Shown here: positions 1-64,000 of the stretch, piece after piece
How positions within the stretch are numbered: position 1 is the stretch's first letter
Layout of the letters: the number at the start of each line of letters is the position of its first letter
Assembly (NCBI GenBank): GCA_035591015.1
Contig: JAXIUW010000008.1
Coordinates: 1 to 64,000 of the forward strand
DNA from: Cephalothrix simula
Lineage: Eukaryota; Nemertea; Palaeonemertea; Archinemertea; Cephalotrichidae
DNA: 64,000 nt
Reading direction: 5' to 3'
The notes under the pieces: generated by a model
The model's input: only the letters and a program-made list of their open reading frames with translations
Databases searched by the model: none
What the model was told of the DNA's origin: nothing
Made by a program: the position numbers and the translations under genes

Positions 1-340
1 ATACGCCCTTACGGGCTTATCCAGCCCCAGAGAACTATTATGGGGTTGCACGGGTATATTTATCCCCTTGCTGGGATTGTTAAGGGCAAAGCCCTTAACG
101 TTGCCAATTTCATACTTAACCTTGCTTAGTCTAACCTAGCAAAGCAATTCTCTATTGCTTTGCCGGGGCAGAGCCCCTAACATCAGCCACTTCGGCGCAT
201 TCTCTTTCTTTCACGATCAAGCCCTAACACTTTTTCAGATAACCTTGTATTGTGTGCTAGGGGCTTGGGGCAATTCCCAAATAGAGAAACCTATTGGCCA
301 GAGAGAGTAGTTTCTATTTATTGAGTTAGGCCTCAACCTT
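1..340. repeat. Hairpin-module repeat block A (cut by the window start)
   Basis: Non-coding block just beyond the 3' end of hflC, made of short inverted repeats shared with the blocks at 6760-7442 and 10030-10790. Visible hairpins: 48-71 (imperfect 10-bp stem, loop ATTT), 79-99 (GTTAAGGGC / GCCCTTAAC, loop AAA), 139-163 (TCTCT-loop hairpin) and 165-177 (GGGGC / GCCCC, loop AGA). The first bases look like the right part of the GCATAAG-type hairpin seen whole at 6997-7020, so the element probably continues to the left of the window. No plausible reading frame is seen. Shared parts include TAACATCAGCCACTT, which matches TAACACTAGCCACTT in the block near 10.6 kb. Confidence 0.8.
139..163 (+). repeat. 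TCTCT-loop hairpin, copy 1
   Basis: Left arm GCAAAGCAAT, loop TCTCT, right arm ATTGCTTTGC: a perfect 10-bp stem. Compared with the 10606-10630 copy, position 5 of the left arm is A instead of G and the partner in the right arm changes from C to T, so pairing is kept. Confidence 0.85.
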
Positions 341-347
341 GACAGTC

Positions 348-1199
348 TTAGCGGACTGATTTTTCTATGTATTCAAACAGTGGCGATGATGCAGAGAGAA
401 TCATCTGTGTGTCTTCATCAAGGGCTTCACGGTAAACGGCCAGACTGCGTACAAAGGCGTAAAATTCTGGGTCATCTTTGAGCACGTTGGTGATTATATC
501 AGTCGATTCAGCATCGCCTTCACCACGGATTTGCTGGCTTTTATTTGTGGCCGAGGCAATGATTATATCACGTTGCTTTTCAGCATCACCTTTAATTTTG
601 AGCTCTTCTCCAGAACCTTCAGAGCGAAAACGTTTACTGATCCGCAATCGTTCAGCACGCATTCTATCATGAATGCTTTCGGCTATTTCTCGTGGAAAGT
701 CAGTGCGTTTGATGCGTACATCAACTACTTCAATGCCAAACTCTTGGGCGCGTTTCTTAACGTCTGTTTCAACCTCATCCATAATCACTACTCGTTTGCC
801 GGTGATGATATCGCTTTGATTATGCGATGCTACGGCTTCTCTAAGCGATGACGATATAATCGCATCTAGCCTGGCATCAGCACGCTGCATAGAGCGCATA
901 GATTGAAAGAACACGAGGGGGTTTCTGATGTAAAAACGTGCATAGGCATCAACCACTAGTGCTTTTTTGTCGAGAGTCAAAAACTCAGCTGGTGGGGCGT
1001 CATAGCGCATAAGCCGCTTATCGTAGCGGACTATTTCTTGAATAAAAGGAGTTTTGAAGTGTAGGCCGGCATCTTTAACCGAGCGCACATACTTACCAAA
1101 CTGAATGATGATTACCTGCTGCGTTTCATCAACAGTGAATATTGAATTGGCTCCGGCGATAATACCCAGAGCAACGATTATTGATAGAAAAATTTTCAT
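348..1199 (-). CDS. hflC: HflC-like SPFH/band-7 membrane protease modulator
   Basis: 283 residues with one N-terminal membrane anchor (residues about 3-20) followed by an SPFH/band-7 domain that begins near FTVDETQQVIIIQFGK and a helical region rich in charged residues ending around residue 230. HflC pairs with HflK in a large periplasm-facing complex that surrounds and restrains the FtsH protease in the inner membrane. The length is usual for the family (E. coli HflC is somewhat longer). The start overlaps the hflK stop by 4 bp (ATGA), so the two are translationally coupled. hflX and hfq, common neighbours elsewhere, are not seen; the 3' side runs straight into repeat block A. FtsH itself is not in the window. 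Confidence 0.93.
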   Translation of the reverse strand: MKIFLSIIVALGIIAGANSIFTVDETQQVIIIQFGKYVRSVKDAGLHFKTPFIQEIVRYDKRLMRYDAPPAEFLTLDKKALVVDAYARFYIRNPLVFFQSMRSMQRADARLDAIISSSLREAVASHNQSDIITGKRVVIMDEVETDVKKRAQEFGIEVVDVRIKRTDFPREIAESIHDRMRAERLRISKRFRSEGSGEELKIKGDAEKQRDIIIASATNKSQQIRGEGDAESTDIITNVLKDDPEFYAFVRSLAVYREALDEDTQMILSASSPLFEYIEKSVR

Positions 1200-2260
1200 G
1201 GTGTAGTGACTTTGCCTCCGTCAGGTTGCATATGAATTAGTGGCAGAGAGCCATTAGCGAGGTCTCCTGAAACCACGGTTTTATTTTTTATTTTAGATAA
1301 AATATCTTCCATGGCTTCTAGATAAAGGCGCTGCCGAGTGATCGACTTGGATTTTTCATAAGATTCCAAAAGTTTCTTAAAGCGTCCAGCCTCACCCTTG
1401 GCGGTTTCTATTTGGGTTACTTTATAGGCTTCAGCATCAAGAATCATCTTATCGGCCGTACCAAGTGCTTTAGGCAATAAGTCTTCGCGATAGGCCAGAG
1501 CCTCGTTGATAATACGTTCACGGTCTTCTTTTGCAGACACCACGTCTTTGAAGGCGGCATCAACCTCATCGGGCGGGTATACGTCTTGTAGCTTAACGGC
1601 GACTATCTGCAAACCGGTTTTATATTGGTCTAAAAGCTCTTGCAATTCAATTAGCGATTCTTGTTGAATGTAGGCACGACCAGTAGTTAGCACGTCATCA
1701 ATGTTCATTGTGCCGATTACTCCACGAATAATGGTCTCGGCTGCGTCATGCAGAGTTTGCCCTTCAGGAGTTCCGCTAGGATCCCAAACCTTGAATAAAT
1801 AATCGGTGATGTTAGATATTCTATACTGAATTATGGCGTGAATATTGACCAGATTTTCATCACCAGTAATTATTAATGACTCAGCATCAACTGAGCGCAC
1901 AGACTGGCCAGATGAGAGATCACTACTACGGAAGCCAAGCTGCATACTGCGAATTTGTCGATCTTTGACGATATCTATCTTCTCAATAGGCCATGGAATA
2001 ACATAGTAAATGCCTGCGGTCATGGTGCGGCCCATCTTGCCGAAGCGACGCACTACTGCCGTTTCATCTGGGTCAACAATAACAATGCCTGAGGCCAGCC
2101 ACGCCAGTAAAATCGCAGCGCCAATCACTAGAGCTATAAACAAACCGCCCGGGGTTTTTCCGCCCGAAAACCGAGATAGCTTATCTTTAATAAACTTTAT
2201 CACCGGATCAAGGTCATTTTTATTTTGATTTCCCCACGGTGAAGAATTTGGATTTTGCAT
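1196..2260 (-). CDS. hflK: HflK-like SPFH/band-7 membrane protease modulator
   Basis: About 354 residues from the ATG at 2260; an upstream in-frame ATG at 2311 would add 17 residues of no family resemblance, whereas MQNPNSSPWGNQNKND looks like the Asn/Gly/Pro-rich start typical of HflK. A proline/glycine-rich cytoplasmic head is followed by one membrane span (LFIALVIGAAILLAWLASG), the band-7 domain (DPDETAVVRRFGKMGRTMTAG) and a long helical part. It partners HflC in the FtsH-regulating complex. No clear Shine-Dalgarno sequence precedes either start. A Fur-box-like sequence lies about 225 bp upstream (2486-2504). The annotation is firm from the hflK-hflC pair; only the start is open. Confidence 0.92.
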   Translation of the reverse strand: MQNPNSSPWGNQNKNDLDPVIKFIKDKLSRFSGGKTPGGLFIALVIGAAILLAWLASGIVIVDPDETAVVRRFGKMGRTMTAGIYYVIPWPIEKIDIVKDRQIRSMQLGFRSSDLSSGQSVRSVDAESLIITGDENLVNIHAIIQYRISNITDYLFKVWDPSGTPEGQTLHDAAETIIRGVIGTMNIDDVLTTGRAYIQQESLIELQELLDQYKTGLQIVAVKLQDVYPPDEVDAAFKDVVSAKEDRERIINEALAYREDLLPKALGTADKMILDAEAYKVTQIETAKGEAGRFKKLLESYEKSKSITRQRLYLEAMEDILSKIKNKTVVSGDLANGSLPLIHMQPDGGKVTTP

Positions 2261-2311
2261 GAATAATCTACTATCTATGTACAACAAGTTAATGCTAAAA
2301 GCATAACCCAT

Positions 2312-2966
2312 CCTAAGCGAAATATAAACTAAACTAATTGTAATATACCGCCCTTCTTAAAATAGTAGCGGTTCAATGATAGCTAATCAAGTGTAACTAA
2401 CGGCTTTATGGAACAAAAATTGCTTAAGCAATAAGTTAGAACAGTATTGGCTTAGTATAGTTTGCGAAATATATTTGGCTTAGGTGCTAATGATAAGGAT
2501 TATCCTAAGAAGACGCTAACGGTGCGCCGTAGACGTCATCGGCACTGCCAGCATCGCTAAGTTTATGGCAAGACCATTTTTGTAGATTAATCAAGGATGA
2601 TTGCCTCGTAGCAATTTGATTATTTAGGCTTTTTTAGCCGATTCGTTAGCCAGTAGAATGGCAGATTATGCTGTTTACAATTTAGTTGCATAAACAAGCT
2701 GTGCGCATAGATGCTTAAAGTTTTGCGCTACGTATAAGATTATTGTGCAGAAGATTTGTTGCTCAGAATAGACACAAAAAGTACTGACTGATGAAAATAT
2801 TCAGCACAATGGCTAGTAAGAAATATTTTTGGCATAATATTAAGCATAATAAATTTAAGCATAATATTTTTAATTAAATGTGTTATTGCGTCATAAAAGT
2901 GATATAATGTTGAATGAAGTTGGTATTTGGAAACATGAATTGGTAGCGAGGCAATAGGATTTTACT
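2312..2966. other. Gene-free divergent interval between hflK and a lipoprotein gene
   Basis: 655 bp separating two divergently read genes, so it should carry promoters for both. The clearest element is the Fur-box-like palindrome at 2486-2504. The last 200 bp are very AT-rich (repeated ATAATATT-like strings around 2820-2880). A 41-codon open frame on the minus strand ending near 2507 has no start codon and is not called. No tRNA or hairpin-block modules are seen. Confidence 0.6.
2486..2504. promoter_or_regulatory. Fur-box-like palindrome
   Basis: GCTAATGATAAGGATTATC matches the classical 19-bp Fur consensus (GATAATGATAATCATTATC) at 16 of 19 positions and contains the palindrome GATAA-GGA-TTATC. 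It sits in the divergent interval, about 225 bp before hflK and 460 bp before the lipoprotein gene. The match is visible; that it binds Fur, and which gene it would control, is inference. Confidence 0.4.
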
Positions 2967-3632
2967 GTGAATAAATTAACGACTATCTTAATTTTGGCTG
3001 TTTTATTTTTTGCTGGTTGCGAAGTTAATAACGGAGCTTCAGAATTGATCTCGGGAAATATCAACGGAAAAATTATTAAAGGTAAAATAATGTTTCCGTA
3101 TGTAGGCGATCAGCGTTCAATGAGTATTATCATTAGTGGCGTCAAGTATGCTACGCACCCCGATGGGCGTTTTTTAGTTAAGAATATGCCCAATGGTGAG
3201 CATGAATTGATAGTTGAAGAGAATGGCTATAAAAGTCTGCGCCTTAGATTTGTAGTTGGGGCAGATGATAGTCAGCGAACAGAATCCATAATTGATTTAG
3301 GAACATTAGTACTAGAAGATGCTCGAGGTAGCATTGGTGGGGTGCTAAGGCTTGATGGCTATGGCCCAGTGCCTAAAGTAGAACTAAAGCTAGGCGAACG
3401 CATCATAAAAACAAACGACCAAGGCGAGTTTATGTTTGTGGGCTTGGATGATGGCCAATACACTGTGCGAGTTAGCGATAATCGCTACTTTACTCATGCC
3501 ATAGAGGTTAAAATTAACGATGACAAGCCCGTTGATTTAGGTGTTGTGAGCATCTATCCACGCAAACGCAAACTAATCAAAAAGCAGTATTTATCAGCGA
3601 AAGAAGAAATCGCTTCTCCTAATGCAAATTAA
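2967..3632 (+). CDS. Lipoprotein with two carboxypeptidase-regulatory-like beta domains
   Basis: 221 residues. The GTG start at 2967 has AGGA about 8 nt upstream and gives a lipoprotein signal peptide ending in the lipobox LFFAGC (Cys about residue 18). Two tandem beta-sandwich-like segments follow: about residues 32-100 (HPDGRFLVKNMPNGEHELIV) and about 120-190 (NDQGEFMFVGLDDGQYTVRV). The pattern D-G-x-F-x-x-x-x-L-x-x-G-x-Y is that of CarboxypepD_reg/Cna-B-like modules, often found in surface or transport-linked proteins. The tail is lysine/arginine-rich. No enzyme motif is seen. Probably anchored in the outer membrane or periplasmic face; the specific role is unknown. Confidence 0.7.
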   Translation: MNKLTTILILAVLFFAGCEVNNGASELISGNINGKIIKGKIMFPYVGDQRSMSIIISGVKYATHPDGRFLVKNMPNGEHELIVEENGYKSLRLRFVVGADDSQRTESIIDLGTLVLEDARGSIGGVLRLDGYGPVPKVELKLGERIIKTNDQGEFMFVGLDDGQYTVRVSDNRYFTHAIEVKINDDKPVDLGVVSIYPRKRKLIKKQYLSAKEEIASPNAN

Positions 3633-3678
3633 GTTATCTAGTCAATCACTAGGTAAATTATTACTATGGTTCGTCCCG

Positions 3679-3764
3679 TGGCTTAGGTTTTGTGGCCTTT
3701 CTGGCTTAGCTCAGCAAGCCCTAAATCAGCATGGTCTAAAAGGCCATCGCCATAAACCTAGCCA
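3679..3764 (+). promoter_or_regulatory. Folded leader just upstream of nnr
   Basis: Nested inverted repeats occupy the 86 nt ending 8 nt before the nnr start. Outer arms TGGCTTAGGTTT (3679-3690) and AAACCTAGCCA (3754-3764) pair with one bulge. Next, GGCCTTT (3694-3700) pairs with AAAGGCC (3739-3745), and an inner hairpin GGCTT/AAGCC occupies 3703-3720. It has no T-run and so is not an ordinary intrinsic terminator. It could be an RNA structure over the nnr translation start or a remnant of a mobile palindrome. Confidence 0.4.
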
Positions 3765-3772
3765 AGCATCAA

Positions 3773-5374
3773 ATGGCTAGTAGTTATAAAAGTAATCCGC
3801 ATTATAATCTGTGTAGTAATCCGTATAGTAATCCATACAATAATAAACAAGATGGCTGTGTTCAGCCTCTAGCCACAGCAGAGCTACTGCCCGTTATTGG
3901 TAAAACGGCAATGTATCGCCTTGAGCAGGGCTGGGTAGAACGCCAAGAGGTTGGCTTTGCTGAACTAATGCAGCGTGCCGCAGAGCAGATTAGTTTGGTT
4001 GTGCTAAGGCAATTGGCCGGCGCAAAGCCTTCACCCAAAATAGTTATTTGTTGTGGAGCGGGCAATAACGGCGGTGATGGCTACTTAACAGCAATCAAGC
4101 TCCGTCAATACGGGCTGAATGTTACCGTGATTGAGGTACTTAGCCCACATTCTCAATTAGCAATTACTTACCACCGTAAATGGCAAAAAACAGGCTGTTT
4201 AATCAATTATCAGCGCAATCCAGCGTTGGCCTCAGCAACCATTAAGGGTGCCACTATAATCATTGATGCCATTTTTGGCATAGGGCTATCACGCCAACTA
4301 GAACAGAATATTATCCGCTTGATTAGACTTATCAATGTCGCACCGGCATTGAAATTGTGCATTGATATTCCATCAGGAATGGATGCCGATAGCGGCAATA
4401 ATTATGGCGCAGTAGTTGATTCTACAATTACCGTGTGTTTCCAGTTAATTAAGGTAGGCGTGGCTTTGCGCTGTACTGGTCAAATGATTTGCGTGCCGAT
4501 ACATTCTGCGGCTGACTATGTTCCGCAACAATTCATGCTTACTCAAGCAGCAGCGAAAAGGCTTTTGCCACAGCGCCGTCATGATGCTCATAAGGGCAGT
4601 TTTGGTCATGCTTTGATTATTGGTGGGTCGACTCAAATGCCTGGAGCAGTAGCCTTGGCGGGGCGAGCCGCTTTGCGTAGTGGCGTGGGCTTGCTTAGTG
4701 TAGCCATGCCACGTCAAGCAGATCAAAGTCTGTTGCCGGCTGAAATAATGCGCTTAATATCAACTAAGGGCAGTGCAGATTATTTTTCTGTTGAGCAAAT
4801 TCCAAATCTTAGCGTTTATCAAGCACTAGGATTAGGCTGTGGTGTGGGTCGTAATCAGGCTACAGCTGAGTTTGTTGCTGCTATTTTGCAACGGTGCCGA
4901 GTGCCTTTAGTATTAGATGCTGACGGCATTAATCTAGTTACTAAGGCGCAGCTTAAAGAGTGCCAGCAGCCATTGATTATAACACCGCATCCGGGTGAAC
5001 TAGGCCGACTTTGTGGCGTTTCTAGCTTTGAAATTGAGCAAGATCGGGTGCGTTGGGCGCAAGAGACAGCCATAGAATTAGGCGTACATCTTATTCTAAA
5101 AGGCTTACGAACTCTGATTGCTACGCCTACAAATCTCTACATCAATACTAGCGGTGACGAAGGATTAGCCACCGGGGGCAGCGGTGATGTGCTAACCGGA
5201 CTATTGACGGGCTTGCTGGCGCAGGGAATGGGGTTAACTGAAGCCTGCCTACTGGGCGTTTATCTGCATGGATTAGCACGAACAATTCAGCCTCAAATCA
5301 GCTCTTTCGCCTTTACCGCCTCAGATGCTATTAATGGAATAGATAAAGCCTTCAAGGCATTAAGCTCTACATAG
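3773..5374 (+). CDS. nnr: Bifunctional NAD(P)H-hydrate epimerase / ADP-dependent (S)-NAD(P)H-hydrate dehydratase
   Basis: 533 residues with the fused two-domain layout of bacterial Nnr. The N-terminal YjeF_N epimerase domain (about residues 40-245) has CCGAGNNGGDGYLTA and a DAIFGIGLSR motif. The C-terminal ribokinase-like YjeF_C dehydratase domain (about 265-525) has HKGSFGHALIIGGS, the ITPHPGELGRL motif and GSGDVLTGLLTGLLAQG near the end. The enzyme repairs damaged NADH/NADPH hydrates. The first 37 residues are a non-family extension containing repeated S-N-P-x-Y; no in-frame ATG lies closer to the conserved part, so this start is kept, though a rarer start codon further in is possible. tsaE, a common neighbour, is absent. 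Confidence 0.93.
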   Translation: MASSYKSNPHYNLCSNPYSNPYNNKQDGCVQPLATAELLPVIGKTAMYRLEQGWVERQEVGFAELMQRAAEQISLVVLRQLAGAKPSPKIVICCGAGNNGGDGYLTAIKLRQYGLNVTVIEVLSPHSQLAITYHRKWQKTGCLINYQRNPALASATIKGATIIIDAIFGIGLSRQLEQNIIRLIRLINVAPALKLCIDIPSGMDADSGNNYGAVVDSTITVCFQLIKVGVALRCTGQMICVPIHSAADYVPQQFMLTQAAAKRLLPQRRHDAHKGSFGHALIIGGSTQMPGAVALAGRAALRSGVGLLSVAMPRQADQSLLPAEIMRLISTKGSADYFSVEQIPNLSVYQALGLGCGVGRNQATAEFVAAILQRCRVPLVLDADGINLVTKAQLKECQQPLIITPHPGELGRLCGVSSFEIEQDRVRWAQETAIELGVHLILKGLRTLIATPTNLYINTSGDEGLATGGSGDVLTGLLTGLLAQGMGLTEACLLGVYLHGLARTIQPQISSFAFTASDAINGIDKAFKALSST

Positions 5375-5451
5375 TGCTTTGTTGTGTGTCTTCAACAGAG
5401 CAAACAAGCTGGCCATAGCTTGGTGCAGAAAAAGTTCTGCTCGGCTTTAAG

Positions 5452-6159
5452 TTAATCCTGCTGGGTTGTTTTGCCAGTGATGGAACGAAGCAATTTAGTT
5501 GTTGCCGAGACATCAGCAATACTTTGCAGTATGTCGGCCTCAACGCTTAGTAAGCTCAATTTCCGATTGTTAGCGGTCGGGATTGAGTAGCGATCATCAG
5601 AGCCAGAGAGGATGAAGCAGTTGTCTAATCCCTTTAATTCTACGTTCCAGTTCCGCATAGCTTTAATCATGTGCGGGCTGCCAGAAGGCAATTCAGATTG
5701 CTCCGTAAGAGCGCAATCACCGTTTAATTGCTTAGGTTCAAGCTCAATGCGGTCTAAGTAGCTATTCAGCATTTCTGCTGATGGAATGTTAGCCAAAATC
5801 AGATTATGGATTCTCTGCGGATAAAGCTGCTTTAAGCGGATACCCACCAATGCTCCTAGCGAAAATCCAAAAAAGTTCAAATAGCGAATCTGCAGTTGTT
5901 CTATCAGCTCTTCCATATCACGGGCTAAGGCATCAATGCTAAAATCAGCTACATCTTCAATGTTGTCGCTGCGCCCGTGTCCACGAGCATTAACAGCAAT
6001 CAAGCGATGATCCTGGCTTAGATTATCTACATAGCCCCAATCAATCCAATCTTGAGCACTGCCAAATAGGCCATGATGCAGCATCAGCATAGAGCCTTTC
6101 TGGCCATAAAGCTCAAAGTGTATACAGTGTTTTTCGTTAACTATTACGGTCATGCTCAT
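5452..6159 (-). CDS. Alpha/beta-hydrolase fold protein without a visible catalytic histidine
   Basis: 235 residues of alpha/beta-hydrolase fold: oxyanion region HHGLFGSAQDW (about residues 28-38), NARGHGRSD (57-65) and the nucleophile elbow GFSLG with Ser100. A candidate acid is in GSDDRY near residue 188. The protein ends about 45 residues later with no His after the PHM near residue 165, so the usual C-terminal catalytic His is not visible. It may be a non-enzymatic or truncated relative of YbfF/MenH-type esterases. Start may be Met1 or Met3. It is convergent with nnr and divergent from the lptE-like gene. Substrate unknown. Confidence 0.75.
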   Translation of the reverse strand: MSMTVIVNEKHCIHFELYGQKGSMLMLHHGLFGSAQDWIDWGYVDNLSQDHRLIAVNARGHGRSDNIEDVADFSIDALARDMEELIEQLQIRYLNFFGFSLGALVGIRLKQLYPQRIHNLILANIPSAEMLNSYLDRIELEPKQLNGDCALTEQSELPSGSPHMIKAMRNWNVELKGLDNCFILSGSDDRYSIPTANNRKLSLLSVEADILQSIADVSATTKLLRSITGKTTQQD

Positions 6160-6202
6160 TTATCGCTATAATTCAGTGGATGATGTCATCACGAAGTAGA
6201 TA

Positions 6203-6730
6203 ATGCAAATACTATTAAAAAAACTTTCTTCCAACACAATCAAAACAACCATCAGCATACAGGCCATGGTGTTGATTTTATTGCTACAAGGTTGCGGATA
6301 TCAAGATGAGATAAGCCTGATAAGAGGCGGACATCAACGGTTTTACATTGCAAAATTTCAAAATAAAACCTCCGTAACACAGCTTGATATATTCTATCAA
6401 CGAGCCTTAATCAACCTCGCTACCGGCTGGACCAGCGTGGGCATCCTACCCCAACAAGACGGCTTGCCGGGGCTTTCTGTAGTCATTAAATCGGCTAAAA
6501 TACAGCGCAATAGCCCTAGTTCAGGGCTAAATTTAATCAGTCTCAATAGCACCGTTGAGGTAAAATTTGGCTATACTGATGCCACCGCCATACTCAACAC
6601 CACAATAGCTGCCACCGCAAATTTTTGGGAAGAAGGCAACTTTTTAGAAACTAACAGCTTGTTGGATCGCCTTTACTCACTAGCCGCCGCCGACTTCGCT
6701 CAAAAACTAGAACAGGCACTGTTTGAATAA
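6203..6730 (+). CDS. lptE: LptE-like outer-membrane lipoprotein
   Basis: 175 residues. The signal peptide ends at LLLQGCGY (Cys about residue 31), and the CGY after the lipobox is typical of LptE. The following FYIAKFQNKT and DIFYQRALINL fit the LptE (lipopolysaccharide-assembly) pattern of a short strand, an N-K/R-T turn and a long helix. LptE plugs the LptD barrel and helps deliver LPS to the outer leaflet, consistent with Kdo synthesis genes at 32-35 kb. It stands alone here, not next to leuS or holA as in enterics. Sequence similarity in this family is low, so the call rests on pattern and size. Confidence 0.62.
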   Translation: MQILLKKLSSNTIKTTISIQAMVLILLLQGCGYQDEISLIRGGHQRFYIAKFQNKTSVTQLDIFYQRALINLATGWTSVGILPQQDGLPGLSVVIKSAKIQRNSPSSGLNLISLNSTVEVKFGYTDATAILNTTIAATANFWEEGNFLETNSLLDRLYSLAAADFAQKLEQALFE

Positions 6731-6772
6731 AAAAACACAAACTAAGCTATATTTATTTGGGGCTCTCGTCCA

Positions 6773-6797
6773 GCTAGATGCTAGAGAATCATCTTAC
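6773..6797 (-). repeat. TCTCT-loop hairpin, degenerate copy
   Basis: Read on the minus strand: left arm GTAAGATGAT, loop TCTCT, right arm AGCATCTAGC. Seven of ten pairs are kept. It is 81 bp from the next copy at 6854, the same period as between the two copies of block C. Confidence 0.6.
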
Positions 6798-6853
6798 TCG
6801 GTTAATGTAAGCAAAGTTAAGTTTGAAGTTTAGGTGGTTAAGGGCTTTGCCCA

Positions 6854-6878
6854 GCAAGGCAATATAGAACTGCCTTGC
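6854..6878 (-). repeat. TCTCT-type hairpin, reverse copy
   Basis: Read on the minus strand: left arm GCAAGGCAGT, loop TCTAT, right arm ATTGCCTTGC. Ten pairs including one G-T. Confidence 0.8.
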
Positions 6879-6918
6879 TCGGTTAATGTAAGCAAGGTGA
6901 TTTGGTAAAGTGGTTAGT

Positions 6919-6939
6919 GTTAGGGGTGCCACCCCTAAC
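6919..6939. repeat. GTTAGGGG-type hairpin
   Basis: Arms GTTAGGGGTG and CACCCCTAAC around a single C: a perfect 10-bp stem. Related hairpins with different but still pairing stems are at 79-99, 7303-7324, 10545-10565 and 10632-10644. Confidence 0.8.
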
Positions 6940-6946
6940 GACCCCG

Positions 6947-6970
6947 GCAAGGGGATAAATATCCCCTTGC
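6947..6970. repeat. GCAAGGGGAT hairpin with AAAT loop
   Basis: Arms GCAAGGGGAT and ATCCCCTTGC, loop AAAT, perfect 10-bp stem. An imperfect reverse-oriented relative is at 48-71 (loop ATTT). Confidence 0.75.
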
Positions 6971-6996
6971 AACCCCATGATGTGTTCTTTGATGCG

Positions 6997-7020
6997 GCAT
7001 AAGTCCTCACGGGCTTATGC
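6997..7020. repeat. GCATAAG hairpin with TCAC loop
   Basis: Arms GCATAAGTCC and GGGCTTATGC, loop TCAC, ten pairs with one G-T. The window's first 20 bases contain what looks like a truncated copy with loop TTAC, and 10321-10340 contains a decayed one. Confidence 0.7.
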
Positions 7021-7169
7021 GCTTGAGCTAAATAAACCACATCACGCCACACGCAAGGCACAACGCTTTTTGAATAAGAGCCAGATTAGATGCTTAAGAA
7101 AACCTTTTTGCCCTAAGTAGGGCATAAGGCAATGCTTGATTATGTTAGGTCATATAATACCAAGCCCTT

Positions 7170-7197
7170 TTGGCCGAAGGCATATGCCTTCGGCCAA
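7170..7197. repeat. 28-bp perfect palindrome
   Basis: Arm TTGGCCGAAGGC, centre ATAT, arm GCCTTCGGCCAA, palindromic throughout. The copy at 10479-10506 keeps both 12-nt arms but has centre GTGA. The upstream context AAGCCCTTT and downstream context GTCT are also shared. Confidence 0.88.
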
Positions 7198-7207
7198 GTC
7201 TGGGGAA

Positions 7208-7230
7208 GCAGGGGTATGGCATACCCCTGC
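7208..7230. repeat. 23-bp inverted repeat following the palindrome
   Basis: Arms GCAGGGGTATG and CATACCCCTGC around one G. At the equivalent place in block C (10514-10533) the arms are GGTGCA/TGCACC: different sequence, same ability to pair. Confidence 0.8.
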
Positions 7231-7363
7231 ACGGTTATAAAATCTTGCTGCTGTGTGACTGTATTTGCTTTGATTTGGATAGTAAAGCCCTCTGCCGGGG
7301 TTGTTAGGGATGGCACCCCCTAACACCAGCTATTTTGGCAAATAACCTTGCTTTAACGGCCGG

Positions 7364-7388
7364 GCAAGATGATTCTCTATCATCTTGC
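7364..7388 (+). repeat. TCTCT-loop hairpin with covarying stem
   Basis: Left arm GCAAGATGAT, loop TCTCT, right arm ATCATCTTGC: a perfect 10-bp stem. Relative to the 10606 copy, three stem positions (6 to 8 of the left arm) differ and all three partners in the right arm changed to match. Confidence 0.87.
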
Positions 7389-7442
7389 TGGGGCAGTTTC
7401 CTCAAATATAAGCCATAGTTGGGATTGTTAGGGGCGGTGCTT

Positions 7443-8207
7443 CTACTTTTGGTTGGCATCTATGGTGGGTCTTAACCATAGTCCAAAGAATTCTTGATTA
7501 AGGCTTTTTTTTCCACGGATTTGGCTGGGTTCAACGCCGAGGAATTGAAGAGCGTATTCGTTGGCTACTTTGCATACTGATTGAATGGCTTGTTGGTGTA
7601 CTTTGGGGTCAGTGATGCGTCCGCCGCTTTCTACGGCATCTCGGCTGGCTTCAAACTGGGGTTTGATTAGGGCGAGGATTAGTCCATCTTTGGCCAGCAG
7701 ACTAACTGCTTGAGGTATGATATGCCGCAGAGATATAAATGAAACATCTATGGTGATTAGGTCTATGGGTTGGCCAATATCATTTGGGTTAACAGAACGG
7801 AAATTGGTACGCTCCATCACCTTAACACGTTGGTCTTGGCGCAAACTCCAATCTAGCTGGCCGTGTCCAACATCAATAGCGAAAACTTGTTTAGCACCGC
7901 CATTTAGCAAGCACTGCGTAAATCCGCCGGTTGAGCTGCCAACATCCACACAGGTTAGATCTTGAGGATTAAGATTAAAGTGGCGCAGAGCTCCTTCTAG
8001 TTTAAGGCCACCACGACTGACGTAGTTATGGTCGTGGCCACTAAGCTCAATCAATCCATCATCGGTTACCATATGCCCGGCTTTGGCGATAACTTTTCCA
8101 TTCACCGAAACCTTGCCAGCCATAATGTAGCTTTGGGCTCGTTCACGGCTGGGGGCTAGTTTGCGATTGACCAGCAGGCGATCAAGGCGCAGGCGATGCT
8201 TAGCCAT
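7443..8207 (-). CDS. tlyA: TlyA-family rRNA 2'-O-methyltransferase (S4 + FtsJ-like domains)
   Basis: 254 residues, the usual TlyA length. The N-terminal S4 RNA-binding domain (about residues 1-60: RLDRLLVNRKLAPSRERAQ) is joined by SRGGLKLEGAL to a Rossmann methyltransferase domain with the SAM motif DVGSSTGGFTQCLL and DVGHGQLDW. Relatives methylate ribose 2'-OH groups in 16S and 23S rRNA (known for mycobacterial TlyA, where loss gives capreomycin resistance). Some members were reported as haemolysins; the methyltransferase role is the better-founded one. The gene starts 3 bp after the rseP stop, so it is probably co-transcribed with rseP. The repeat element abuts its stop codon. Confidence 0.92.
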   Translation of the reverse strand: MAKHRLRLDRLLVNRKLAPSRERAQSYIMAGKVSVNGKVIAKAGHMVTDDGLIELSGHDHNYVSRGGLKLEGALRHFNLNPQDLTCVDVGSSTGGFTQCLLNGGAKQVFAIDVGHGQLDWSLRQDQRVKVMERTNFRSVNPNDIGQPIDLITIDVSFISLRHIIPQAVSLLAKDGLILALIKPQFEASRDAVESGGRITDPKVHQQAIQSVCKVANEYALQFLGVEPSQIRGKKSLNQEFFGLWLRPTIDANQK

Positions 8208-8210
8208 TGG

Positions 8211-9491
8211 CTAGATAAGTTGGCTAAGGTCGTTGATGGTAACGAAGATCATCAAGCCCAGCAACAAAAATACCCCTGTTGATTGCAAGGCTATCCGAAC
8301 CTTAACCGATAGCGGTTTCTTTAAGAACAGCTCTGGCACTGACAAGGCTAAATGACCACCATCAAGCGGAGGGATAGGTAGCAAATTAAAAATGCCGAGC
8401 TGCAAGCTAATAAAAGCAGTTATGGCTAGTAGATAGCGCAGTCCGCTTTGGGCAGCATCGCCAATGGTAGCACCAATTCTAATGGGGCCGCCAAGATTAT
8501 CAATAGATGCATTACCGGTAATCAGCTTATAGAGATAACTAAAAGTTATTGTGGTTAGCTCGCCAAGGTGCGTAATGCCCTTATACACTGCGGTAAGGGG
8601 GGTATTACTAACAATTTCGGTGGGAATTTGCACTCCAATTAACCAGCGTTGAGTATCTTCATTATACTGCGGAGTTATAGTTGTGTAGAACTGTTCATTG
8701 CGTCTGATGGCCACAACTTCAGCTGCATTTCCATCTAAATTATTCACAATTTCAGGAAGCTCAAGCCAATTATTTATCGGCTGACCAGCAATGCTCACTA
8801 TTCTATCACCAACCTCTAGTCCGGCATCCTTAGCAGGAGATGTAGCAGGAAAATCTCCAATAATTGTCTCAATATAAGGGTTTATGCCCAATTCATCCAA
8901 GCTAAGACTGCTCTGGACTGGAACGTTGAGGTTAAGAGCTTGATTATTACGAACAATACTTAAAGATAGTTCTGAATTATCACTGATGGATTGCTCGTAG
9001 GCCGTTCGCCAGTCATCTATCTGGGTATCGTTGATAGCCGATATTAGATCTCCAGCCTTAAGGCCAGAGCGTTCAGCAGCAGAATCTGGGGTTATAGAAC
9101 CAATGATGGCCGGCTCTAGCTGATACTTGCTGACTGGACTGCCCATCATATGGAAGATGCTCATAAGCACAGCGGCCAGCAGAATGTTCGCCAGCGGACC
9201 CATAACAAGAATAAATGCACGTTGGGCAAATGATTTTGATGCGTAGTTGTTCTTTTGGCTTGGATTTTCTTCATCATAGCTTTGACCATACAGCTTTACA
9301 TAGCCGCCAATAGGCAATAGCGACAGCATGTATTCTGTTTCACCAATTTTTTTACTGATAAGACGTGGCGGAAAGCCCACCGAAAACTTGTCTACACGAA
9401 CACCGACTTTGCGTGCCGCCCAAAAATGTCCTAATTCATGAATAAACACCAAAAAGGTTATTACCAGCAAGAAAATTAATATTGTCATCAC
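8211..9491 (-). CDS. rseP: RseP/site-2 intramembrane zinc metalloprotease
   Basis: 426 residues. The first membrane segment carries HELGH (His18, Glu19, His22), and the third zinc ligand motif NLLPIPPLDGGHL has Asp377. Two PDZ domains lie between them: about residues 125-200 (SAAERSGLKAGDLISAI) and 215-290 (SPAKDAGLEVGDRIVSI). RseP-type proteases cut anti-sigma factors and leftover signal peptides within the inner membrane. The usual neighbours cdsA and dxr lie upstream on the same strand but 1.33 kb of repeats separates them; bamA, often next, is replaced by tlyA. No Shine-Dalgarno sequence is obvious; the start could be Met1 or Met2. Confidence 0.95.
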   Translation of the reverse strand: MMTILIFLLVITFLVFIHELGHFWAARKVGVRVDKFSVGFPPRLISKKIGETEYMLSLLPIGGYVKLYGQSYDEENPSQKNNYASKSFAQRAFILVMGPLANILLAAVLMSIFHMMGSPVSKYQLEPAIIGSITPDSAAERSGLKAGDLISAINDTQIDDWRTAYEQSISDNSELSLSIVRNNQALNLNVPVQSSLSLDELGINPYIETIIGDFPATSPAKDAGLEVGDRIVSIAGQPINNWLELPEIVNNLDGNAAEVVAIRRNEQFYTTITPQYNEDTQRWLIGVQIPTEIVSNTPLTAVYKGITHLGELTTITFSYLYKLITGNASIDNLGGPIRIGATIGDAAQSGLRYLLAITAFISLQLGIFNLLPIPPLDGGHLALSVPELFLKKPLSVKVRIALQSTGVFLLLGLMIFVTINDLSQLI

Positions 9492-10029
9492 TAGCCTCAG
9501 CTATTTTTAGTTGAGTTATTTCTGTTTGAAGTATGACCGCCTCAAGGCTGGCCAATATTTGCCCCAATCCAAAGTCTACCTAAAGACATTTGTAACTAGT
9601 TAAGAATAACATATAAAAGAGAGTGCGAACACAAGGCTTCATGAGGTGGGCGGTCTTGGTTAGCCTGCCAAGCAATAAGCCTAGATAAAGCCCTTATCGG
9701 GTGGCTGGCTTTTGTCTTGCCGAGGTGATAACCACCGAATAGAAGCCCTGTTGGGCAAGTGGCTCTTGTTTAGCTGAGGTGCTAATCCGAAGTAAAACTC
9801 CTTCCGAGATAGATGTTTCTTGTTCGTTCTGCCGAAGCAGTGAACCCAGATAAAGTACTTTCCGAGAGAGGAGTCTTATCTTGTTTTACCGAAAGAGCCT
9901 CCTTACAGTTAAAGAAACTCACTGTCATCGGCAGTGAGGCTTCGTGATATGGGCTGCTGCGCTCCCCACACCCCTAGCAACGGTGCTTATTCTATGCCTT
10001 TAGATATAGTCAAAAGATGACTTTATTTT
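9492..10029. other. Gene-free left part of the rseP-dxr interval
   Basis: It holds the 5' region of rseP, a degenerate tandem repeat (9645-9900) and a hairpin CTCACTG/CAGTGAG (9918-9924 with 9932-9938). No reading frame of interest was found on either strand. The rest of the interval is block C. Confidence 0.6.
9645..9900. repeat. Degenerate tandem repeat, 53-58 bp period
   Basis: About five units start near 9647, 9701, 9759, 9811 and 9870. Common parts are GTGGCT(C)TTGT near the start, CTGCCGAGGTG in the middle and AGATAAAGCCCTTTCCGAG near the end, each with substitutions. The unit differs from the hairpin modules on either side. No coding frame runs through it. Confidence 0.68.
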
Positions 10030-10090
10030 TAGGGGCGTCATTCAGCATGGTCATTTTTTCTATTTTGTATGGGGTTAAGAGCTATGCTCG

Positions 10091-10115
10091 GCAATGCTAT
10101 AGAGAATAGCCCTGC
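10091..10115 (-). repeat. TCTCT-loop hairpin, reverse copy in block C
   Basis: Read on the minus strand: left arm GCAGGGCTAT, loop TCTCT, right arm ATAGCATTGC. Eight or nine of ten positions pair, counting one possible G-T. Confidence 0.65.
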
Positions 10116-10478
10116 TCGGTTGTAAAAGCAAGGCCTTAACAGTTCAGTCTATTTTTTACTTTATGGGAGCTTCGCTCCCAGCTGTTGTCCGATGCAGAGG
10201 CGTTGACAATTAATAAATTATTTCTGCTAACTAATGCTTCCAGTTTGAATCCGATGGGCAAAGGTTAAGGTTTGTTGACTGGCTATGGTATGTTCTGCTG
10301 TAGTTCTCTTATCTCCTAAAACTTCATGAGCTTATGCCTCCACATTAAATAAGCCAGACCACGGTCATACGAAAGGTGAAACGCTTTTGAATAATAGCTA
10401 GCCTCCCAAACCTCTTTCAGTCTAAATGTAATACATTGCAATACCTGACTAAGTTAAGTTGCATAATACTAAGCCCTT

Positions 10479-10506
10479 TTGGCCGAAGGCGTGAGCCTTC
10501 GGCCAA
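10479..10506. repeat. Palindrome copy 2 (12-bp arms, loop GTGA)
   Basis: Arms TTGGCCGAAGGC and GCCTTCGGCCAA, identical to the arms at 7170-7197; only the four central bases differ. Confidence 0.88.
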
Positions 10507-10605
10507 GTCTGAGGGTGCAGGGAGCTGTGCACCGGCCCGGGGTCGTTAGGGGCAGAGCCCCTGACACTAGCCACTTTGTCAAATAACCTTGCTTTTCACG
10601 ACCGG

Positions 10606-10630
10606 GCAAGGCAATTCTCTATTGCCTTGC
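10606..10630 (+). repeat. TCTCT-loop hairpin, reference copy
   Basis: Left arm GCAAGGCAAT, loop TCTCT, right arm ATTGCCTTGC: a perfect 10-bp stem. The next copy begins exactly 82 bp later. Confidence 0.88.
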
Positions 10631-10687
10631 TGGGGTGGAACCCCTAACACTAGCCACTTTGGCGCATCACCTCTCTTCCACAATCGG

Positions 10688-10712
10688 GCAAGGCAATTCT
10701 CTATCGCCTTGC
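10688..10712 (+). repeat. TCTCT-loop hairpin, one mismatch
   Basis: Left arm GCAAGGCAAT, loop TCTCT, right arm ATCGCCTTGC; nine of ten pairs. 82 bp after the 10606 copy. Confidence 0.82.
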
Positions 10713-10822
10713 TAGACAAAGTCCTTAACTAACTAAATCACAAAGTAAATTTTGCTTAGATTATATAGAGCAAAGCCCTCTGACGCTAGCTGCTTTAGTG
10801 CATGCCTTTGCTTGAGTATTTG

Positions 10823-12028
10823 TTATTGATTATGCGCTATGTCTTGGATTACGGCTGAGGCACTTTGACGCCCCCACTGATTAGCGGTTAGTGCGTCTTT
10901 GATGGTGTTTATGGCCATAAAGCCGGCTTCGTGTTGGCGATGCTTGAGGTAGCTTTGGATTACTGCATTGAGTATAGAGTGAAAATGATAGAACGAAAAT
11001 TGCCCATCTAGGTAGGCCTCTACGGCCATCTCATTGGCACCATTAAAGATTGCTTGTGCGGTTTGGCCATGCCTTAAAACTCCCTCAGCGAGGTAAAAAC
11101 AGGGGAATAACTGTTGAGAGATGGGTTCAAAGGTCAATTGGCTAAGTCTATCAAAATCAAGGTTAAATCTTGCTTGTGGCTGTTGTTGAGGGTAGTTTAG
11201 GCACCAGCTGATAGGAATGCGCATATCCGGTGTGGCAATATGGGCAAGGCAGTTACCATCGGCGAATTCAACTAGGGCATGAATTACTGATTGGCGATGT
11301 ATCATCGCTTTAAGTTGCTGTGGTTCAATATCAAATAGCCAACGGGCTTCAATAAGTTCTATTCCTTTATTGACCATGGTTGCCGAATCAATGGTGTTTT
11401 TGGGACCCATGCTCCAATTGGGGTGCTGTAAGGCCTCATCAATGCTAACTTTTTCTAGCTGTTGAGGAGTATAGTCGCGGAAAGGGCCACCTGATGCGGT
11501 TAAGACAACTTGTTTAATGGGGCGTAGATTTTGGCCTAAGCCTTGTTCTAGGCATTGACGCAGACCGTTATGCTCGCTGTCAATGGGCAATATGATGCTC
11601 TGATGCTGACGGGCGAGCTTCATCAATAATTCGCCGGCAAGGACAAGGGTTTCTTTATTGGCAATAGAAACCGTTTTAGAGCATTGAATAGCAGCCGATA
11701 CGGCTTCAAGCCCAGCATGGCCGTCCATAGCTGCTAGAACATGTTTAGATTGCTTTGCTCGTGCTATCTCAAGTAGGCCTTGAGCGCCGTGTAAAATGTT
11801 AGTTGAGCAGTGTTGAGGCAGGTTGGCAGATAGCTCTTGGGCAGCCTCAGCGCTGTACATAACCGCAATCTGAGGTTTGAAACGCTTGATTTGTTTAAGC
11901 ATTTCGGCAACATTGCTTTTTGCAGCTAGGGCATAAACGCCAATAGAGGGGCAGTCTTCGGCAATTACATCAAGCACATTCTTGCCGACTGAGCCTGTTG
12001 AACCAAGCAGGGTAATACTATGTTGCAC
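10823..12028 (-). CDS. dxr: 1-deoxy-D-xylulose 5-phosphate reductoisomerase
   Basis: 401 residues, the normal length. The NADPH-binding start is ITLLGSTGSVGKNVLDVI; the substrate and metal region includes IDSEHNGLRQCLEQG (Asp/Glu metal ligands), LTASGGPFRDY, HPNWSMGPKNTIDSATMVNKGIELIEARWLFDI and an A-N-E-M-A-V-E-A motif near residue 335. The enzyme makes MEP from DXP, the committed step of non-mevalonate isoprenoid synthesis; dxs lies at 37.3 kb in the same window. It begins 3 bp after the cdsA stop, so the two share a transcript. Downstream, the repeat block separates it from rseP. Confidence 0.96.
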   Translation of the reverse strand: MQHSITLLGSTGSVGKNVLDVIAEDCPSIGVYALAAKSNVAEMLKQIKRFKPQIAVMYSAEAAQELSANLPQHCSTNILHGAQGLLEIARAKQSKHVLAAMDGHAGLEAVSAAIQCSKTVSIANKETLVLAGELLMKLARQHQSIILPIDSEHNGLRQCLEQGLGQNLRPIKQVVLTASGGPFRDYTPQQLEKVSIDEALQHPNWSMGPKNTIDSATMVNKGIELIEARWLFDIEPQQLKAMIHRQSVIHALVEFADGNCLAHIATPDMRIPISWCLNYPQQQPQARFNLDFDRLSQLTFEPISQQLFPCFYLAEGVLRHGQTAQAIFNGANEMAVEAYLDGQFSFYHFHSILNAVIQSYLKHRQHEAGFMAINTIKDALTANQWGRQSASAVIQDIAHNQ

Positions 12029-12031
12029 GGA

Positions 12032-12931
12032 TTACCACATTGAAATTAGGATTGAGCTTGCAGGAATGGCCAATAAATAGCCATCAATGCGATCAAGAAC
12101 TCCGCCATGGCCGGCAATCAGATTAGAAGAACAATCAACTTTAGCGGCACGTTTAAGCATCGACTCTAGTAAATCGCCTAGTTGAGAGAATATTCCGACC
12201 ACAATGGCTAGAATAAACAAGCTGCCGTTCCAATCACCGAATATGGCTGCAATGCCCGCTACTAATAGACCGCCAGCTAAGCCGAAGGCAGTACCCTCAC
12301 ATGACTTCCCGGGACTTAGGCTAGGGGCAAGTTTGTGCTTGCCAAAGCGTTTGCCACCAAAATAGGCGCAGCTATCATTGGCAATAACAATAGCGATAAT
12401 CAGTAGTAGCAGTGATCGGTCTGTGGCCATAACGGCTAGCACCCACGATAGCCCCCATCCAATCCATAGTATTCCAAAGACGTAGTAAACCAGCTTATGC
12501 AGCGCATCAAGAGGTGTTTCGTGGCGAGCAGCAAGCCACAGGCTGTGCATAATGAGCACTATCCAAGCTAGGCTTAGACCAGCGGTACGCAGATTAAATG
12601 CCGTTGAGTAGGTTTGCGTAAGAGCTAGTAGGGTGCCACCCAAAATAATCACCATGCTTATTATTAGCGTGCAACGACTAAGGTTTTGCCCTATTTTCAG
12701 GCACAAGTTACGGTATTCTTCAAGAGCTAGCCCGGCGATTATGATTAAGACTAGGCAGGCTACACTCAGGGGCAGATAGACGATGGCCAAGGCCAACAGT
12801 AGCATCGGTGCTGACCATATCAGACGCATAGAGAGGTCTTTATAACCATCTGGTCGTGACTGCTCTTGCGGTTCAGGGAGCAGAGGGTCTTCTGTGGGGT
12901 TGGTTTTGGAGGTATTCAATGGGTTACTCAA
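12032..12931 (-). CDS. cdsA: Phosphatidate cytidylyltransferase (CDP-diglyceride synthase)
   Basis: 299 residues with about eight membrane spans after a 35-residue polar head. The CdsA signature is at the C-terminus: LKRAAKVDCSSN, then AGHGGVLDRIDGY, where most homologues have K-D and P-G-H-G-G; here the residues are K-V-D and A-G-H-G-G. It makes CDP-diacylglycerol from phosphatidate and CTP for phospholipid synthesis in the inner membrane. It precedes dxr as in the classical uppS-cdsA-dxr-rseP cluster, but no uppS lies upstream; a cis-prenyltransferase is at 53.6 kb instead. The small signature changes deserve a check but do not alter the call. Confidence 0.93.
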   Translation of the reverse strand: MSNPLNTSKTNPTEDPLLPEPQEQSRPDGYKDLSMRLIWSAPMLLLALAIVYLPLSVACLVLIIIAGLALEEYRNLCLKIGQNLSRCTLIISMVIILGGTLLALTQTYSTAFNLRTAGLSLAWIVLIMHSLWLAARHETPLDALHKLVYYVFGILWIGWGLSWVLAVMATDRSLLLLIIAIVIANDSCAYFGGKRFGKHKLAPSLSPGKSCEGTAFGLAGGLLVAGIAAIFGDWNGSLFILAIVVGIFSQLGDLLESMLKRAAKVDCSSNLIAGHGGVLDRIDGYLLAIPASSILISMW

Positions 12932-13461
12932 AAAAGGTTGCTCTGACTATATAAATGTAACTGTGTATTGTAACTATATGTTGTAACTATAAGCAACTAT
13001 AATAATGCAGCTATTTAATGTAATTATAACAATGTAACTATACAAAACAACTGTATCAGACAACTATCAACTATATAAAACAACTATAAATATAAATACA
13101 TAAAGTAAATATATTGAATATTTTGTATGTAAGTGCTGACTAGTTTTCTGCATTGGGCATGGTTTAACTTGTGTGGATTGTAGCAAATCATCGTCAAATA
13201 GGCAATTCTCAAAGTAGAATAATTTTGAGCATCAACGGCCTAGCAGTAGTTATTTAAGCAGATTATAGTGCGGTGGCATTAAATTATAGTCTAGAGGCAG
13301 ATGGAGGGGTGGTGTTTAGTAATCATCAAATTTATAATGAACAACTTAGTGAAATTATTTATGGATTTATGCTGCCTTATTTAAGACTGGTTTAATTGCT
13401 AATATCTTAGTATGATGCCCTATCAATCTATATTTTTTATGAAGTTAGCAGTACAGAAAAC
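12932..13461. other. AT-rich divergent interval between cdsA and the fused carboxylase
   Basis: 530 bp that should hold promoters for both neighbours. The part next to cdsA (12944-13100) is a run of short AACTAT repeats. Further on, TATGAT at about 13412 could be a -10 element for the carboxylase, without a convincing -35. No reading frame of interest. Confidence 0.5.
12944..13100. repeat. Degenerate AACTAT short-repeat tract
   Basis: Seven exact AACTAT hexamers, often as AACTATA or CAACTATA, plus variants (AACTGT, GACTAT, AATTAT), within about 150 bp at irregular 10-25 bp spacing. The tract lies immediately upstream of cdsA. It may be a slippage-derived tract or a multi-site operator. Confidence 0.6.
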
Positions 13462-16400
13462 ATGCCTGAGTTAGGATTAGAGATACTTAAGGTTGTAGAT
13501 AACAAAAAAAGGCGCCGCAGTTTCTTTGAGGCTGAAACGGTTATCTCAGAATACAACGCTTCACCGCGTCCGGCGGGAATAATGAAGCCTCTTGTCATTG
13601 AGTCAGCCATGTCTATGGCCAGTATCAATGAGAAAATTAGAGCGTTATCGGCACTTAGCCCCGATGATTATGTCAAAAGAACGGTAATGCCGTCTGAAGA
13701 CCCTCGGCGGCGTAGTGCCTGCGATATTATCGCTGAGATGTCATGCCGTGTGGTAGATGCCATATCTAAGGGCCCGCTTTATATTGCCGAGGTTGAGTTT
13801 GATGCCGATGATAAGCCTTGGCGAGCGGTTATTTTAGCGCAGAACAGATCTGTTCAAAATGGGGTGTGGATGCCCGAACATCATCGTTTAGCGAGCAAGT
13901 GGATTACCCACTTTGTGGGTCATAAAATGCCCATCATCACTTTTATTGATACTCCGGGGGCTGATGCTGGCGAAGTCGCTAATATGGGCAATCAAGCGCA
14001 TAGCATCTCTGAATTGATAATGACGATGGGTAATGCCCACGTGCCGAGCGTGGGTATAATTTTGGGTAATGGTTATTCAGGCGGAGCTATTCCCCTAGCA
14101 ACAACTAATATACTGTTGTCGGTGCGTGATGCGGTGTTTAATACCATTCATCCGCAGGCATTAAGCGAGATAGTGCATCGTTATAATTTGTCGTGGCAAG
14201 AGTGCGCTCGTTATGTGGGTATATCGGCCTATGAGCTGTGCAAGCGAGGCATTGTAGATGCCGTAATTGATTACTCGCCGGTTGAGCGAGGTTCAATAGC
14301 CAAGCTAGAGCAGGCCATTGTTGAAACCTTGGTTGGACTAGAAAATAGAGCGGCCAACTTTTTACGCGAGCCAGATAATGATTATTTGTTTCTTGACTAT
14401 GTGCATAGCCTCAGAAACGTGCTGAATCCCACTGATTTACTGATTGATGCCGGCCGAAAAGAGGGGCGACATCTGTGGGCGGTGGGCAATGTTGTGGGGT
14501 CTGTGTTCCGTTATCATCGCTATCTTAATTTAAGAAGACGCCTTAATAGTACGTCATTAGCCAGAATTTCAAGGCTGTCTAAGGTTGATATTCCTGAAGG
14601 TGGCTTGGCAGACCGTCGTCGGCGTGAGCGTGAAGAACGCTTTAAGAGCTGGTTAGATAATCCGCTAGAAATTCGTTATGACACCGAGTTACTAAAAGGC
14701 ACGAAACGCTTGATAGATACTCGCAACGCCATTAACTCAGAGCGCAAGTCTATTACGTCAATTTTCTTAATGTCGCCAGAGAAGCGCATGAAGAAGACGG
14801 CACGTTTGTTGACAATGCAGGTTGGGCTATACCTTTATAATTTTTGGAAAAGCGATGCCAGAGCCAACTTTGTGCAGCTGCTCAGGTATATAGAGCAGCA
14901 ACCCGTTCAGCAAAAAATCAACATTGAGTCGGCTAGTATTATTGATGTTTTGCTGCTGCCAGAAATACGCCAACGCTTTAGTGGCCAAGTTTTGAACTTT
15001 GTTTTGTTTGATCTTATCTATGACCATCTTATTGCCAACATGCACTTTATTGCTGCCGAGCTTAAAGAAAATAATGAGATATCATACTCATCAATGAAGA
15101 GCTTGCTAGAGCATGTGGTTGATAAAGCCGATGAGCATTATCGTGGTAATGAAGATGATAACGTAGACCTTTCAGAAAGCTGGGAAAAGTTTTTTCAATG
15201 GTTAGAGACCCTATTGAAGCATCGTGATATTAAGCAGATTATGCGCCAAATTGGGGGCTGGAAGCGGCTTGCTCATCCACGCATCAGCGAACCTTTATTT
15301 GGATTAATAACTTGCTACTTCACAGACTTACTGCCTTCTTATTATGACTCGCAGGCTGATAGTAAAAACTTTAAGGGCAAAATAAATCCCTCAAACATTG
15401 GTATTAAAGATTTTTGGAATCGCCTTGCCCAAACCTATTCTGACCTACTCATTTACAACCTGATCACCGATTATAAACGCAAAAAAACCATTACTCCACA
15501 AGATGTTATCGGAGAAGTTTTTGAAGACTTCAAAGAAATTGATCCAGACATTGTAACCGCAGATCCATTGCGCTTTCCCGGTTATCGCAGTTCAATTGAG
15601 CGCGCTCTAAAAAACAATATTCGCCCCGTTGGAGTGATAACAGGCTTTGCTACGTTTAAGTTTGGTCGGCGCAAGAACAGAGTTGGGGTGATGGTTAGTA
15701 ACTCTGGTTTTCAGTCTGGTGCCTTTGATATGGCCAGTGGAGTAAAGCTATGCCGATTGTTGCTAGAATGTGCCAATGCTGGCCTGCCCTTGGTGATGTT
15801 TACTTCATCGGGGGGTATGCAAACCAAAGAAGGGCCGGGGGCGTTGTTCTCAATGGCGGTAATCAATACACGCATCACTAGATTTATCAGAGATTTTGAC
15901 CTGCCTATAATATCTTTTGGTTTCCGTGATTGCACCGGCGGTAGTCAGGCTAGTTTTGTAACGCATCCGATGGTCAAGAGTTTTTATCTATCGGGAAGTC
16001 TAATACCCTTTGCAGGTCAGCGAGTTGTGCCGAATTACTTGCCAATGCAGTCTATTTTAGCCAATTATCTCTCTGAAAATGATGGCAGCATGGACGGCTT
16101 GGTTAAGAACCCCTTTGACCGTGGCCTAGATAAAAAACTCTGCGAAATAGACCCCAGCATACCTATTCCGAGCAAAAGCATCAGTCAGGCCATCGCCGAA
16201 GTGTTGGCTGGTGGCTACAAACCATCGGTCAGTCAAGTCAAGCGCAAGCCGTTGTTTAGAGGCGAAGAGATGAAGCTCAAGCCGATTAACAGAGTTTTGA
16301 TTCATTCACGTGGAGCGACTGCCGCACGTATTATTCAGGCTGCTCAAGCTATGGGTAAGCAGGTTATCTTGGTGCAATCTGATGCAGATATGACTAGTTA

Positions 16401-18024
16401 TCCGGCGTCTTTGCTGGGCGAAGATGATCGCCTGATTTGTCTTGGTGGCAATACTTCTCAAGAAAGTTACCTAAATGGCATGAGCGTGGTGCGGATTGCT
16501 CTGCAAGAGAATGCTGATGCTATTCATCCCGGAATAGGCTTTTTATCTGAGAACCCCGACTATGCTATTCAGGTGCGCCAGCATGGAATAAATTATATTT
16601 CCTCAAGCGTGCATAGCATTGAATGTATGGGCAATAAGTCTAATGCTATTGCTATTGCTCGTGAGGCTGGCGTAAAGGTTGTGCCCGGTAGCCATGGTGT
16701 TATTGCAGATTTTGGCAAAGCTCTGGCTGTGGCTCAACAGGTAGGGTATCCAATTTTAATTAAAGCTGCCTTTGGCGGTGGTGGCAAAGGTATGCGCATT
16801 GTTGAAGATGAGGCCGAATTTGAGCAAGCCTATTTGCAGACATCTCAAGAGGCCGCCAGTGCTTTTGGTAATGGAGATGTTTACCTAGAGCGTTATATTC
16901 AATCTATGCGGCATGTTGAGGTTCAGGTGCTGCGTGATAGCAAGGGCATTATCAAAATATTGGGCTTGCGTGATTGTACGGTTCAGCGCAATCATCAAAA
17001 GCTGCTTGAAGAGTCTGTCTCGGTAGGGCTGCCCAAGGCAAAAATCAAAGAGATGTACAAGGCGACCAAAAGCCTAGTTGAGTCAGTCAATTATATAGGA
17101 GTGGGAACTGTTGAGTTTATTTATGATATTAAGGCCAATGAGACCTACTTTATGGAGATGAATACTCGGCTTCAGGTAGAGCATCCTGTTACCGAAATGG
17201 TTTGTAATGTAGATATTGTGCGCAATCAAATTGCCATAGCCGAGGGCGAAACTATTAGCAAACTCAAACCCGTTGAAGAAGGCTATGCCATTGAAGTACG
17301 CATTAATGCTGAACTACCCAACCTAGAAGCCGATGGCAGAATAACGTTTCAACCATCTCCCGGAAAAATAACTAAGCTACATTTGCCAGAGCATAGCACA
17401 ATTAGGGTTCTTAAAGCCTTTGATGCTGGCTACGAGGTTACTCCCTTTTATGATAGTTTGCTTTTTCAGATAATTGCCACGGGTAAAGATCGAGAATCTA
17501 CCATTAAAGGCCTTTCCGAATACTTAGCTGAAATTCGTTTAGAGGGTATTTATACCAACATTCCGCTTATGCAAAGCATATTGAATGATGAGGCCTTCAT
17601 TGAAGGCAAGTATGACAACAGCTATCTAACTGATTTTTTTGAACGTACTCAGATGAAGCCAATCATTGAACGCACCTTGGCCATGAATAAAGGCGCATCG
17701 GGTTCAGCCACGGTTGAAGCGATTAGGATTGATGGTTCCGATGAGCTTAGGGTAATTTCTCCTAATACGGGTGTGTTCTATAGTTCGCCAGCTCCGGGTG
17801 AGCCACCGTTTGTTAAATCAGGGCAACGGTTTAGTGCTGAAGATACGCTGTACATATTAGAATCTATGAAGGTATTTTCACCGGTCAATCTAAAGCGCAT
17901 GAACGGGCATATAGGTGAAGATGTCTTCTTAGATGATAATCCGTATATTATAGTACGTAGCTTTGCCGAGAGTGGGCAAACCGTCAATCGTGGTGATTTG
18001 TTGTATATCGTTAAGCCGGCATAG
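13462..18024 (+). CDS. Single-chain acetyl/acyl-CoA carboxylase (AccA-like, AccD-like, biotin carboxylase, biotin carrier)
   Basis: 1520 residues carrying every part of a biotin-dependent carboxylase. About 90-330: AccA-like carboxyltransferase half (FIDTPGADAGEV near 163, GNGYSGGAIPLA near 203). About 330-700: helical region I cannot assign. About 700-930: AccD-like half (SNSGFQSGAFDM near 745, FTSSGGMQTKEG near 780, FRDCTGGSQASF near 822), with no zinc-ribbon cysteines visible. About 943-1390: biotin carboxylase with ATP-grasp (KAAFGGGGKGMRIV near 1103, MNTRLQVEHPVTEM near 1233). C-terminal biotinyl domain with ESMKV, Lys1470 the probable biotin site. It probably makes malonyl-CoA from acetyl-CoA. 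The order alpha-beta-BC-BCCP is the reverse of the eukaryotic enzyme. No separate acc genes are near. Acetyl- versus propionyl-CoA specificity cannot be read. Confidence 0.88.
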   Translation: MPELGLEILKVVDNKKRRRSFFEAETVISEYNASPRPAGIMKPLVIESAMSMASINEKIRALSALSPDDYVKRTVMPSEDPRRRSACDIIAEMSCRVVDAISKGPLYIAEVEFDADDKPWRAVILAQNRSVQNGVWMPEHHRLASKWITHFVGHKMPIITFIDTPGADAGEVANMGNQAHSISELIMTMGNAHVPSVGIILGNGYSGGAIPLATTNILLSVRDAVFNTIHPQALSEIVHRYNLSWQECARYVGISAYELCKRGIVDAVIDYSPVERGSIAKLEQAIVETLVGLENRAANFLREPDNDYLFLDYVHSLRNVLNPTDLLIDAGRKEGRHLWAVGNVVGSVFRYHRYLNLRRRLNSTSLARISRLSKVDIPEGGLADRRRREREERFKSWLDNPLEIRYDTELLKGTKRLIDTRNAINSERKSITSIFLMSPEKRMKKTARLLTMQVGLYLYNFWKSDARANFVQLLRYIEQQPVQQKINIESASIIDVLLLPEIRQRFSGQVLNFVLFDLIYDHLIANMHFIAAELKENNEISYSSMKSLLEHVVDKADEHYRGNEDDNVDLSESWEKFFQWLETLLKHRDIKQIMRQIGGWKRLAHPRISEPLFGLITCYFTDLLPSYYDSQADSKNFKGKINPSNIGIKDFWNRLAQTYSDLLIYNLITDYKRKKTITPQDVIGEVFEDFKEIDPDIVTADPLRFPGYRSSIERALKNNIRPVGVITGFATFKFGRRKNRVGVMVSNSGFQSGAFDMASGVKLCRLLLECANAGLPLVMFTSSGGMQTKEGPGALFSMAVINTRITRFIRDFDLPIISFGFRDCTGGSQASFVTHPMVKSFYLSGSLIPFAGQRVVPNYLPMQSILANYLSENDGSMDGLVKNPFDRGLDKKLCEIDPSIPIPSKSISQAIAEVLAGGYKPSVSQVKRKPLFRGEEMKLKPINRVLIHSRGATAARIIQAAQAMGKQVILVQSDADMTSYPASLLGEDDRLICLGGNTSQESYLNGMSVVRIALQENADAIHPGIGFLSENPDYAIQVRQHGINYISSSVHSIECMGNKSNAIAIAREAGVKVVPGSHGVIADFGKALAVAQQVGYPILIKAAFGGGGKGMRIVEDEAEFEQAYLQTSQEAASAFGNGDVYLERYIQSMRHVEVQVLRDSKGIIKILGLRDCTVQRNHQKLLEESVSVGLPKAKIKEMYKATKSLVESVNYIGVGTVEFIYDIKANETYFMEMNTRLQVEHPVTEMVCNVDIVRNQIAIAEGETISKLKPVEEGYAIEVRINAELPNLEADGRITFQPSPGKITKLHLPEHSTIRVLKAFDAGYEVTPFYDSLLFQIIATGKDRESTIKGLSEYLAEIRLEGIYTNIPLMQSILNDEAFIEGKYDNSYLTDFFERTQMKPIIERTLAMNKGASGSATVEAIRIDGSDELRVISPNTGVFYSSPAPGEPPFVKSGQRFSAEDTLYILESMKVFSPVNLKRMNGHIGEDVFLDDNPYIIVRSFAESGQTVNRGDLLYIVKPA

Positions 18025-18096
18025 CATTTGCGCTAGGGTTGACCTTACAAAGAGGCATAACCTGCTAAGCAGGTATACGCAACACAAAAGAGAGTA

Positions 18097-18975
18097 ATGG
18101 CAAAGCATAAGATTCGGCTGGGGGTACTCTGCTCGCATACTGGTAGCAATTTCTTAAATATTTACAACGCATTCAACACAGAAGACTCCGCCATAGCCGT
18201 GGCAGTACTCATCAGCAATAATTCTGGGTCATTGGCCTTGAAGCGTGCCCAAGAAAGAGGCTTGCCGGCGGTGCATATTAGTCAAGTTACGCATGCAGAG
18301 GGCGAAGATGCAGAGCAATTGCGTGTTTTAAGGCAGCATGAGGTTGATGTAGTCGTGCTGGCCGGCTATATGAAAAAGATTGGTACGAAGGTATTAAGGG
18401 CGTACAAAAACGATATTCTAAATATTCATCCGTCATTACTCACTGATAAGCAGCGGCGCTTTGGTGGTCGGGGCATGTATGGATTGATGGTGCATAAGGC
18501 TGTAATTGAAGCCCGTGAGCCGGTTAGTGGTGCCACCGTGCATTTGGTAACCGAAGATTACGATCAAGGTGCGGTGATTGCCACTGCAGAAGTTGATGTT
18601 TTGCCTGATGATACTCCAGAAAGCCTCCAGCAGCGTGTTCAAGATGCTGAGAAAACTCTTTATCCTCAAGCTATAAAGCAACACATAGTGCTAAAGTTGG
18701 CGGTTAGATTTTTGTTGCTGGGTGGTAACTACACGCATGAGGATTTGGCCTTAAAAGCCCTGCTGAATGGCCAGCATACACAAGAGTGGCAGGCTGTAGC
18801 AGCATTATTAAACGGGCATTATGCAGAAAAAAGGTTAGATTTTAAGCCCTTATTAAACGGATTTAATACAGAAAAGCCGTTGAGCATCACCAATGATAAG
18901 ACTGAACGTGAAGCGGTTTTAGCCTTACTGAATAAAGTGCATACAGAAAATCTTACCGCTTATCGCAAGACTTGA
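18097..18975 (+). CDS. purN: PurN-like formyltransferase with a C-terminal LLNG repeat tail
   Basis: 292 residues. The first about 205 are a glycinamide-ribonucleotide formyltransferase domain: GVLCSHTGSNFLNI at the start, NIHPSLL (catalytic Asn and His near 108-110) and DYDQGAVI (catalytic Asp near 153). It would transfer a formyl group from 10-formyl-THF to GAR in purine synthesis. The last about 85 residues are an extension absent from usual PurN (about 190-215 residues): five imperfect repeats of 15-20 residues with the core A-L-L-N-G-x-x-T-E. It follows the carboxylase by 72 bp on the same strand. A small hairpin ACCTGC/GCAGGT lies in the gap. Tail function is unknown. Confidence 0.82.
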   Translation: MAKHKIRLGVLCSHTGSNFLNIYNAFNTEDSAIAVAVLISNNSGSLALKRAQERGLPAVHISQVTHAEGEDAEQLRVLRQHEVDVVVLAGYMKKIGTKVLRAYKNDILNIHPSLLTDKQRRFGGRGMYGLMVHKAVIEAREPVSGATVHLVTEDYDQGAVIATAEVDVLPDDTPESLQQRVQDAEKTLYPQAIKQHIVLKLAVRFLLLGGNYTHEDLALKALLNGQHTQEWQAVAALLNGHYAEKRLDFKPLLNGFNTEKPLSITNDKTEREAVLALLNKVHTENLTAYRKT

Positions 18976-18994
18976 TGGGCATTAAGGCTGGTGT

Positions 18995-21595
18995 TTACGA
19001 TGCGGTTTGGCTGACGATGGTTCGGTTACGCCCAGCGAGCTTGGCTTCGTAAAGCAGCCTATCACTAGCCTGAATAAGCTCTTCAGGAGTTTTGGCATCT
19101 TCAGGAAAGGCCGCTACTCCGGCACTGATAGAGAGTCTTCCGAGGGGCTGCGTTTTGGCCTCTGCGGATTCTAGGGCTTCAACATTGCGCCTAATCTTTT
19201 CGGCAACCACGTAGGCCATTTCTTTGGTAGTCTCTGGCAGAACAATGGCGAATTCTTCACCGCCATAGCGAGCCGCTAAATCAACGCTGCGTACCGAAGT
19301 CCTGAATACATCACTGACACGCTTTAGCACAATATCACCTTTAAGGTGGCCGTGGGTATCATTAAATAATTTGAAATTATCAATGTCTATGAAGATTAAT
19401 GAACATGGTTTATCTGTATGATTACAATATATTATCTGCGTTTCTATGAACTGATCAAGGTGCTTGCGATTAGCTAATCCGGTTAGCTGATCAGTTAGTG
19501 CTTGCTTTTGAACTTGGTGAATATTGCGACTAAGGCGAGATTCACGGCGGAATGCTTCAACGAACTGGGTTATCTTGAAGCGTAACTCGCGCTCTGTATA
19601 AGGCTTGGTCACAAAGTCATTAGCACCGCGCTCAATAGCGATAATGCGCTCATGCGGGTTAGCATATAATGCACTCACACAGAGTATCGGTGATATATGT
19701 TGCCTGTTTTCAGTAAGATAGGCAATCAGACGATGATTAGACCAACTATTAGACTTAATGGATGGGTCAATAACTATTAAGTCGGGGCGTAATTTTTCAT
19801 ATTCGGTCAGGCACTCAAAAGGGTTGGTGCAGATATTCACCGTAGCATCAGTCCAAATGGACTTAATGAGCCGTTCAGTATGATGAGCGTTGTCTTCGTC
19901 TTGGTCAAAAATTAATAGTTGATGCGGTATCTCTAAATCTTTTTTGTATTCTAGGGGCAATTTAATGATCCACTTGGCATAAGCACCATACCGGCTATCT
20001 TCTAAATGCCCTTGAAACTCGCTGATGATGCGTCTCGCCAAGGGGATGCCCACCACCTTACCAAATTGCAGAACTCCATAATCTGCAGGGGGCTTGGGTT
20101 TGTAAGTAATCGTGATGGTTACAGATTGCTTTATGTATTTTCTGTGCAGAGTTATCCGTGAATCGCCGGTGGCATCATCGCAAACTATATCTGCAACTAG
20201 CTTTGAGATTAGCTTTAGGTGATTAAGATAGGCGTATATTGGACGCTCTGTTTTGATAGAGTGAGTTACAACTAACTTTATACCCTGTTTATCTAGTAGA
20301 TGCTGCCGATTTTTGAAATTCTCGGCCAGCAATGTATAAAGTTTAACTTGGCTTAATTGCTTGCTTTGCAGTTGTTGTTGAACTTCTAGCAAAGGATCTA
20401 TGTAGGATACTACGTCTCTTATAGAACTAGAATTATTCTTAATATTTTTGATTAGGGTTTTAATTTGACTGGCTGCATCTATATTAGCAGCTAGGGACGC
20501 ACCCGCATTAGCATAAGCTATTTTTAGTTGGTCAGCGTCAATCAGTAAGCGCTGAGTTGGCAAAAGAATTTCGTCACTTATGGCCGATAAGGTATCAGTT
20601 TTAATGCGGTCGCTATTTTGAAGCTCTTTATATGTGTATTCAAGATCTTTAAGTGCTCGTGCGATTTCTTCATTCTTCTGTTTTAGGATTACTGAATGCT
20701 GCTTTTTAAGTGATATATCAGTTAGCTGAAAAGAAATGGTTTTTTTGTTATTGCGGTCGACTATAGGAATGGCGATTACCGAATAACTGGTGTTGTACCT
20801 TGTCCATTCTCCCTGCCAAATATCGTTGATAGACAAGCTAAAGTTGCCTGTTGATAACGGTTCAATTATCTGCGCAAGATTAGTCGGAATAATCGTATCT
20901 GGCAAGAGATCTTTGAAGATTTGCATCGCTGCTGGATTATATTGCGCAATCTCGCCACGGTCATCGGTAACGATTACGGCAATGGGGCTATTATGAATAA
21001 CCTGTGAGTACAGGGTTGCCTGATGTAATTTTAAGTAAAACTCATCCTCAACCTGTTTTTTGCTAGATGAAATGCTTTCAATTTGACGCAGTGCGTCTTC
21101 ATAATTTCGTGAGCGTTTAGTAGTCTCTTCAAGCCTTAAAACCAGTATTCTAGATATTATGGTTATGAACTGATAGCTTAAAGATGCTGACACATTAGGC
21201 CCAATAAAAGACTCTTCAGGCAGGCAAATAACCCTAGATGGCGACTTGCATAAAACATCGGCCGAGCGTGGTCTATTAACCAGCAAAGCCATTTCGCCAA
21301 CTACATCGCCAGGAGTATTAAGGTCTACAATATGTTGCCCGGCAGAAAGTACTGACAGTTCACCATGCATCAGAATATACATGTCTTTGCCTTGGCTTCC
21401 ATCAGCCAATAGCAAGTAACCCTCATCTATATCCATAATATAGCCCAACTTGAGCACAAAGCGCATGTCATCAAGATTAAGGCTCTTAAAGTTCGGCCTG
21501 CTCAATAGCATATCAGCACATTGAGTTAGCAAAGCCTCGTCTTTACCAATATAAATCTTAGCGGGAGGATCGTTTTTATTTTTGAGGGTTGGCAT
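18995..21595 (-). CDS. Diguanylate cyclase with cNMP-binding, PAS, degenerate histidine-kinase and receiver domains
   Basis: 866 residues. About 35-150: cyclic-nucleotide-binding fold with an intact-looking cassette GEMALLVNRPRSA. About 195-310: PAS (NSPIAVIVTDDRGEIAQYNP). About 325-550: histidine-kinase-like core, but the DHp box reads SDEILLP where S-H-E-L-R-T-P is expected, so the phosphoacceptor His is an Asp, and the ATPase lobe keeps only a weak G2-like box. About 560-690: receiver with acidic pocket FDQDED, Asp in VIDP (about 610), Ser and TKP lysine. About 705-866: GGDEF domain with active-site GGEEF (about 780) and an RxxD inhibitory site five residues upstream. Predicted cytosolic c-di-GMP synthase gated by several inputs. 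No EAL domain. Confidence 0.9.
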   Translation of the reverse strand: MPTLKNKNDPPAKIYIGKDEALLTQCADMLLSRPNFKSLNLDDMRFVLKLGYIMDIDEGYLLLADGSQGKDMYILMHGELSVLSAGQHIVDLNTPGDVVGEMALLVNRPRSADVLCKSPSRVICLPEESFIGPNVSASLSYQFITIISRILVLRLEETTKRSRNYEDALRQIESISSSKKQVEDEFYLKLHQATLYSQVIHNSPIAVIVTDDRGEIAQYNPAAMQIFKDLLPDTIIPTNLAQIIEPLSTGNFSLSINDIWQGEWTRYNTSYSVIAIPIVDRNNKKTISFQLTDISLKKQHSVILKQKNEEIARALKDLEYTYKELQNSDRIKTDTLSAISDEILLPTQRLLIDADQLKIAYANAGASLAANIDAASQIKTLIKNIKNNSSSIRDVVSYIDPLLEVQQQLQSKQLSQVKLYTLLAENFKNRQHLLDKQGIKLVVTHSIKTERPIYAYLNHLKLISKLVADIVCDDATGDSRITLHRKYIKQSVTITITYKPKPPADYGVLQFGKVVGIPLARRIISEFQGHLEDSRYGAYAKWIIKLPLEYKKDLEIPHQLLIFDQDEDNAHHTERLIKSIWTDATVNICTNPFECLTEYEKLRPDLIVIDPSIKSNSWSNHRLIAYLTENRQHISPILCVSALYANPHERIIAIERGANDFVTKPYTERELRFKITQFVEAFRRESRLSRNIHQVQKQALTDQLTGLANRKHLDQFIETQIIYCNHTDKPCSLIFIDIDNFKLFNDTHGHLKGDIVLKRVSDVFRTSVRSVDLAARYGGEEFAIVLPETTKEMAYVVAEKIRRNVEALESAEAKTQPLGRLSISAGVAAFPEDAKTPEELIQASDRLLYEAKLAGRNRTIVSQTAS

Positions 21596-21786
21596 GATCT
21601 AGATTTTTTGTGAATCTCCAAATTTAAATCATACTCGGGGTCATCAAGAGCATTCTTGAGTAACCGCTACTTAAGTAATGATAATTATATAGCATTATTT
21701 AACGCTATTTGCTCTGTAACACTCAATAACCAATAGTAAATCACTGGCAAGAGCTTATCTCAAAACAATACATGGGGTGGCGAGGT

Positions 21787-23175
21787 CTAATAGTTAGCAC
21801 TCTTGCCAATCGCCACGGCCATGGCCTCATAAATTGCCTCTGATAGAGTAGGATGCGGATGCACAGCGCTTAAAAGTTCATCAACGGTGCTTTCTAGGTG
21901 CATGGCTAAGGCCATTTCTGCAATATTTTCGGTAACGCCATTGCCAACAATGTGTACACCCAGTATTTCTTTATGCTTTTTGCCCAAAATAACCTTAACC
22001 ATACCTTCGGTACTAGATTGAGCATGAGCCATGCCCGATGCCATTAAAGGAAAAACGCCCCGAATATAATCAATGTTCTTAGCCTTACATTCGTCTTCGG
22101 TATAGCCGATTGAGGCTACCTGCGGAATAGAGTAGGTACAAGCCGGTATATATTGATTAGCTAAAGGCAGAGTTTTATGCCCGCAAATAGCATCAATGGC
22201 CAGTTCGGCTTCGGCAGATGCCTTATGTGCCAACAGTTTGCCACCGGCTATGTCACCAATGGCATAGATATGCTCAAGATTAGTTTGCGTCTTGGCATTG
22301 GTCTTAATAAAGCCCTGCTGATCTACGCTAATCCCCAAGTTATCAACGCCTAATGCCTTGGCATCAGCCTTCATTCCAGTAGCGACAATAACCATTTCTA
22401 CATTTAATTTTTCGCCAGAACCCAAAATAGCCTCAACTTTGCGCCCTTTTTCGTTAAGTGCAGTAACTTTTTCATCACAATACACTTTAATTCCCTGTTT
22501 TTTATAACTTTTTTGAAGGACTTTGGCAATGTCGGCATCTTCTAGGGGTAAAATATGCGGTTGAGTTTCTACTAGATGAACATCAACACCAAAGGCATTG
22601 AAGAAATACGCAAATTCAACACCAATGGCTCCTGCGCCAATAATAAGCAAGTTCTTAGGGTACTTGGTTAGCTCTAGGGCTTGACGATAGGTAATAATCT
22701 GCTTAGACAGCTTAAAGATAGGCGGTACATGGGGCTTAACTCCAGCAGCTAAAATAATATTTTTGGCTTGCACGGTTTGGGTATCTGAGCTGTTGCTAGC
22801 GGTAATGCTAACTTCATCTAATCCGCTGAGCTTCGCCGTACCCTGAATGTGTTGGATCTTGTATTTTTTGAATAATGAGGCAATACCCTGATTCATTTTG
22901 CCGGCGACATCGCGCGAGCGTTGCATTATTTTTTGGGGTGAAAAACCAACATTAGAGCAACTTAAACCATAGTCTGCAGCATGATTGATTTGCGTGTAAA
23001 GCTCAGCACTTTTCAACAAAGATTTAGTGGGAATACAGCCCCAATTGAGGCAGATACCGCCTAGCTCATCACGTTCAATAACTGCGGTTTTCAAGCCTTC
23101 TTGAGCACCACGTACCGCAGCAACATAGCCCCCGGGTCCAGAGCCGACCACTACTAAGTCATAATTTTGTTTCAT
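21787..23175 (-). CDS. lpdA: Dihydrolipoyl dehydrogenase (E3)
   Basis: 462 residues. FAD-binding GSGPGGYVAA at the start, redox-active disulfide GGICLNWGCIPTKS (about residues 40-53), NAD-binding GAGAIGVEFAYFF (about 180), GDIAGGKLLAHKA and the catalytic HPHPTLSEAIYEA near the C-terminus. E3 reoxidises dihydrolipoamide in pyruvate, 2-oxoglutarate or branched-chain dehydrogenase complexes or in glycine cleavage. No E1 or E2 gene is nearby, so its partner complex is unknown. The start overlaps the stop of the upstream lipoprotein gene by 4 bp, coupling it to an envelope operon, which is unusual company for E3. Confidence 0.95.
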   Translation of the reverse strand: MKQNYDLVVVGSGPGGYVAAVRGAQEGLKTAVIERDELGGICLNWGCIPTKSLLKSAELYTQINHAADYGLSCSNVGFSPQKIMQRSRDVAGKMNQGIASLFKKYKIQHIQGTAKLSGLDEVSITASNSSDTQTVQAKNIILAAGVKPHVPPIFKLSKQIITYRQALELTKYPKNLLIIGAGAIGVEFAYFFNAFGVDVHLVETQPHILPLEDADIAKVLQKSYKKQGIKVYCDEKVTALNEKGRKVEAILGSGEKLNVEMVIVATGMKADAKALGVDNLGISVDQQGFIKTNAKTQTNLEHIYAIGDIAGGKLLAHKASAEAELAIDAICGHKTLPLANQYIPACTYSIPQVASIGYTEDECKAKNIDYIRGVFPLMASGMAHAQSSTEGMVKVILGKKHKEILGVHIVGNGVTENIAEMALAMHLESTVDELLSAVHPHPTLSEAIYEAMAVAIGKSANY

Positions 23176-24443
23176 TGTGAAGTATGTAAGAATACAAATT
23201 TAGTTTGCCCCTCTCGCAAAGAAAAAGGCTCTTGTTTAACAGTTTCAATTACATTGCCATAGGCATCTAATAGGTCAAATTCAATAGAATATCTATCATA
23301 GGGCGGAGTTATCTTGATTAAAGACTGCCCCATCAGAATTTGATCTGGCAAGAGCAACCACGACCGTAAATCGGCCTGCGCCGAAATCAGATTAAGAATT
23401 AGATTAAACTCTGACGGTAATTGCTCTTGAGCTATGCGCCCAATAAGGCGTTTGGCAATAATGCGCAGTCGGCGGTCATTAAGATTTTGCTTGGCAATTG
23501 CGCCAATATTATCAACTGGTTCAAGCATAAGCTGTTTGATTTGACCATTGCCTTTAATCAGTCGTGCCAGACTGCTCTTAATTTGGTAGTTACGGTCTTG
23601 ATAGTCGGGAACGGTAAGGGGAATATCAGGCCCAATCACAAGGTGCTCGGTTTCTTTGCGTGGCGATTTGCCACTATATTGAATAACGTAGAGATGAGCC
23701 AGCTGGCTACTCTCACGCCACGGAATTAACTCTGTGTCTGGAAACTCACTTGAGTAACGCTCTAATTCTTCATTGCCCATAAATGAGGCCATCGTCAACA
23801 AATTGTTTTTCAAAAATGATGGAGCCTTAGTGCCGTAATTGCCTTGCTGATAGCGGTTATAAGCATTTTGATAGGCTATAAAAGCATCATTGAGATCATT
23901 GCGAGAGTTACTTGACTGATACAAGGCGCCGGCCAATAGTCTAGCAAAGGCATCTTCGTTGTAGACGTTCTGTTGATCTTCTTCATAATTACTATTGAAG
24001 TAGACCAGCTTTTCATTGACCTTGCGGGCCTCAACCAAGGCCGCCTCAAGATTGTTGAGTTGAATGTAATTAAGGCAAATAAATAGGTTAATGAGTACTA
24101 TCTCAAAGTCTTCGGCCTTATAGGGTAGAATATTATCATTAAGAAAGGTTGAGGCTATCTCACCACTAATTGATGTAGCGTATTGCTCATCAGCAATGGC
24201 CTCGGCAACTTGCAAAAAGCTGATACTCTTAGCGTATTCGCCGGCATAGTGGCTAACAATGCCCATATCAAGATTATACAAAAGCTCGTTAAGGCTGCCA
24301 TAATTGTCTTCGGTGATTTCTAGCAATACTTTTTCGTATTGACCGTTATCAATCATATCTTGAGCTTTATTTTGATGCACCAGCGTAGTGCTGCACCCCA
24401 CATACAAGAGCATGCTGGCTATCAGAACAGCCAACGGGCGCAC
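23172..24443 (-). CDS. COG3014-like lipoprotein
   Basis: About 423 residues from a GTG at 24443 (17 bp after the lpoB-like stop). An ATG at 24536 in the same frame gives 454 residues but would overlap lpoB by 77 bp; a TTG at 24446 is also possible. A lipobox LLYVGC follows a short hydrophobic stretch. The body has TPR-like helices, with LNNLEAALVEARKVNEKL characteristic of the uncharacterised COG3014 family, then GSYLR-type beta segments towards the end (FLHTSQ C-terminus). COG3014 genes often sit beside LpoB-like genes, as here, which hints at a joint role at the outer membrane in peptidoglycan synthase activation. That role is inference. Confidence 0.72.
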   Translation of the reverse strand: MRPLAVLIASMLLYVGCSTTLVHQNKAQDMIDNGQYEKVLLEITEDNYGSLNELLYNLDMGIVSHYAGEYAKSISFLQVAEAIADEQYATSISGEIASTFLNDNILPYKAEDFEIVLINLFICLNYIQLNNLEAALVEARKVNEKLVYFNSNYEEDQQNVYNEDAFARLLAGALYQSSNSRNDLNDAFIAYQNAYNRYQQGNYGTKAPSFLKNNLLTMASFMGNEELERYSSEFPDTELIPWRESSQLAHLYVIQYSGKSPRKETEHLVIGPDIPLTVPDYQDRNYQIKSSLARLIKGNGQIKQLMLEPVDNIGAIAKQNLNDRRLRIIAKRLIGRIAQEQLPSEFNLILNLISAQADLRSWLLLPDQILMGQSLIKITPPYDRYSIEFDLLDAYGNVIETVKQEPFSLREGQTKFVFLHTSQ

Positions 24444-24459
24444 CAAACTAGATTTTTTG

Positions 24460-25059
24460 CTAGAAAGTATAAGAGCTTCTTTCAATGGTCTTTTTGATTT
24501 GTTTTTCGCCAATCCAAACTTTCTCGTTAGTCTCAATGCTAATCAACTCAAGATTAGTTTGATAGTAGATTAACCTATCATTGCCATCACGATCGGTGAT
24601 TGAGTTTATTTCGCCAGTCAAAGCGAAATCTGCACCAAGCTCCTTGCCCAAAGCTACCGGATTTTCAATAAAGCCTTCTTGTTGATCAGCCCTTTCAGCT
24701 CTTATATCAGAGCGAATATCAGCTGCAGATACTACTCTTACATAGCCAGAATTGATTAAGGCTCGTTCAAGATTCTTAATAAATGTTTGAGTATTGATAT
24801 GCTCGCTGGTGCGATTTTTAATCGCAAAGGGCATAACCACCGGCGGGCGATCATTCGCTCTTTCAAAACGAATCAGCCACGGCCGTGATACGACATCTAA
24901 TGACATTTCTTCGGCGACTAGCCTTGAATCTGTATCGTTCCAGCGTCCGCTAAGATCAATCACCGCATCGGCCTCAACCCGAGTTACCTTTTGGGCGCAA
25001 CCAACAAACAGTACGCAGGCCACAAGTACCACACTAAACGCTCTCACCCTGTACATCAT
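24460..25059 (-). CDS. lpoB: LpoB-like penicillin-binding-protein activator lipoprotein
   Basis: 199 residues. The signal peptide ends in LFVGCAQ (Cys about residue 21). The body reads DLSGRWNDTDSRLVAEEM, PPVVMPFAIKNRTSEHINTQTF, NSGYVRVV and LGADFALTGEI, a clear match to the LpoB family pattern. LpoB is anchored in the outer membrane and reaches through the peptidoglycan to activate the bifunctional synthase PBP1b. No PBP1 gene is in the window, but PBP2 and the Mre proteins are. It is first of three genes (lpoB-COG3014-lpd) tightly packed on the minus strand. Homologues outside enterics may activate other synthases. Confidence 0.82.
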   Translation of the reverse strand: MMYRVRAFSVVLVACVLFVGCAQKVTRVEADAVIDLSGRWNDTDSRLVAEEMSLDVVSRPWLIRFERANDRPPVVMPFAIKNRTSEHINTQTFIKNLERALINSGYVRVVSAADIRSDIRAERADQQEGFIENPVALGKELGADFALTGEINSITDRDGNDRLIYYQTNLELISIETNEKVWIGEKQIKKTIERSSYTF

Positions 25060-25166
25060 AAATTGTACACCTTGGATTATTTTTACAGTTACAGCTTACC
25101 CACAAATAATGCCACAAAATGAAGCACTCTTCCACAACAAATAACCATTTATGTTGCCCAAAGCAC

Positions 25167-26477
25167 TCACAATTTGTTGGCGGCTAGTTCAGCCAGCTCA
25201 GAGCGTTCGCCCTTATCTAAAATTATGTGCGCCGACAGAGGGCTGCCCGCTAATGTTCTTACCACATGGGTTAAACCGTTAGAATGCTCATTAATGTAGG
25301 GGTTATCAATTTGAGACGTATCTCCGGTGAGGATTATCTTAGTGCCTTCACCAACACGAGTTATAACCGTTTTAATTTCATGCCGAGTTAGATTTTGAGC
25401 TTCATCTACAATCATAAACTGATGCGGTATGCTGCGCCCTCTAATATAGGTTAGTGGCTCAATTTGCAATATTCCCTCATCAAGCAGGGGCTGGTAGCTT
25501 TTATGCGATTGACGACCGCCATCGGCACGCATTAGGAGGTCTAGGTTGTCAAAGATGGGCTTTAGCCACGGAGCGAGCTTTTCTTCAGCGGTGCCCGGCA
25601 AATATCCAATGTCTTTACCCATCGGAAAAATAGGTCGCGATATCAGCAGCCGACTATAATTATCAGTGTGTAGAACCTGCTGCAATCCGGCCATCAAGGC
25701 CAGCAGAGTTTTGCCCGTTCCGGCCTTGCCCAGCATAGTTACTAAGTTAATGTTAGGATTAAGCAAATTATGTAGAGCTACCTGCTGCTTTATATTGCGT
25801 GGAGTCAGTCCCCAGAGGCTGCTCGGCGGTGCGGCAACCGGTTGTAGCCGGCCATCAATATTGAAGAGCAGTTGCTCTTGCGTACTGGATTGATTTTTGA
25901 GTAATACGGCCTCATTAGGATAGGTATGCGGCAATTTGTCAAAAAACTTTTCTAGCTGAAAGTCTTGGCTGGCATGAATAGCATTCCAATCACTATCTGA
26001 GCAACTTAGATTGTAAAACCCCATTGGCGCAGGGGTTTTGTTATTAGAAAGATTTTCGTAATTAGAACAGGATATACCCAAAGTAGAAGCCTTAATACGC
26101 AGGCTGGCATCTTGACTGATGATGCTGATTTTGCCTTGCTTACACAAGGCTAGGGCATGGTTAAGCACAATGTTACTGCCTCGGCGCAAAGACATGTAGC
26201 GAGGAATGAGGTCTTCTGGCGAGTTATCAAAGAAAATGCGCAACGTAGAGTTGGTCTCAACTCTAGTACCTTTAGATAGGTCACCTTTGAGTCTTAACAG
26301 ATCAATCTGACGCAGCACCGAGCGAGCATTGCTGCCCACCTCAGAAACATCGGCTTTGAAGCGATCTATCTCTTCAATGGCCATAGCCGGGATAATAATC
26401 TCGGCATTTTCAAAGGAATATATAGAATGGGGGTCTGCTAATAATACGCTGGTATCAAGCAAAAAGCGTTTCATCAA
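25167..26477 (-). CDS. PIN domain-PhoH ATPase fusion (PhoH2 type)
   Basis: 436 residues. N-terminal PIN nuclease domain (about 1-140) with acidic residues in FLLDTSVLLADP, PAMAIEEIDRFK and SIISQDASLRIKA. C-terminal PhoH P-loop ATPase with Walker A GKAGTGKT (250-257) and Walker B FMIVDEAQN near 357. Proteins of this layout (YlaK/PhoH2) are RNA helicases with RNase activity in the cases studied. The ATG has a second Met directly after it, so the exact start is open by one codon. It lies 24 bp downstream of mltD on the same strand, probably one transcript. No antitoxin-like partner is seen beside it. Confidence 0.92.
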   Translation of the reverse strand: MMKRFLLDTSVLLADPHSIYSFENAEIIIPAMAIEEIDRFKADVSEVGSNARSVLRQIDLLRLKGDLSKGTRVETNSTLRIFFDNSPEDLIPRYMSLRRGSNIVLNHALALCKQGKISIISQDASLRIKASTLGISCSNYENLSNNKTPAPMGFYNLSCSDSDWNAIHASQDFQLEKFFDKLPHTYPNEAVLLKNQSSTQEQLLFNIDGRLQPVAAPPSSLWGLTPRNIKQQVALHNLLNPNINLVTMLGKAGTGKTLLALMAGLQQVLHTDNYSRLLISRPIFPMGKDIGYLPGTAEEKLAPWLKPIFDNLDLLMRADGGRQSHKSYQPLLDEGILQIEPLTYIRGRSIPHQFMIVDEAQNLTRHEIKTVITRVGEGTKIILTGDTSQIDNPYINEHSNGLTHVVRTLAGSPLSAHIILDKGERSELAELAANKL

Positions 26478-26501
26478 CAGCTTGGTAATGTAAAACTCAA
26501 G

Positions 26502-27626
26502 TTAAAGCGGAATAACAACTAAGCGTTTGGGCAAGGCAGTATCATCACGCAGCTGATTGATGCGCTCTATATCAGCCACCGGAGCATTAAATTTTGTGGC
26601 TAAAGAATTAAGAGTTTCAGTTGGTTGAATATGATGGATAAGCCAATCTCTTGATTGAATATCAGCATCAGAAAGCAGTTTTTCTATCTTTTCACGGGTG
26701 CCAATAGGCATGCGCAACAGGTAGGGGGTAGAGCTTTCGGGCAGGTAGTTGCGATAGAATGATGGATTAAGTTTGGCGATTTTGGATTCGTCAATCTCTA
26801 GATAATGCGCAAGGCTTTCAAAGCTGACGCCCGGAGAAATACGGACTTCTTCAAAGTTTAGAGGCTCTTGAAACTTAACATCGCCAAAGCCATAGGCACG
26901 ATGATTCCTAAAGATAATAACCGAGGCTAAAAAGGCCGGCACATAAGCCCTAGTTTCATCGGGCAGTGTGTCTAATGACCAAAAGTCTTGTGGCAAACCT
27001 TTGCGCTGATTATTACGCATAGCCCAATTGACGGTGCCGGCACCGGCATTGTAGGCCGCTAAGGCTAGCTCCCAAGAATCAAACCGCTGATGGAGATGCT
27101 TTAGATAACGTCCAGCCGCCCAAGCACTGACCAAGGGGTCACGACGTTCGTCATGCCACTCATCGCGTGACAGTTCAAATCTGGTGGCCGTGGGTGCAGT
27201 GAATTGCCATACGCCCACCGCATTGGCATGCGAAATTGCGCTAGAAACATAACTGCTCTCAATAAGTGGCAGGTAGGCCAGCTCATTAGGAATGTTAAGC
27301 TGCTCAAAAATATAGTAAAAATGGTCAATATACCGTGATGACCGCGACAGTCCATCAGCAATTACTCGCCGATGCTTGCTCTTGAATAAGTCTATATAAC
27401 GGCCAACTTTGGCTAGGGCTTGCTCATCAAGGCGTTCATGCAGTGTGTTTAGTGCAAAAGGGCTGTTGCCAATTCCAAGGTTTTCTTTAAGAAGAGAAAA
27501 TGGAACGCTAGACGGCAGTCCCAGCATAAGCCACGCCGAACACGCTATGGCTAAACCAAGAACTAACACAGCCGCTAATCGTTTAGTAAGGGTACGATTG
27601 CGGTTTTTTTTGACTAGCTTAGGCAT
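26502..27626 (-). CDS. mltD: MltD-like membrane-bound lytic transglycosylase with LysM domain
   Basis: 374 residues. An N-terminal hydrophobic segment (about 16-36) is followed by a family-1 SLT domain: Glu123 in LPLIESSYVSSAISHANAVGVWQF is the predicted catalytic acid, and AALAYNAGAG-like motif ALAAYNAGAGTVNWA lies near residue 195. One LysM peptidoglycan-binding domain closes the protein (about 328-374). It cleaves glycan strands, making 1,6-anhydro-muropeptides. E. coli MltD is a lipoprotein with two LysM domains; this one has a single LysM and no lipobox, so it is probably held by an uncleaved signal anchor. A structured GC-rich hairpin lies 80 bp upstream. Confidence 0.9.
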   Translation of the reverse strand: MPKLVKKNRNRTLTKRLAAVLVLGLAIACSAWLMLGLPSSVPFSLLKENLGIGNSPFALNTLHERLDEQALAKVGRYIDLFKSKHRRVIADGLSRSSRYIDHFYYIFEQLNIPNELAYLPLIESSYVSSAISHANAVGVWQFTAPTATRFELSRDEWHDERRDPLVSAWAAGRYLKHLHQRFDSWELALAAYNAGAGTVNWAMRNNQRKGLPQDFWSLDTLPDETRAYVPAFLASVIIFRNHRAYGFGDVKFQEPLNFEEVRISPGVSFESLAHYLEIDESKIAKLNPSFYRNYLPESSTPYLLRMPIGTREKIEKLLSDADIQSRDWLIHHIQPTETLNSLATKFNAPVADIERINQLRDDTALPKRLVVIPL

Positions 27627-27705
27627 AGCTTATAAGGTTTTGATGGGGCTTCATACGGCAAGGATGCAATTAAATTTTCAGCTATTAAATATTAAACAAA
27701 TAGCA

Positions 27706-27761
27706 GGTCGTGCAGGCAGGGCCGCTTGGGGGAAGGGGGGATCGACCCAACCTGCACGATT
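27706..27761. ncRNA. GC-rich long hairpin between hemF and mltD (candidate structured RNA or leader)
   Basis: Arms TCGTGCAGG (27708-27716) and CCTGCACGA (27751-27759) pair perfectly, extended by two G-T pairs outwards and, after a two-by-two internal loop, by GGG (27719-27721) with CCC (27746-27748). The apical loop contains G5-AA-G6, unusual in this AT-rich background. It lies upstream of mltD and downstream of hemF on the minus strand. It does not show SRP, tmRNA or known riboswitch motifs that I can recognise, and there is no T-run for a terminator. Confidence 0.35.
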
Positions 27762-27920
27762 TAACTGTAAAAGGTAAACAGCAAAGCGTTAAGTACAAAC
27801 TTTTTGACAATCACAATAGCTCATGCTTTTGCATAGCAATACCGCACTAGTTCATATCCCTTGAGCTGGGCAACATTGTAATTAAGCTAATCAAAAAAAG
27901 CAACAATAAAACCGCTAAGA

Positions 27921-28817
27921 TTAGTGCGCCCAATCTTTAGGAATTAAAAATCTTTGATATAACTCATGTTCTGCGCTACCCGGTTGCGGCTTCCAGTTAT
28001 AGGTCCACTCTACTTTAGGTGGCAATGAGGCCAATATTGATTCAATTTGACCGCCTGAACGCAGCCCAAACAAAGTTCCTTGGTCATGGAGCAGATTAAA
28101 CTCTACGTAACGACCACGACGATACAGCTGAAACTTGCGCTGACTATCGCTATATGGCAGGTTACGGCGCAGCTCTACGATGGGGGCGTAGGCACTTATG
28201 AATGTTGTGCCTAAATCTTTAATAAATTGGCGCAACACTTGGCGATCTGTGCTGAGATTATTAAAGAAAATGCCCCCAATGCCACGATGCTCACCACGAT
28301 GAGGCAGGTAAAAATAATCATCGCAGGCCTTTTTGAATTGCGGGTAATAGTTAGCATCATATTTGTCACAACACCGTTTTAGTTCTTGATGAAAATGGCG
28401 GCAATCTTCGGCAAATGGATAGTAGGGCGTTAAATCCATCCCACCACCAAACCAAAAAATATCCAAGCATTCAAAGTAGCGCACATTAAAGTGAACCGTA
28501 GGCACAAAGGGATTACGAGGATGGAAGATTAGCGATACACCCGTAGCAAAAAAGGGCTGGCCTTCAATTTGAGGCATGGCTTTATTTAACGGCAACTTCG
28601 GCAATTCTTGGCCGTTGATGGCCGAGAGCAGAACCGCACCACGTTCAAACAGGCTACCATCTTCAACGATATAGGCTAGGCTATGTCCGCCGTCATCACG
28701 TTGCATCTTGTTATGATTAAATGGCTTTTCTTCATAACGCTCAAAGGTGGTGCATATTTCGGCCTGAATGCCCAGCATATCGTCAGCAAGGGCTTCGGCT
28801 GTGCTTGAGTATGCCAT
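27921..28817 (-). CDS. hemF: Oxygen-dependent coproporphyrinogen III oxidase
   Basis: 298 residues, normal for aerobic HemF. Conserved stretches include FFATGVSLIFHPRNPFVPTVHFNVRYFE, FWFGGGMDLTPYYPF, HRGEHRGIGGIFFN, and the C-terminal RGRYVEFNLLHDQGTLFGLRSGGQIESILASLPP. It converts coproporphyrinogen III to protoporphyrinogen IX in the cytosol using O2, so the organism must meet oxygen. No other heme genes are near. The promoter region is shared with the divergent histidine phosphatase gene (80 bp apart). Confidence 0.96.
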   Translation of the reverse strand: MAYSSTAEALADDMLGIQAEICTTFERYEEKPFNHNKMQRDDGGHSLAYIVEDGSLFERGAVLLSAINGQELPKLPLNKAMPQIEGQPFFATGVSLIFHPRNPFVPTVHFNVRYFECLDIFWFGGGMDLTPYYPFAEDCRHFHQELKRCCDKYDANYYPQFKKACDDYFYLPHRGEHRGIGGIFFNNLSTDRQVLRQFIKDLGTTFISAYAPIVELRRNLPYSDSQRKFQLYRRGRYVEFNLLHDQGTLFGLRSGGQIESILASLPPKVEWTYNWKPQPGSAEHELYQRFLIPKDWAH

Positions 28818-28897
28818 GTGTGTATACTGAAAAGATTAAAAACTATGGCTGAAGCCACATTCTAGCACGAGTAGATTATATCCGATGAGAATATCCG

Positions 28898-29656
28898 ATG
28901 AGAATAACAATTGTGAGACATGGAGAAACCTATCAGAACCGCTCAAGAACCGTTCAAGGGCAAAGCGACAGCTTGGGCAGATTAACCCGATTAGGGGTAT
29001 TACAGGCCGAATTATGCGGAGAAGCTCTGCGCCAAGAAGAGTTTGATGCGGTATTCTGTAGCCCACTAGAACGCAGTATGCTGACGATGGCCGCCATAGT
29101 AGAGCGGCTAAACAGTACACTTTCTAGAAAAATAATCTTTGCCGATGAGCTTATGGAGATAGACCTTGGCATTTTAGAAGGCCAGCCTCATCATGCGTGG
29201 AAGGTTATGCTTGGCGAGCATGACCCAGCCACACATTGTCCTGAAAACGGTGAAAGCTGGGTTGAACTCTTTGAGCGTGTGCAGGGCTATTTTAAGGAAC
29301 ACGTGCTAACTTCGGGCTATACAAACATCCTTATTGTTGGACATGGCGGCGTTAATAGAGCCCTGATTGGTTCTGTGATCAACATGCCTATCAAACAGGC
29401 TTGGAGGCCGCCCGGAGAGGGTATTCCCCAGCATAATGCCTGCATTAACTACATAAAATTAAACACTAAAAATAATCCCTCAACCCTTACCGAGGCCATT
29501 GTAAACAGCACTAAGCACTTATCAAGCATAATGCCGGCCAGCACTGCTGGTCAGCGTTGGCTGGGGCATGGTTGGGAAATGCTTGATGAGGAAGACCATA
29601 CCGCTGCTTCATCCGCTGAGGGGCAGTCGCACTTTTTAGAGAAAATCTTTAAGTGA
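28898..29656 (+). CDS. Histidine phosphatase superfamily protein (phosphoglycerate-mutase-like)
   Basis: 252 residues. The N-terminus MRITIVRHGETYQN carries the RHG catalytic motif, a second Arg follows in SPLERSMLTMAAI, the acid in ELMEIDLGILEG, and the second catalytic His in LIVGHGGVNRALIGSV. This is the branch-1 histidine phosphatase fold, which includes cofactor-dependent phosphoglycerate mutase, CobC-like and broad phosphatases. The tail beyond residue 200 is not conserved. An in-frame ATG 15 nt upstream (28883) repeats the same leading codons; the one at 28898 keeps the standard spacing to RHG. The exact substrate cannot be told; a separate mutase (apgM) lies next door. Confidence 0.85.
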   Translation: MRITIVRHGETYQNRSRTVQGQSDSLGRLTRLGVLQAELCGEALRQEEFDAVFCSPLERSMLTMAAIVERLNSTLSRKIIFADELMEIDLGILEGQPHHAWKVMLGEHDPATHCPENGESWVELFERVQGYFKEHVLTSGYTNILIVGHGGVNRALIGSVINMPIKQAWRPPGEGIPQHNACINYIKLNTKNNPSTLTEAIVNSTKHLSSIMPASTAGQRWLGHGWEMLDEEDHTAASSAEGQSHFLEKIFK

Positions 29657-29993
29657 TGCACCATACAATGCTCTATGCATTGCTATACACATAGTAGCAT
29701 TACACATAATAAGTTTACACATCGCTCGGCGGCAACACGCACAGCAGCTAGCAGAAAGCATCATAGAAATTGATGCTGTAGCCTGCTGATAAAAGTTAGT
29801 TAGCAGTCTTTCATTAATTTACTAAAAAGTACCTGTGGCTAGGCGTCTAACAGTCCAGCCCCCCAAAGAACCTAGCCAAAAAACTCAACCTAAAACTGCA
29901 AGCAGTTTTGGGTCGGCGGAGTTTATGCTTGAGCTAACAGCCCAATCCAAAAACTTATCCAAAAAAAGTACAGCCAAAAAACTTATCCACGAG
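29657..29993. other. Convergent intergenic interval with two inverted repeats
   Basis: 337 bp between the 3' ends of the histidine phosphatase gene and apgM. TGGCTAGG (29836-29843) pairs with CCTAGCCA (29871-29878). AAAACTGC (29892-29899) pairs with GCAGTTTT (29902-29909), which ends in a short T-run on either strand and could be a weak bidirectional terminator. A direct repeat AAAACTTATCCA occurs twice near 29950-29990. Confidence 0.5.
29892..29909. terminator. Possible bidirectional terminator hairpin
   Basis: An 8-bp perfect hairpin with loop AA between two convergent genes; the arms themselves supply four T residues on each strand, but no longer U-tract follows. The position supports the idea more than the sequence does. 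Confidence 0.3.
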
Positions 29994-31184
29994 CTAAGAC
30001 AAAAATGCTTCTAGCAATTCTACGCCAGATTTAATATGCAGATTTGCTTGTAGAGCATCAGCTTCACAGTAGTGGCGAGCCTCACCGGGTTGGCCAAGCT
30101 CTTTAACGCGAGCATAGGCAAAGGGAACGGGGTCATAACTATGAGTGCCGGTGCTGACTGGGGTGGCGTGGTCTGAGGTGATTAAGATCTTCAAATCGCC
30201 ATGCTGCTCTCCATACTCAATAAGCGGCCCAAGAACGTGCTCATCAACAGACTGAATAGCATCTATCTTTAGTTCTTGGTTTTTTTGATGGCCGGCCTCG
30301 TCTGGAGCTTCAACATGCAGGTACAGCATATCGTGGTCTTCAAGAGCCTTTACGCCATAGCGACCCTTGGCTACAAAGTCGGTGTCAATATAGCCAGTCG
30401 CTCCGGGGACATCAATCAAATCTGCGCCACAACTCACGGCAATACCACGAACTAAGTCTACTGCGGTAATCACTGCTAAGCTCTTACCACGCAGTGTCTG
30501 AAATGGTGGCAGACTCATTGCGTGTCCCTGACCCCACAACCACACCTGATTGGTGCTATTCAAGCCCTTTTGGTGGCGTTCAGCTAGCACTTGATGCTCG
30601 GCAAAAACCTTGCGTGATAACTCCATTACTTCTAGCAAAACTTGGGCGCCCTCGCCTTGAGGTAGGTGGGCTTCTATGGCTTGGTCAGAAATATCATGCG
30701 GGGGAGTAGTTATCATCTCAACCATTCCGTTGCGCCACACCATCACATGCCGATAGCTAACTCCGCCGTAGAACTCAAGCTGGGGGTGCTTACAGGCATC
30801 ACGCAGACTGTTCACTAGGGCGTGTGCGCTTGTATCATCAAGGTGTCCGCCAGCAAAGTCGGTCATCATACCATCATTTATGGTAACCAAGTTCATGCGA
30901 AAGGCGATATCGTCAGCCCCCATCTTGATGCCCAATGCCGCCGCCTCTATTGGAGAACGGCCGGTATGATATTCTTGCGGTGCGTAACCAAATAAGCCCA
31001 GATTGCCTACATCAGAACCGGGCGGAAAGCCCTCAGGAATGGTCTGCACCAATCCAAACTTGCCTGCCGAGGCTAATTTGTCCATGTTGGGCGTCTTCGC
31101 TAGGGTTAGCGCACTTTGACCCAAGGGATTACCATGTAGCATGTCGCCCATGCCATCACTCTGAATTAAAACATATTTTGTCAT
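29994..31184 (-). CDS. apgM: Cofactor-independent phosphoglycerate mutase, ApgM (archaeal) type
   Basis: 396 residues, alkaline-phosphatase superfamily. QSDGMGD near residue 10 holds the first metal-binding Asp; GSDVGNLGLFGYAPQEYHTGRSPIEAAALGI follows the family plan; the second metal site is in HVEAPDEAGHQ and ITSDHATPVSTGTHSYDPVPFA. The length near 400 separates it from the 510-residue GpmI. It interconverts 3- and 2-phosphoglycerate in glycolysis. The type is common in archaea and in some bacteria such as Bacteroidetes and deltaproteobacteria. The neighbouring phosphatase at 28.9 kb could be a second, cofactor-dependent activity. Confidence 0.9.
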   Translation of the reverse strand: MTKYVLIQSDGMGDMLHGNPLGQSALTLAKTPNMDKLASAGKFGLVQTIPEGFPPGSDVGNLGLFGYAPQEYHTGRSPIEAAALGIKMGADDIAFRMNLVTINDGMMTDFAGGHLDDTSAHALVNSLRDACKHPQLEFYGGVSYRHVMVWRNGMVEMITTPPHDISDQAIEAHLPQGEGAQVLLEVMELSRKVFAEHQVLAERHQKGLNSTNQVWLWGQGHAMSLPPFQTLRGKSLAVITAVDLVRGIAVSCGADLIDVPGATGYIDTDFVAKGRYGVKALEDHDMLYLHVEAPDEAGHQKNQELKIDAIQSVDEHVLGPLIEYGEQHGDLKILITSDHATPVSTGTHSYDPVPFAYARVKELGQPGEARHYCEADALQANLHIKSGVELLEAFLS

Positions 31185-31306
31185 TGTCTATTTGATTGTT
31201 CAGATGCTAGCAGTATCAGTAGTTCTTGTGGTGAACAGCTCATAAGCCAATAGTGTGTCGTAGAAGCACTGATTATATAGTGTTTAGTTAGCAAGGCCGC
31301 CGGGCA

Positions 31307-32206
31307 TTATGTTGTGCGGCGTGGTGGCACGAGCTTGATTTTATCTTTAGAGCTAATATATACACCGATCACAATTATTATGCCACCTAGCACCTGATAG
31401 AGATTCGGCAATTCAGTCAGCCACACCCAAGCGATTACAGCGGTTACCGCCGGTATTGAATAGGTAAACGGTACAACTTTGCTTACAGGAGCGTAAGATA
31501 TTGCATAAGACCAAGCCGTAAAGGCAATGGCGGTGGGGCCTATTCCTAAAAACAAGACCACAAGTTGCCCTTCAAATGATGCATTTTGCCACGCTAAGAT
31601 AGGCTCTGGCGTGAACGGCAGCGTGGTTAAAGTGCCAGCTAGCATAGAATAAGCAGTAATCTCAAGTACGCTATATTTTTTAAGACCAGATTTGATAGCG
31701 ATAGAATAGATAGAGGCGGTTAGTGCTGCCAACAGTATCAAGATGGCATCCATATTAAAAGATACTTGGGCATCTTGACTGTAGAAAATAATTAACATAG
31801 AGCCTGAAAAACCAATCAGCGAGCCCAACATTCCCTTAATGCCCGAACGCTCACCAGAGAATATATTAGAAAGAATTAAGGTCATTATGGGTGCGGTAGT
31901 AATAAGCAAGCTGGCCGAGGCTGAGTTGACGGTGCGCTCTCCATAAGAAATTAATAGCTGATAGGCCGTAAAACCAATTACACCATAAAATAAAAACAAT
32001 AATAGGTCGGTCTTACTGGGGAGGCGGCGCACCTTAATCATCACAAAGGGCAACATTATGATGGTGGCAATGAATATTCTAAAGAATGACAAATAATTGG
32101 GCGAAAAGTCTTTAAGAGCAACTCTGATGCCAACAAAGGCCGATGCCCATAGCGTAATAGCTACAAATAGCGCAATGCTTAGCTTAATTAAGTTAGATTT
32201 ATTCAT
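31307..32206 (-). CDS. EamA/DMT-family transporter
   Basis: 299 residues with ten predicted membrane spans arranged as two EamA repeats (about 10-140 and 150-285). Typical positions include WASAFVGIRVALKDFSP at the start of repeat 1 and the repeat-2 segment PVSKVVPFTYSIPAVTAVIAWVWLTELP. A basic C-terminus (KLVPPRRTT) suggests the cytosolic side. These permeases move amino acids, nucleobases or other small metabolites; substrate unknown. The gene stands alone; the divergent neighbour is kdsB. Confidence 0.88.
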   Translation of the reverse strand: MNKSNLIKLSIALFVAITLWASAFVGIRVALKDFSPNYLSFFRIFIATIIMLPFVMIKVRRLPSKTDLLLFLFYGVIGFTAYQLLISYGERTVNSASASLLITTAPIMTLILSNIFSGERSGIKGMLGSLIGFSGSMLIIFYSQDAQVSFNMDAILILLAALTASIYSIAIKSGLKKYSVLEITAYSMLAGTLTTLPFTPEPILAWQNASFEGQLVVLFLGIGPTAIAFTAWSYAISYAPVSKVVPFTYSIPAVTAVIAWVWLTELPNLYQVLGGIIIVIGVYISSKDKIKLVPPRRTT

Positions 32207-32489
32207 AGCTTGCCGATGGTTATCAATATGTTGTCAAAAGTGATGAATAGTTGTTGATGTTTGTTGATAGTTGTTAATAAGTAGGCTACCAATAATTAGG
32301 TTGCTCATAAGTAGATTAAACGGCGACTACGCTATATTATCTCAGTCAGATTGATTGTTAATACCTAAAAGTAAGTCATATCTAAGTCATAGGTTAAATA
32401 GCTCGGAACGTGCTAAAATGCAGTTCTAGTTTAGCCACCATACTACCAGCTATCTTAGAAGTTTAGACTAAAAGACTAATTATTTATAA

Positions 32490-33257
32490 GTGAGTTCGCA
32501 ACAGTTACATAATAATCCAGTCTGGGTTGTTATTCCAGCACGTTACGGTTCTACCCGACTGCCAGCTAAGCCCTTGGTTAAAATTGGTGGCCAGCCGATG
32601 ATAGAGCACGTCTACAAGCAAGCTCGGCAAGCCAAACTAGCCGACAGAGTTATTGTAGCTACCGACCATCCAGACATACAGAACACGGTTAAGAGCTTTG
32701 GCGGTGAGGTAGTTCTTACCAAAGATTGCCATAGTGGCAGTGATAGAGTAGCTCAAGCCGTGGAGCAGTTAGAAACAGAGGGCATTCCGCCCCGCTGGAT
32801 TGTAAACGTACAGGGCGATGAACCCCTTATTAATCCGCAAGACATTGACACCCTGATTGGTGAAGGGCAACGCTTGGATGTGAGCATGGCCACACTGTAC
32901 CATCCCTGCCCTGCAGAACAAATGCAGTCAGAGCAAGTAGTTAAGGTTGTTTTAGATGCTGCTGGTCGGGCACTGTATTTTTCACGAGCACCAATTCCCT
33001 TTAGCCGAGCCGCTACTGATCAGGGTTTGCAGCACATGGGCATTTATTTATTTAGTGCCGAGTTCTTAAAGCTCTTTGTGAGCATGCCGCCCAGTCCACT
33101 TGCCCAGCAAGAGCAGCTAGAACAACTAAGAGCCTTAGAGAACGGTCATGCAATATACTGCTTCTTAGCTAGCAGTCCATCAGTGGGGGTAGATGTTCAG
33201 GCTGATGTAGAATTGGTTGAGCAGATTTTGGCCAAAAAATCTCAAACACTAGCCTAA
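32490..33257 (+). CDS. kdsB: 3-deoxy-manno-octulosonate cytidylyltransferase (CMP-Kdo synthetase)
   Basis: 255 residues from a GTG start at 32490. Nucleotide-binding VIPARYGSTRLPAKPLVKIGGQPMIEHV, then ATDHPDIQNTV, SGSDRVAQA, VQGDEPLINP and YLFSAEFLKLF follow KdsB closely. It activates Kdo as CMP-Kdo for inner-core LPS. First of a kdsB-kdsA-kdsD run on the plus strand, with 68 bp to kdsA. No strong Shine-Dalgarno sequence; the GTG is the only start near the conserved beginning. Confidence 0.95.
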   Translation: MSSQQLHNNPVWVVIPARYGSTRLPAKPLVKIGGQPMIEHVYKQARQAKLADRVIVATDHPDIQNTVKSFGGEVVLTKDCHSGSDRVAQAVEQLETEGIPPRWIVNVQGDEPLINPQDIDTLIGEGQRLDVSMATLYHPCPAEQMQSEQVVKVVLDAAGRALYFSRAPIPFSRAATDQGLQHMGIYLFSAEFLKLFVSMPPSPLAQQEQLEQLRALENGHAIYCFLASSPSVGVDVQADVELVEQILAKKSQTLA

Positions 33258-33325
33258 ACAACCTAAAGATAAAGATAATCCAAAAACTTCTTTTAAGATA
33301 AAACGCCTCCCACAGAGCTAATACT

Positions 33326-34174
33326 ATGACTAGTCATAATAAAATTAATGCATTGGCTGAACAGTCAAGTTTTTACAATAAGCGTCTGCCATTTTTTGTG
33401 TTAGCCGGCCCCGATGTTATTGAAGACGCTCTACGGCCGGGGCAAACAGCGCGGATTGCTGAACGCCTGATAAAAATAGCCCATGGTTTAGATGTTCCCT
33501 TGGCCTTCAAGGTTTCTTATGATAAGGCTAATCGGACTGCCCTGAGAAATTTCCGTGGCCCGGGCTTAGACCAAGCACTAAGTCTGTTCAAAGAGCTAAA
33601 GCAAACTTTTAATGTTTTGCTGCTTTCAGATGTGCATCGTTTTGAAGAGATAGAGCCCGCCGCTGAAGTTTTAGACATACTGCAAATACCGGCTTTTTTA
33701 TCACGACAGACTGATTTTTTGGTTGAGGTTGCTCGCACGCATAAAATAGTCAATCTTAAAAAGGGGCAGTTTATGGCACCACGTGATGTTGAACATGCCC
33801 TCAACAAGCTGACCAGCACCGGCAATGAGCGCATAATACTCACCGAGCGAGGTTATATGTTTGGCTATAACAACATGGTGGTTGATATGCGTGGTTTTCC
33901 AATTATGAAGAGCTTTGGTTATCCGGTAGTCATTGATGCCACACATAGCATTCAGCTGCCCAGTGGTGCCGGTGGGCAATCTGGTGGCGAGCGACAGTTT
34001 GTGAATACCATAGCCCGAGCAGCAGTGGCCGCCGGTGCCGATGGTATATTTATGGAAACCCATGATGAGCCAGATCAGGCATTGTGCGATGGTCCGAACA
34101 TGATTAATGTTAATGATGTAGAAGATTTAATCAGGCAGCTTTTAGATATATATCAGGTAGTCAATGGACGATAA
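33326..34174 (+). CDS. kdsA: 3-deoxy-8-phosphooctulonate synthase with Asp at the metal-ligand position
   Basis: 282 residues. KdsA landmarks: FKVSYDKANRTALRNFRGPGL, LQIPAFLSRQTDFLVEVA, VNLKKGQFMAPRDV, TERGYMFGYNNMVVDMRGF, DATHSIQLPSGAGGQSGGERQFV, METHDEPDQALCDGPNM. It condenses PEP with arabinose 5-phosphate to Kdo-8-phosphate. At the position that is Cys in metal-dependent enzymes (A-G-P-C) and Asn in the E. coli metal-independent enzyme, this protein has Asp30 (LAGPDVIED); the other ligand positions (His, Glu, Asp) are kept. Its end overlaps kdsD by 11 bp. Whether it needs a metal is open. Confidence 0.95.
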   Translation: MTSHNKINALAEQSSFYNKRLPFFVLAGPDVIEDALRPGQTARIAERLIKIAHGLDVPLAFKVSYDKANRTALRNFRGPGLDQALSLFKELKQTFNVLLLSDVHRFEEIEPAAEVLDILQIPAFLSRQTDFLVEVARTHKIVNLKKGQFMAPRDVEHALNKLTSTGNERIILTERGYMFGYNNMVVDMRGFPIMKSFGYPVVIDATHSIQLPSGAGGQSGGERQFVNTIARAAVAAGADGIFMETHDEPDQALCDGPNMINVNDVEDLIRQLLDIYQVVNGR

Positions 34175-35135
34175 CAGCATTTTGACCGAAGCTCGGCAAG
34201 CATTACAGATTGAAACCGAAGCCCTACAAGGCGTTCAAGCACAACTTGGAGAGGCGTTTGTTAGTGCCGCACGCAAGATTTTCAACGCTCCGGGCAAGCT
34301 CATTGTTACCGGCATGGGCAAAAGCGGATTGGTAGGGCGCAAGATAGCCTCAACCATGGTCAGCACAGGGCAGATGGCGATTTTTCTGCATCCGGCCGAA
34401 GCCATTCATGGCGATTTGGGAGTGATTAGTCGTGGTGATGTAATGCTGGCTATATCTAACTCTGGCACAACCGCAGAGATCATGCGTTTGCTGGGGCCGC
34501 TACGGCGCATTGGCGGTGAGCTGATTTCTATTACCGGCGATGCTAAATCTGATCTAGCGCAACGGGCTGAATTGCATCTTGAAGTTAAAATTAATCAAGA
34601 AGCCTGCCCGCTTGGCTTAGCTCCAACGGCTAGCACTACGGCGGCTATGGCTTTAGGCGATGCCTTAGCGGTATGCCTGCTTAAAATGCGTAATTTTTCT
34701 GCTGAAGACTATGCTGTGTTTCATCCGGGCGGGGGCTTGGGTAAAAAGTTGATTACAACCGTTGGCGATATAATGGATACCAACATTCCCCTAGTTAGTA
34801 GCCAAGATACAATAAAAAAAGGTGTTAAGGTTATAGAAGATAAACGCTATGGAATAACTGGAATAGTTAATGATCAACAGGAGTTAGTCGGCTGTTTTTC
34901 AATGGGAGACTTTACTCGCCTGTATATTAAAGAGCCTGATTTAGGTTTTATGACTAATACCATGGGCGACCATAAGCAGGCAACGGTGGTTACTATTGCT
35001 GCTCATCAGTTGGCGGCTCGGGCTTTGTATGTTATGGAGCAGAACTCAATCCGTGCTTTGTTTGTGGTTGATGCCCAAAATCGCCCAATCGGCATAGTTG
35101 GCATTTATGAGATACTAAAAAGCGTTGATTATTGA
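34164..35135 (+). CDS. kdsD: Arabinose-5-phosphate isomerase (KdsD/KpsF/GutQ family)
   Basis: 323 residues. N-terminal SIS domain (about 1-185) with GKLIVTGMGKSGLVGRKIASTMVSTG, HPAEAIHGDLGVI and SNSGTTAEIMRLL; then two CBS domains (about 205-265 and 270-323). It turns ribulose 5-phosphate into arabinose 5-phosphate, the precursor used by KdsA encoded just upstream with an 11-bp overlap. The set kdsB-kdsA-kdsD thus makes and activates Kdo apart from the phosphatase step; kdsC is not here. Confidence 0.95.
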   Translation: MDDNSILTEARQALQIETEALQGVQAQLGEAFVSAARKIFNAPGKLIVTGMGKSGLVGRKIASTMVSTGQMAIFLHPAEAIHGDLGVISRGDVMLAISNSGTTAEIMRLLGPLRRIGGELISITGDAKSDLAQRAELHLEVKINQEACPLGLAPTASTTAAMALGDALAVCLLKMRNFSAEDYAVFHPGGGLGKKLITTVGDIMDTNIPLVSSQDTIKKGVKVIEDKRYGITGIVNDQQELVGCFSMGDFTRLYIKEPDLGFMTNTMGDHKQATVVTIAAHQLAARALYVMEQNSIRALFVVDAQNRPIGIVGIYEILKSVDY

Positions 35136-35189
35136 GTTATCACTAGCGAAGAGCCAAGTTGATTGAGCCAGTTTCTAAGTAACAGGTTT

Positions 35190-36428
35190 CTAAGTAAGCT
35201 GTTCACGCAGCTCCATGCCCTGTTCATAAAAGGCTTTGGCACGTTCAGTATCACCAATCTTAAAGCAGCGATTGCCGATTAGGTCAATTAATTCAATCTG
35301 TCCGGGAATGTCTTGCATACTTTTTTTAAGCTCTAAATGAGCAATATAGGTGCGAATGAGGCGTGCATCGGCATTTATTGCGTCTAGTTCTTGCTCAAGT
35401 TGATAGTAAAGTCGGTCAGCATCGGCATAGCGTCCTGCATTATTGTGCTCACGCAATACGGTTTCACGCAGGCTTATTCTTAGATTACTGGCAGCATCTG
35501 GTGGTAAGGACTTGGCATAACGTCTAATCCAATCGTCATATTGACCATTGCCATCAAGAGTATCTCTTACATAACGGCTAAAAGCTACGGCAGTTTCACG
35601 CTCAGTTTGCCCACGCAACACCGTTAACCCGGCCTCTAATGCCGTTGTTTCTGGGGGCAGGGGCAAGTTAAGTTGACTGCTTGCCGTTTGCAGTTCTTGC
35701 AGATACTCGCCGAGTCGCTGTCCATCACTATTATTTAGAGCGGTTTGGCAAGACTGAAGTATCTCATGCAGTCCACGGTGCAAATTTTCTGGTCGCTGAT
35801 CGGGTTGAGCCGGTTTTTGTGGCTTGCCACGAGGACTTTGTGCGCCTTGATAAGCTCTTTGTGCGGTGTAGGTTTGGCTTATTGAGCGTTGCGGTTTGCT
35901 TTCTGCGGGGCTAGATTCAGTTGGCGGAGCAGCAACTTGTGGCGGATTTACCTTGGCAGCGGTGTTTGTAACAACATTATCTTGAGTGGATTCGGCATCT
36001 GCTTTAAGGTCAGCTTCGGTAGTCTTTTCTGCGGTTGATGCTCTGTCTTGAACAGCCTGCTGGCGAGCATTTTGAACCACTTTTTGTAGGGTGGCCTTGG
36101 CTTGCTCAGCTGGGTTTGGCGTTTTTGATGATAGCGATAGAGTAACTCCGTCATCATCTAAGGCTTCTTCGCTGCTTGAGCTAAGAATCTTATGAAAGGG
36201 GTTAGATTTAAATAAGGCCGGGTCTAGGCGTGTTGATGATGGCTGTGGTGGAGCATGGGCGGTTTCATCAATAACTACAGTGGTATGCTTCAGTATAACG
36301 CCGATTAAAGCTCCTACCAAAGCTAAAAAGAATACCGCCAATGCCAGCCAATCACTGGGGTAAAACCACATTATGACGCCGGCACCAAAAAAGCTCAATG
36401 CCGCTACTAGTAACCATTTTTGTTTCAT
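35190..36428 (-). CDS. Membrane-anchored protein with helical C-terminal domain, unknown function
   Basis: About 412 residues from the ATG at 36428, which has GAGGG 5 nt upstream; an upstream ATG (36479) adds 17 residues without a ribosome binding site. Two membrane spans (about 4-20 and 24-44) are followed by a long Ala/Gln/Pro/Ser-rich, low-complexity linker (about 60-215) and a helical C-terminal domain (about 220-412) with TPR-like helices, ending CFKIGDTERAKAFYEQGMELREQL. I do not recognise the family. It faces away from kdsD (convergent) and is followed upstream by pal on the same strand. A periplasmic or cytosolic scaffold role is possible but not shown. Confidence 0.75.
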   Translation of the reverse strand: MKQKWLLVAALSFFGAGVIMWFYPSDWLALAVFFLALVGALIGVILKHTTVVIDETAHAPPQPSSTRLDPALFKSNPFHKILSSSSEEALDDDGVTLSLSSKTPNPAEQAKATLQKVVQNARQQAVQDRASTAEKTTEADLKADAESTQDNVVTNTAAKVNPPQVAAPPTESSPAESKPQRSISQTYTAQRAYQGAQSPRGKPQKPAQPDQRPENLHRGLHEILQSCQTALNNSDGQRLGEYLQELQTASSQLNLPLPPETTALEAGLTVLRGQTERETAVAFSRYVRDTLDGNGQYDDWIRRYAKSLPPDAASNLRISLRETVLREHNNAGRYADADRLYYQLEQELDAINADARLIRTYIAHLELKKSMQDIPGQIELIDLIGNRCFKIGDTERAKAFYEQGMELREQLT

Positions 36429-36512
36429 AGCACCCTCATTGCTTGTATATAATATAACAAGCGAGAAGGTTAGGCTCAATTATTGTGTAATTATTGTGAA
36501 CTTATTGTGCGC

Positions 36513-37211
36513 TTATTGGACTTGAGTATATAGTTTCTCGGGCTTAAGCGGGTCATTCTGCTCTTTATTCCAGCTAAATTCAACACGACGATTTTTTGCC
36601 CAAGCGGCATCAGTTTGATGATAATCAAGAGGCATTTCTTCACCATAGCTAATTAAGCCCAAGCGATTTGGGTTAATGCCGGCAGTAATCAGATATTTGG
36701 CAACGCTCTCAGCACGCTCTAGCCCCAAAGCAAGATTATATTCAACAGCACCACGCTCATCGGTGTGCCCAATCAAATTTAGTTTAATGTCAGTGTTTTG
36801 CATAAGCCACTTTAGCACCTGATTGATGTTTTTTTGCTGCGAGGCATCAATGCGCTTGCTGTCAAAAGCAAAGTGGATTGTCGGCAAGTCAGATATAACA
36901 CGATATTTCAAACCAATAGGCGACAGACCTACAGAATCTTCTGGGGGTTTGATGCGTTGAGCAAAGTCAATTTCGGGATAGTCTTCATTGATATCAGGCA
37001 GCTCAGAGAATAATCGAGAATCGGGATCAAAATTTCTTGCAGAGCCTTGCTGCTCTATAGCGGTTCGTGGATTATCGGCTTCAGCGTTATCATAGAGATA
37101 ATTATTGGCGCCTCTAATGGGGCTTTCAATTACTTCAGAACTAGCGCAACCAACTAATCCAAGCAGGGCAAAGGCGGTGGCTAGAGCGAATACAGGCTTG
37201 TAGTTATTCAT
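36513..37211 (-). CDS. pal: OmpA-family, Pal-like peptidoglycan-associated lipoprotein
   Basis: 232 residues. Lipobox LGLVGCAS (Cys about 22), a 75-residue linker, then an OmpA-C domain (about 105-225) with IHFAFDSKRIDASQQKNINQVLKWL, NLIGHTDERGAVEYNLALGLERAESVAKYL and AWAKNRRVEFSW. The Asp and Arg that bind diaminopimelate are in place. It ties the outer membrane to the cell wall. It is longer than E. coli Pal and not next to tolB, so it may be a Pal paralogue rather than the Tol-Pal member. Confidence 0.85.
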   Translation of the reverse strand: MNNYKPVFALATAFALLGLVGCASSEVIESPIRGANNYLYDNAEADNPRTAIEQQGSARNFDPDSRLFSELPDINEDYPEIDFAQRIKPPEDSVGLSPIGLKYRVISDLPTIHFAFDSKRIDASQQKNINQVLKWLMQNTDIKLNLIGHTDERGAVEYNLALGLERAESVAKYLITAGINPNRLGLISYGEEMPLDYHQTDAAWAKNRRVEFSWNKEQNDPLKPEKLYTQVQ

Positions 37212-37289
37212 AAAATCAAAGCGAGTTATATTGAAAAGTAGGCTTATTGCTTACAGTCAGTCTTTATGACCTCATAGCAAAGCAAAAAG

Positions 37290-39215
37290 CTAACCACTAA
37301 TACGAGCTTGATGCGCTTTGATGGGTAGGAGTTTGATTATATCATCGGCAATTTGTTCTGGTAGCAATGAAGAATAGCTCAGCTGCTCAGATTGCGCTCC
37401 GTAGCTAATAAATTCATCTGGAATGCCCATAACTTTGGTGCGTACGGAAATATCGTGCTTACTAATTAAAGACAACACAGACTCGCCAAAACCGGTGCTG
37501 ATAACATTTTCTTCAATAGTGCCCACCAACTTCACTGATTTTATATGTTTAATTAATAATTGTTCATCAAGTGGCTTAATAAAGCGAGCGTCAATTAAAC
37601 TGGCTTCAATACCGTATTTTGCTAGTAATTCAAGTGCTTTTTCAGCAGCTTTGACCATGCTACCGATGGCGATTATTAATACATCATTATTAGGGTTATC
37701 AATTAGGCATTCGGCTGTGCCAATTTCAATGGGCAAGATACTTTGCTGTTCAAAATCCATGGGGAGCGTATTGCCTCGTGGATAGCGCATGGCGATAGGT
37801 CCGGCCTCATAATTAAGAGCAGTTAGTAGCATCCGCCGCATTTCAAGTTCATTGCGTGGAGCCATGTGTACCATGCCGGGGATCATGCGCAGATAGCCAA
37901 AATCAAACACCCCATGATGCGTGGGGCCATCTGAACCAACAAAGCCACCTCTATCCATCATAATGCGCACGGGCAATTTTTGCAGAGCAATATCATGCAC
38001 CATTTGGTCAAAGGCACGCTGCGAAAAGGTAGAATATACAGTAACAAAAGGCTTCAGGCCGTTAGCGGCCATGCCGCCGGCCGAACAATAAACATTAGCT
38101 TCGGCAATGCCAAAGTCAAAAACACGGTTGGGATATTTTTTATAAAGTTCGCCAAGACCCGTATTAGTTGGCATAGCTGCGGTTAGGGCGACCACTTTTT
38201 GATCAGTTTCCATCAGCTGCGTAAGTCCTTCACTATAGATTTTTGTCCAACTCTTGGCAGGTTGCGCTGTAGAGCTTTTAACGGCGGGCGGGCTGAGCGC
38301 ATGGGCATCAAACGTGCCCTCTATGCCATCACCCAAACCCTTGCCTTTGATAGTTCTAACGTGGAGAAAAACAGGCTCATCAATATTTTTTAACTTAGTG
38401 AGATTTTTAACTAAATCTTTCAGACTATGCCCCTCTACCGGGCCGAAGTAGCGAAAGTTAAAGGCCTCAATCAGTGCGCCAACATTGGGGCTGCCATAAT
38501 CTTTGAATGAGCGTTCCATATGCCGTAAATTGCGCACCAATGACCCTCCAAAGGGTAAACGGTGATGGATTTTTTTAATGTCAGAGCGCATCGTATTGTA
38601 CGAAGATGATATAGTTATATTGGTAATAAATCGTGATATTGCGCCAACATTTTCATCAATGCTCATGCCGTTATCATTAAAGATTACCAGCATTTTTAAG
38701 CCTAATGCTCCGGCAGCATTAAGTGCCTCATAAGCCAAACCACCGGTTAGGCCACCATCACCAATAACAGCAATAATTTTTTGCTCTTTTTTCAGTAAAT
38801 TACGAGCCACTCCCATGCCCAATGCCGCCGAAATAGACGTTGAGGCATGACCAGCACCAAAGTGATCAAAGGAGCTTTCTTCTCTTTCTAAAAACTTAGA
38901 CATTCCGCCCCACTTTCCGTAATCGTTAAAGCGATTAGCACGACCGGTAAGTAACTTGTGAACATGCGCCTGATGCCCAACATCCCACACAATAAGGTCT
39001 TGGCTAAAGTCGTAAATCTTAAACAGGGCTAAGGTTAGCTCTATCACGCCCAAAGCTGCTCCCAAATGCCCACCGGTATTGCTGATGCTGCTGATTAAAA
39101 ACTGACGACATTCTTCGGCAAGCTCGTTAAGCTGTTGTATGCTATAGCCCTGAATTTGGGTGGGTTTTTTGATGCCGAATAGAATTGGATAATCTTTTTG
39201 AGTAGCTGAGGCCAT
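37290..39215 (-). CDS. dxs: 1-deoxy-D-xylulose-5-phosphate synthase
   Basis: 641 residues. TPP-binding GDGGLTGGLAYEALNAAG with FNDNGMSID, the early GHQAHVHKLLTGR, SVEGHS-like GPVEGHSLKDL, the transketolase middle domain FGIAEANVYCSAGGMAANGLKP and DRGGFVGSDGPTHHGVFD, and a C-terminal domain to residue 641. It makes DXP from pyruvate and glyceraldehyde 3-phosphate, feeding Dxr (10.8 kb). A short in-frame insertion after residue 190 (SSYNTMRSDIKKIHHRLP) is normal for the family. Divergent from dapD. Confidence 0.96.
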   Translation of the reverse strand: MASATQKDYPILFGIKKPTQIQGYSIQQLNELAEECRQFLISSISNTGGHLGAALGVIELTLALFKIYDFSQDLIVWDVGHQAHVHKLLTGRANRFNDYGKWGGMSKFLEREESSFDHFGAGHASTSISAALGMGVARNLLKKEQKIIAVIGDGGLTGGLAYEALNAAGALGLKMLVIFNDNGMSIDENVGAISRFITNITISSSYNTMRSDIKKIHHRLPFGGSLVRNLRHMERSFKDYGSPNVGALIEAFNFRYFGPVEGHSLKDLVKNLTKLKNIDEPVFLHVRTIKGKGLGDGIEGTFDAHALSPPAVKSSTAQPAKSWTKIYSEGLTQLMETDQKVVALTAAMPTNTGLGELYKKYPNRVFDFGIAEANVYCSAGGMAANGLKPFVTVYSTFSQRAFDQMVHDIALQKLPVRIMMDRGGFVGSDGPTHHGVFDFGYLRMIPGMVHMAPRNELEMRRMLLTALNYEAGPIAMRYPRGNTLPMDFEQQSILPIEIGTAECLIDNPNNDVLIIAIGSMVKAAEKALELLAKYGIEASLIDARFIKPLDEQLLIKHIKSVKLVGTIEENVISTGFGESVLSLISKHDISVRTKVMGIPDEFISYGAQSEQLSYSSLLPEQIADDIIKLLPIKAHQARISG

Positions 39216-39357
39216 AACAATAAAAATAACTTACAAAATAAGCCGACATTGTACCACGTTCGCAATTATATGGGCTAAATTGGAAAGAGCAGTTTTTTAA
39301 GTTATTCTGTGCAGACTGATGCCATAATAAATATTATTGCCGAGGTAAGGTATAGTT

Positions 39358-40428
39358 ATGAGTAATTCTATAGAGTTTGTGGTTTTGGTTCGTCTACGTA
39401 GCGAAGGCGTTCTAAAGGGCGTTTTTTGGGCAGATGCTACCCACAGAGCATCAATTGAGGTGTTGCTAAAGCATATACAGAGTGGCATTATTCCGCAGTC
39501 ATCTAAATCAGAACTAGTGCATGACTTTGATGCTCAACGGCTCAATGGAGCAATTCGGCAACTGATTGAAAGCCGCCACACAGATTGGCAAGTAGAGGTT
39601 GTTAGTAGCGAGCAGCCTAATTTATTAGCGGGCGTTTTGAGCTTGAACAGTGATCGTCAGCAGGCCGAAGCATTTATAGAGTTGCTTGATAGGGGATTGA
39701 TTAGAGCTGCTGAAAAAATTGACGAAGCATGGCAGCCACAACGCTATGTTATTGATGGCATTTTGGATTACTTTAGAGCTATGCCTAATCAACGCCAGCA
39801 AGACCTATGGTGGGATAAGATTCCCCTTAAAACCATCGGGTTGACTGACGACCAGTTGCAAGAAGCTGGCGTTCGCTATGCCCCGGGATGTATGGTGCGC
39901 AAGGGTGCGTACATAGGCTCAGGTACGGTGCTGATGAATTTATCTTTTGTTAATATTGGCGCCCACATTGCCGGCGGCGGAGTGATGATTGATGGTGGCG
40001 CGCGCATAGCATCATGCGCTCAGATTGGCAGCGGAGTAAAGTTTGGTGCGGGCAGTGGCGTTGAGGGCATATTAGAACCGCCCGGACGGCTACCATCAAT
40101 AGTTGAAGATAATGCCGTGATTGGTGCTATGTGTGAGGTTTGCGGTATTGTTGGCGAGGGGGCAATAGTGGCCAGCGGTGTGGTTATGGCTTCTGGCAAA
40201 AAGATTTATGATGCTGAAACTGGCCAAATAGTAAGTCCGCAGCGCATTGAAGTTGGCGAAGAAGTATTTTTAGTGCCAACAATACCACCCTACCGCCTAG
40301 CCGTTGAGGGTGGATTGCCCGCCAATGATGGCCGTAGCTACACTGCAGCAGTTATTTTGAAGCCGGGCGATTTGCGTGAAACCAAAACACGTGAAGCATT
40401 CCGCAAGCAGGGGATACTTTATTCATAA
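39358..40428 (+). CDS. dapD: Tetrahydrodipicolinate N-succinyltransferase, long form
   Basis: 356 residues, longer than the 274-residue E. coli type. A non-conserved N-terminal part (about 1-130) precedes YFRAMPNQRQQDLWWDKIP and a left-handed beta-helix of hexapeptide repeats (about 180-290: APGCMVRKGAYIGSGTVLMN, FVNIGAHIAGGGVMIDGGARIASCAQIGSGVKFGAGSGVEG) typical of DapD. It succinylates tetrahydrodipicolinate in lysine and diaminopimelate synthesis, so it supplies peptidoglycan precursors. The start has AGGTAAGG some 10 nt upstream. It stands alone. Confidence 0.92.
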   Translation: MSNSIEFVVLVRLRSEGVLKGVFWADATHRASIEVLLKHIQSGIIPQSSKSELVHDFDAQRLNGAIRQLIESRHTDWQVEVVSSEQPNLLAGVLSLNSDRQQAEAFIELLDRGLIRAAEKIDEAWQPQRYVIDGILDYFRAMPNQRQQDLWWDKIPLKTIGLTDDQLQEAGVRYAPGCMVRKGAYIGSGTVLMNLSFVNIGAHIAGGGVMIDGGARIASCAQIGSGVKFGAGSGVEGILEPPGRLPSIVEDNAVIGAMCEVCGIVGEGAIVASGVVMASGKKIYDAETGQIVSPQRIEVGEEVFLVPTIPPYRLAVEGGLPANDGRSYTAAVILKPGDLRETKTREAFRKQGILYS

Positions 40429-41195
40429 GCCCATTCTTAGTCTAGGTTGAGCTACTGTAGCAAAAAATGCACAGCTCTTCAGAAAGCCCGCATATCCAAC
40501 ATTAATGCGATGTTTTATTGCTTACGGTGGTGTTCAAGGCATTGGCCGTGGCGGCGAATGTTGAGGCAAGGCCGTAGCCATGAGCGAGGTTGGCGGTGTT
40601 GTTGATGAGAGCGATGAAAACTCTGTGGTGATTAGCCTTGGGCTATAATCGCAAGTAAAAAGGCCTATAACTTTGTAAGCTGATAGTCAAATAATCACCT
40701 AGAGTTTCTCACAAAAACGCCTTTTAATTGATACATCTAGTTGTTGATGCAGAAACGGCTAATCATTAGCTAGAGATAATACTATTCTAAGTCAGTGAGT
40801 GGCAGTAGCTAGAGCAGAGAGCTTCTGCAACCGAACAATCTTCAAGGCATATTCCAGCATTGTTGATAAAAAGCTGCTTGAAAAAAGTCCACAGTGTTGA
40901 AATTTTCCATCGCCTTTTTGATAAATAAAATATTTTTATATTAAAAATACACTGGCCTATTTAGCCTCTGTTTAGAGCTAGTCTAAGAGATTTCATTCGT
41001 AAGGCTAAAAAATAATCTGCTATTTACCTTGTATTTAAGCAGCTTAGAATAAATAGATGCTCAATATTGCAATAAAAATACTTTTTATCATATAAATGGC
41101 ATCTGGATTGCACAAATAACGGGCGTCGGTCGTTGGTAACGATAGCCGAGCTATTGAGATAGGGAATAGTTAGATGAAAGCAGTTTGGAGGTTTT
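40429..41195. other. 767-bp interval with a possible gene remnant
   Basis: Mostly AT-rich and non-coding. A minus-strand open frame (40505-40642) has a markedly more GC-rich, protein-like composition than its surroundings but no start codon. The segment around 40925-40960 is extremely AT-rich. The last 30 bp carry the ribosome binding site of the small gene at 41196. No hairpin-block modules are seen here. Confidence 0.5.
40505..40642 (-). pseudogene. Possible gene fragment (46 codons, no start)
   Basis: Between an in-frame TAG and a TAA, the minus strand encodes a run including FIALINNTANLAHGYGLAST and ATANALNTTVS. Third positions are C/G-rich and residues look like a normal helix, unlike the flanks. 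No start codon is present and I recognise no family. It may be chance; the compositional contrast is the only support. Confidence 0.2.
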
Positions 41196-41411
41196 ATGAA
41201 AGTTAAAAAGAGCATAGTAACTCATCAGCTAATCAAGCAAGCAGTTGAGGATTTTTATAATATGGGGAAATCTGTAGATGTTTTACCGCCTCAGGTGGTA
41301 TTTGCCAGACCACTTATTGGTGAACGATTCAGTATTTATGAGACAGACTTTAAGGATGACGACCTAGCTGCCTATGGTACTGATGATTATGGCGGTAAAA
41401 AGATTAACTAG
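41196..41411 (+). CDS. Small protein of 71 residues, unknown function
   Basis: The ATG at 41196 is preceded at normal distance by GGAGG, the best Shine-Dalgarno sequence I saw in the window. The protein starts basic and helical (MKVKKSIVTHQLIKQAVEDFYNMGK), passes through a Pro-rich middle (LPPQVVFARPLIGERF) and ends acidic (DFKDDDLAAYGTDDYGGKK). No membrane span, cysteine or known motif. It is convergent with the FG-GAP gene and preceded by a long AT-rich region. The strong ribosome binding site is the reason to believe it. Confidence 0.6.
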   Translation: MKVKKSIVTHQLIKQAVEDFYNMGKSVDVLPPQVVFARPLIGERFSIYETDFKDDDLAAYGTDDYGGKKIN

Positions 41412-41448
41412 CTTATAGTTTTATCGGGGAAGATAGGCAGAAGCATGC

Positions 41449-43146
41449 TTATTCATCAAGGGATACTACAACTATAGAGCTCATTCTTTGCGCCGTGTTC
41501 CTGCTGTCAGGATACCAAAAAATTATACTCTCACGTGCAGAACTAGAAAGTTTGCCGACAATTACATTATTGCCACGGTAGGGCATGGGTACGGGAAACT
41601 CTTCGGCAATGGGGTCATCCCAGTCTGGGCCGTCAGCACTATTCTTGTAAATGCTGATGGTGTTTATATATTGGTTGATGGCCAGATCACGCCAACCATC
41701 GCCATTTATATCAGGGCTAATCAGTATGGGGCGATTTTTTCGATTATCGTTTTCTATCTCAAGGGTTAAACTTTCGGTTGAAAAATTTTTCAGTTCTGTA
41801 TCTTCCCAGCGATATAAACTAGCATCCATGCTAATCGTGTCCATGGTTAAAGCTCTGATTATTGAAAATAAATTTATGCTTGTGGTCGCCACTAAAACCC
41901 AAGCCTCGTTGTTATTATTGACTAATGGGTAAATACTTTCTATAAAAGCTGGCCCTTCGCTGAATAACAATTGAGGCGTTACGGTTAGCGAGTACTGAGC
42001 ATTTTCATCAAGGCCATAGTGCAGGCTAACGTAGTTTTTTTGTTTGAAAAGGCTGTTACGGTTAACAGTTCTTAGCAATAAAATATCGTTGATTCGATCA
42101 TCGTTGATGTTGACAATAGAGCGAATTGTACGATGCTCATTTGCATCAGGTGCGGCATAGTCACCAATAGATACATGAGTTGGAACCAGCAAATCCTCTG
42201 TATTGTAAAGGTCTTCTAAGTGATTATGCTCTTCCCACAACTCAGGGCTAAAAGAATCTAAACTCTCAAGTACTTCACGCATATCTGCGGTTGATTGAAA
42301 GCCCATATTTTTGCTTAAGGCAGCAATCCATTCTGAAGGCACTCCATTTTCTACTAGGCGGGCAATGTTGTTCTTGCTGAGTACATACTCAAAGTACGAT
42401 GGATTAGCTTTAGTTAGATGATTATAGGTTACGTTTAACGAATAACTTCCGGGCTGTATGAGATCTGGCAGACCATCGGCATTGATGTCTTTCCACAGAA
42501 AGCTCGGATATGATCGCCTCGCTGTCAGGCCACCCCAGTCGCTCACGCCAACACCATCACCCGAGTACCACAGATACTGGGCTATCGGCACAAACATATT
42601 AAAGTCATTTAATTTGAATAATTGAAGCGCATCACTTCCATGAATGAAGATGATTGGCTCATCGCCGCCATTAATGCTGCCTTCGGCAGTGCTGGCCACC
42701 AAGCGCAGTTTTGAAGGCAAAAAGGTTGTTCCACCTGCAAAAGCAGTTTCACAGCTGCAACTTCGTAATAGGTTGAATTGCTGAGCATTTTCGTCAAGCT
42801 CTGCTACCCAGAGTGTGTCATCTTTAAGCACTAACCAGCGAGCTACTCCACGATGAATATCAATAAACTCTACCCAGCGGAAAGACCGATCTAGAGTCAT
42901 TTGCAGAGTTTCAACCAGTGTATTTTCACGAACTCGTAGCAGTGATAGCTTCTGCGATTCAACAAAGGGCATATAGCCGTGCATAACCATGATGGCCGGC
43001 TCTTCAAGGGCTACATACTGAACGCCTCTAACTACTTGCTCAAACTGATGCTCAAGTAGTTGCATACCATCATTATCGGCATGCGCATTGTGTCCAAAAA
43101 CAAAAAATTGACAAAATATAAATAAAATTAGTGACTTTGCACGCAT
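41449..43146 (-). CDS. Secreted protein with FG-GAP/VCBS-like calcium motifs
   Basis: 565 residues. Signal peptide of about 23 residues (ending NAHA), then a beta-rich body with three DxNxDxxxD-like loops: DINADGLPDLI, NINDDRINDILLL and DINGDGWRDLAINQY. These are the calcium loops of FG-GAP/VCBS beta-propeller repeats, so a propeller fold in the periplasm or at the surface is likely. It is last in a minus-strand series starting at the mre genes, 61 bp after the DUF3187 gene. Ligand unknown. Confidence 0.72.
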   Translation of the reverse strand: MRAKSLILFIFCQFFVFGHNAHADNDGMQLLEHQFEQVVRGVQYVALEEPAIMVMHGYMPFVESQKLSLLRVRENTLVETLQMTLDRSFRWVEFIDIHRGVARWLVLKDDTLWVAELDENAQQFNLLRSCSCETAFAGGTTFLPSKLRLVASTAEGSINGGDEPIIFIHGSDALQLFKLNDFNMFVPIAQYLWYSGDGVGVSDWGGLTARRSYPSFLWKDINADGLPDLIQPGSYSLNVTYNHLTKANPSYFEYVLSKNNIARLVENGVPSEWIAALSKNMGFQSTADMREVLESLDSFSPELWEEHNHLEDLYNTEDLLVPTHVSIGDYAAPDANEHRTIRSIVNINDDRINDILLLRTVNRNSLFKQKNYVSLHYGLDENAQYSLTVTPQLLFSEGPAFIESIYPLVNNNNEAWVLVATTSINLFSIIRALTMDTISMDASLYRWEDTELKNFSTESLTLEIENDNRKNRPILISPDINGDGWRDLAINQYINTISIYKNSADGPDWDDPIAEEFPVPMPYRGNNVIVGKLSSSARESIIFWYPDSRNTAQRMSSIVVVSLDE

Positions 43147-43207
43147 AGTCTCCCAGTATCCCCGCTAATAAAGTTGCTAATTTGGGCGTTGATGCCCTAA
43201 TCTGACG

Positions 43208-44134
43208 CTATAAATATAATCTGAATAATAATACCAGCAGATTGCTATCAGGCATGCCCTTAGATAGAAAAGGCTTTTCAAACTTCAGTCGCAATTCTAG
43301 TGGTAGCTGACTTTCATTATCAAGCACTGACTGCCAATTATCCCAGCCAAAGCTAAAGCCGGCTTTATAGTAATTACCTGAATCATTTAGAATTTCTCTG
43401 TCTAACTTACTAGCACCCATCCAGCCCATGCCAAGCTGTATGCCAACTATGTAGCTGCCAAAGAACATATCAAAACTGGTATCAACCAATAGTTCATAGC
43501 CACGAGTATAGTCAACCCTAGCAGTTGAGTTCCACGGAGTTATCTTGAAGGGTATGCCGTAGACATAACTGACGTGGCCTGATAGCACCGCCTGAAAATC
43601 AGTAAAATAATACGAGTATGTGCCTTGGAGCACTGCGGCGGGGCCGGGCTTATCAATTTGTAATGAATGGCGATTATAAAAGCCCTTGGCAAAGGCAAAG
43701 GGAGTTTCAATCCATAATTCGCCAATAACTTTTTGAAAAGAGTTATACGAAAACTGATAAGCTGTACCCACGCTGATATTGCCAAAGCGACCGATGGTGC
43801 GGTTGCCGAAATGCTCAATGAGGTCTTGACTAACGCCGCCGATAGAGCCTTTTTGAACGCCAACCCCGTAAGACGTTTTTAATAATATGTCCCAGCGGTC
43901 GGTTATTCCGTAGCCGAGGTTCATCCGCAGTATATGATACTGCTGCTCAAGGTTGCCAGTAGCGGCATCACCAAGGGCTAGGGTAGATAAATTGCCATGA
44001 CTGCCGTCATTCAGGTAGGCGGTATTTTGAAAGTTAAACTGATAGTCCCAGTCAAACTGCCAAACTGCGGTTGGAATAGCCCATGCAAGGCTAGGCCAAA
44101 CTATAAAAACCGTAATAAACCAAATTCTTAACAC
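43208..44134 (-). CDS. DUF3187-like outer-membrane protein
   Basis: 308 residues. Signal peptide ending AWAIP (about residue 20), then a run of amphipathic beta strands, many ending in aromatic residues (LLKTSYGVGVQKG, RFGNISVGTAYQFSY, YSYYFTDFQAVLSGHVSYVYG, IQLGMGWMGASKL), ending VLLFRLYL with a C-terminal hydrophobic residue suited to the Bam machinery. The pattern fits DUF3187, a predicted small beta-barrel family. Overlaps the end of maf by 7 bp. Function unknown. Confidence 0.68.
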   Translation of the reverse strand: MLRIWFITVFIVWPSLAWAIPTAVWQFDWDYQFNFQNTAYLNDGSHGNLSTLALGDAATGNLEQQYHILRMNLGYGITDRWDILLKTSYGVGVQKGSIGGVSQDLIEHFGNRTIGRFGNISVGTAYQFSYNSFQKVIGELWIETPFAFAKGFYNRHSLQIDKPGPAAVLQGTYSYYFTDFQAVLSGHVSYVYGIPFKITPWNSTARVDYTRGYELLVDTSFDMFFGSYIVGIQLGMGWMGASKLDREILNDSGNYYKAGFSFGWDNWQSVLDNESQLPLELRLKFEKPFLSKGMPDSNLLVLLFRLYL

Positions 44135-44739
44135 TGTATTTCCTTGTGGGCGATACCAATGGCCTGTTGTTGAATCAAAACATCGTAAAGCTCTTCAATG
44201 GGCAGGCCAACTACGGCATTATAAGAGCCTTCAATGCGCTTAATCATTAGGCTCGCCCAACCCTGAATGGCGTAGCCACCGGCCTTATCTAGCCCTTCGC
44301 CGCCGGCAGCATAGGCTTTAATTAACTCACTTGGCAGTTCTTTGAAGGCTACCTTAGTTTTTGTAGTTCGTACAATATGCTGTTGGCACTGGCTGTCAAT
44401 AACGCAGAATGATGACAAAACAAGATGCTCAGAGCCTGAAAGCTGATTAAGCATCGCATAGCATTCGTCTTTAGATGATGGCTTGCCCAAGATATTGCCG
44501 TTGATGCAGACTATTGTATCGCCAGCAATGATCACGGCATCAGTATCTACGGGGCAGCGCAAAGCCTTTTCAGTAGCCATGCGTTGAGCGTAGGCAAGAG
44601 GCTCTTCGTGCGGATAGGGCTGTTCATCAATATTAACGGCTTGAGTATTGAAGGTTAGCCCCATTTGCTCAAGCAATAGCTTTCGGCGTGGTGATTGAGA
44701 AGCCAATATTAGACTACGATACTGAACAATAAAGCTCAT
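44128..44739 (-). CDS. maf: Maf-family nucleotide pyrophosphatase
   Basis: About 203 residues from the ATG at 44739, which lies 1 bp after the mrdA stop; the earlier ATG (44778) would sit inside mrdA. The N-terminal LILASQSPRRKLLLEQMGL is the Maf signature; further on are AQRMATEKAL, IIAGDTIVCINGNILGKP and GGYAIQGWASLMIKRIEGSYNAVVGLP. Maf proteins hydrolyse dTTP/UTP or modified nucleotides and are often found beside mreBCD in proteobacteria, as here. The Y-A-I-Q-G motif suggests the YhdE (dTTP/UTP) branch. Confidence 0.92.
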   Translation of the reverse strand: MSFIVQYRSLILASQSPRRKLLLEQMGLTFNTQAVNIDEQPYPHEEPLAYAQRMATEKALRCPVDTDAVIIAGDTIVCINGNILGKPSSKDECYAMLNQLSGSEHLVLSSFCVIDSQCQQHIVRTTKTKVAFKELPSELIKAYAAGGEGLDKAGGYAIQGWASLMIKRIEGSYNAVVGLPIEELYDVLIQQQAIGIAHKEIQC

Positions 44740-44740
44740 A

Positions 44741-46654
44741 CTAGGGAAAAACTCGGTCAAGATTATTACGGAAACCAAGCTGCTGGTTGTTGATTAGATC
44801 AGAAGGCACAGCCAAAGAATTATAGAGAGGATTAGACAGTGGCTGAATATTTTCGTGGTAAAAAGTAAATATCTTATCAGCTAAAGGCACCGCTGTTCTA
44901 ACCGATGAGCCACCATGCTCAACCACTACAACTACAGATATTTGCGGGTCGTAAGCAGGGGCAAAGCCAACAAACATTGAGTGTGGTTCAAACTCTGGGC
45001 TGTCTGCGTTGTTATTACGACGGCTAACCACCTCTACAGTACCTGTTTTGCCAGCCACATCAAAGGGCAAGCTATTTAATTGCTTGGCAGTGCCATTAAC
45101 TACTGCCTGCCGTAAACCCTGTTTAACTACAGAGAAATAATAGCTGTTTATGGCTGCATTTTGCCAGTTTGGCGAGTTATCTTCAATATCATACACGGTT
45201 TGCTGTTCACTATTGACGATTTGCCTTATTACTGAAGGCCGCGGAGTAGAGCCCTCGTTGGCTAGAGTATTTATATAATATAGCAACTGCATCGGAGTAG
45301 CTGCCATAAAGCCCTGCCCAATGGCAAAGTTTACCGTTTCACCACTAAACCAGCGCTCACCAAGGGTGGCTAGCTTCCACTCTGTAGAGGGCACTAAACC
45401 CGGTTTTTCTGCGCCTAGTTCAGAGTTAACAACCTGCCCAAAACCGAGTCGTGCGGCATAATCAGCAATAACATCAGCCCCTAACTCATAGCCTAATTTA
45501 TAAAAAAATACGTTGCAAGAAACGGCCAAGGCTTCTTTAACATTAACCATGCCATGGCCACTACGCAAATTGCAGTAGAACGTTTTTGAACCAATGTTGA
45601 AGTGGCCGGGGCAGTCAAGCTCTGTATGTTCGTCAATAAGACCTTCTTCAAGAGCGGCTAAAGCCACTATGGGCTTAAAGGTTGAGCCCGGCGAATATAG
45701 CCCATGAATAGCACGATTAAAAAGCACATGGCTGTTATTGTTTATAAATTCAGACCATTCACCCTCTTCCATGCCATCTGAGAAAATGTTGGGGTCATAG
45801 TCCGGAAAGCTGGCAAAGGCTAGTATTTCTCCAGTTTGAGGATTACTAACTAGCACAGAGCCGACTCTATCTTCAAAAATCTTTTTGATATAGGCTTGTA
45901 GGCGCAGATCAACGGTTAGCCAAATATTTGAGCCCGGTTGAGGAATAATCGGTGCTCCGGTTACGCTAAGCTGGCGACCAACGTTATCAACAACAACCTG
46001 CTTGCCGCCATCTACACCAACTAAATCGGGGTTAAGCGTTTTTTCAATGCCTGATTGACCACTAACACGCCCTGAGTAAACCCGATCTAAAGACATACCC
46101 CGCAATTCTTGTTCACTAATTTCGCCTACATAACCAGTTACATGCGCTGCTACATCAGCACTGGGGTAAAGCCGTCGTGATTCAACAACCACCCGTACTC
46201 CGGGTAGATCAGTTGAGTAGGTGTCTAGCAAATCGGCCATATTGCGACCAATGTTCTCTAAAATTACTACGGGCTTAAAGCGTGGTCGCTGGCGGTTAGA
46301 TTCTATTTTTTGGCGCAGATCTTTGATGTCAATCTTGGCTATGCGTGAAAGATTATTAAGGGTTAAGTCAAGATTATCAGTGTCTTCAGGAATTATTTCT
46401 ACCCGAAAGGCAGGGCGGTTATAGGCTAATAATTCACCGTTACGGTCATATATTGTGCCACGCAATCCCTCTAGGGGCAGTACTCTAACTCGGTTGCCAG
46501 TAGAGATTTCTTCGTAGTGTTCGCCCTGCATAACCTGCAAATACCACAGCCTAGCAATTAAAACTAAGAACAGTAGCAAAAAGAAGCCTAGTATGACTAG
46601 TGTGCGCAGGCGCACTTGCTGAACTTCGTTATTGCTCATTAAAGATATTTTCAT
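44741..46654 (-). CDS. mrdA: Penicillin-binding protein 2 (elongasome transpeptidase)
   Basis: 637 residues; Met1 or Met6 (46639) may be the start. One membrane anchor (about 17-37), a PBP dimerisation domain (about 60-240, including RGTIYDRNGELLAYNRPAF), then the transpeptidase domain with SPGSTFKPIVAL (catalytic Ser near 323), SCN (about 382) and KTGTVEV (about 533). It crosslinks the side wall during elongation together with RodA, MreC and RodZ. rodA, often next, is not here. It overlaps mreD by 4 bp. Confidence 0.95.
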   Translation of the reverse strand: MKISLMSNNEVQQVRLRTLVILGFFLLLFLVLIARLWYLQVMQGEHYEEISTGNRVRVLPLEGLRGTIYDRNGELLAYNRPAFRVEIIPEDTDNLDLTLNNLSRIAKIDIKDLRQKIESNRQRPRFKPVVILENIGRNMADLLDTYSTDLPGVRVVVESRRLYPSADVAAHVTGYVGEISEQELRGMSLDRVYSGRVSGQSGIEKTLNPDLVGVDGGKQVVVDNVGRQLSVTGAPIIPQPGSNIWLTVDLRLQAYIKKIFEDRVGSVLVSNPQTGEILAFASFPDYDPNIFSDGMEEGEWSEFINNNSHVLFNRAIHGLYSPGSTFKPIVALAALEEGLIDEHTELDCPGHFNIGSKTFYCNLRSGHGMVNVKEALAVSCNVFFYKLGYELGADVIADYAARLGFGQVVNSELGAEKPGLVPSTEWKLATLGERWFSGETVNFAIGQGFMAATPMQLLYYINTLANEGSTPRPSVIRQIVNSEQQTVYDIEDNSPNWQNAAINSYYFSVVKQGLRQAVVNGTAKQLNSLPFDVAGKTGTVEVVSRRNNNADSPEFEPHSMFVGFAPAYDPQISVVVVVEHGGSSVRTAVPLADKIFTFYHENIQPLSNPLYNSLAVPSDLINNQQLGFRNNLDRVFP

Positions 46655-47154
46655 TTTTTTATCCTTGAGCGTCGCCCCTTAAATAGTAATGGTTTGGTTA
46701 CGTAAAGCAAGTGAATGCCGGCCATGATTAGTAGCCCCAGCACAGTTTGCAATAATACCGAATTAACAAACATTGCCCACCATTCAGTCTCTGAATACAA
46801 AGTCTGATACAGGGTTAAAGTTATACCGCCTTCAATTATACCAAATAAAAGCATGATGAAGTACAGCGTATAAATTGATTTATCGTACATAAAACTAATA
46901 ACAAACGTACCAATTAGAACCGTTGTAATGTAGGAAGCAATATGTAAGCCCAGTATGTTTTCACTATCCATCAACAAACCCAGCGCAAAGGCATAGGCAA
47001 AGGGGTTGTGTTTATCATCATTGAGGGCAAAGTAGGCCAAAGCCATTACCGGAAAAATTGGCTTTATGCCCCAAACTGCCAAGGCGGGCGCAACAACAAT
47101 TTGCAGGCAGTAGATAATTAGGCTAATTGCGGCAACCTTTAGAACATTCATCAA
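46651..47154 (-). CDS. mreD: Rod-shape-determining protein MreD
   Basis: 167 residues, about five membrane spans (for example VAAISLIIYCLQIVVAPALAVWG and ITTVLIGTFVISFMY), a basic C-terminus (GRRSRIKK). MreD is an inner-membrane part of the elongasome. It lies between mreC (6 bp upstream) and mrdA (4-bp overlap). Sequence conservation of MreD is weak; position and topology decide the call. Confidence 0.88.
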   Translation of the reverse strand: MMNVLKVAAISLIIYCLQIVVAPALAVWGIKPIFPVMALAYFALNDDKHNPFAYAFALGLLMDSENILGLHIASYITTVLIGTFVISFMYDKSIYTLYFIMLLFGIIEGGITLTLYQTLYSETEWWAMFVNSVLLQTVLGLLIMAGIHLLYVTKPLLFKGRRSRIKK

Positions 47155-47160
47155 CTTTGG

Positions 47161-48036
47161 TTATTCATCATTATCACTAGGCAGTAAAACATAAACATTT
47201 TCAATACGATTAAAATTTACGGCAATATCAACGGTAGCATTTTTGAATAGTTCATGCTGCTCACTTTGCACTGCTTCAATAGTCCCCACCAGCAGCCCTT
47301 TAGGGAATATGCCGGCCATGCCACTGGTAATAACCTCATCACCAACCTTAATTTCGGCTAGTTTGCGGATTCGATCTACCGCCAGTCCTAAACCATCACC
47401 GGCGGCAATGCCTTTGTCTTGAGGAATAAGCAATACATCATCATTATTGCCGACAACAACCATTCTATCGCGGGTGCGGCGCACTAAAACAGGAAATCTA
47501 TGCCGGCGGTCAGTAATTAATTGTACCGTAGAGCGCAGAGGCGAGACTGTTTCAATGCGACCAACTACTCCCTCACGCACGATTACCGGATAATTACGCT
47601 TGATGCCTGCCTGACTACCACGATTAATGATTAAGATATGATTAAAATTCTCAACTGATTCACCGACTATCTCTGAATAAACGCTTTTTAATGGTTGCTT
47701 TTGAGGAAAATCAAGCTGTTCTCTGAGTAGCTTGAACTGAATAGCGTCATTTTCATATTGGTTTAGCTTTTCATTGAGGAGCTTATTTTCTTCAATAAGG
47801 CGTTTATTTTCAGTTTGGGTATTAATCAGCACGACATAGTCATCAATTAAACCACCGATGCTACTGGTTGAATTATGAACAAACTCTTGTACGGGGAAGG
47901 TTATTGTGGCCAAGGCATCATAGAGAAAGCTAAAATTGACACTAAATTTGGCACGCATAGATAGAGCCACACCTGCGCTAACTAACACAGTGGCAATGAT
48001 AATTACTATGCGATGTCTTTTAAGTAGCCTCAGCAT
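47161..48036 (-). CDS. mreC: Rod-shape-determining protein MreC
   Basis: 291 residues. One N-terminal membrane span (about 10-28), a coiled coil (about 75-110, KRLIEENKLLNEKLNQYENDA as part of it), then a beta-rich periplasmic domain with VIVREGVVGRIETVSPLRSTVQLITDRRHRFPV and GDEVITSGMAGIFPKGLLVGTI. MreC activates PBP2 within the elongasome. It starts 12 bp after the mreB-like gene. Confidence 0.93.
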   Translation of the reverse strand: MLRLLKRHRIVIIIATVLVSAGVALSMRAKFSVNFSFLYDALATITFPVQEFVHNSTSSIGGLIDDYVVLINTQTENKRLIEENKLLNEKLNQYENDAIQFKLLREQLDFPQKQPLKSVYSEIVGESVENFNHILIINRGSQAGIKRNYPVIVREGVVGRIETVSPLRSTVQLITDRRHRFPVLVRRTRDRMVVVGNNDDVLLIPQDKGIAAGDGLGLAVDRIRKLAEIKVGDEVITSGMAGIFPKGLLVGTIEAVQSEQHELFKNATVDIAVNFNRIENVYVLLPSDNDE

Positions 48037-48048
48037 ACTTTAGATAAA

Positions 48049-48951
48049 TTATGTTACAGAAATTTTTGAACCCGGTAGCAATTTTAACGCTTGCAGGCAT
48101 AATAATTCAACTGGATTATCAGCAGTTTTGAAGGGCAGCCCCAAACTTGATGATAATGTTTCAGCCAATCCCTCAATTAATGCACCGCCACCAAGCAGCT
48201 GTACACCCTGTTGTTTAGCCTGTGGGGCTAGTTCTGGGGGTAGCTCTTGCAGACATTCTGAAAAGATTTGCAAAATTAAACCCATATAATCTTCTAGGCA
48301 GTCATAGACCAGTGCTAGGTTAACAATGAGGCGGTTTTTTCTTTTATTGATAACATTAATGCTGAATAATTCAGTTTTAAGAGGCTTTGCGCTGGGCAGT
48401 AGCGAGATGCACTCAAAAATTAATCTAAGTGCATCGTCATCACTGACGGTGATTTTATATTTTTTTTCTAGGCTCTCAATGATTAACTTAGCCAGATTGT
48501 TAAGGCCAAACTCAATCCGCTGGAATGAAATTAACTCACCTTTATAAACCATGCCAGCAGCAATTTTGCTATAGCCAACATCTATATAAAGATTTAGGTC
48601 ACGCTCATGGCTCAATATTTGAGGCGCGCTAAGCCAGTGGGTTTGATTTATACCCGCTTCACGTAAAGTGTAAGTCATATTTTCACGATCAGCGGCGGGT
48701 ATGTTAGGCTCTGCAATTAGATAAATGCGGTTTAAGAAGCGTGGCATTGCGGCATGTTTGGCCAATATGTGTTCAATCAGCTCACAAAAGGCCATCATGT
48801 TATTGATTCTAAAGCCCATAACGGCGGGCAGGGGCTCTAGTGCAGACTTAAATTTATCGGTTCTGAGTACAATTAATCTTTCATTATTAACACTAAGAAT
48901 GCGTGTATTAAAGCTCCCTAAGTCAAGGATTAATTTGTTGATAAAACGCAT
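48049..48951 (-). CDS. Divergent MreB-like actin-family protein
   Basis: About 300 residues from the ATG at 48951 (an upstream ATG at 48987 adds a basic 12-residue head). It occupies the mreB position before mreC but is far from canonical MreB (about 345 residues). The phosphate-1 loop is LILDLGSFNT where MreB has D-L-G-T-A-N-T; the phosphate-2 loop is LYIDVGYSKIAAGMV where D-I-G-G-G-T-T is usual; the adenosine-site motif LLGGGALIEGLAETLSSSLGLP is well kept. The loss of the G-G-T in phosphate 2 suggests weakened or absent ATP hydrolysis. It could be the organism's only MreB or a second paralogue. Confidence 0.72.
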   Translation of the reverse strand: MRFINKLILDLGSFNTRILSVNNERLIVLRTDKFKSALEPLPAVMGFRINNMMAFCELIEHILAKHAAMPRFLNRIYLIAEPNIPAADRENMTYTLREAGINQTHWLSAPQILSHERDLNLYIDVGYSKIAAGMVYKGELISFQRIEFGLNNLAKLIIESLEKKYKITVSDDDALRLIFECISLLPSAKPLKTELFSINVINKRKNRLIVNLALVYDCLEDYMGLILQIFSECLQELPPELAPQAKQQGVQLLGGGALIEGLAETLSSSLGLPFKTADNPVELLCLQALKLLPGSKISVT

Positions 48952-49033
48952 AGTGCTATGCTTGACTTTGTTTGTGCGTAAAGGCACTATCTAGTGCGTT
49001 GATGGTATGCGTTGCTGAAGTTTAATGTGTGCT

Positions 49034-49037
49034 GGCG

Positions 49038-49075
<38 letters not shown>

Positions 49076-49109
49076 CGTGTCGGCAGTTCGATCCTGTCTC
49101 TCGCCACCA
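49034..49109 (+). tRNA. tRNA-Phe (GAA)
   Basis: 76 nt with CCA encoded. Acceptor GGCGAGA pairs with TCTCGCC (49099-49105), discriminator A, CCA 49107-49109. D arm GCTCAGTTGGTAGAGC; anticodon stem GAGGA/TCCTC with loop CTGAAAA, anticodon GAA at 49067-49069; T arm with GTTCGATCC. All arms fold without mismatches of note. It lies alone, 46 bp from the MreB-like upstream ATG on the opposite strand. Confidence 0.97.
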
Positions 49110-49425
49110 GCCGCTGAGGTTCTTTATTAACCACACCGCAGAACAACAATTATCATTCTAACAAAATATCTGTCAAAATTCTGTGCAGAACCGCAGCGCA
49201 CCAAGTATCGTGCAGAAGAGTAGGCATCATGCAGTAGAAATTTTCTAAATGAATTCTCTAAAGAAATTCTATAAATAAATCATCTAAACTGCGCAAAGTA
49301 TAGGTGTATTCTTAGCGTAAATGCACAGCAGGTGCTAGATGAAGCACAATTGATGCTAGAATTATCTGTAAATAATCTTGAAAACCAAATAAACAATCTA
49401 GCATAACAATAGGTGAGTGTAAGAT
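49110..49425. other. Intergenic interval between tRNA-Phe and mtnP
   Basis: 316 bp. No integrase or attachment-site duplication of the tRNA end is seen. The motif GTGCAGAA appears twice (near 49160 and 49210) and the rest is AT-rich. It should hold the mtnP promoter. Confidence 0.45.
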
Positions 49426-50301
49426 ATGGCTTCAGAGATTAAAATTGGCATAATCGGTGGCAGCGGATTTTATTCTTTGGTTGACGCAAAAAATATTGTA
49501 GAGCACAGAATTAACACGCCTTACGGCAATATGTCTGATGCCGTTATAGAGGGCAATATAGCCGAAACAAAGGTCTTTTTTTTAGCACGCCACGGCCAAG
49601 GTCACAGTTATTTGCCTAGCGAAATACCCTTTTTAGCGAATATCTGGGGGCTAAAGAGCTTAGGTATTACGCATTTAATATCGGTTTCAGTGGTGGGCAG
49701 CTTGGTAGAGGGAATAAAACCCGGACATATTGTTTTTCCAGATCAATTTATAGACTGCACTCGCCGCCGTGAAACAACCTTCTTTGGAAAAGGTATAATT
49801 GGGCATGTTTCTATGGGAACGCCAATTTGCCTAGAACTGCATGACTTACTGGTTGAAAAAGCTCAAGGTTTGGCGATTAAGCATCATCGTACAGGTAGCT
49901 ATGTTTGCATTGAAGGCCCCAGATTTTCTACACATGCAGAATCAAAGCTATTTGCTAGCTGGGGTGGTAGTGTGGTGGGTATGACCAACATGCCCGAGGC
50001 TAGTTTGGCTCGTGAAGCAGAAATGTGCTATGCAACATTGGCTTTGGCCACAGACTACGATAGTTGGCGCGGAGCTGATCATGCTGTTAATGTAGGCGAT
50101 ATAATAACCATAATGCGTCAGAACATTGAAAAATCGGTGCAGATTATTAGTGAAGCCGTGGTTGATGTTGCTACTGCCACTACTGACACGTGCGGCTGTC
50201 GGAATGTGTTAGATAGCTCTATATATACTCCGCGTGAGGCGATTAAGAGCCAAGTTTTTCAGCGCTTAGAGCCTATTTTAGCTCGCTACATGGATAAGTA
50301 A
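49426..50301 (+). CDS. mtnP: S-methyl-5'-thioadenosine phosphorylase
   Basis: 291 residues, purine nucleoside phosphorylase family 2. KIGIIGGSGFYSL at the start, phosphate site FLARHGQGHSYLPSEIPFLANIWGLKSLG, GPRFSTHAESKLF, and GMTNMPEASLAREAEMCYATLALATDYDSW, the base/ribose site. The S-T-H and N-M-P-E segments favour MTA over inosine or guanosine. It recycles methylthioadenosine from polyamine and other SAM-dependent reactions. GTGAG about 10 nt upstream could be the ribosome binding site. rodZ follows after 15 bp. Confidence 0.92.
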   Translation: MASEIKIGIIGGSGFYSLVDAKNIVEHRINTPYGNMSDAVIEGNIAETKVFFLARHGQGHSYLPSEIPFLANIWGLKSLGITHLISVSVVGSLVEGIKPGHIVFPDQFIDCTRRRETTFFGKGIIGHVSMGTPICLELHDLLVEKAQGLAIKHHRTGSYVCIEGPRFSTHAESKLFASWGGSVVGMTNMPEASLAREAEMCYATLALATDYDSWRGADHAVNVGDIITIMRQNIEKSVQIISEAVVDVATATTDTCGCRNVLDSSIYTPREAIKSQVFQRLEPILARYMDK

Positions 50302-50316
50302 AACCTAGTTACTACA

Positions 50317-51129
50317 ATGAACGATAATTCAAATCTGCTTCAAAATGAACAGCTAACCAAAGTGGGCACTCGTTTGCGTGATGCTCGTGAAGCTAAGGGA
50401 ATTAGCATAGAAGAAGTTGCCAGTTCTAGTCGCATCAATAGGGTTTACATTGAGCAAATTGAAAATGGCATGCTTAATACGCAACTAGGTGCAGTGGTGG
50501 TGCGGGGGTTTGTGCGCATCTATATAAAATTTTTAGGACTAGGTGAAGAATTAGAAGCAGAGCTGAGCCTAGTTACTGCCGGCGACGCAAAAGAAGAAAA
50601 TCAATTTCAGGTTGCACGCCGTATGGATTATCTTGTTGTGTCAGAGAAAAAGCTGTTTACACCGCTGCGATTGGTTATTGCTCTATTTCTGCTGGCAGTG
50701 GTTAGCGGTTCAGTTGTTACCTACCAGTTACTAGATAGCTCTGAGCAACAAGTTGTTGAAGAAGCTGTTGAAGAAGTGGTTGAAGAACCAGAGGCTGTTG
50801 CCGTAGAAGAAATACCAGAGTCGCCGGCTCCAATTGGTGAAATAGCCAATAGCATAAGTGATTTAAGCATATTAAAGGTTTCTGTGCGGGGGCTAGAGCC
50901 AACCTGGATTAGAGTTTCGGTTGATCGGGCTGAACCACAAGAATTCTACGTTACTCAAGATGAAGTGCTCAATTGGGATTGTGAAGAAGAAATAGTCTTC
51001 ACCATAGGCAACTCAAGTGGGCTGAGTATTTTGATGAATGGCGAAGAAATAGTCATTCCGCCGGGGCCCAAGCAGCTGATTACTGACATGACGCTTAATC
51101 GCCTGACCCTATTTCGGCTACAAAATTAG
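50317..51129 (+). CDS. rodZ: RodZ-like cytoskeletal membrane protein
   Basis: 270 residues. Cytosolic helix-turn-helix domain (about 14-90: LRDAREAKGISIEEVASSSRINRVYIEQIENG, then RGFVRIYIKFLGL), a membrane span (about 111-133), an acidic Glu/Val/Pro-rich linker (about 136-168) and a periplasmic beta domain (DUF4115-like, about 175-260). RodZ links MreB filaments to the elongasome. It is notable because the MreB here is divergent. It is co-oriented with mtnP, not with ispG as in many proteobacteria. Confidence 0.88.
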   Translation: MNDNSNLLQNEQLTKVGTRLRDAREAKGISIEEVASSSRINRVYIEQIENGMLNTQLGAVVVRGFVRIYIKFLGLGEELEAELSLVTAGDAKEENQFQVARRMDYLVVSEKKLFTPLRLVIALFLLAVVSGSVVTYQLLDSSEQQVVEEAVEEVVEEPEAVAVEEIPESPAPIGEIANSISDLSILKVSVRGLEPTWIRVSVDRAEPQEFYVTQDEVLNWDCEEEIVFTIGNSSGLSILMNGEEIVIPPGPKQLITDMTLNRLTLFRLQN

Positions 51130-51150
51130 GCTTTGCTCTTTGGTTAGCGA

Positions 51151-51618
51151 CTATAGCTGATGATAACCTTGACGATAGTAGATTAAGGGGTTTTTATCGG
51201 TATTAGTGCTATAGATTTCATCCAAAGCAACAATAAATAGCTGATGATCGCCTACCGTGCTGGTCTCGGTCACAGTGCCCACCATTTGCACCAAGGCGTC
51301 TTTAATTACTGGAATGCCAGACTTGACCTCTAGGTGTGCGGCAATATCATGCTGGTCTGGATGAGCAAAATGCTGTGATATTTGCTCTTGGTCAGCATTT
51401 AATATGCTTATTCCTACCCGGTGACAATCCTTAAAACTTGAGAAAAGGCTTGAACTCAACCCTAAGTAGAATGACAATAACGGCGGCTCAAGCGATGCTG
51501 ATATTAGTGATGACGCAGTAAATCCGGTTGGTTTATCCGCAGGGGTGCTAATTACAGATACTCCCGAAGCCCAATTACTAAAGGCATTGCGGTATGTTTT
51601 TTTATTAATCATAGTCAA
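51151..51618 (-). CDS. Flavin reductase-like domain protein
   Basis: 155 residues of the FMN-binding split-barrel flavin reductase family: FSNWASGVSVISTPADKPTGFTASSLISASLEPPLLSFYL at the start (flavin site), then VGISILNADQEQISQHFA and the C-terminal GDHQLFIVALDEI. Such proteins reduce FMN/FAD with NAD(P)H, often feeding a monooxygenase. No monooxygenase is adjacent. It is followed upstream by the DUF2254-like gene on the same strand (9 bp gap). Confidence 0.88.
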   Translation of the reverse strand: MTMINKKTYRNAFSNWASGVSVISTPADKPTGFTASSLISASLEPPLLSFYLGLSSSLFSSFKDCHRVGISILNADQEQISQHFAHPDQHDIAAHLEVKSGIPVIKDALVQMVGTVTETSTVGDHQLFIVALDEIYSTNTDKNPLIYYRQGYHQL

Positions 51619-51627
51619 TGAGTTAGC

Positions 51628-53265
51628 TCATGCTAAAGGTTTGAATAAGGGGATTATATGTCGTTCATAAAGCTCTTTTAGATGGCTTTTGCGCTGAGGG
51701 TCCATGTAAAAGAAGTCTACTCCACGATCGGTGATTTCCCAAAACTTGCGATCGGTTACGGTTATCATTTCATTCCAAATGCCGTCCATGCGCTCCCAGC
51801 TTTCCATCTTCATATCATCAATTACAAGTTTAACTATCTTTTCATCACCCATAGACAGCGCAAAGGCCGCAAAACGCAACTGAGCCTTGCGCACGCTCCG
51901 CAGTTCAAACTCATTTTCACGTGTTTTTCGGCTGTCATCAATCTCTAAGAATATTTTTAGCATGTCTCTGAAACAAGGACTCTTTTTTATATAAGCCTGC
52001 TCTAGTAGATGCTCTAAATCAAAGCATGTCGTAATCAGGATTAGCGGAATATTAAAATTTTGAGCAGTTTGACCATAGTACTTGAAATAAGAGGCTATTT
52101 TTACCGCTAGCTTAGAGTCATAAATCAATATTTCTTCGGCAAGCATGCGGTACTGATACAAAAGATTATAAATAGCTCGTGCATTATGATTAGTTACCGC
52201 AAAGCGCAAAAACGTATTAAAGTACTGCACCACGAAGCTCAGCAAATAACGCTCGTTGAGGCGAATGGCATACTGACCAATAGTCTTGGTATTATTGGCT
52301 ATTGAGCTAACTGCATCGGGCATACCAACAATTGAAGACTTAAATATAAGCTCTAAATCCATAAAGCACTTAGCCTCAACCCAAATCCTAGTAGATATTA
52401 TTTCATTAATAAAATCAGAAGATAATGACGGAAACGTGTCGCGGTAAACAGCAAACCATTGCCGTGGCATTTTAGCTTTAAGCAAAATGTAGTCAACTAG
52501 AATCTCTTTGAGGGTGCGAATACTAAGCAGGGCTTCGTTGCGATCTTTCTGCTCTACGGCACTTAGGGCAATGTCGCTAATCTGCTCCATTGATAAAGCT
52601 ATATCACGCTGAATGCGCTGTAGTTCTTTAGGCTTAGGTTTTTTAATCGCTCCAGCAATAGATTTGCGGGTGTTAAGTCTAATGGTGGCCACAACATTAT
52701 TGGGCGTTAAGAATATAAATACGTAGTTAAAATAGGGTATTAGCAAACTCAGAATGAGCGTTGTAAGAAATAGCAGAAACACGCTTCCCCAAAACGGCAA
52801 GAATTGCATAGAAGTTGAGTAAACCAGTAAAATGCTATAAATACAGGCCAATACCATCAACACAAAGAAGGTGCGGTTGATAGCATCATTAATAAATAGC
52901 TCAATTAATTTAGGGGTGTAGCGTTGAGCAGCTAATTGCACAACAATGGCGACAACTGTAATAACCAGTCCGAGTATGGCGATTAATACTTCTGATACGC
53001 CACCTAGTGCGTCACCAACAACTTCTATTTCGGTTAAGAATAAAGTTTCAAACAATGACGCATTGCTGAGGCTAATTTTATGGTCTAAAATACGCAAGGT
53101 TGCGTAGGCACAGGTTGCGATGCCCACGGTTAACCATAGTGAATAAAACCAATATTCAAAGAACACACGCCGTGAGCGCAAGACGGGATTAGGCAAAATA
53201 AATTCGCCAGCACTTTGCTTAATGCGCATTTGACTAATTCTGCTTTGATCTACATTTTTTTTCAT
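51628..53265 (-). CDS. DUF2254-like multi-span membrane protein
   Basis: About 545 residues from the ATG at 53265 (an upstream ATG at 53304 adds 13 residues). Four membrane spans lie within about 25-205; between them is LAAQRYTPKLIELFINDAINRTFF, close to the Q-x-S-P-R-x-L-x-x-F-x-x-D motif of DUF2254. The remaining 340 residues are predicted cytosolic and helical, ending with an alpha-rich region (FWEITDRGVDFFYMDPQRKSH). The function of DUF2254 is unknown. The protein is somewhat longer at the C-terminus than usual members. Confidence 0.6.
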   Translation of the reverse strand: MKKNVDQSRISQMRIKQSAGEFILPNPVLRSRRVFFEYWFYSLWLTVGIATCAYATLRILDHKISLSNASLFETLFLTEIEVVGDALGGVSEVLIAILGLVITVVAIVVQLAAQRYTPKLIELFINDAINRTFFVLMVLACIYSILLVYSTSMQFLPFWGSVFLLFLTTLILSLLIPYFNYVFIFLTPNNVVATIRLNTRKSIAGAIKKPKPKELQRIQRDIALSMEQISDIALSAVEQKDRNEALLSIRTLKEILVDYILLKAKMPRQWFAVYRDTFPSLSSDFINEIISTRIWVEAKCFMDLELIFKSSIVGMPDAVSSIANNTKTIGQYAIRLNERYLLSFVVQYFNTFLRFAVTNHNARAIYNLLYQYRMLAEEILIYDSKLAVKIASYFKYYGQTAQNFNIPLILITTCFDLEHLLEQAYIKKSPCFRDMLKIFLEIDDSRKTRENEFELRSVRKAQLRFAAFALSMGDEKIVKLVIDDMKMESWERMDGIWNEMITVTDRKFWEITDRGVDFFYMDPQRKSHLKELYERHIIPLFKPLA

Positions 53266-53304
53266 ATTGAACTTTTTTTTTGAACACCAACGCAGGCCTA
53301 GCAA

Positions 53305-53607
53305 ACTATAGTATATTCTTTTTATTCAGAACAAAGCCTAATAACTATAACTAATATGTTTTTAGTGAATAATCATTAATTCATTTTTATTAACTTTAGG
53401 GCTACCGTGCTGCTAATGTAGTGCTATAGTTTCAGCGCCTCATGCCGTACATAAACTTAATCGGTTATTTAGATGGGGTACTTTAGGCTAAGTTTGCAAA
53501 TATGCTTTAAGCTATAGTTTATTTTTTGACTAGACCGCAACCTATTATTGATCTAAGTCTAGCTTATACATAAGAACGATTTAAGCAGCAGCAAAGGCTA
53601 TGCATTT
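53305..53607. other. Divergent intergenic interval upstream of the cis-prenyltransferase gene
   Basis: 303 bp between divergent genes; AT-rich, no repeat modules, no RNA gene. It must hold both promoters but I see no convincing boxes. Confidence 0.4.
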
Positions 53608-54498
53608 ATGACGAAACCCAGCATAAAATCAATCATAAAAGAAGTAAGCAGCGTGGTGAGTGCCGTGGTTGGCGCAAGAGGCTGGCAGACGTCTTCTCAA
53701 AAAGCTGAACAGACCTTGACCCAGCCCCTAAACGAAGCTATTAACCAAAATATAGCTGCTTCTGTGACGGATAGCATTGAGACTGCGAATATTCCCAAGC
53801 ACATAGGGTTTATTCTTGATGGCAATCGGCGTTATGCCCGTCGGTATGGCCTGTCGTTGGCAGACGGCTATTCTAAGGGAGCAGCAAAGGTTGAAGAATT
53901 AATGCAGTGGATGGAAGAATTTGACATACGCATCATTACCCTGTGGGCATTCTCTTTAGATAACTTTAGGCGGCCAGCGGCCGAAGTTGACCAGCTGATG
54001 CATCTATTCCGTGGCTATTTGCAGACTCTGCGCACTCATCCTCACATTCATAAAAACCAAGTGCGGCTAGCGATTTGGGGGCAGCGGCATTTGCTAGATA
54101 AAGATTTAGTGGAACTGATTGAAGAAATAGAAGAAAAAACTAAAAATTATCAGCGGCGTCTAGTTAATGTTTGCATGGCCTATGGAGGCCGTGAAGAAAT
54201 AATTGATGCATTGCGGAAGTTACTAGAACAAACTCAGCAGCGTAGTGGATCTATTAAAGATTTACTCAAAAACCTTAGTGTGGACGATATTACTGAAAAC
54301 CTGCAATCTGCTCAGTGTACTGCACCAGAACTGATTATTCGTACCAGTGGCGAAAAAAGAATATCAGGGTTTTTAATGTGGCAAAGCACCTATTCAGAAT
54401 ACTATTTTTGTTCTAAAGAATGGCCAGAGTTTAGCCGAGAAGATCTAAAGGAGGCCATTTTATCTTATCAAAAGCGAGAGCGACGCTACGGACGCTAG
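53608..54498 (+). CDS. uppS: Cis-prenyltransferase (UppS family) with N-terminal extension
   Basis: 296 residues. After about 60 non-conserved residues the family core begins: IPKHIGFILDGNRRYARRYGLS (catalytic Asp in D-G-N-R-R), TLWAFSLDNFRR, MAYGGREEIIDAL, LIIRTSGEKRISGFLMWQSTYSEYYF and WPEFSREDLKEAI. It elongates farnesyl diphosphate to undecaprenyl-type lipid carrier. The D-G-N-R-R-Y-A core and L-A-D-G-Y-S-K-G-A-A-K-V-E-E-L segment resemble archaeal and eukaryotic-type enzymes more than E. coli UppS (D-G-N-G-R-W). It is away from cdsA-dxr, so the cell may hold a second, canonical copy elsewhere. Confidence 0.88.
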   Translation: MTKPSIKSIIKEVSSVVSAVVGARGWQTSSQKAEQTLTQPLNEAINQNIAASVTDSIETANIPKHIGFILDGNRRYARRYGLSLADGYSKGAAKVEELMQWMEEFDIRIITLWAFSLDNFRRPAAEVDQLMHLFRGYLQTLRTHPHIHKNQVRLAIWGQRHLLDKDLVELIEEIEEKTKNYQRRLVNVCMAYGGREEIIDALRKLLEQTQQRSGSIKDLLKNLSVDDITENLQSAQCTAPELIIRTSGEKRISGFLMWQSTYSEYYFCSKEWPEFSREDLKEAILSYQKRERRYGR

Positions 54499-54588
54499 TC
54501 TAAATAGCGAATTATATGCTACTATTAGCGAGAACAAGGGTTTATTGAGGCTAACTTAACCGCTCTTTAGACCTGTCAGAGATTGTGT

Positions 54589-55758
54589 ATGGCAACAGGC
54601 GATTTTTTAAGAAGACTTGATGGTGAGCGAATGCTTAACGGGCTTGATGCTGTTTTGCAGGTAATGATCGACTCATGGGGGCATGCCAATATCTTTCAGC
54701 GGAATGCGGTGGTCTGTCTGCGAGAGCATCTTGAGCTAACTAGCGCAGACACCCCTGATTTAGCCAAGTTCGTAAATACAATTCCCACCCGAGTTTCTGA
54801 GGTAAGGAATACTCATTTTCGCTTTTTGACCGTAGATAAAGATTTAGATATCTACTATACAGATACGGCTCCGGATATATCTCAAGACCCTCAAAAATAT
54901 TGGTTTTATTGGTTGGCATATCGCTTTCAAAAAGAAGCCAATAAGCTGATGCGGCTAGAGGCTACTCGCAAGGATATGAACAAAATCATCGATGTTCTGC
55001 CAGAGATGATTAATAGTTTGGGCATGAAAAAAGTTTCTCCAGAATCTTTGCGTCTACCAGCCATAGAGCTAATGGTTTTTACTTGGGTAGAAAGTAATTT
55101 GCCCAGTATCACTAGCTTTGCCGCTGCTACTATTGCAACGCATATCATTGAACTAACACGACAAGAAGCCCGGGTTGTGCCGGGTAGTAATTTTATTTTT
55201 GTAAAGCGTGAGATAACTCCAGAAAAAGCCAACAAACTACAGCCAATGGCGAGCTACGTTTATCAGGCCGAGCTGAATGAGGCACGAGAGCATTACAAAG
55301 CACAGGATGACTTTGAGCGTGCACGAGAAATAGCTGCTATAAATAGTAAAATAGTAAAGATGATTCCCACCCTTGGTCGTTATGCGGCTAAAAGCGTTAA
55401 TAATCTAACCCAAGTTATTGAGAGTACTCTGTTTCCGTATCCACAAAAAATAAAGTGGATTAGACCATTGATCAGAGATATTTACACCAAGGCTAGCAAG
55501 TTACGCATTTTTGCTAACTGCATCTCTATACAATCGGTCAATAACACCTATGCTCGCACTATCACTGAAGGCCGTATTGACCAAGCCGTACTGGGAGTGT
55601 CTTACTTATTGGCCGTTGATAGCGTTGATGGATGGAGCTCTACTGAAAGAGACATTGAAGACCCAACTTACGATCTCAAAGAGCTATTTGGCTGGAACGG
55701 TAGCATAGATGACCTTGCCAAGCAGTTAGCTCAAAAATATAGGGTCGACCACACTTAG
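54589..55758 (+). CDS. Uncharacterised 389-residue protein
   Basis: From the ATG at 54589 (a TTG two codons earlier is possible). Soluble and mostly helical by composition; no signal peptide or membrane span except a mildly hydrophobic patch ITSFAAATIATHIIEL near 190. A stretch NELNEAREHYKAQDDFERAREIAAINSKI near 245 looks coiled-coil. The C-terminal half has FPYPQKIKWIRPLIRDIYTKASKLRIFANC and a final acidic segment. I recognise no family. It follows the cis-prenyltransferase by 90 bp on the same strand and may share its transcript. Confidence 0.75.
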   Translation: MATGDFLRRLDGERMLNGLDAVLQVMIDSWGHANIFQRNAVVCLREHLELTSADTPDLAKFVNTIPTRVSEVRNTHFRFLTVDKDLDIYYTDTAPDISQDPQKYWFYWLAYRFQKEANKLMRLEATRKDMNKIIDVLPEMINSLGMKKVSPESLRLPAIELMVFTWVESNLPSITSFAAATIATHIIELTRQEARVVPGSNFIFVKREITPEKANKLQPMASYVYQAELNEAREHYKAQDDFERAREIAAINSKIVKMIPTLGRYAAKSVNNLTQVIESTLFPYPQKIKWIRPLIRDIYTKASKLRIFANCISIQSVNNTYARTITEGRIDQAVLGVSYLLAVDSVDGWSSTERDIEDPTYDLKELFGWNGSIDDLAKQLAQKYRVDHT

Positions 55759-55775
55759 ACAAATCAGCATCATAA

Positions 55776-56885
55776 TTAGGTTAGCCTAGCGTAAAGGGGA
55801 TTAGTTGGCCAAGGCTTGCTAAAGAAGGCATCTAGCCATTCATCGGGAAGGGTTGAGAGCTTGCTATATTTCCACTGCGGCCTGCGATCGCGGTCAATGA
55901 GCAAGGCTCGCACGCCTTCAGGATGCTCAGATTGACGGATTATATTAGCGGTTAGCATAAGTTCGTGGCACAATGCCTCGGCTACAGAGTACAGAGCGGT
56001 CATATTCAGGCTACGTTCGGCGATGGCCAATGAGGTTGGCGAAGCATAGTTAAGGTTGTGGCGCATACTATTAAATAGCTCGTTATTGATATTGATAGAC
56101 TTCAAATTGTCTAGGGCATTTTCTAAGCAACTTTCATCAAGGGCTTGCTCAATTATTGCCTGATGCGGTACGGCTGTGGGCTGGGGTGGTGATGCTTTTT
56201 CTTCTAAAGATTTTAGTATGTTAAAGACAATATTATTATTTTCAGCATTACATTCAGACCAGCTAATACGGCCTAGTTCTTCTTTAAGCGGGCTTAGCTG
56301 TTTATTGTCTAGTATGCGGTCAGCAAGGCCAATTTGTTGCAGGTCTGTGGCATTAATTCCAACTCCGCTGTAGGCGATAAATTTTCCCCATGATTTTTTA
56401 ATTCTGTTTAGAAAAAAATTTGCCCCGGCATCGGGATAAAGGCCAATCAGCACTTCAGGCATAGAAAAGCTAGTTGTTTGCGTGGCTATCCGATAACGAG
56501 ACCCTTGCATTATTCCAGAGCCAGCACCAATGACTAAGCCATGGGCAAAGGTAATAACGGGCTTACGAGCAGTATAGATTAAGTAATCTAGCCAGTATTC
56601 ATCCTCAAAAAACTGCTGCGCTTCGGCATAATTACCATCTACAATCAGCTGATAAATTTCTTTAATATTGGCGCCAGCACTAAAAGCCTTATCTGAATTA
56701 CTGCTAATTAGGGTTGCAGCTATGGTATGGTCTTGCTGAGCATGATTTATGGCTTGGGCTAAGTGCTTAATCATTAAATGACTAAAGGCATTAAGCTGCT
56801 GCGGTTTGTTTAGAATTATGTGCTGAACTCTAAGGTCATTTTGGCCTAGAAATTCAGTTATAATCGGCGGATTATCCTCAATCAT
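55776..56885 (-). CDS. Enoyl-CoA hydratase/isomerase fold protein, 3-hydroxyisobutyryl-CoA hydrolase-like
   Basis: 369 residues, the HIBCH size class. LNAFSHLMIKHLAQAI, the oxyanion segment DKAFSAGANIKEIYQ, ITFAHGLVIGAGSGIMQGSRYRIATQTTSFSMPEVLIGLYPDAGANFFLNRI (the Glu of M-P-E-V and Asp of P-D-A-G are the family's catalytic residues) and the C-terminal EGVRALLIDRDRRPQWKY. It probably hydrolyses 3-hydroxyisobutyryl-CoA in valine breakdown. No valine-degradation genes are nearby. Convergent with the orphan gene, 17 bp apart. Confidence 0.86.
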   Translation of the reverse strand: MIEDNPPIITEFLGQNDLRVQHIILNKPQQLNAFSHLMIKHLAQAINHAQQDHTIAATLISSNSDKAFSAGANIKEIYQLIVDGNYAEAQQFFEDEYWLDYLIYTARKPVITFAHGLVIGAGSGIMQGSRYRIATQTTSFSMPEVLIGLYPDAGANFFLNRIKKSWGKFIAYSGVGINATDLQQIGLADRILDNKQLSPLKEELGRISWSECNAENNNIVFNILKSLEEKASPPQPTAVPHQAIIEQALDESCLENALDNLKSININNELFNSMRHNLNYASPTSLAIAERSLNMTALYSVAEALCHELMLTANIIRQSEHPEGVRALLIDRDRRPQWKYSKLSTLPDEWLDAFFSKPWPTNPLYARLT

Positions 56886-57055
56886 AAGTGCAGTGGCGGT
56901 AATGGTGGTCTAATGGCTTTTGGTAATCTATACTATATTGCTGTCTATGGTGATGATCATTATTTTGATATCTGCCACAGCCTACTATGCACGGCCTATG
57001 CATGATGCTAAGGCCATTCTTGAACAGATTACAGTATTGTCAACTAATCTCAAAT

Positions 57056-58255
57056 ATGGAAGAAAAACTCTCAGAAAGTACCACCACTACAACTGATAAA
57101 CCCGGAGTAGTAGTAGACTTAACAGATAAGCAAATTCACATTTTGGGCACAGCCCATGTTTCAAAAGCTAGCGTAGAAGAAGTTAGCCAATTAATTGATA
57201 CAGTTAAGCCCGATACGGTTTGCGTTGAGCTTTGCGAATCGCGTTACTATGTGCTAAAAAATCCGCAACAGTGGGCTAAGCTAGACCTAGGGCAAGTCAT
57301 CCGTGAAAATAGAGCGTCATTGCTATTGGCACAGGTAGTGCTGTCTGCCTACCAACGCCGACTGGGCGAAAAGCTCCAAATCAAGCCGGGCGCCGAAATG
57401 CTTGAGGCCATTGAACTGGCCGAGAAACATAATCTTAAATTGGTTTTGGCTGATCGTGATATTCGCATCACCATGCTTAGAACTTGGCGCAATATGCGCT
57501 TTTTAGACAAACTGAAGGTTCTCTTTATGCTGCCGTGGATGATGCTGGCCTCGCCTGAGGTAAGCGCCAAAGAGATTGAGGAGATTAAGAATGAAGATAC
57601 TATATCAAGCATATTAAAAGAGATAACCAAAACCTTCCCAACCCTAAAGACAAGCCTAATTGATGAGCGTGATATTTATTTGGCCGAACAAGCTCGGCAG
57701 GCCAGCGGAAAAGTTGTGCTGCTGGTAATTGGTGCCGGGCATTTAGAGGGAGTTCTGAAGCAACTACAACGCCCTGTTGCCGATTTAGAGCCTCTGCGAC
57801 AGACCAAACCTCGTGGCTGGACACGCTATTGGCCATGGGTTATTCCAATGTTTATTGTCGGAATGTTTGCCTATGCGGTGATTACCAAAGGTGCTGCGGT
57901 GTCATCATCAATGTTGCTGGTGTGGGTAATTGCTAACAGCACGCTGGCGGCCTTAGGCAGTTTAATAGTTTTAGCCCATCCGTTGACTGTTATCGCAGCA
58001 GCAGTAGCGGCTCCGTTTACCTCGGTCAATCCTCTGGTAGCAGCGGGCTGGGTGGCTGGCGTGGTTGAAGTTTGGTTACGCAAGCCCCGTGTTCAAGACT
58101 TTGAGAATATTCATAGCGACATACTAGAATTACGAGGCTTTTGGCGCAATCGCATCACACGAATACTGCTCTTGGTGGCCTTGGTCAATCTGGGCAGCAC
58201 CATTGGTACGGTGTGGGGCGTGGTGTGGATTTCTTCTTTGTTTGTTGGGGGCTAA
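57056..58255 (+). CDS. TraB/PrgY-family membrane protein
   Basis: About 399 residues from the ATG at 57056; the ATG at 56987 would add 23 residues of no family likeness. The N-terminal TraB domain has IHILGTAHVSKASVEEV, VCVELCESRYYVL, VVLLVIGAGHLEGVLKQL; the second half has three or four membrane spans (about 265-400). The G-x-x-H and E-L-C-E motifs recall TIKI/gumN-like metalloproteases, and a proteolytic role is suspected for the family. Enterococcal relatives limit the response to sex pheromone. It overlaps the next gene by 4 bp in convergent orientation. Confidence 0.85.
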   Translation: MEEKLSESTTTTTDKPGVVVDLTDKQIHILGTAHVSKASVEEVSQLIDTVKPDTVCVELCESRYYVLKNPQQWAKLDLGQVIRENRASLLLAQVVLSAYQRRLGEKLQIKPGAEMLEAIELAEKHNLKLVLADRDIRITMLRTWRNMRFLDKLKVLFMLPWMMLASPEVSAKEIEEIKNEDTISSILKEITKTFPTLKTSLIDERDIYLAEQARQASGKVVLLVIGAGHLEGVLKQLQRPVADLEPLRQTKPRGWTRYWPWVIPMFIVGMFAYAVITKGAAVSSSMLLVWVIANSTLAALGSLIVLAHPLTVIAAAVAAPFTSVNPLVAAGWVAGVVEVWLRKPRVQDFENIHSDILELRGFWRNRITRILLLVALVNLGSTIGTVWGVVWISSLFVGG

Positions 58256-59307
58256 CGGCGTCTGAAGCCGCCTCTAAAACCTCTAAAACCACCGGCACTA
58301 CGGCCGAGCGAACCTCGTGAGAAAGACCTAGTCCCCCAAACTCCACCACGATTAGATTTACTACGTGAGGTTGATACATTACTAGGCTGACTGCTACTGG
58401 CAGCTGATTTGCGCCCAAAGCCTCCGCTGCCAGCATTTTGACGTTGGTTTTGAAAGCTCCGTGATGGTGTAGCCTTGGCCAACGATTGCGGCGGCTGACT
58501 AGAGTATGCCTTAGCGTATTTGCTTTGGGGTTGGGTGCCTTTGGCGGTGGTCATAGCCGTGCTTGATGCTTGAGACTTAACATGGCCACGCTGGCTAACT
58601 GTATTGCTATACTGAGATTGTCTTTGTGCAACGCCTACCGGGCTGTATCCGCCATAGCCGTATCCGCCGTAGAAGCCGCCGTAATAACTGGGCATAAACA
58701 TCCAGTCAAGCATGCGCATGGCGAAGTACATTTGTAAAAAGCTACCCGTTGTATCATAGGCACTATAGCGTTGCTGATTGGGATAAACGTGCTGATTACC
58801 TTGCGCTTCAATGGTCAGAGCTTGGCTGTCAAGAGTTGAGGTTACTGTAGCCACCTCTATTGTTTCAACGTCTCGCCAAGCATCGCGATCATCGGCCTTA
58901 GGCAGCGGATAAGAATCTGGTGCAGGAACTCTAATTGAGAGCAGAACATATTGATCGCTTTCAGCCGGCTCGGGCTGAATAAGAATAGGGTCTACTATGT
59001 CATCGCCGTTAAGGTCTATGCTGCTAATTTCTTGTACTTGTGTGCTCAGATTATCCATCAGATAAGTTAAAAAAGCCTGTTCAGTAAGGCCAGACTGAGC
59101 AGCTTCACGCACAATGCCCTTAGTCATTTCAGGCAGTAAGGATACGTCAAGGTCTTTCTCTAGATTTAGCTCACGAGCTTCTTGACTTAGCCCCCGTGAT
59201 ACAGCAATGGTGTTATAGTCAATTTGGCTGGTGGCACGCTCTTCGCCGCCACGGAGCAACAAATAAGCTACAACTAGAAAGCCGACAATTATAATCCAAT
59301 TCTTCAT
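58252..59307 (-). CDS. Membrane-anchored protein with Arg/Gly-rich tail, unknown function
   Basis: About 351 residues from the ATG at 59307 (upstream ATG at 59328 adds 7). An N-terminal span (MKNWIIIVGFLVVAYLLL) anchors it; a calcium-type loop DLNGDDIVDPILI lies near residue 100; a Gly/Tyr patch YYGGFYGGYGYGGY near 212-225; then a Ser/Gln-rich region and a C-terminus of repeated G-x-R, ending GGFRGFRGGFRRR. RG-rich tails often bind nucleic acid or anionic polymers. I do not recognise the whole protein. The stop codon overlaps that of traB (convergent). Confidence 0.72.
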   Translation of the reverse strand: MKNWIIIVGFLVVAYLLLRGGEERATSQIDYNTIAVSRGLSQEARELNLEKDLDVSLLPEMTKGIVREAAQSGLTEQAFLTYLMDNLSTQVQEISSIDLNGDDIVDPILIQPEPAESDQYVLLSIRVPAPDSYPLPKADDRDAWRDVETIEVATVTSTLDSQALTIEAQGNQHVYPNQQRYSAYDTTGSFLQMYFAMRMLDWMFMPSYYGGFYGGYGYGGYSPVGVAQRQSQYSNTVSQRGHVKSQASSTAMTTAKGTQPQSKYAKAYSSQPPQSLAKATPSRSFQNQRQNAGSGGFGRKSAASSSQPSNVSTSRSKSNRGGVWGTRSFSRGSLGRSAGGFRGFRGGFRRR

Positions 59308-59427
59308 AATCTTTGCTATAATACGCATGATAAAACGCTAAGTAAGACAGTCTATCACAGCTCTAGTTATGTTGAAACAGCACCAAAAACATTCATAAAA
59401 TCACCACAGAAAGTATCGGAGAAAGCA

Positions 59428-59976
59428 TTGTCCAGATTATTGAAGAAACATTGGAAGATTAGCCTAGCTTTTATGGTGATGATGACGGCCATAGTTAGTC
59501 TAATAGCTCTACTCGCCTTTGGTCTGACGCGTGATCCTCGGCTTATTCCATCAACCTTGCTCAATCAACCGATGCCAGAGCTTAACAGCTCTATTCTTTA
59601 TGACACACAAAAGGTATCTAACTTAGCTGAACCACGGGCGACTGTGTTGAACTTTTGGGCATCGTGGTGCTTAGAGTGCCGTTATGAAGCTGAAGAATTG
59701 AAGCGCATTAGTGATGAGTATCAGGGGCGGGTAGTAGTGCATGGAGTGGCGATTCGTGATACTAAAGAAGACATTTCTGAATTTGTGCGTGAATACGATA
59801 AAAACTATTTAATATCAATGGATAATAACGCTGGAGATGCTGCCATTGCCTATGGCCTGTACGGAGTGCCAGAAACATTTATTATTGATAGTCAGGGTAT
59901 AGTTCGCAAGCATTTTGTGGGTGCCGTTACTTACCAAGAATTGCAGTCAGCATTACTAGAATTGGATGAGTTTTAA
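59428..59976 (+). CDS. ccmG: CcmG/DsbE-like thiol-disulfide protein (TlpA fold)
   Basis: 182 residues from a TTG start at 59428 with GGAG 7 nt upstream; no ATG lies before the membrane anchor. One span (about 12-32), then a thioredoxin fold with LNFWASWCLECRYEAEEL (active site C-L-E-C), VVVHGVAIRDTKEDISEF and YGLYGVPETFIIDSQGIV (cis-Pro). It keeps apocytochrome c haem-binding cysteines reduced in System I maturation. Its end overlaps ccmH by 11 bp. Confidence 0.9.
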   Translation: MSRLLKKHWKISLAFMVMMTAIVSLIALLAFGLTRDPRLIPSTLLNQPMPELNSSILYDTQKVSNLAEPRATVLNFWASWCLECRYEAEELKRISDEYQGRVVVHGVAIRDTKEDISEFVREYDKNYLISMDNNAGDAAIAYGLYGVPETFIIDSQGIVRKHFVGAVTYQELQSALLELDEF

Positions 59977-60436
59977 TCTATCTAAATATTTAGCATTATT
60001 CGTTTTAACGGCTTTAGTTGGCGCACTGGGCAGCCTAGCTTTTGGGCAGAGTAGCAATGAGGCAACGTCGCAAAATCTTGAGCAAGGTCTAAATCAGTTT
60101 GACCAGCATGCCCTAGCCATAGCTGATAAATTGCGTTGTCCAACCTGCCAAGGAATATCTGTTAATGATTCAGAAGCGGTGTTCTCGGTGCAGATTAGGG
60201 CCAAAATCAAAGAGCTATTAAAGGCTGGCCAAGATGAAGAAGAGATAATCGCTTTTTTTGTAAGTCGCTACGGAGAATGGATTTTGCGCTCACCTCCAGC
60301 ACGTGGACTTTATGTTTTATTGTGGGTGATGCCGGTTGTGCTTCTTGCCATTGGTGGCGTTACTATAGTCTACTTCACAAGAAAGCGCAGCAAGCAGCAA
60401 TCATATTCTGACGCAGATTTTAATGTTGATGCTTGA
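59966..60436 (+). CDS. ccmH: Cytochrome c-type biogenesis protein CcmH
   Basis: 156 residues. An N-terminal signal/anchor, then ALAIADKLRCPTCQGISVNDSEAVFSVQIRAKI with the LRCxxC redox motif, YGEWILRSPPARGLYVLLWVMPVVLL and a C-terminal membrane span ending KRSKQ. It works with CcmG on apocytochrome thiols. The other ccm genes (A-F, I) are not in the window. The downstream slot, often ccmI, holds a 33-residue peptide frame instead. Confidence 0.93.
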   Translation: MSFNLSKYLALFVLTALVGALGSLAFGQSSNEATSQNLEQGLNQFDQHALAIADKLRCPTCQGISVNDSEAVFSVQIRAKIKELLKAGQDEEEIIAFFVSRYGEWILRSPPARGLYVLLWVMPVVLLAIGGVTIVYFTRKRSKQQSYSDADFNVDA

Positions 60437-60468
60437 TTATATGTGTATTTACTCAATCTAATAAAGAT

Positions 60469-60570
60469 ATGACTACGTTAGTATTAATCGGTGTACTGGT
60501 GGTTGCTGTTGTAGCGGCTGTGCTTGGTGCGCTACTTAAAACTAAAGAAACGCTGATGCTGGATGACTAA
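60469..60570 (+). CDS. Candidate 33-residue single-span membrane peptide after ccmH
   Basis: ATG at 60469 to TAA at 60570. The product starts MTTLVLIGVLVVAVVAAVLG, one clean membrane span, then a charged end LLKTKETLMLDD. It lies 32 bp downstream of ccmH on the same strand. The ribosome binding site is weak (ATAAAG). CcmD is also a tiny single-span protein, but its usual place is between ccmC and ccmE, so no name is given. Confidence 0.4.
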   Translation: MTTLVLIGVLVVAVVAAVLGALLKTKETLMLDD

Positions 60571-60735
60571 GCATCTATCTCACTCTATAAAGATTTAACT
60601 CTGATTAGTATTTCACTGTGATGATGGTTGCTCTTAACGTTATGAGTCTGCTCTGAGCTTAGTTGATACAGCCAAACGTATCATCCACATATTCAAGAGC
60701 ATATCTTGCCACACCGCTTATATTATTTATTATTT

Positions 60736-61872
60736 ATGTATAAAACTCTTTCATCTGCTATCGGTTGGCCGATACTGCGTAGCTTCTTACATGCGCTAGA
60801 AGCAGAACAGGCGCATAACATCACTTTGCGTGCGCTAGAGCTAATGCCACCAGAGCTAATGCCCGCTCTTCATGACTACTCGCCAGAGCTAAAAGTAAGG
60901 CTATGGAGCTATGATTTTCCATCACCGGTGGGTTTAGCTGCCGGCATGGATAAAGATGCTCGCTGCTACAACGCCATCTATAAATTAGGCTTTGGCTTTG
61001 TTGAGTGTGGTACGGTGACTAAGTATCCCCAAGGTGGCAATCCAAAACCACGCTTGTTTAGAATCAGTTCTGAGCAAGCCATAGTTAATCGCATGGGCTT
61101 TAACAATGCCGGCATTGAGGCAATGCTAAATAATTTGGTCAATAAGCCTCCGCAGGGCATATTAGGCATTAATATTGGTGTTAATCGCAATATTGCTGCA
61201 GATAGCATTGCTCAACACTATGCGTACTGCTTAAAAACATTGTATAAACACGCTCACTATTTTGTTATTAATGTGAGCTCACCCAACACGCAAGGGTTAC
61301 GAAAATGGGAAGAACCAGAGGCACTTGGCGCATTATTGAAAGAGCTGGTAGCTTATCGCAATACTTTAAGTGAGCCTCGCAAGCCCTTATTAGTTAAACT
61401 TAGTGCTGATTTAGCTGATGTTTACGGTGCCGGCCAAGCCTGCCTAGATAGCGGCATAGATGGCATAATTGCCTGTAATACAACGGTAAATCATAATCAA
61501 TGCCGCCATGGAGAGCGTTTGGAAGGCGGATTAAGCGGGCGACCACTGTATCAGCGAGCGATAGAGGTTATCAGTCAGCTGTGGCAGGCTACGGAGGGCA
61601 AGCTGCCTTTAATTGGGGTAGGCGGCATTAGCTCTGCTGAGGATGCTTATAGAATGCTGGCACATGGAGCTAGTTTGGTACAGGTTTATACGGGGTTAGT
61701 TTATCAGGGAGCGCAGTTGGTGAGCGATATCAATCAGGGTTTGGTAGATATGCTAAAAGAGCAAGACATTGCTAGTATTAGCGATATCCCTCGTCCCAAC
61801 CTAGTTACTAAAGGTGCTGTTGCTGCAAAAAAGCTGCTTGACAAGAGTGGTCGTAAAAAGGCTAAGGCTTAA
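60736..61872 (+). CDS. pyrD: Class 2 (quinone-dependent) dihydroorotate dehydrogenase
   Basis: About 378 residues from the ATG at 60736; a TTG at 60706 would lengthen it by ten. Class 2 features: an amphipathic N-terminal helix pair, PVGLAAGMDKDARCYNAIYKLGFGFVECGTVT, NRMGFNNAGIEAM, NVSSPNTQGLR (catalytic Ser), KLSADLADVYG, ACNTTVNH and GVGGISSAEDAYRMLAHGASLVQVYTGLVYQG. It oxidises dihydroorotate to orotate at the inner membrane, passing electrons to quinone. The C-terminus is lysine-rich beyond the usual end. Confidence 0.95.
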   Translation: MYKTLSSAIGWPILRSFLHALEAEQAHNITLRALELMPPELMPALHDYSPELKVRLWSYDFPSPVGLAAGMDKDARCYNAIYKLGFGFVECGTVTKYPQGGNPKPRLFRISSEQAIVNRMGFNNAGIEAMLNNLVNKPPQGILGINIGVNRNIAADSIAQHYAYCLKTLYKHAHYFVINVSSPNTQGLRKWEEPEALGALLKELVAYRNTLSEPRKPLLVKLSADLADVYGAGQACLDSGIDGIIACNTTVNHNQCRHGERLEGGLSGRPLYQRAIEVISQLWQATEGKLPLIGVGGISSAEDAYRMLAHGASLVQVYTGLVYQGAQLVSDINQGLVDMLKEQDIASISDIPRPNLVTKGAVAAKKLLDKSGRKKAKA

Positions 61873-61960
61873 AAAATAATGGCATGCCATATAATTAGAA
61901 ATAATTTTTGGGAATAATCTTTAGGCATGATTTTTAGATTAAAGTAAGCACCAGTTAATT

Positions 61961-62758
61961 ATGGATGACAGATTAAATTTAGAGGCCGTAATTGATTTTG
62001 GTTACGAATTGGTTGAGCAGAGTTCAGCCATAATTAGAGCTGATTACGGTTCAGTAGATGTTGCATTTAAGGCTGATCAGAGCCCGGTTACGGTTACTGA
62101 TCGTCAAGTTGAGCAAGTTTTGCGCACTCAAATTGTTAAGAAGTTTCCGCAGCATAAGGTTATAGGTGAAGAATATGGAGTTAGCGGCAACGAGGATTCA
62201 GCCTACGAATGGATTTTAGACCCCATTGATGGCACGCTGTGCTACGTACACGGAGTGCCACTGTTTACCACGCTAATTGCCTTGGTAAGAAATAAAAAAC
62301 CTATTTTGGGCATTATTGCGCAACCAATACTTAATCAGGTTATGGTGGGTGCTGAGGGTCGCCAGACGGTGTTTAACGGCCAACCGGTGAGTGTATCTGA
62401 TACTAAGCAAATATCTGATGCCAGTATGGCCTACACAAGCTATCAACAAATCATAGACAGTAGCCTAGAAGCCGAGGTAAGATCTTTAATGCTTAAAACC
62501 AAAGTTGCCCGAGGCTGGGGCGATGCCTATGGTCATATGCTAGTAGCTATGGGTAAACTAGATGTTGCGATTGAGCCTAGTCTAGCCTTGTGGGATATTG
62601 CTGCTTTGGGAATATGTGTAGTTGGTGCTGGTGGTGACTTTTATAACTGGGATGGTGGCACTGATTTTTTAGGAAGCAGTGCGATATCTTCAAATAAGCA
62701 CCTTAAGCCACAGATATTAGATGCAATTAAATCAGCAAATAATCCTAAGTATGCCTAA
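61961..62758 (+). CDS. Inositol-phosphatase-fold enzyme, probably histidinol-phosphatase (HisN-like)
   Basis: 265 residues. Metal-binding E-E near 70-71 (IGEEYG), ILDPIDGTLCYVHGVPLFTTLIAL (Asp87, Asp90) and LALWDIAALGICVVGAGG. The G-T-x-x-x-V-x-G-V-P-L-x-x-T-L-I-A-L run matches HisN-type histidinol-phosphate phosphatases better than SuhB inositol phosphatases, which have G-T-x-N-F. If so it acts in histidine synthesis. No his genes are beside it. The stop codon lies at the start of a short triple repeat of CCTAAATA. Confidence 0.85.
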   Translation: MDDRLNLEAVIDFGYELVEQSSAIIRADYGSVDVAFKADQSPVTVTDRQVEQVLRTQIVKKFPQHKVIGEEYGVSGNEDSAYEWILDPIDGTLCYVHGVPLFTTLIALVRNKKPILGIIAQPILNQVMVGAEGRQTVFNGQPVSVSDTKQISDASMAYTSYQQIIDSSLEAEVRSLMLKTKVARGWGDAYGHMLVAMGKLDVAIEPSLALWDIAALGICVVGAGGDFYNWDGGTDFLGSSAISSNKHLKPQILDAIKSANNPKYA

Positions 62759-62785
62759 ATAAACCTAAATCAGCCTAAATAAAGT
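62751..62785. repeat. Short triple repeat CCTAAAT(A/C)A
   Basis: Three near-identical units at the end of the HisN-like gene, the first of which contains its stop codon. Likely slippage. No structure. Confidence 0.5.
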
Positions 62786-62852
62786 AGCCATAAAAAAACT
62801 TAAGCACAGAGCTTATAACTTTTGAACATCAAGACTTAAAACTGAGTAGCTT

Positions 62853-63620
62853 ATGAAACGTTTTGCCTCATGGAATGTAAATGGTATTAGAGCCTGCATT
62901 AATAAGGACTGCTTTCACCCGGCATTGCAGACCATGGATGCCGACATAATTGGCCTACAAGAGGTTAAAGCCATGCCAGAGCAGGTTAATTTAGAGGCCA
63001 AAGGTTATCATCAGTTTTGGAACTCGGCTCAACGCAAGGGTTATTCAGGTACTTTGGTGCTTTCTCGTGAAAAACCGTTGCAGGTAAAGCTGGGGATGGG
63101 TTTGCCGGAGCACGATACCGAAGGACGAGTTATTGCGGTTGAGTATGCTGATTTTTGGTGGGTTACGGTATATACCCCTAATTCTAAGCAAGAATTAGCA
63201 CGGCTTGATTATCGTACTCAACAGTGGGATGTACTCTTTCTGAATTATATGAAAGAGCTAGAGCAAGATAAACCCGTTATCTTTTGTGGCGATCTAAATG
63301 TAGCCCATAAAGAGATTGACTTGGCTAATCCCAATAGCAATCGGCGCAATGCGGGCTTCACGGATGAAGAACGGCATCGGTTTGATTGCATCGTTGATGC
63401 AGGCTTTATTGATACATTTCGTGAGTTCTATCAAGATGGCGGCCATTACACTTGGTGGAAGTGGAGTCGTGGCAATATGTTGCGTACCAGAAACGTTGGT
63501 TGGCGCATTGATTATTTTTGTATTTCGGCGAAGCTGCGACCACGGCTAGTCTCAGCCTCTATTCGTGCGGATATAATGGGTTCTGACCACTGCCCGGTAT
63601 TAATTGAGATGGACATCTAA
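62853..63620 (+). CDS. xthA: Exodeoxyribonuclease III (AP endonuclease)
   Basis: 255 residues, ExoIII/APE1 family. FASWNVNGIRACINKD (Asn), DIIGLQEVKAMP (metal-binding Glu), WVTVYTPNSKQELARLDYRTQQWD, FCGDLNVAHKEIDLANPNSNRRNAGFTDEER (catalytic Asp/Asn), GGHYTWWKW, RIDYFCIS and MGSDHCPVLI (catalytic Asp-His). It cuts at abasic sites and trims 3' ends in DNA repair. The R-N-A-G-F-T-D-E-E run is of the APE1/ExoA-like subgroup. Confidence 0.95.
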   Translation: MKRFASWNVNGIRACINKDCFHPALQTMDADIIGLQEVKAMPEQVNLEAKGYHQFWNSAQRKGYSGTLVLSREKPLQVKLGMGLPEHDTEGRVIAVEYADFWWVTVYTPNSKQELARLDYRTQQWDVLFLNYMKELEQDKPVIFCGDLNVAHKEIDLANPNSNRRNAGFTDEERHRFDCIVDAGFIDTFREFYQDGGHYTWWKWSRGNMLRTRNVGWRIDYFCISAKLRPRLVSASIRADIMGSDHCPVLIEMDI

Positions 63621-64000
63621 ATTAGCAAGGTTTCTGGCTAAACTAATACTGGTTTTAATTAAGATTTGGGGCTCAGTAGTTAAGATTTTAGCCAGATTAT
63701 TTAGTCTGGCCTGCTTGGCCTCACTCATTAAGGCTTCCTCAGTAAGACCTAATCCGTAAGACCTAATTAGAAAGACTTACCTAAATAACAAATCTAGTGC
63801 AGTAACCATGGGCTGTGTCGCAGAAGCAGATATAATCCTATGCTAGAGACTACGCAGACTATGGGCTATCCAAGGCTATTTGCTGTATGCCGTGATATAA
63901 CAAGCCTATAGACTGACGAGCCTATGCGGTGATGCCCGAAGCACAAATTTAGCGCAACAGCGACTGACCCATCTCAGAGATGGCTGAGGCAACTATAAAT
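63621..64000. other. Gene-free window end
   Basis: 380 bp. TCTGGCTAAA (63633-63642) pairs with TTTAGCCAGA (63687-63696) at 44 nt distance; a shorter hairpin CCATCT/AGATGG lies close to the end. A direct repeat AAGACCTAAT occurs twice near 63745-63770. No coding frame or known element is seen. It cannot be told whether a gene begins beyond the window. Confidence 0.45.

Follow-up and report, generated by a model that had tools for sequence, protein, structure and literature searches.

A modular hairpin repeat with discrete matched stem types and a constant loop, dispersed in a SAR324-like bacterial chromosome

Introduction

How does a family of small hairpins come to have stems that differ by changes matched in both arms while the loop stays the same? 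Matched stem changes are commonly read as proof that a functional RNA fold exists. Seven copies of such a hairpin (hairpin B) lie in the first 10.8 kb of the window, the whole 64,000-nucleotide stretch of DNA that was analyzed here. A sequence-only reading of this locus had taken the covariation of the stems as the mark of selection on a folded structure. We analyzed the copies of hairpin B in the window and in the assembly to which it belongs, and compared explanations that act on RNA with those that act on DNA.

Results

All seven 25-mers are present at the positions reported by the sequence-only reading (Table 1). Three of them (6773, 6854 and 10091) read on the minus strand, and the loop is TCTCT in six copies and TCTAT in one (6854). 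The description of every right arm as an exact match was overstated, as the arms are exact in three of the seven copies (139, 7364 and 10606). The stem types that had been named do differ from each other, and the copy at 10091 represents a further type, GCAGGGCTAT, that had been passed over.

Hairpin B is a family with many more copies in the genome, 77 to 113 in the assembly, as had been anticipated. Using a strict pattern (GCAANNNNATTCTCTATNNNNTTGC), we found 77 copies in the window's own assembly (42 on the plus strand and 35 on the minus strand), and using a looser pattern (GCNNNNNNATTCTCTATNNNNNNGC) we found 113. The anchors for B were derived from a profile whose seeds all carried TCTCT; a pattern that leaves the loop unspecified, GCAAG-15N-CTTGC, was found at 86 places in the same assembly. 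The reversed forms of the three patterns were found at 0, 0 and 3 places, respectively, which rules out a chance origin of the hairpins. The copies occur on both strands and within composite blocks, also as described before. In the fetched stretches, 122 of 124 copies lie outside open reading frames of at least 150 amino acids and two lie inside; 25 of 125 lie inside mechanical open reading frames of at least 90 amino acids, and we take the short frames that overlap B copies to be spurious. The neighbours of the repeat are ordinary genes: nine of the ten neighbour proteins tested have a Pfam family, and none is a transposase. Eleven of the 15 perfect inverted repeats of the window (perfect arms of at least 8, loops of 3 to 9) sit in three repeat blocks in its first 10.8 kb. 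A B-like match at 29755 was rejected because the sequence there is unlike the repeat.

Hairpin B is one module of a unit of ~84 bp, in which a linker of about 40 nt joins hairpin A to hairpin B. These units recur in tandem every 80-90 bp, in variable number, with one to several at each end of a composite repeat. The two ends are in opposite orientation and flank a hairpin-rich core that holds further hairpins, D, H, C and E. Slot D was occupied by three different hairpins across 29 copies, and hairpin C had six different loops in 17 copies, its stem being fixed by the search pattern. For the hairpins other than B, loop length in these repeats is about 2-4 nt. B is mostly preceded by GGGT or CCG(A/G/T) and mostly followed by (T/C)GGG. 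The left part of the composite at 10088..10715 did not match the core profile. A CRISPR array was considered and rejected; what would be its spacers consist of hairpin A and linkers that are homologous to each other, not of unrelated sequences. No gene was found inside the composite repeat, and it therefore probably spreads in trans.

Table 1. Hairpins and composite repeats located in the window, with strand and state of the arms.
Feature	Position	Strand	Remarks
Hairpin B, stem type GCAAAGCAAT, loop TCTCT	139..163	+	arms exact
Hairpin B, decayed GATG type, loop TCTCT	6773..6797	-	3 mismatches
Hairpin B, GGCA type, loop TCTAT	6854..6878	-	1 mismatch; whole unit 6851-6940, 84.9 bits
Hairpin B, type GCAAGATGAT	7364..7388	+	arms exact; unit 7302-7391, 79.2 bits
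Hairpin B, decayed GCAGGGCTAT type	10091..10115	-	2 mismatches
Hairpin B, type GCAAGGCAAT	10606..10630	+	arms exact; unit 10544-10633, 95.2 bits
Hairpin B, GCAAGGCAAT type	10688..10712	+	one A.C mismatch; second unit of tandem pair, 82-bp period, 10558-10713
Hairpin A (GTTAAGGGC-AAA-GCCCTTAAC)	79..99	+	
Hairpin A (GTTAGGGGT/ACCCCTAAC arms)	6919..6939	-	
Hairpin in slot D (GCAAGGGGAT-AAAT-ATCCCCTTGC)	6947..6970	+	
Hairpin C (TTGGCCGAAGGC arms)	7170..7197	+	
Hairpin C	10479..10506	+	
Hairpin in slot E (GCAGGGGTAT-GGC-ATACCCCTGC)	7208..7230	+	
Composite repeat	6770..7392	+	reversed units, core, forward unit
Composite repeat	10088..10715	+	reversed B end, core match from 10318, two forward units
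Composite end, cut by contig end	1..166	-	core left end reversed, hairpin A, linker, B

Sorted by left arm, six stem types account for 113 of 126 B copies, and in 100 of 109 copies the left and right arms belonged to the same type. The stem types switch in place, and the linker hardly changes. Among 38 pairs of units with linkers at least 90% identical, six pairs had at least two differences in each arm and an unchanged loop; in one case (L032), such a two-arm difference lies between two tandem units. Each of the two commonest stem types was found with all three kinds of linker. Stem type and linker kind were associated (odds ratio 8.4, p = 6e-5), and hairpin exchange has therefore been only partial. 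One copy (L063) is a clear hybrid, with the left arm of one type and the right arm of another (three places). There were seven exact hybrids; in six of them the difference is confined to a single place and could be a point mutation.

We compared changes between stem types with those private to individual copies. Between types, the stems do differ by matched changes around a constant loop, as claimed. There were 127 cells with matched changes compared to a shuffle mean of 49.6, a number reached in none of 500 shuffles, in an alignment (A2) chosen by a pattern that fixes the loop and the outer pairs. Private changes in resident copies affected 39 of 2020 stem bases and 12 of 505 loop bases (Fisher p = 0.48). 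Such similar rates in stem and loop give no sign of site-by-site selection for pairing. Loops as variable as stems, which the sequence-only reading had named as an observation that would count against it, were thus observed among the private changes within types but not between types. Its interpretation of the covariation as selection on a fold is unsupported, given the discrete types, the in-place switching, and stems that are kept no better than the loop. Divergence is far greater in the unpaired linkers than in B, with most linker pairs near 50-70% identical; selection on B would also explain why B is better kept.

If the units gave a structured RNA or a 3'-end element of mRNAs, selection on the fold would produce matched changes, and the excess of such changes over shuffles fits this explanation, although the alignment was preselected by its fixed loop and outer pairs. 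We consider such an RNA function unlikely. The region 10436-10715 folds strongly as RNA (z = -5.0), but as DNA it folds as well for its composition (z = -5.7). Leaving out hairpin H, we counted 47 cells with G.T mismatches against 14 with A.C mismatches on the outward-reading strand, and 23 event classes against 11 (p = 0.058), an excess consistent with folding as RNA or as one strand. With the scan for H included, which is noisy (111 places, many of them false), there were 74 cells against 45 and 33 event classes against 24 (p = 0.29), and B alone had no such asymmetry by event class (8 vs 7). The tRNA control for G.U, with only two tRNAs found, was too small to be informative. Gaps that carry B were convergent in nine cases, co-directional in seven and divergent in two, compared to 9, 29 and 10, respectively, in the window (p = 0.12 for convergent against divergent gaps, counting only gaps whose two flanking open reading frames are at least 150 amino acids). 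Against an RNA function, stem changes were no rarer than loop changes, B copies occur on both strands, and there was no Rfam match above the gathering score: the only match in the window was a tRNA, and the six matches at E up to 1 in three repeat-bearing loci were all below gathering. Intrinsic terminators were also rejected; there were nine terminator-like sites in 6500-10900 compared to 4.5 (sd 1.9) in shuffles, but after B there is mostly (T/C)GGG and not a T run. An alternative helix between CTTGC in the linker and GCAAG in B did not track stem type (columns 48-75: CG 35 and CA 25 of 65) and was set aside.

The repeat lies in the chromosome of a SAR324-like bacterium. Relatives were sought through Dxr, and none of the 80 matches listed was named as SAR324; in eight genomes taken from the Dxr matches listed, the AccADC protein matched at 31-48% or less, in pieces. 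Neither of the two main B types had a copy in a set of genomes that represents 84,980 species by one genome each, and plasmids, phages and viral contigs held no match to the repeat. We found no description of the hairpin family among the matches listed from the open-access literature (titles and abstract openings).

Discussion

With roughly even confidence, we favor the explanation that the hairpin family is a BOX/BIME-like, non-autonomous mosaic repeat in which hairpins are copied between slots as DNA. A REP-like or MITE-like mosaic was among the options listed by the sequence-only reading, and that option is supported. We infer mobility from dispersal, because no empty site, target duplication or mobilizing gene was found. 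The hairpins would act as cassettes, with slots B, D and E each filled from a small set of matched hairpins and with similar flanks on either side. Copying or conversion of the hairpins as units may take place during a single-stranded DNA stage, which could be the lagging strand, a cruciform or a transposition intermediate, and the agent could be template switching, a hairpin-recognizing transposase, or both. Copying of this kind would yield matched arms and a kept loop, and the resident copy would decay afterwards. Template switching during replication can also yield multi-base compensatory changes (excerpt of PMC8794818).

A more specific and speculative proposal, which we rate as improbable, is that the cassettes are individual 20-25 nt hairpins that pass from one fixed slot of the mosaic repeat to another, with an enzyme or replication process that reads the foot (GCA/TGC) and, in B, also the loop and swaps the whole stem for another matched one. 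If so, bacteria would own a hairpin-exchange process that makes covariation without selection on RNA, and if the cassettes really move, hairpin exchange becomes testable. Strong-looking covariation goes along here with stems that have been preserved no better than the loop, and covariation tests on repeat families therefore need a DNA-level null. The large hairpin mosaic is also documented here in a little-known bacterial lineage.

It is improbable, in our view, that B is a REP-like element whose movement depends on a single-strand (HUH, Y1) transposase reading the loop and the foot and not the middle of the stem. Under such an enzyme the loop and the foot (GCA...TGC) should be constant and the middle of the stem free to change but paired, which the B types fit, and some TnpAREP enzymes are intolerant of changes at certain loop positions (excerpt of PMC8266576). 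However, B lacks the GTAG that most often directly precedes REP palindromes (excerpt of PMC8266576), and Y1_Tnp (PF01797) had no match in the assembly; the control was positive in 5 of 14 genomes. The assembly may be incomplete and the enzyme lost. No TnpB domain was found in the assembly. Least probable is that B is the site of a site-specific recombinase, with a 5-bp asymmetric core between two inverted 10-bp arms: the arm-core-arm layout, the tandem units bounded by identical sites and the one clear hybrid fit, but the flanks on the two sides of B remain linked to each other (odds ratio 18, p = 3e-8) and are therefore not freely exchanged at the core, and the short loops of the other hairpins in the same repeats also argue against it.

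The mosaic repeat that we favor resembles several known systems, as far as these are described in the excerpts cited. Pneumococcal BOX (boxA-boxBn-boxC) is likewise a dispersed intergenic composite of stem-loop modules without a gene of its own, with a tandem module in variable number, although the inner modules vary in BOX and the end modules vary here (PMC3049150). Unlike BOX, the units described here are inverted at both ends, and hairpin types are swapped within slots; sequence and lineage are unrelated by inspection, the comparison being one of layout with no BOX sequence aligned. REP, BIME and REPIN elements are also numerous small intergenic palindromes in both orientations and in mosaic arrays (PMC8266576). 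In contrast to REP and BIME elements, B has no GTAG foot or Y1 transposase detected in the assembly, and the repeat is a ~600-bp composite with several kinds of hairpin and several matched stem types that share one loop. Bacterial MITEs are similarly non-coding and highly folded with terminal inverted repeats (PMC3049150), but no parent transposon was found for this repeat. The GC clusters of yeast mitochondria and the RHEs of sponge mitochondria are mobile-looking hairpin families that merge and shuffle (PMC4478555, PMC2800124). In those families loops vary and stems are kept, with 367 changes at 12 loop sites compared to 174 at 30 other sites in GC42, whereas in B the loop is constant and the stem types differ.

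A composite repeat bearing hairpin B

All seven 25-mers that the sequence-only reading had placed in the window are present where it put them, in three intergenic blocks, with the loop TCTCT or TCTAT read from the minus strand in three of the seven. The reading had also described each right arm as an exact match to its left arm; this holds for three copies, and the other four have one to three mismatches.

Hairpin B (10-bp stem, loop TCTCT) ends a unit of ~84 bp that begins with hairpin A (GTTARGGGY-nnn-RCCCYTAAC), followed by a linker; tandem units at window 10558-10713 have a period of 82 bp. A composite opens with one or more reversed units and continues through slot D, hairpin H, a middle part, hairpin C and slot E to one or more forward units. 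A 331-column profile of the core gave 59 matches at E ≤ 1e-14 in the window and in stretches fetched from the assembly; because these stretches were chosen for holding hairpin B, densities in them are not genome-wide. Core matches are frequently a left or right half, and at least one is a palindromic reverse match. A longer form, in four copies (L040, L045, L037 and L051), has ~140-155 bp extra in the middle, and this extra sequence is flanked by similar AAAAC.CTTTTG-like direct repeats.

Positions of the intergenic blocks and examples of other features
Feature	Location	Remarks
Block 1	window 1-347	past 3' end of hflC
Block 2	window 6731-7442	convergent genes either side, second is tlyA
Block 3	window 9492-10822	dxr and rseP either side
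Slot D with third segment (examples)	window 6947-6990; L038, L055, L052	
Hairpin C in window	window 7170-7197; 10479-10506	
ORFs (1349-1576 aa) matching reverse transcriptase (examples)	contigs C438, C171, C63, C480, C48	

The family that had been read from seven copies extends through the assembly: a strict pattern matched 77 times and a looser pattern 113 times, with no matches to reversed patterns. All strict-pattern matches and 100 of the 113 looser ones place hairpin B on at least 21 contigs. On 19 of the 21 contigs listed, a copy lies within 700 bp of a contig end, as expected if hairpin arrays break assembly. The pattern of the two main stem types had no match in a collection with one genome for each of 84,980 species or in a viral contig collection; near relatives may be absent from both collections.

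A second, unrelated-looking repeat family adjoins the hairpin repeat (window 9682-10060; L032, L054, L055, L058, L059). In L032, a stretch resembling it sits between two halves of the composite.

Proposed exchange of hairpins as matched cassettes

Assigned by left arm, six stem types cover 113 of 126 B copies. Among the 109 copies in which each arm was within one base of a type, 100 had both arms of one type. There were seven exact hybrids, with arms of different types; in six of them the types differ at a single place, so that point mutation may account for them, and in L063 they differ at three.

Each of the three linker kinds was found with each of the two commonest B types, and type and linker kind were associated non-randomly (odds ratio 8.4, p = 6e-5), as were the left and right flanks of B (odds ratio 18, p = 3e-8). 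In the tandem units of L032 the linkers are 93% identical, yet B differs at three pairs around the same loop. Linkers are ≥90% identical in 38 unit pairs, which are not independent of each other; in 6 of these pairs each B arm shows at least two differences.

Slot D, located via its flanks, held GCAAGGGGAT-AAAT in 17 cases, GCAGAGAG-CCAG in 10 and GCAGGGGC-TTTA in 2 (n = 29, after removal of two false and six overlapping rows). In 28 of the 29, a third segment, 3' of the hairpin, echoes the right-arm core (CCCC or CTCTC) and tracks hairpin type. Contrary to hairpin B, hairpin C had six loop sequences at 17 places in the assembly, in a search that held the stem fixed.

Selection on pairing or copying of DNA

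The sequence-only reading took stem covariation as the hallmark of selection on a fold. Matched changes were strongly above shuffles, in an alignment chosen by a pattern that fixes the loop and outer pairs. Per-site selection on pairing would predict rarer changes in stems than in loops. We located 119 B copies by their upstream neighbors only, using an HMM of hairpin A plus linker, and kept 101 after excluding 11 that were too distant and seven hybrids; 76 of the 101 were identical to one of the six types. Departures from type affected 39 of 2020 stem bases and 12 of 505 loop bases (Fisher p = 0.48), giving no sign of selection on pairing at individual sites. The 36 copies outside the seed pattern gave the same answer (stem 34/720, loop 12/180; p = 0.34). 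Loops are thus as variable as stems within types, whereas between types the loop is constant: TCTCT was found in 116 of 122 copies in a scan with the loop unconstrained. The loop is constant, yet the remainder of each type is equally so.

An excess of G.T over A.C on the outward-reading strand counts against copying without selection on pairing. With hairpin H excluded there were 47 versus 14 cells and 23 versus 11 event classes (p = 0.058). Counting H as well gave 74 versus 45 cells and 33 versus 24 event classes (p = 0.29), and B alone gave 8 versus 7 event classes. Because single-stranded DNA too tolerates G.T better than the other mismatch, A.C, the excess cannot separate RNA from single-stranded DNA.

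Matched hairpins with a constant loop could arise in either of two ways. In replication template switching, as PMC8794818 describes it, one arm can be copied onto the other and multi-base compensatory changes are possible; single-strand transposases, according to PMC8266576, touch loops and irregularities in palindromes. Since either process can give matched hairpins, and searches of the assembly turned up neither a Y1 transposase nor a TnpB zinc-ribbon domain, we prefer copying at the DNA level, and give roughly an even chance to hairpin cassettes being copied in this way within a non-autonomous mosaic repeat.

Comparison with known repeats

The nearest known kinds are BOX elements (PMC3049150), REP/BIME (PMC8266576, PMC3116915, PMC2817692), and the GC clusters and RHEs of mitochondria (PMC4478555, PMC2800124). 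We file the hairpin repeat as a variant form of bacterial interspersed mosaic repeat. Two of the REP features tested in it were absent. In GC clusters and RHEs, as those papers describe them, loops vary and stems are kept; between B types the opposite is seen.

Host of the repeat

The assembly has 8.6 Mb in 580 contigs, and the window is the beginning of one of them. At window 13462-18024 the acetyl-CoA carboxylase parts AccA, AccD and AccC are joined with a biotin carrier part in one protein of 1520 aa. The best match of this AccA-AccD-AccC fusion shares 56% identity with it, as does the second match, which is labelled SAR324 cluster bacterium. Dxr, which occurs once in the assembly, has its best match at 47% identity. 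Reverse transcriptase was matched 24 times in the assembly, and five of these matches fall inside ORFs of 1349-1576 aa that we take to be eukaryotic retrotransposon polyproteins. It is therefore likely that the assembly combines sequence of a eukaryote with that of a SAR324-like bacterium.
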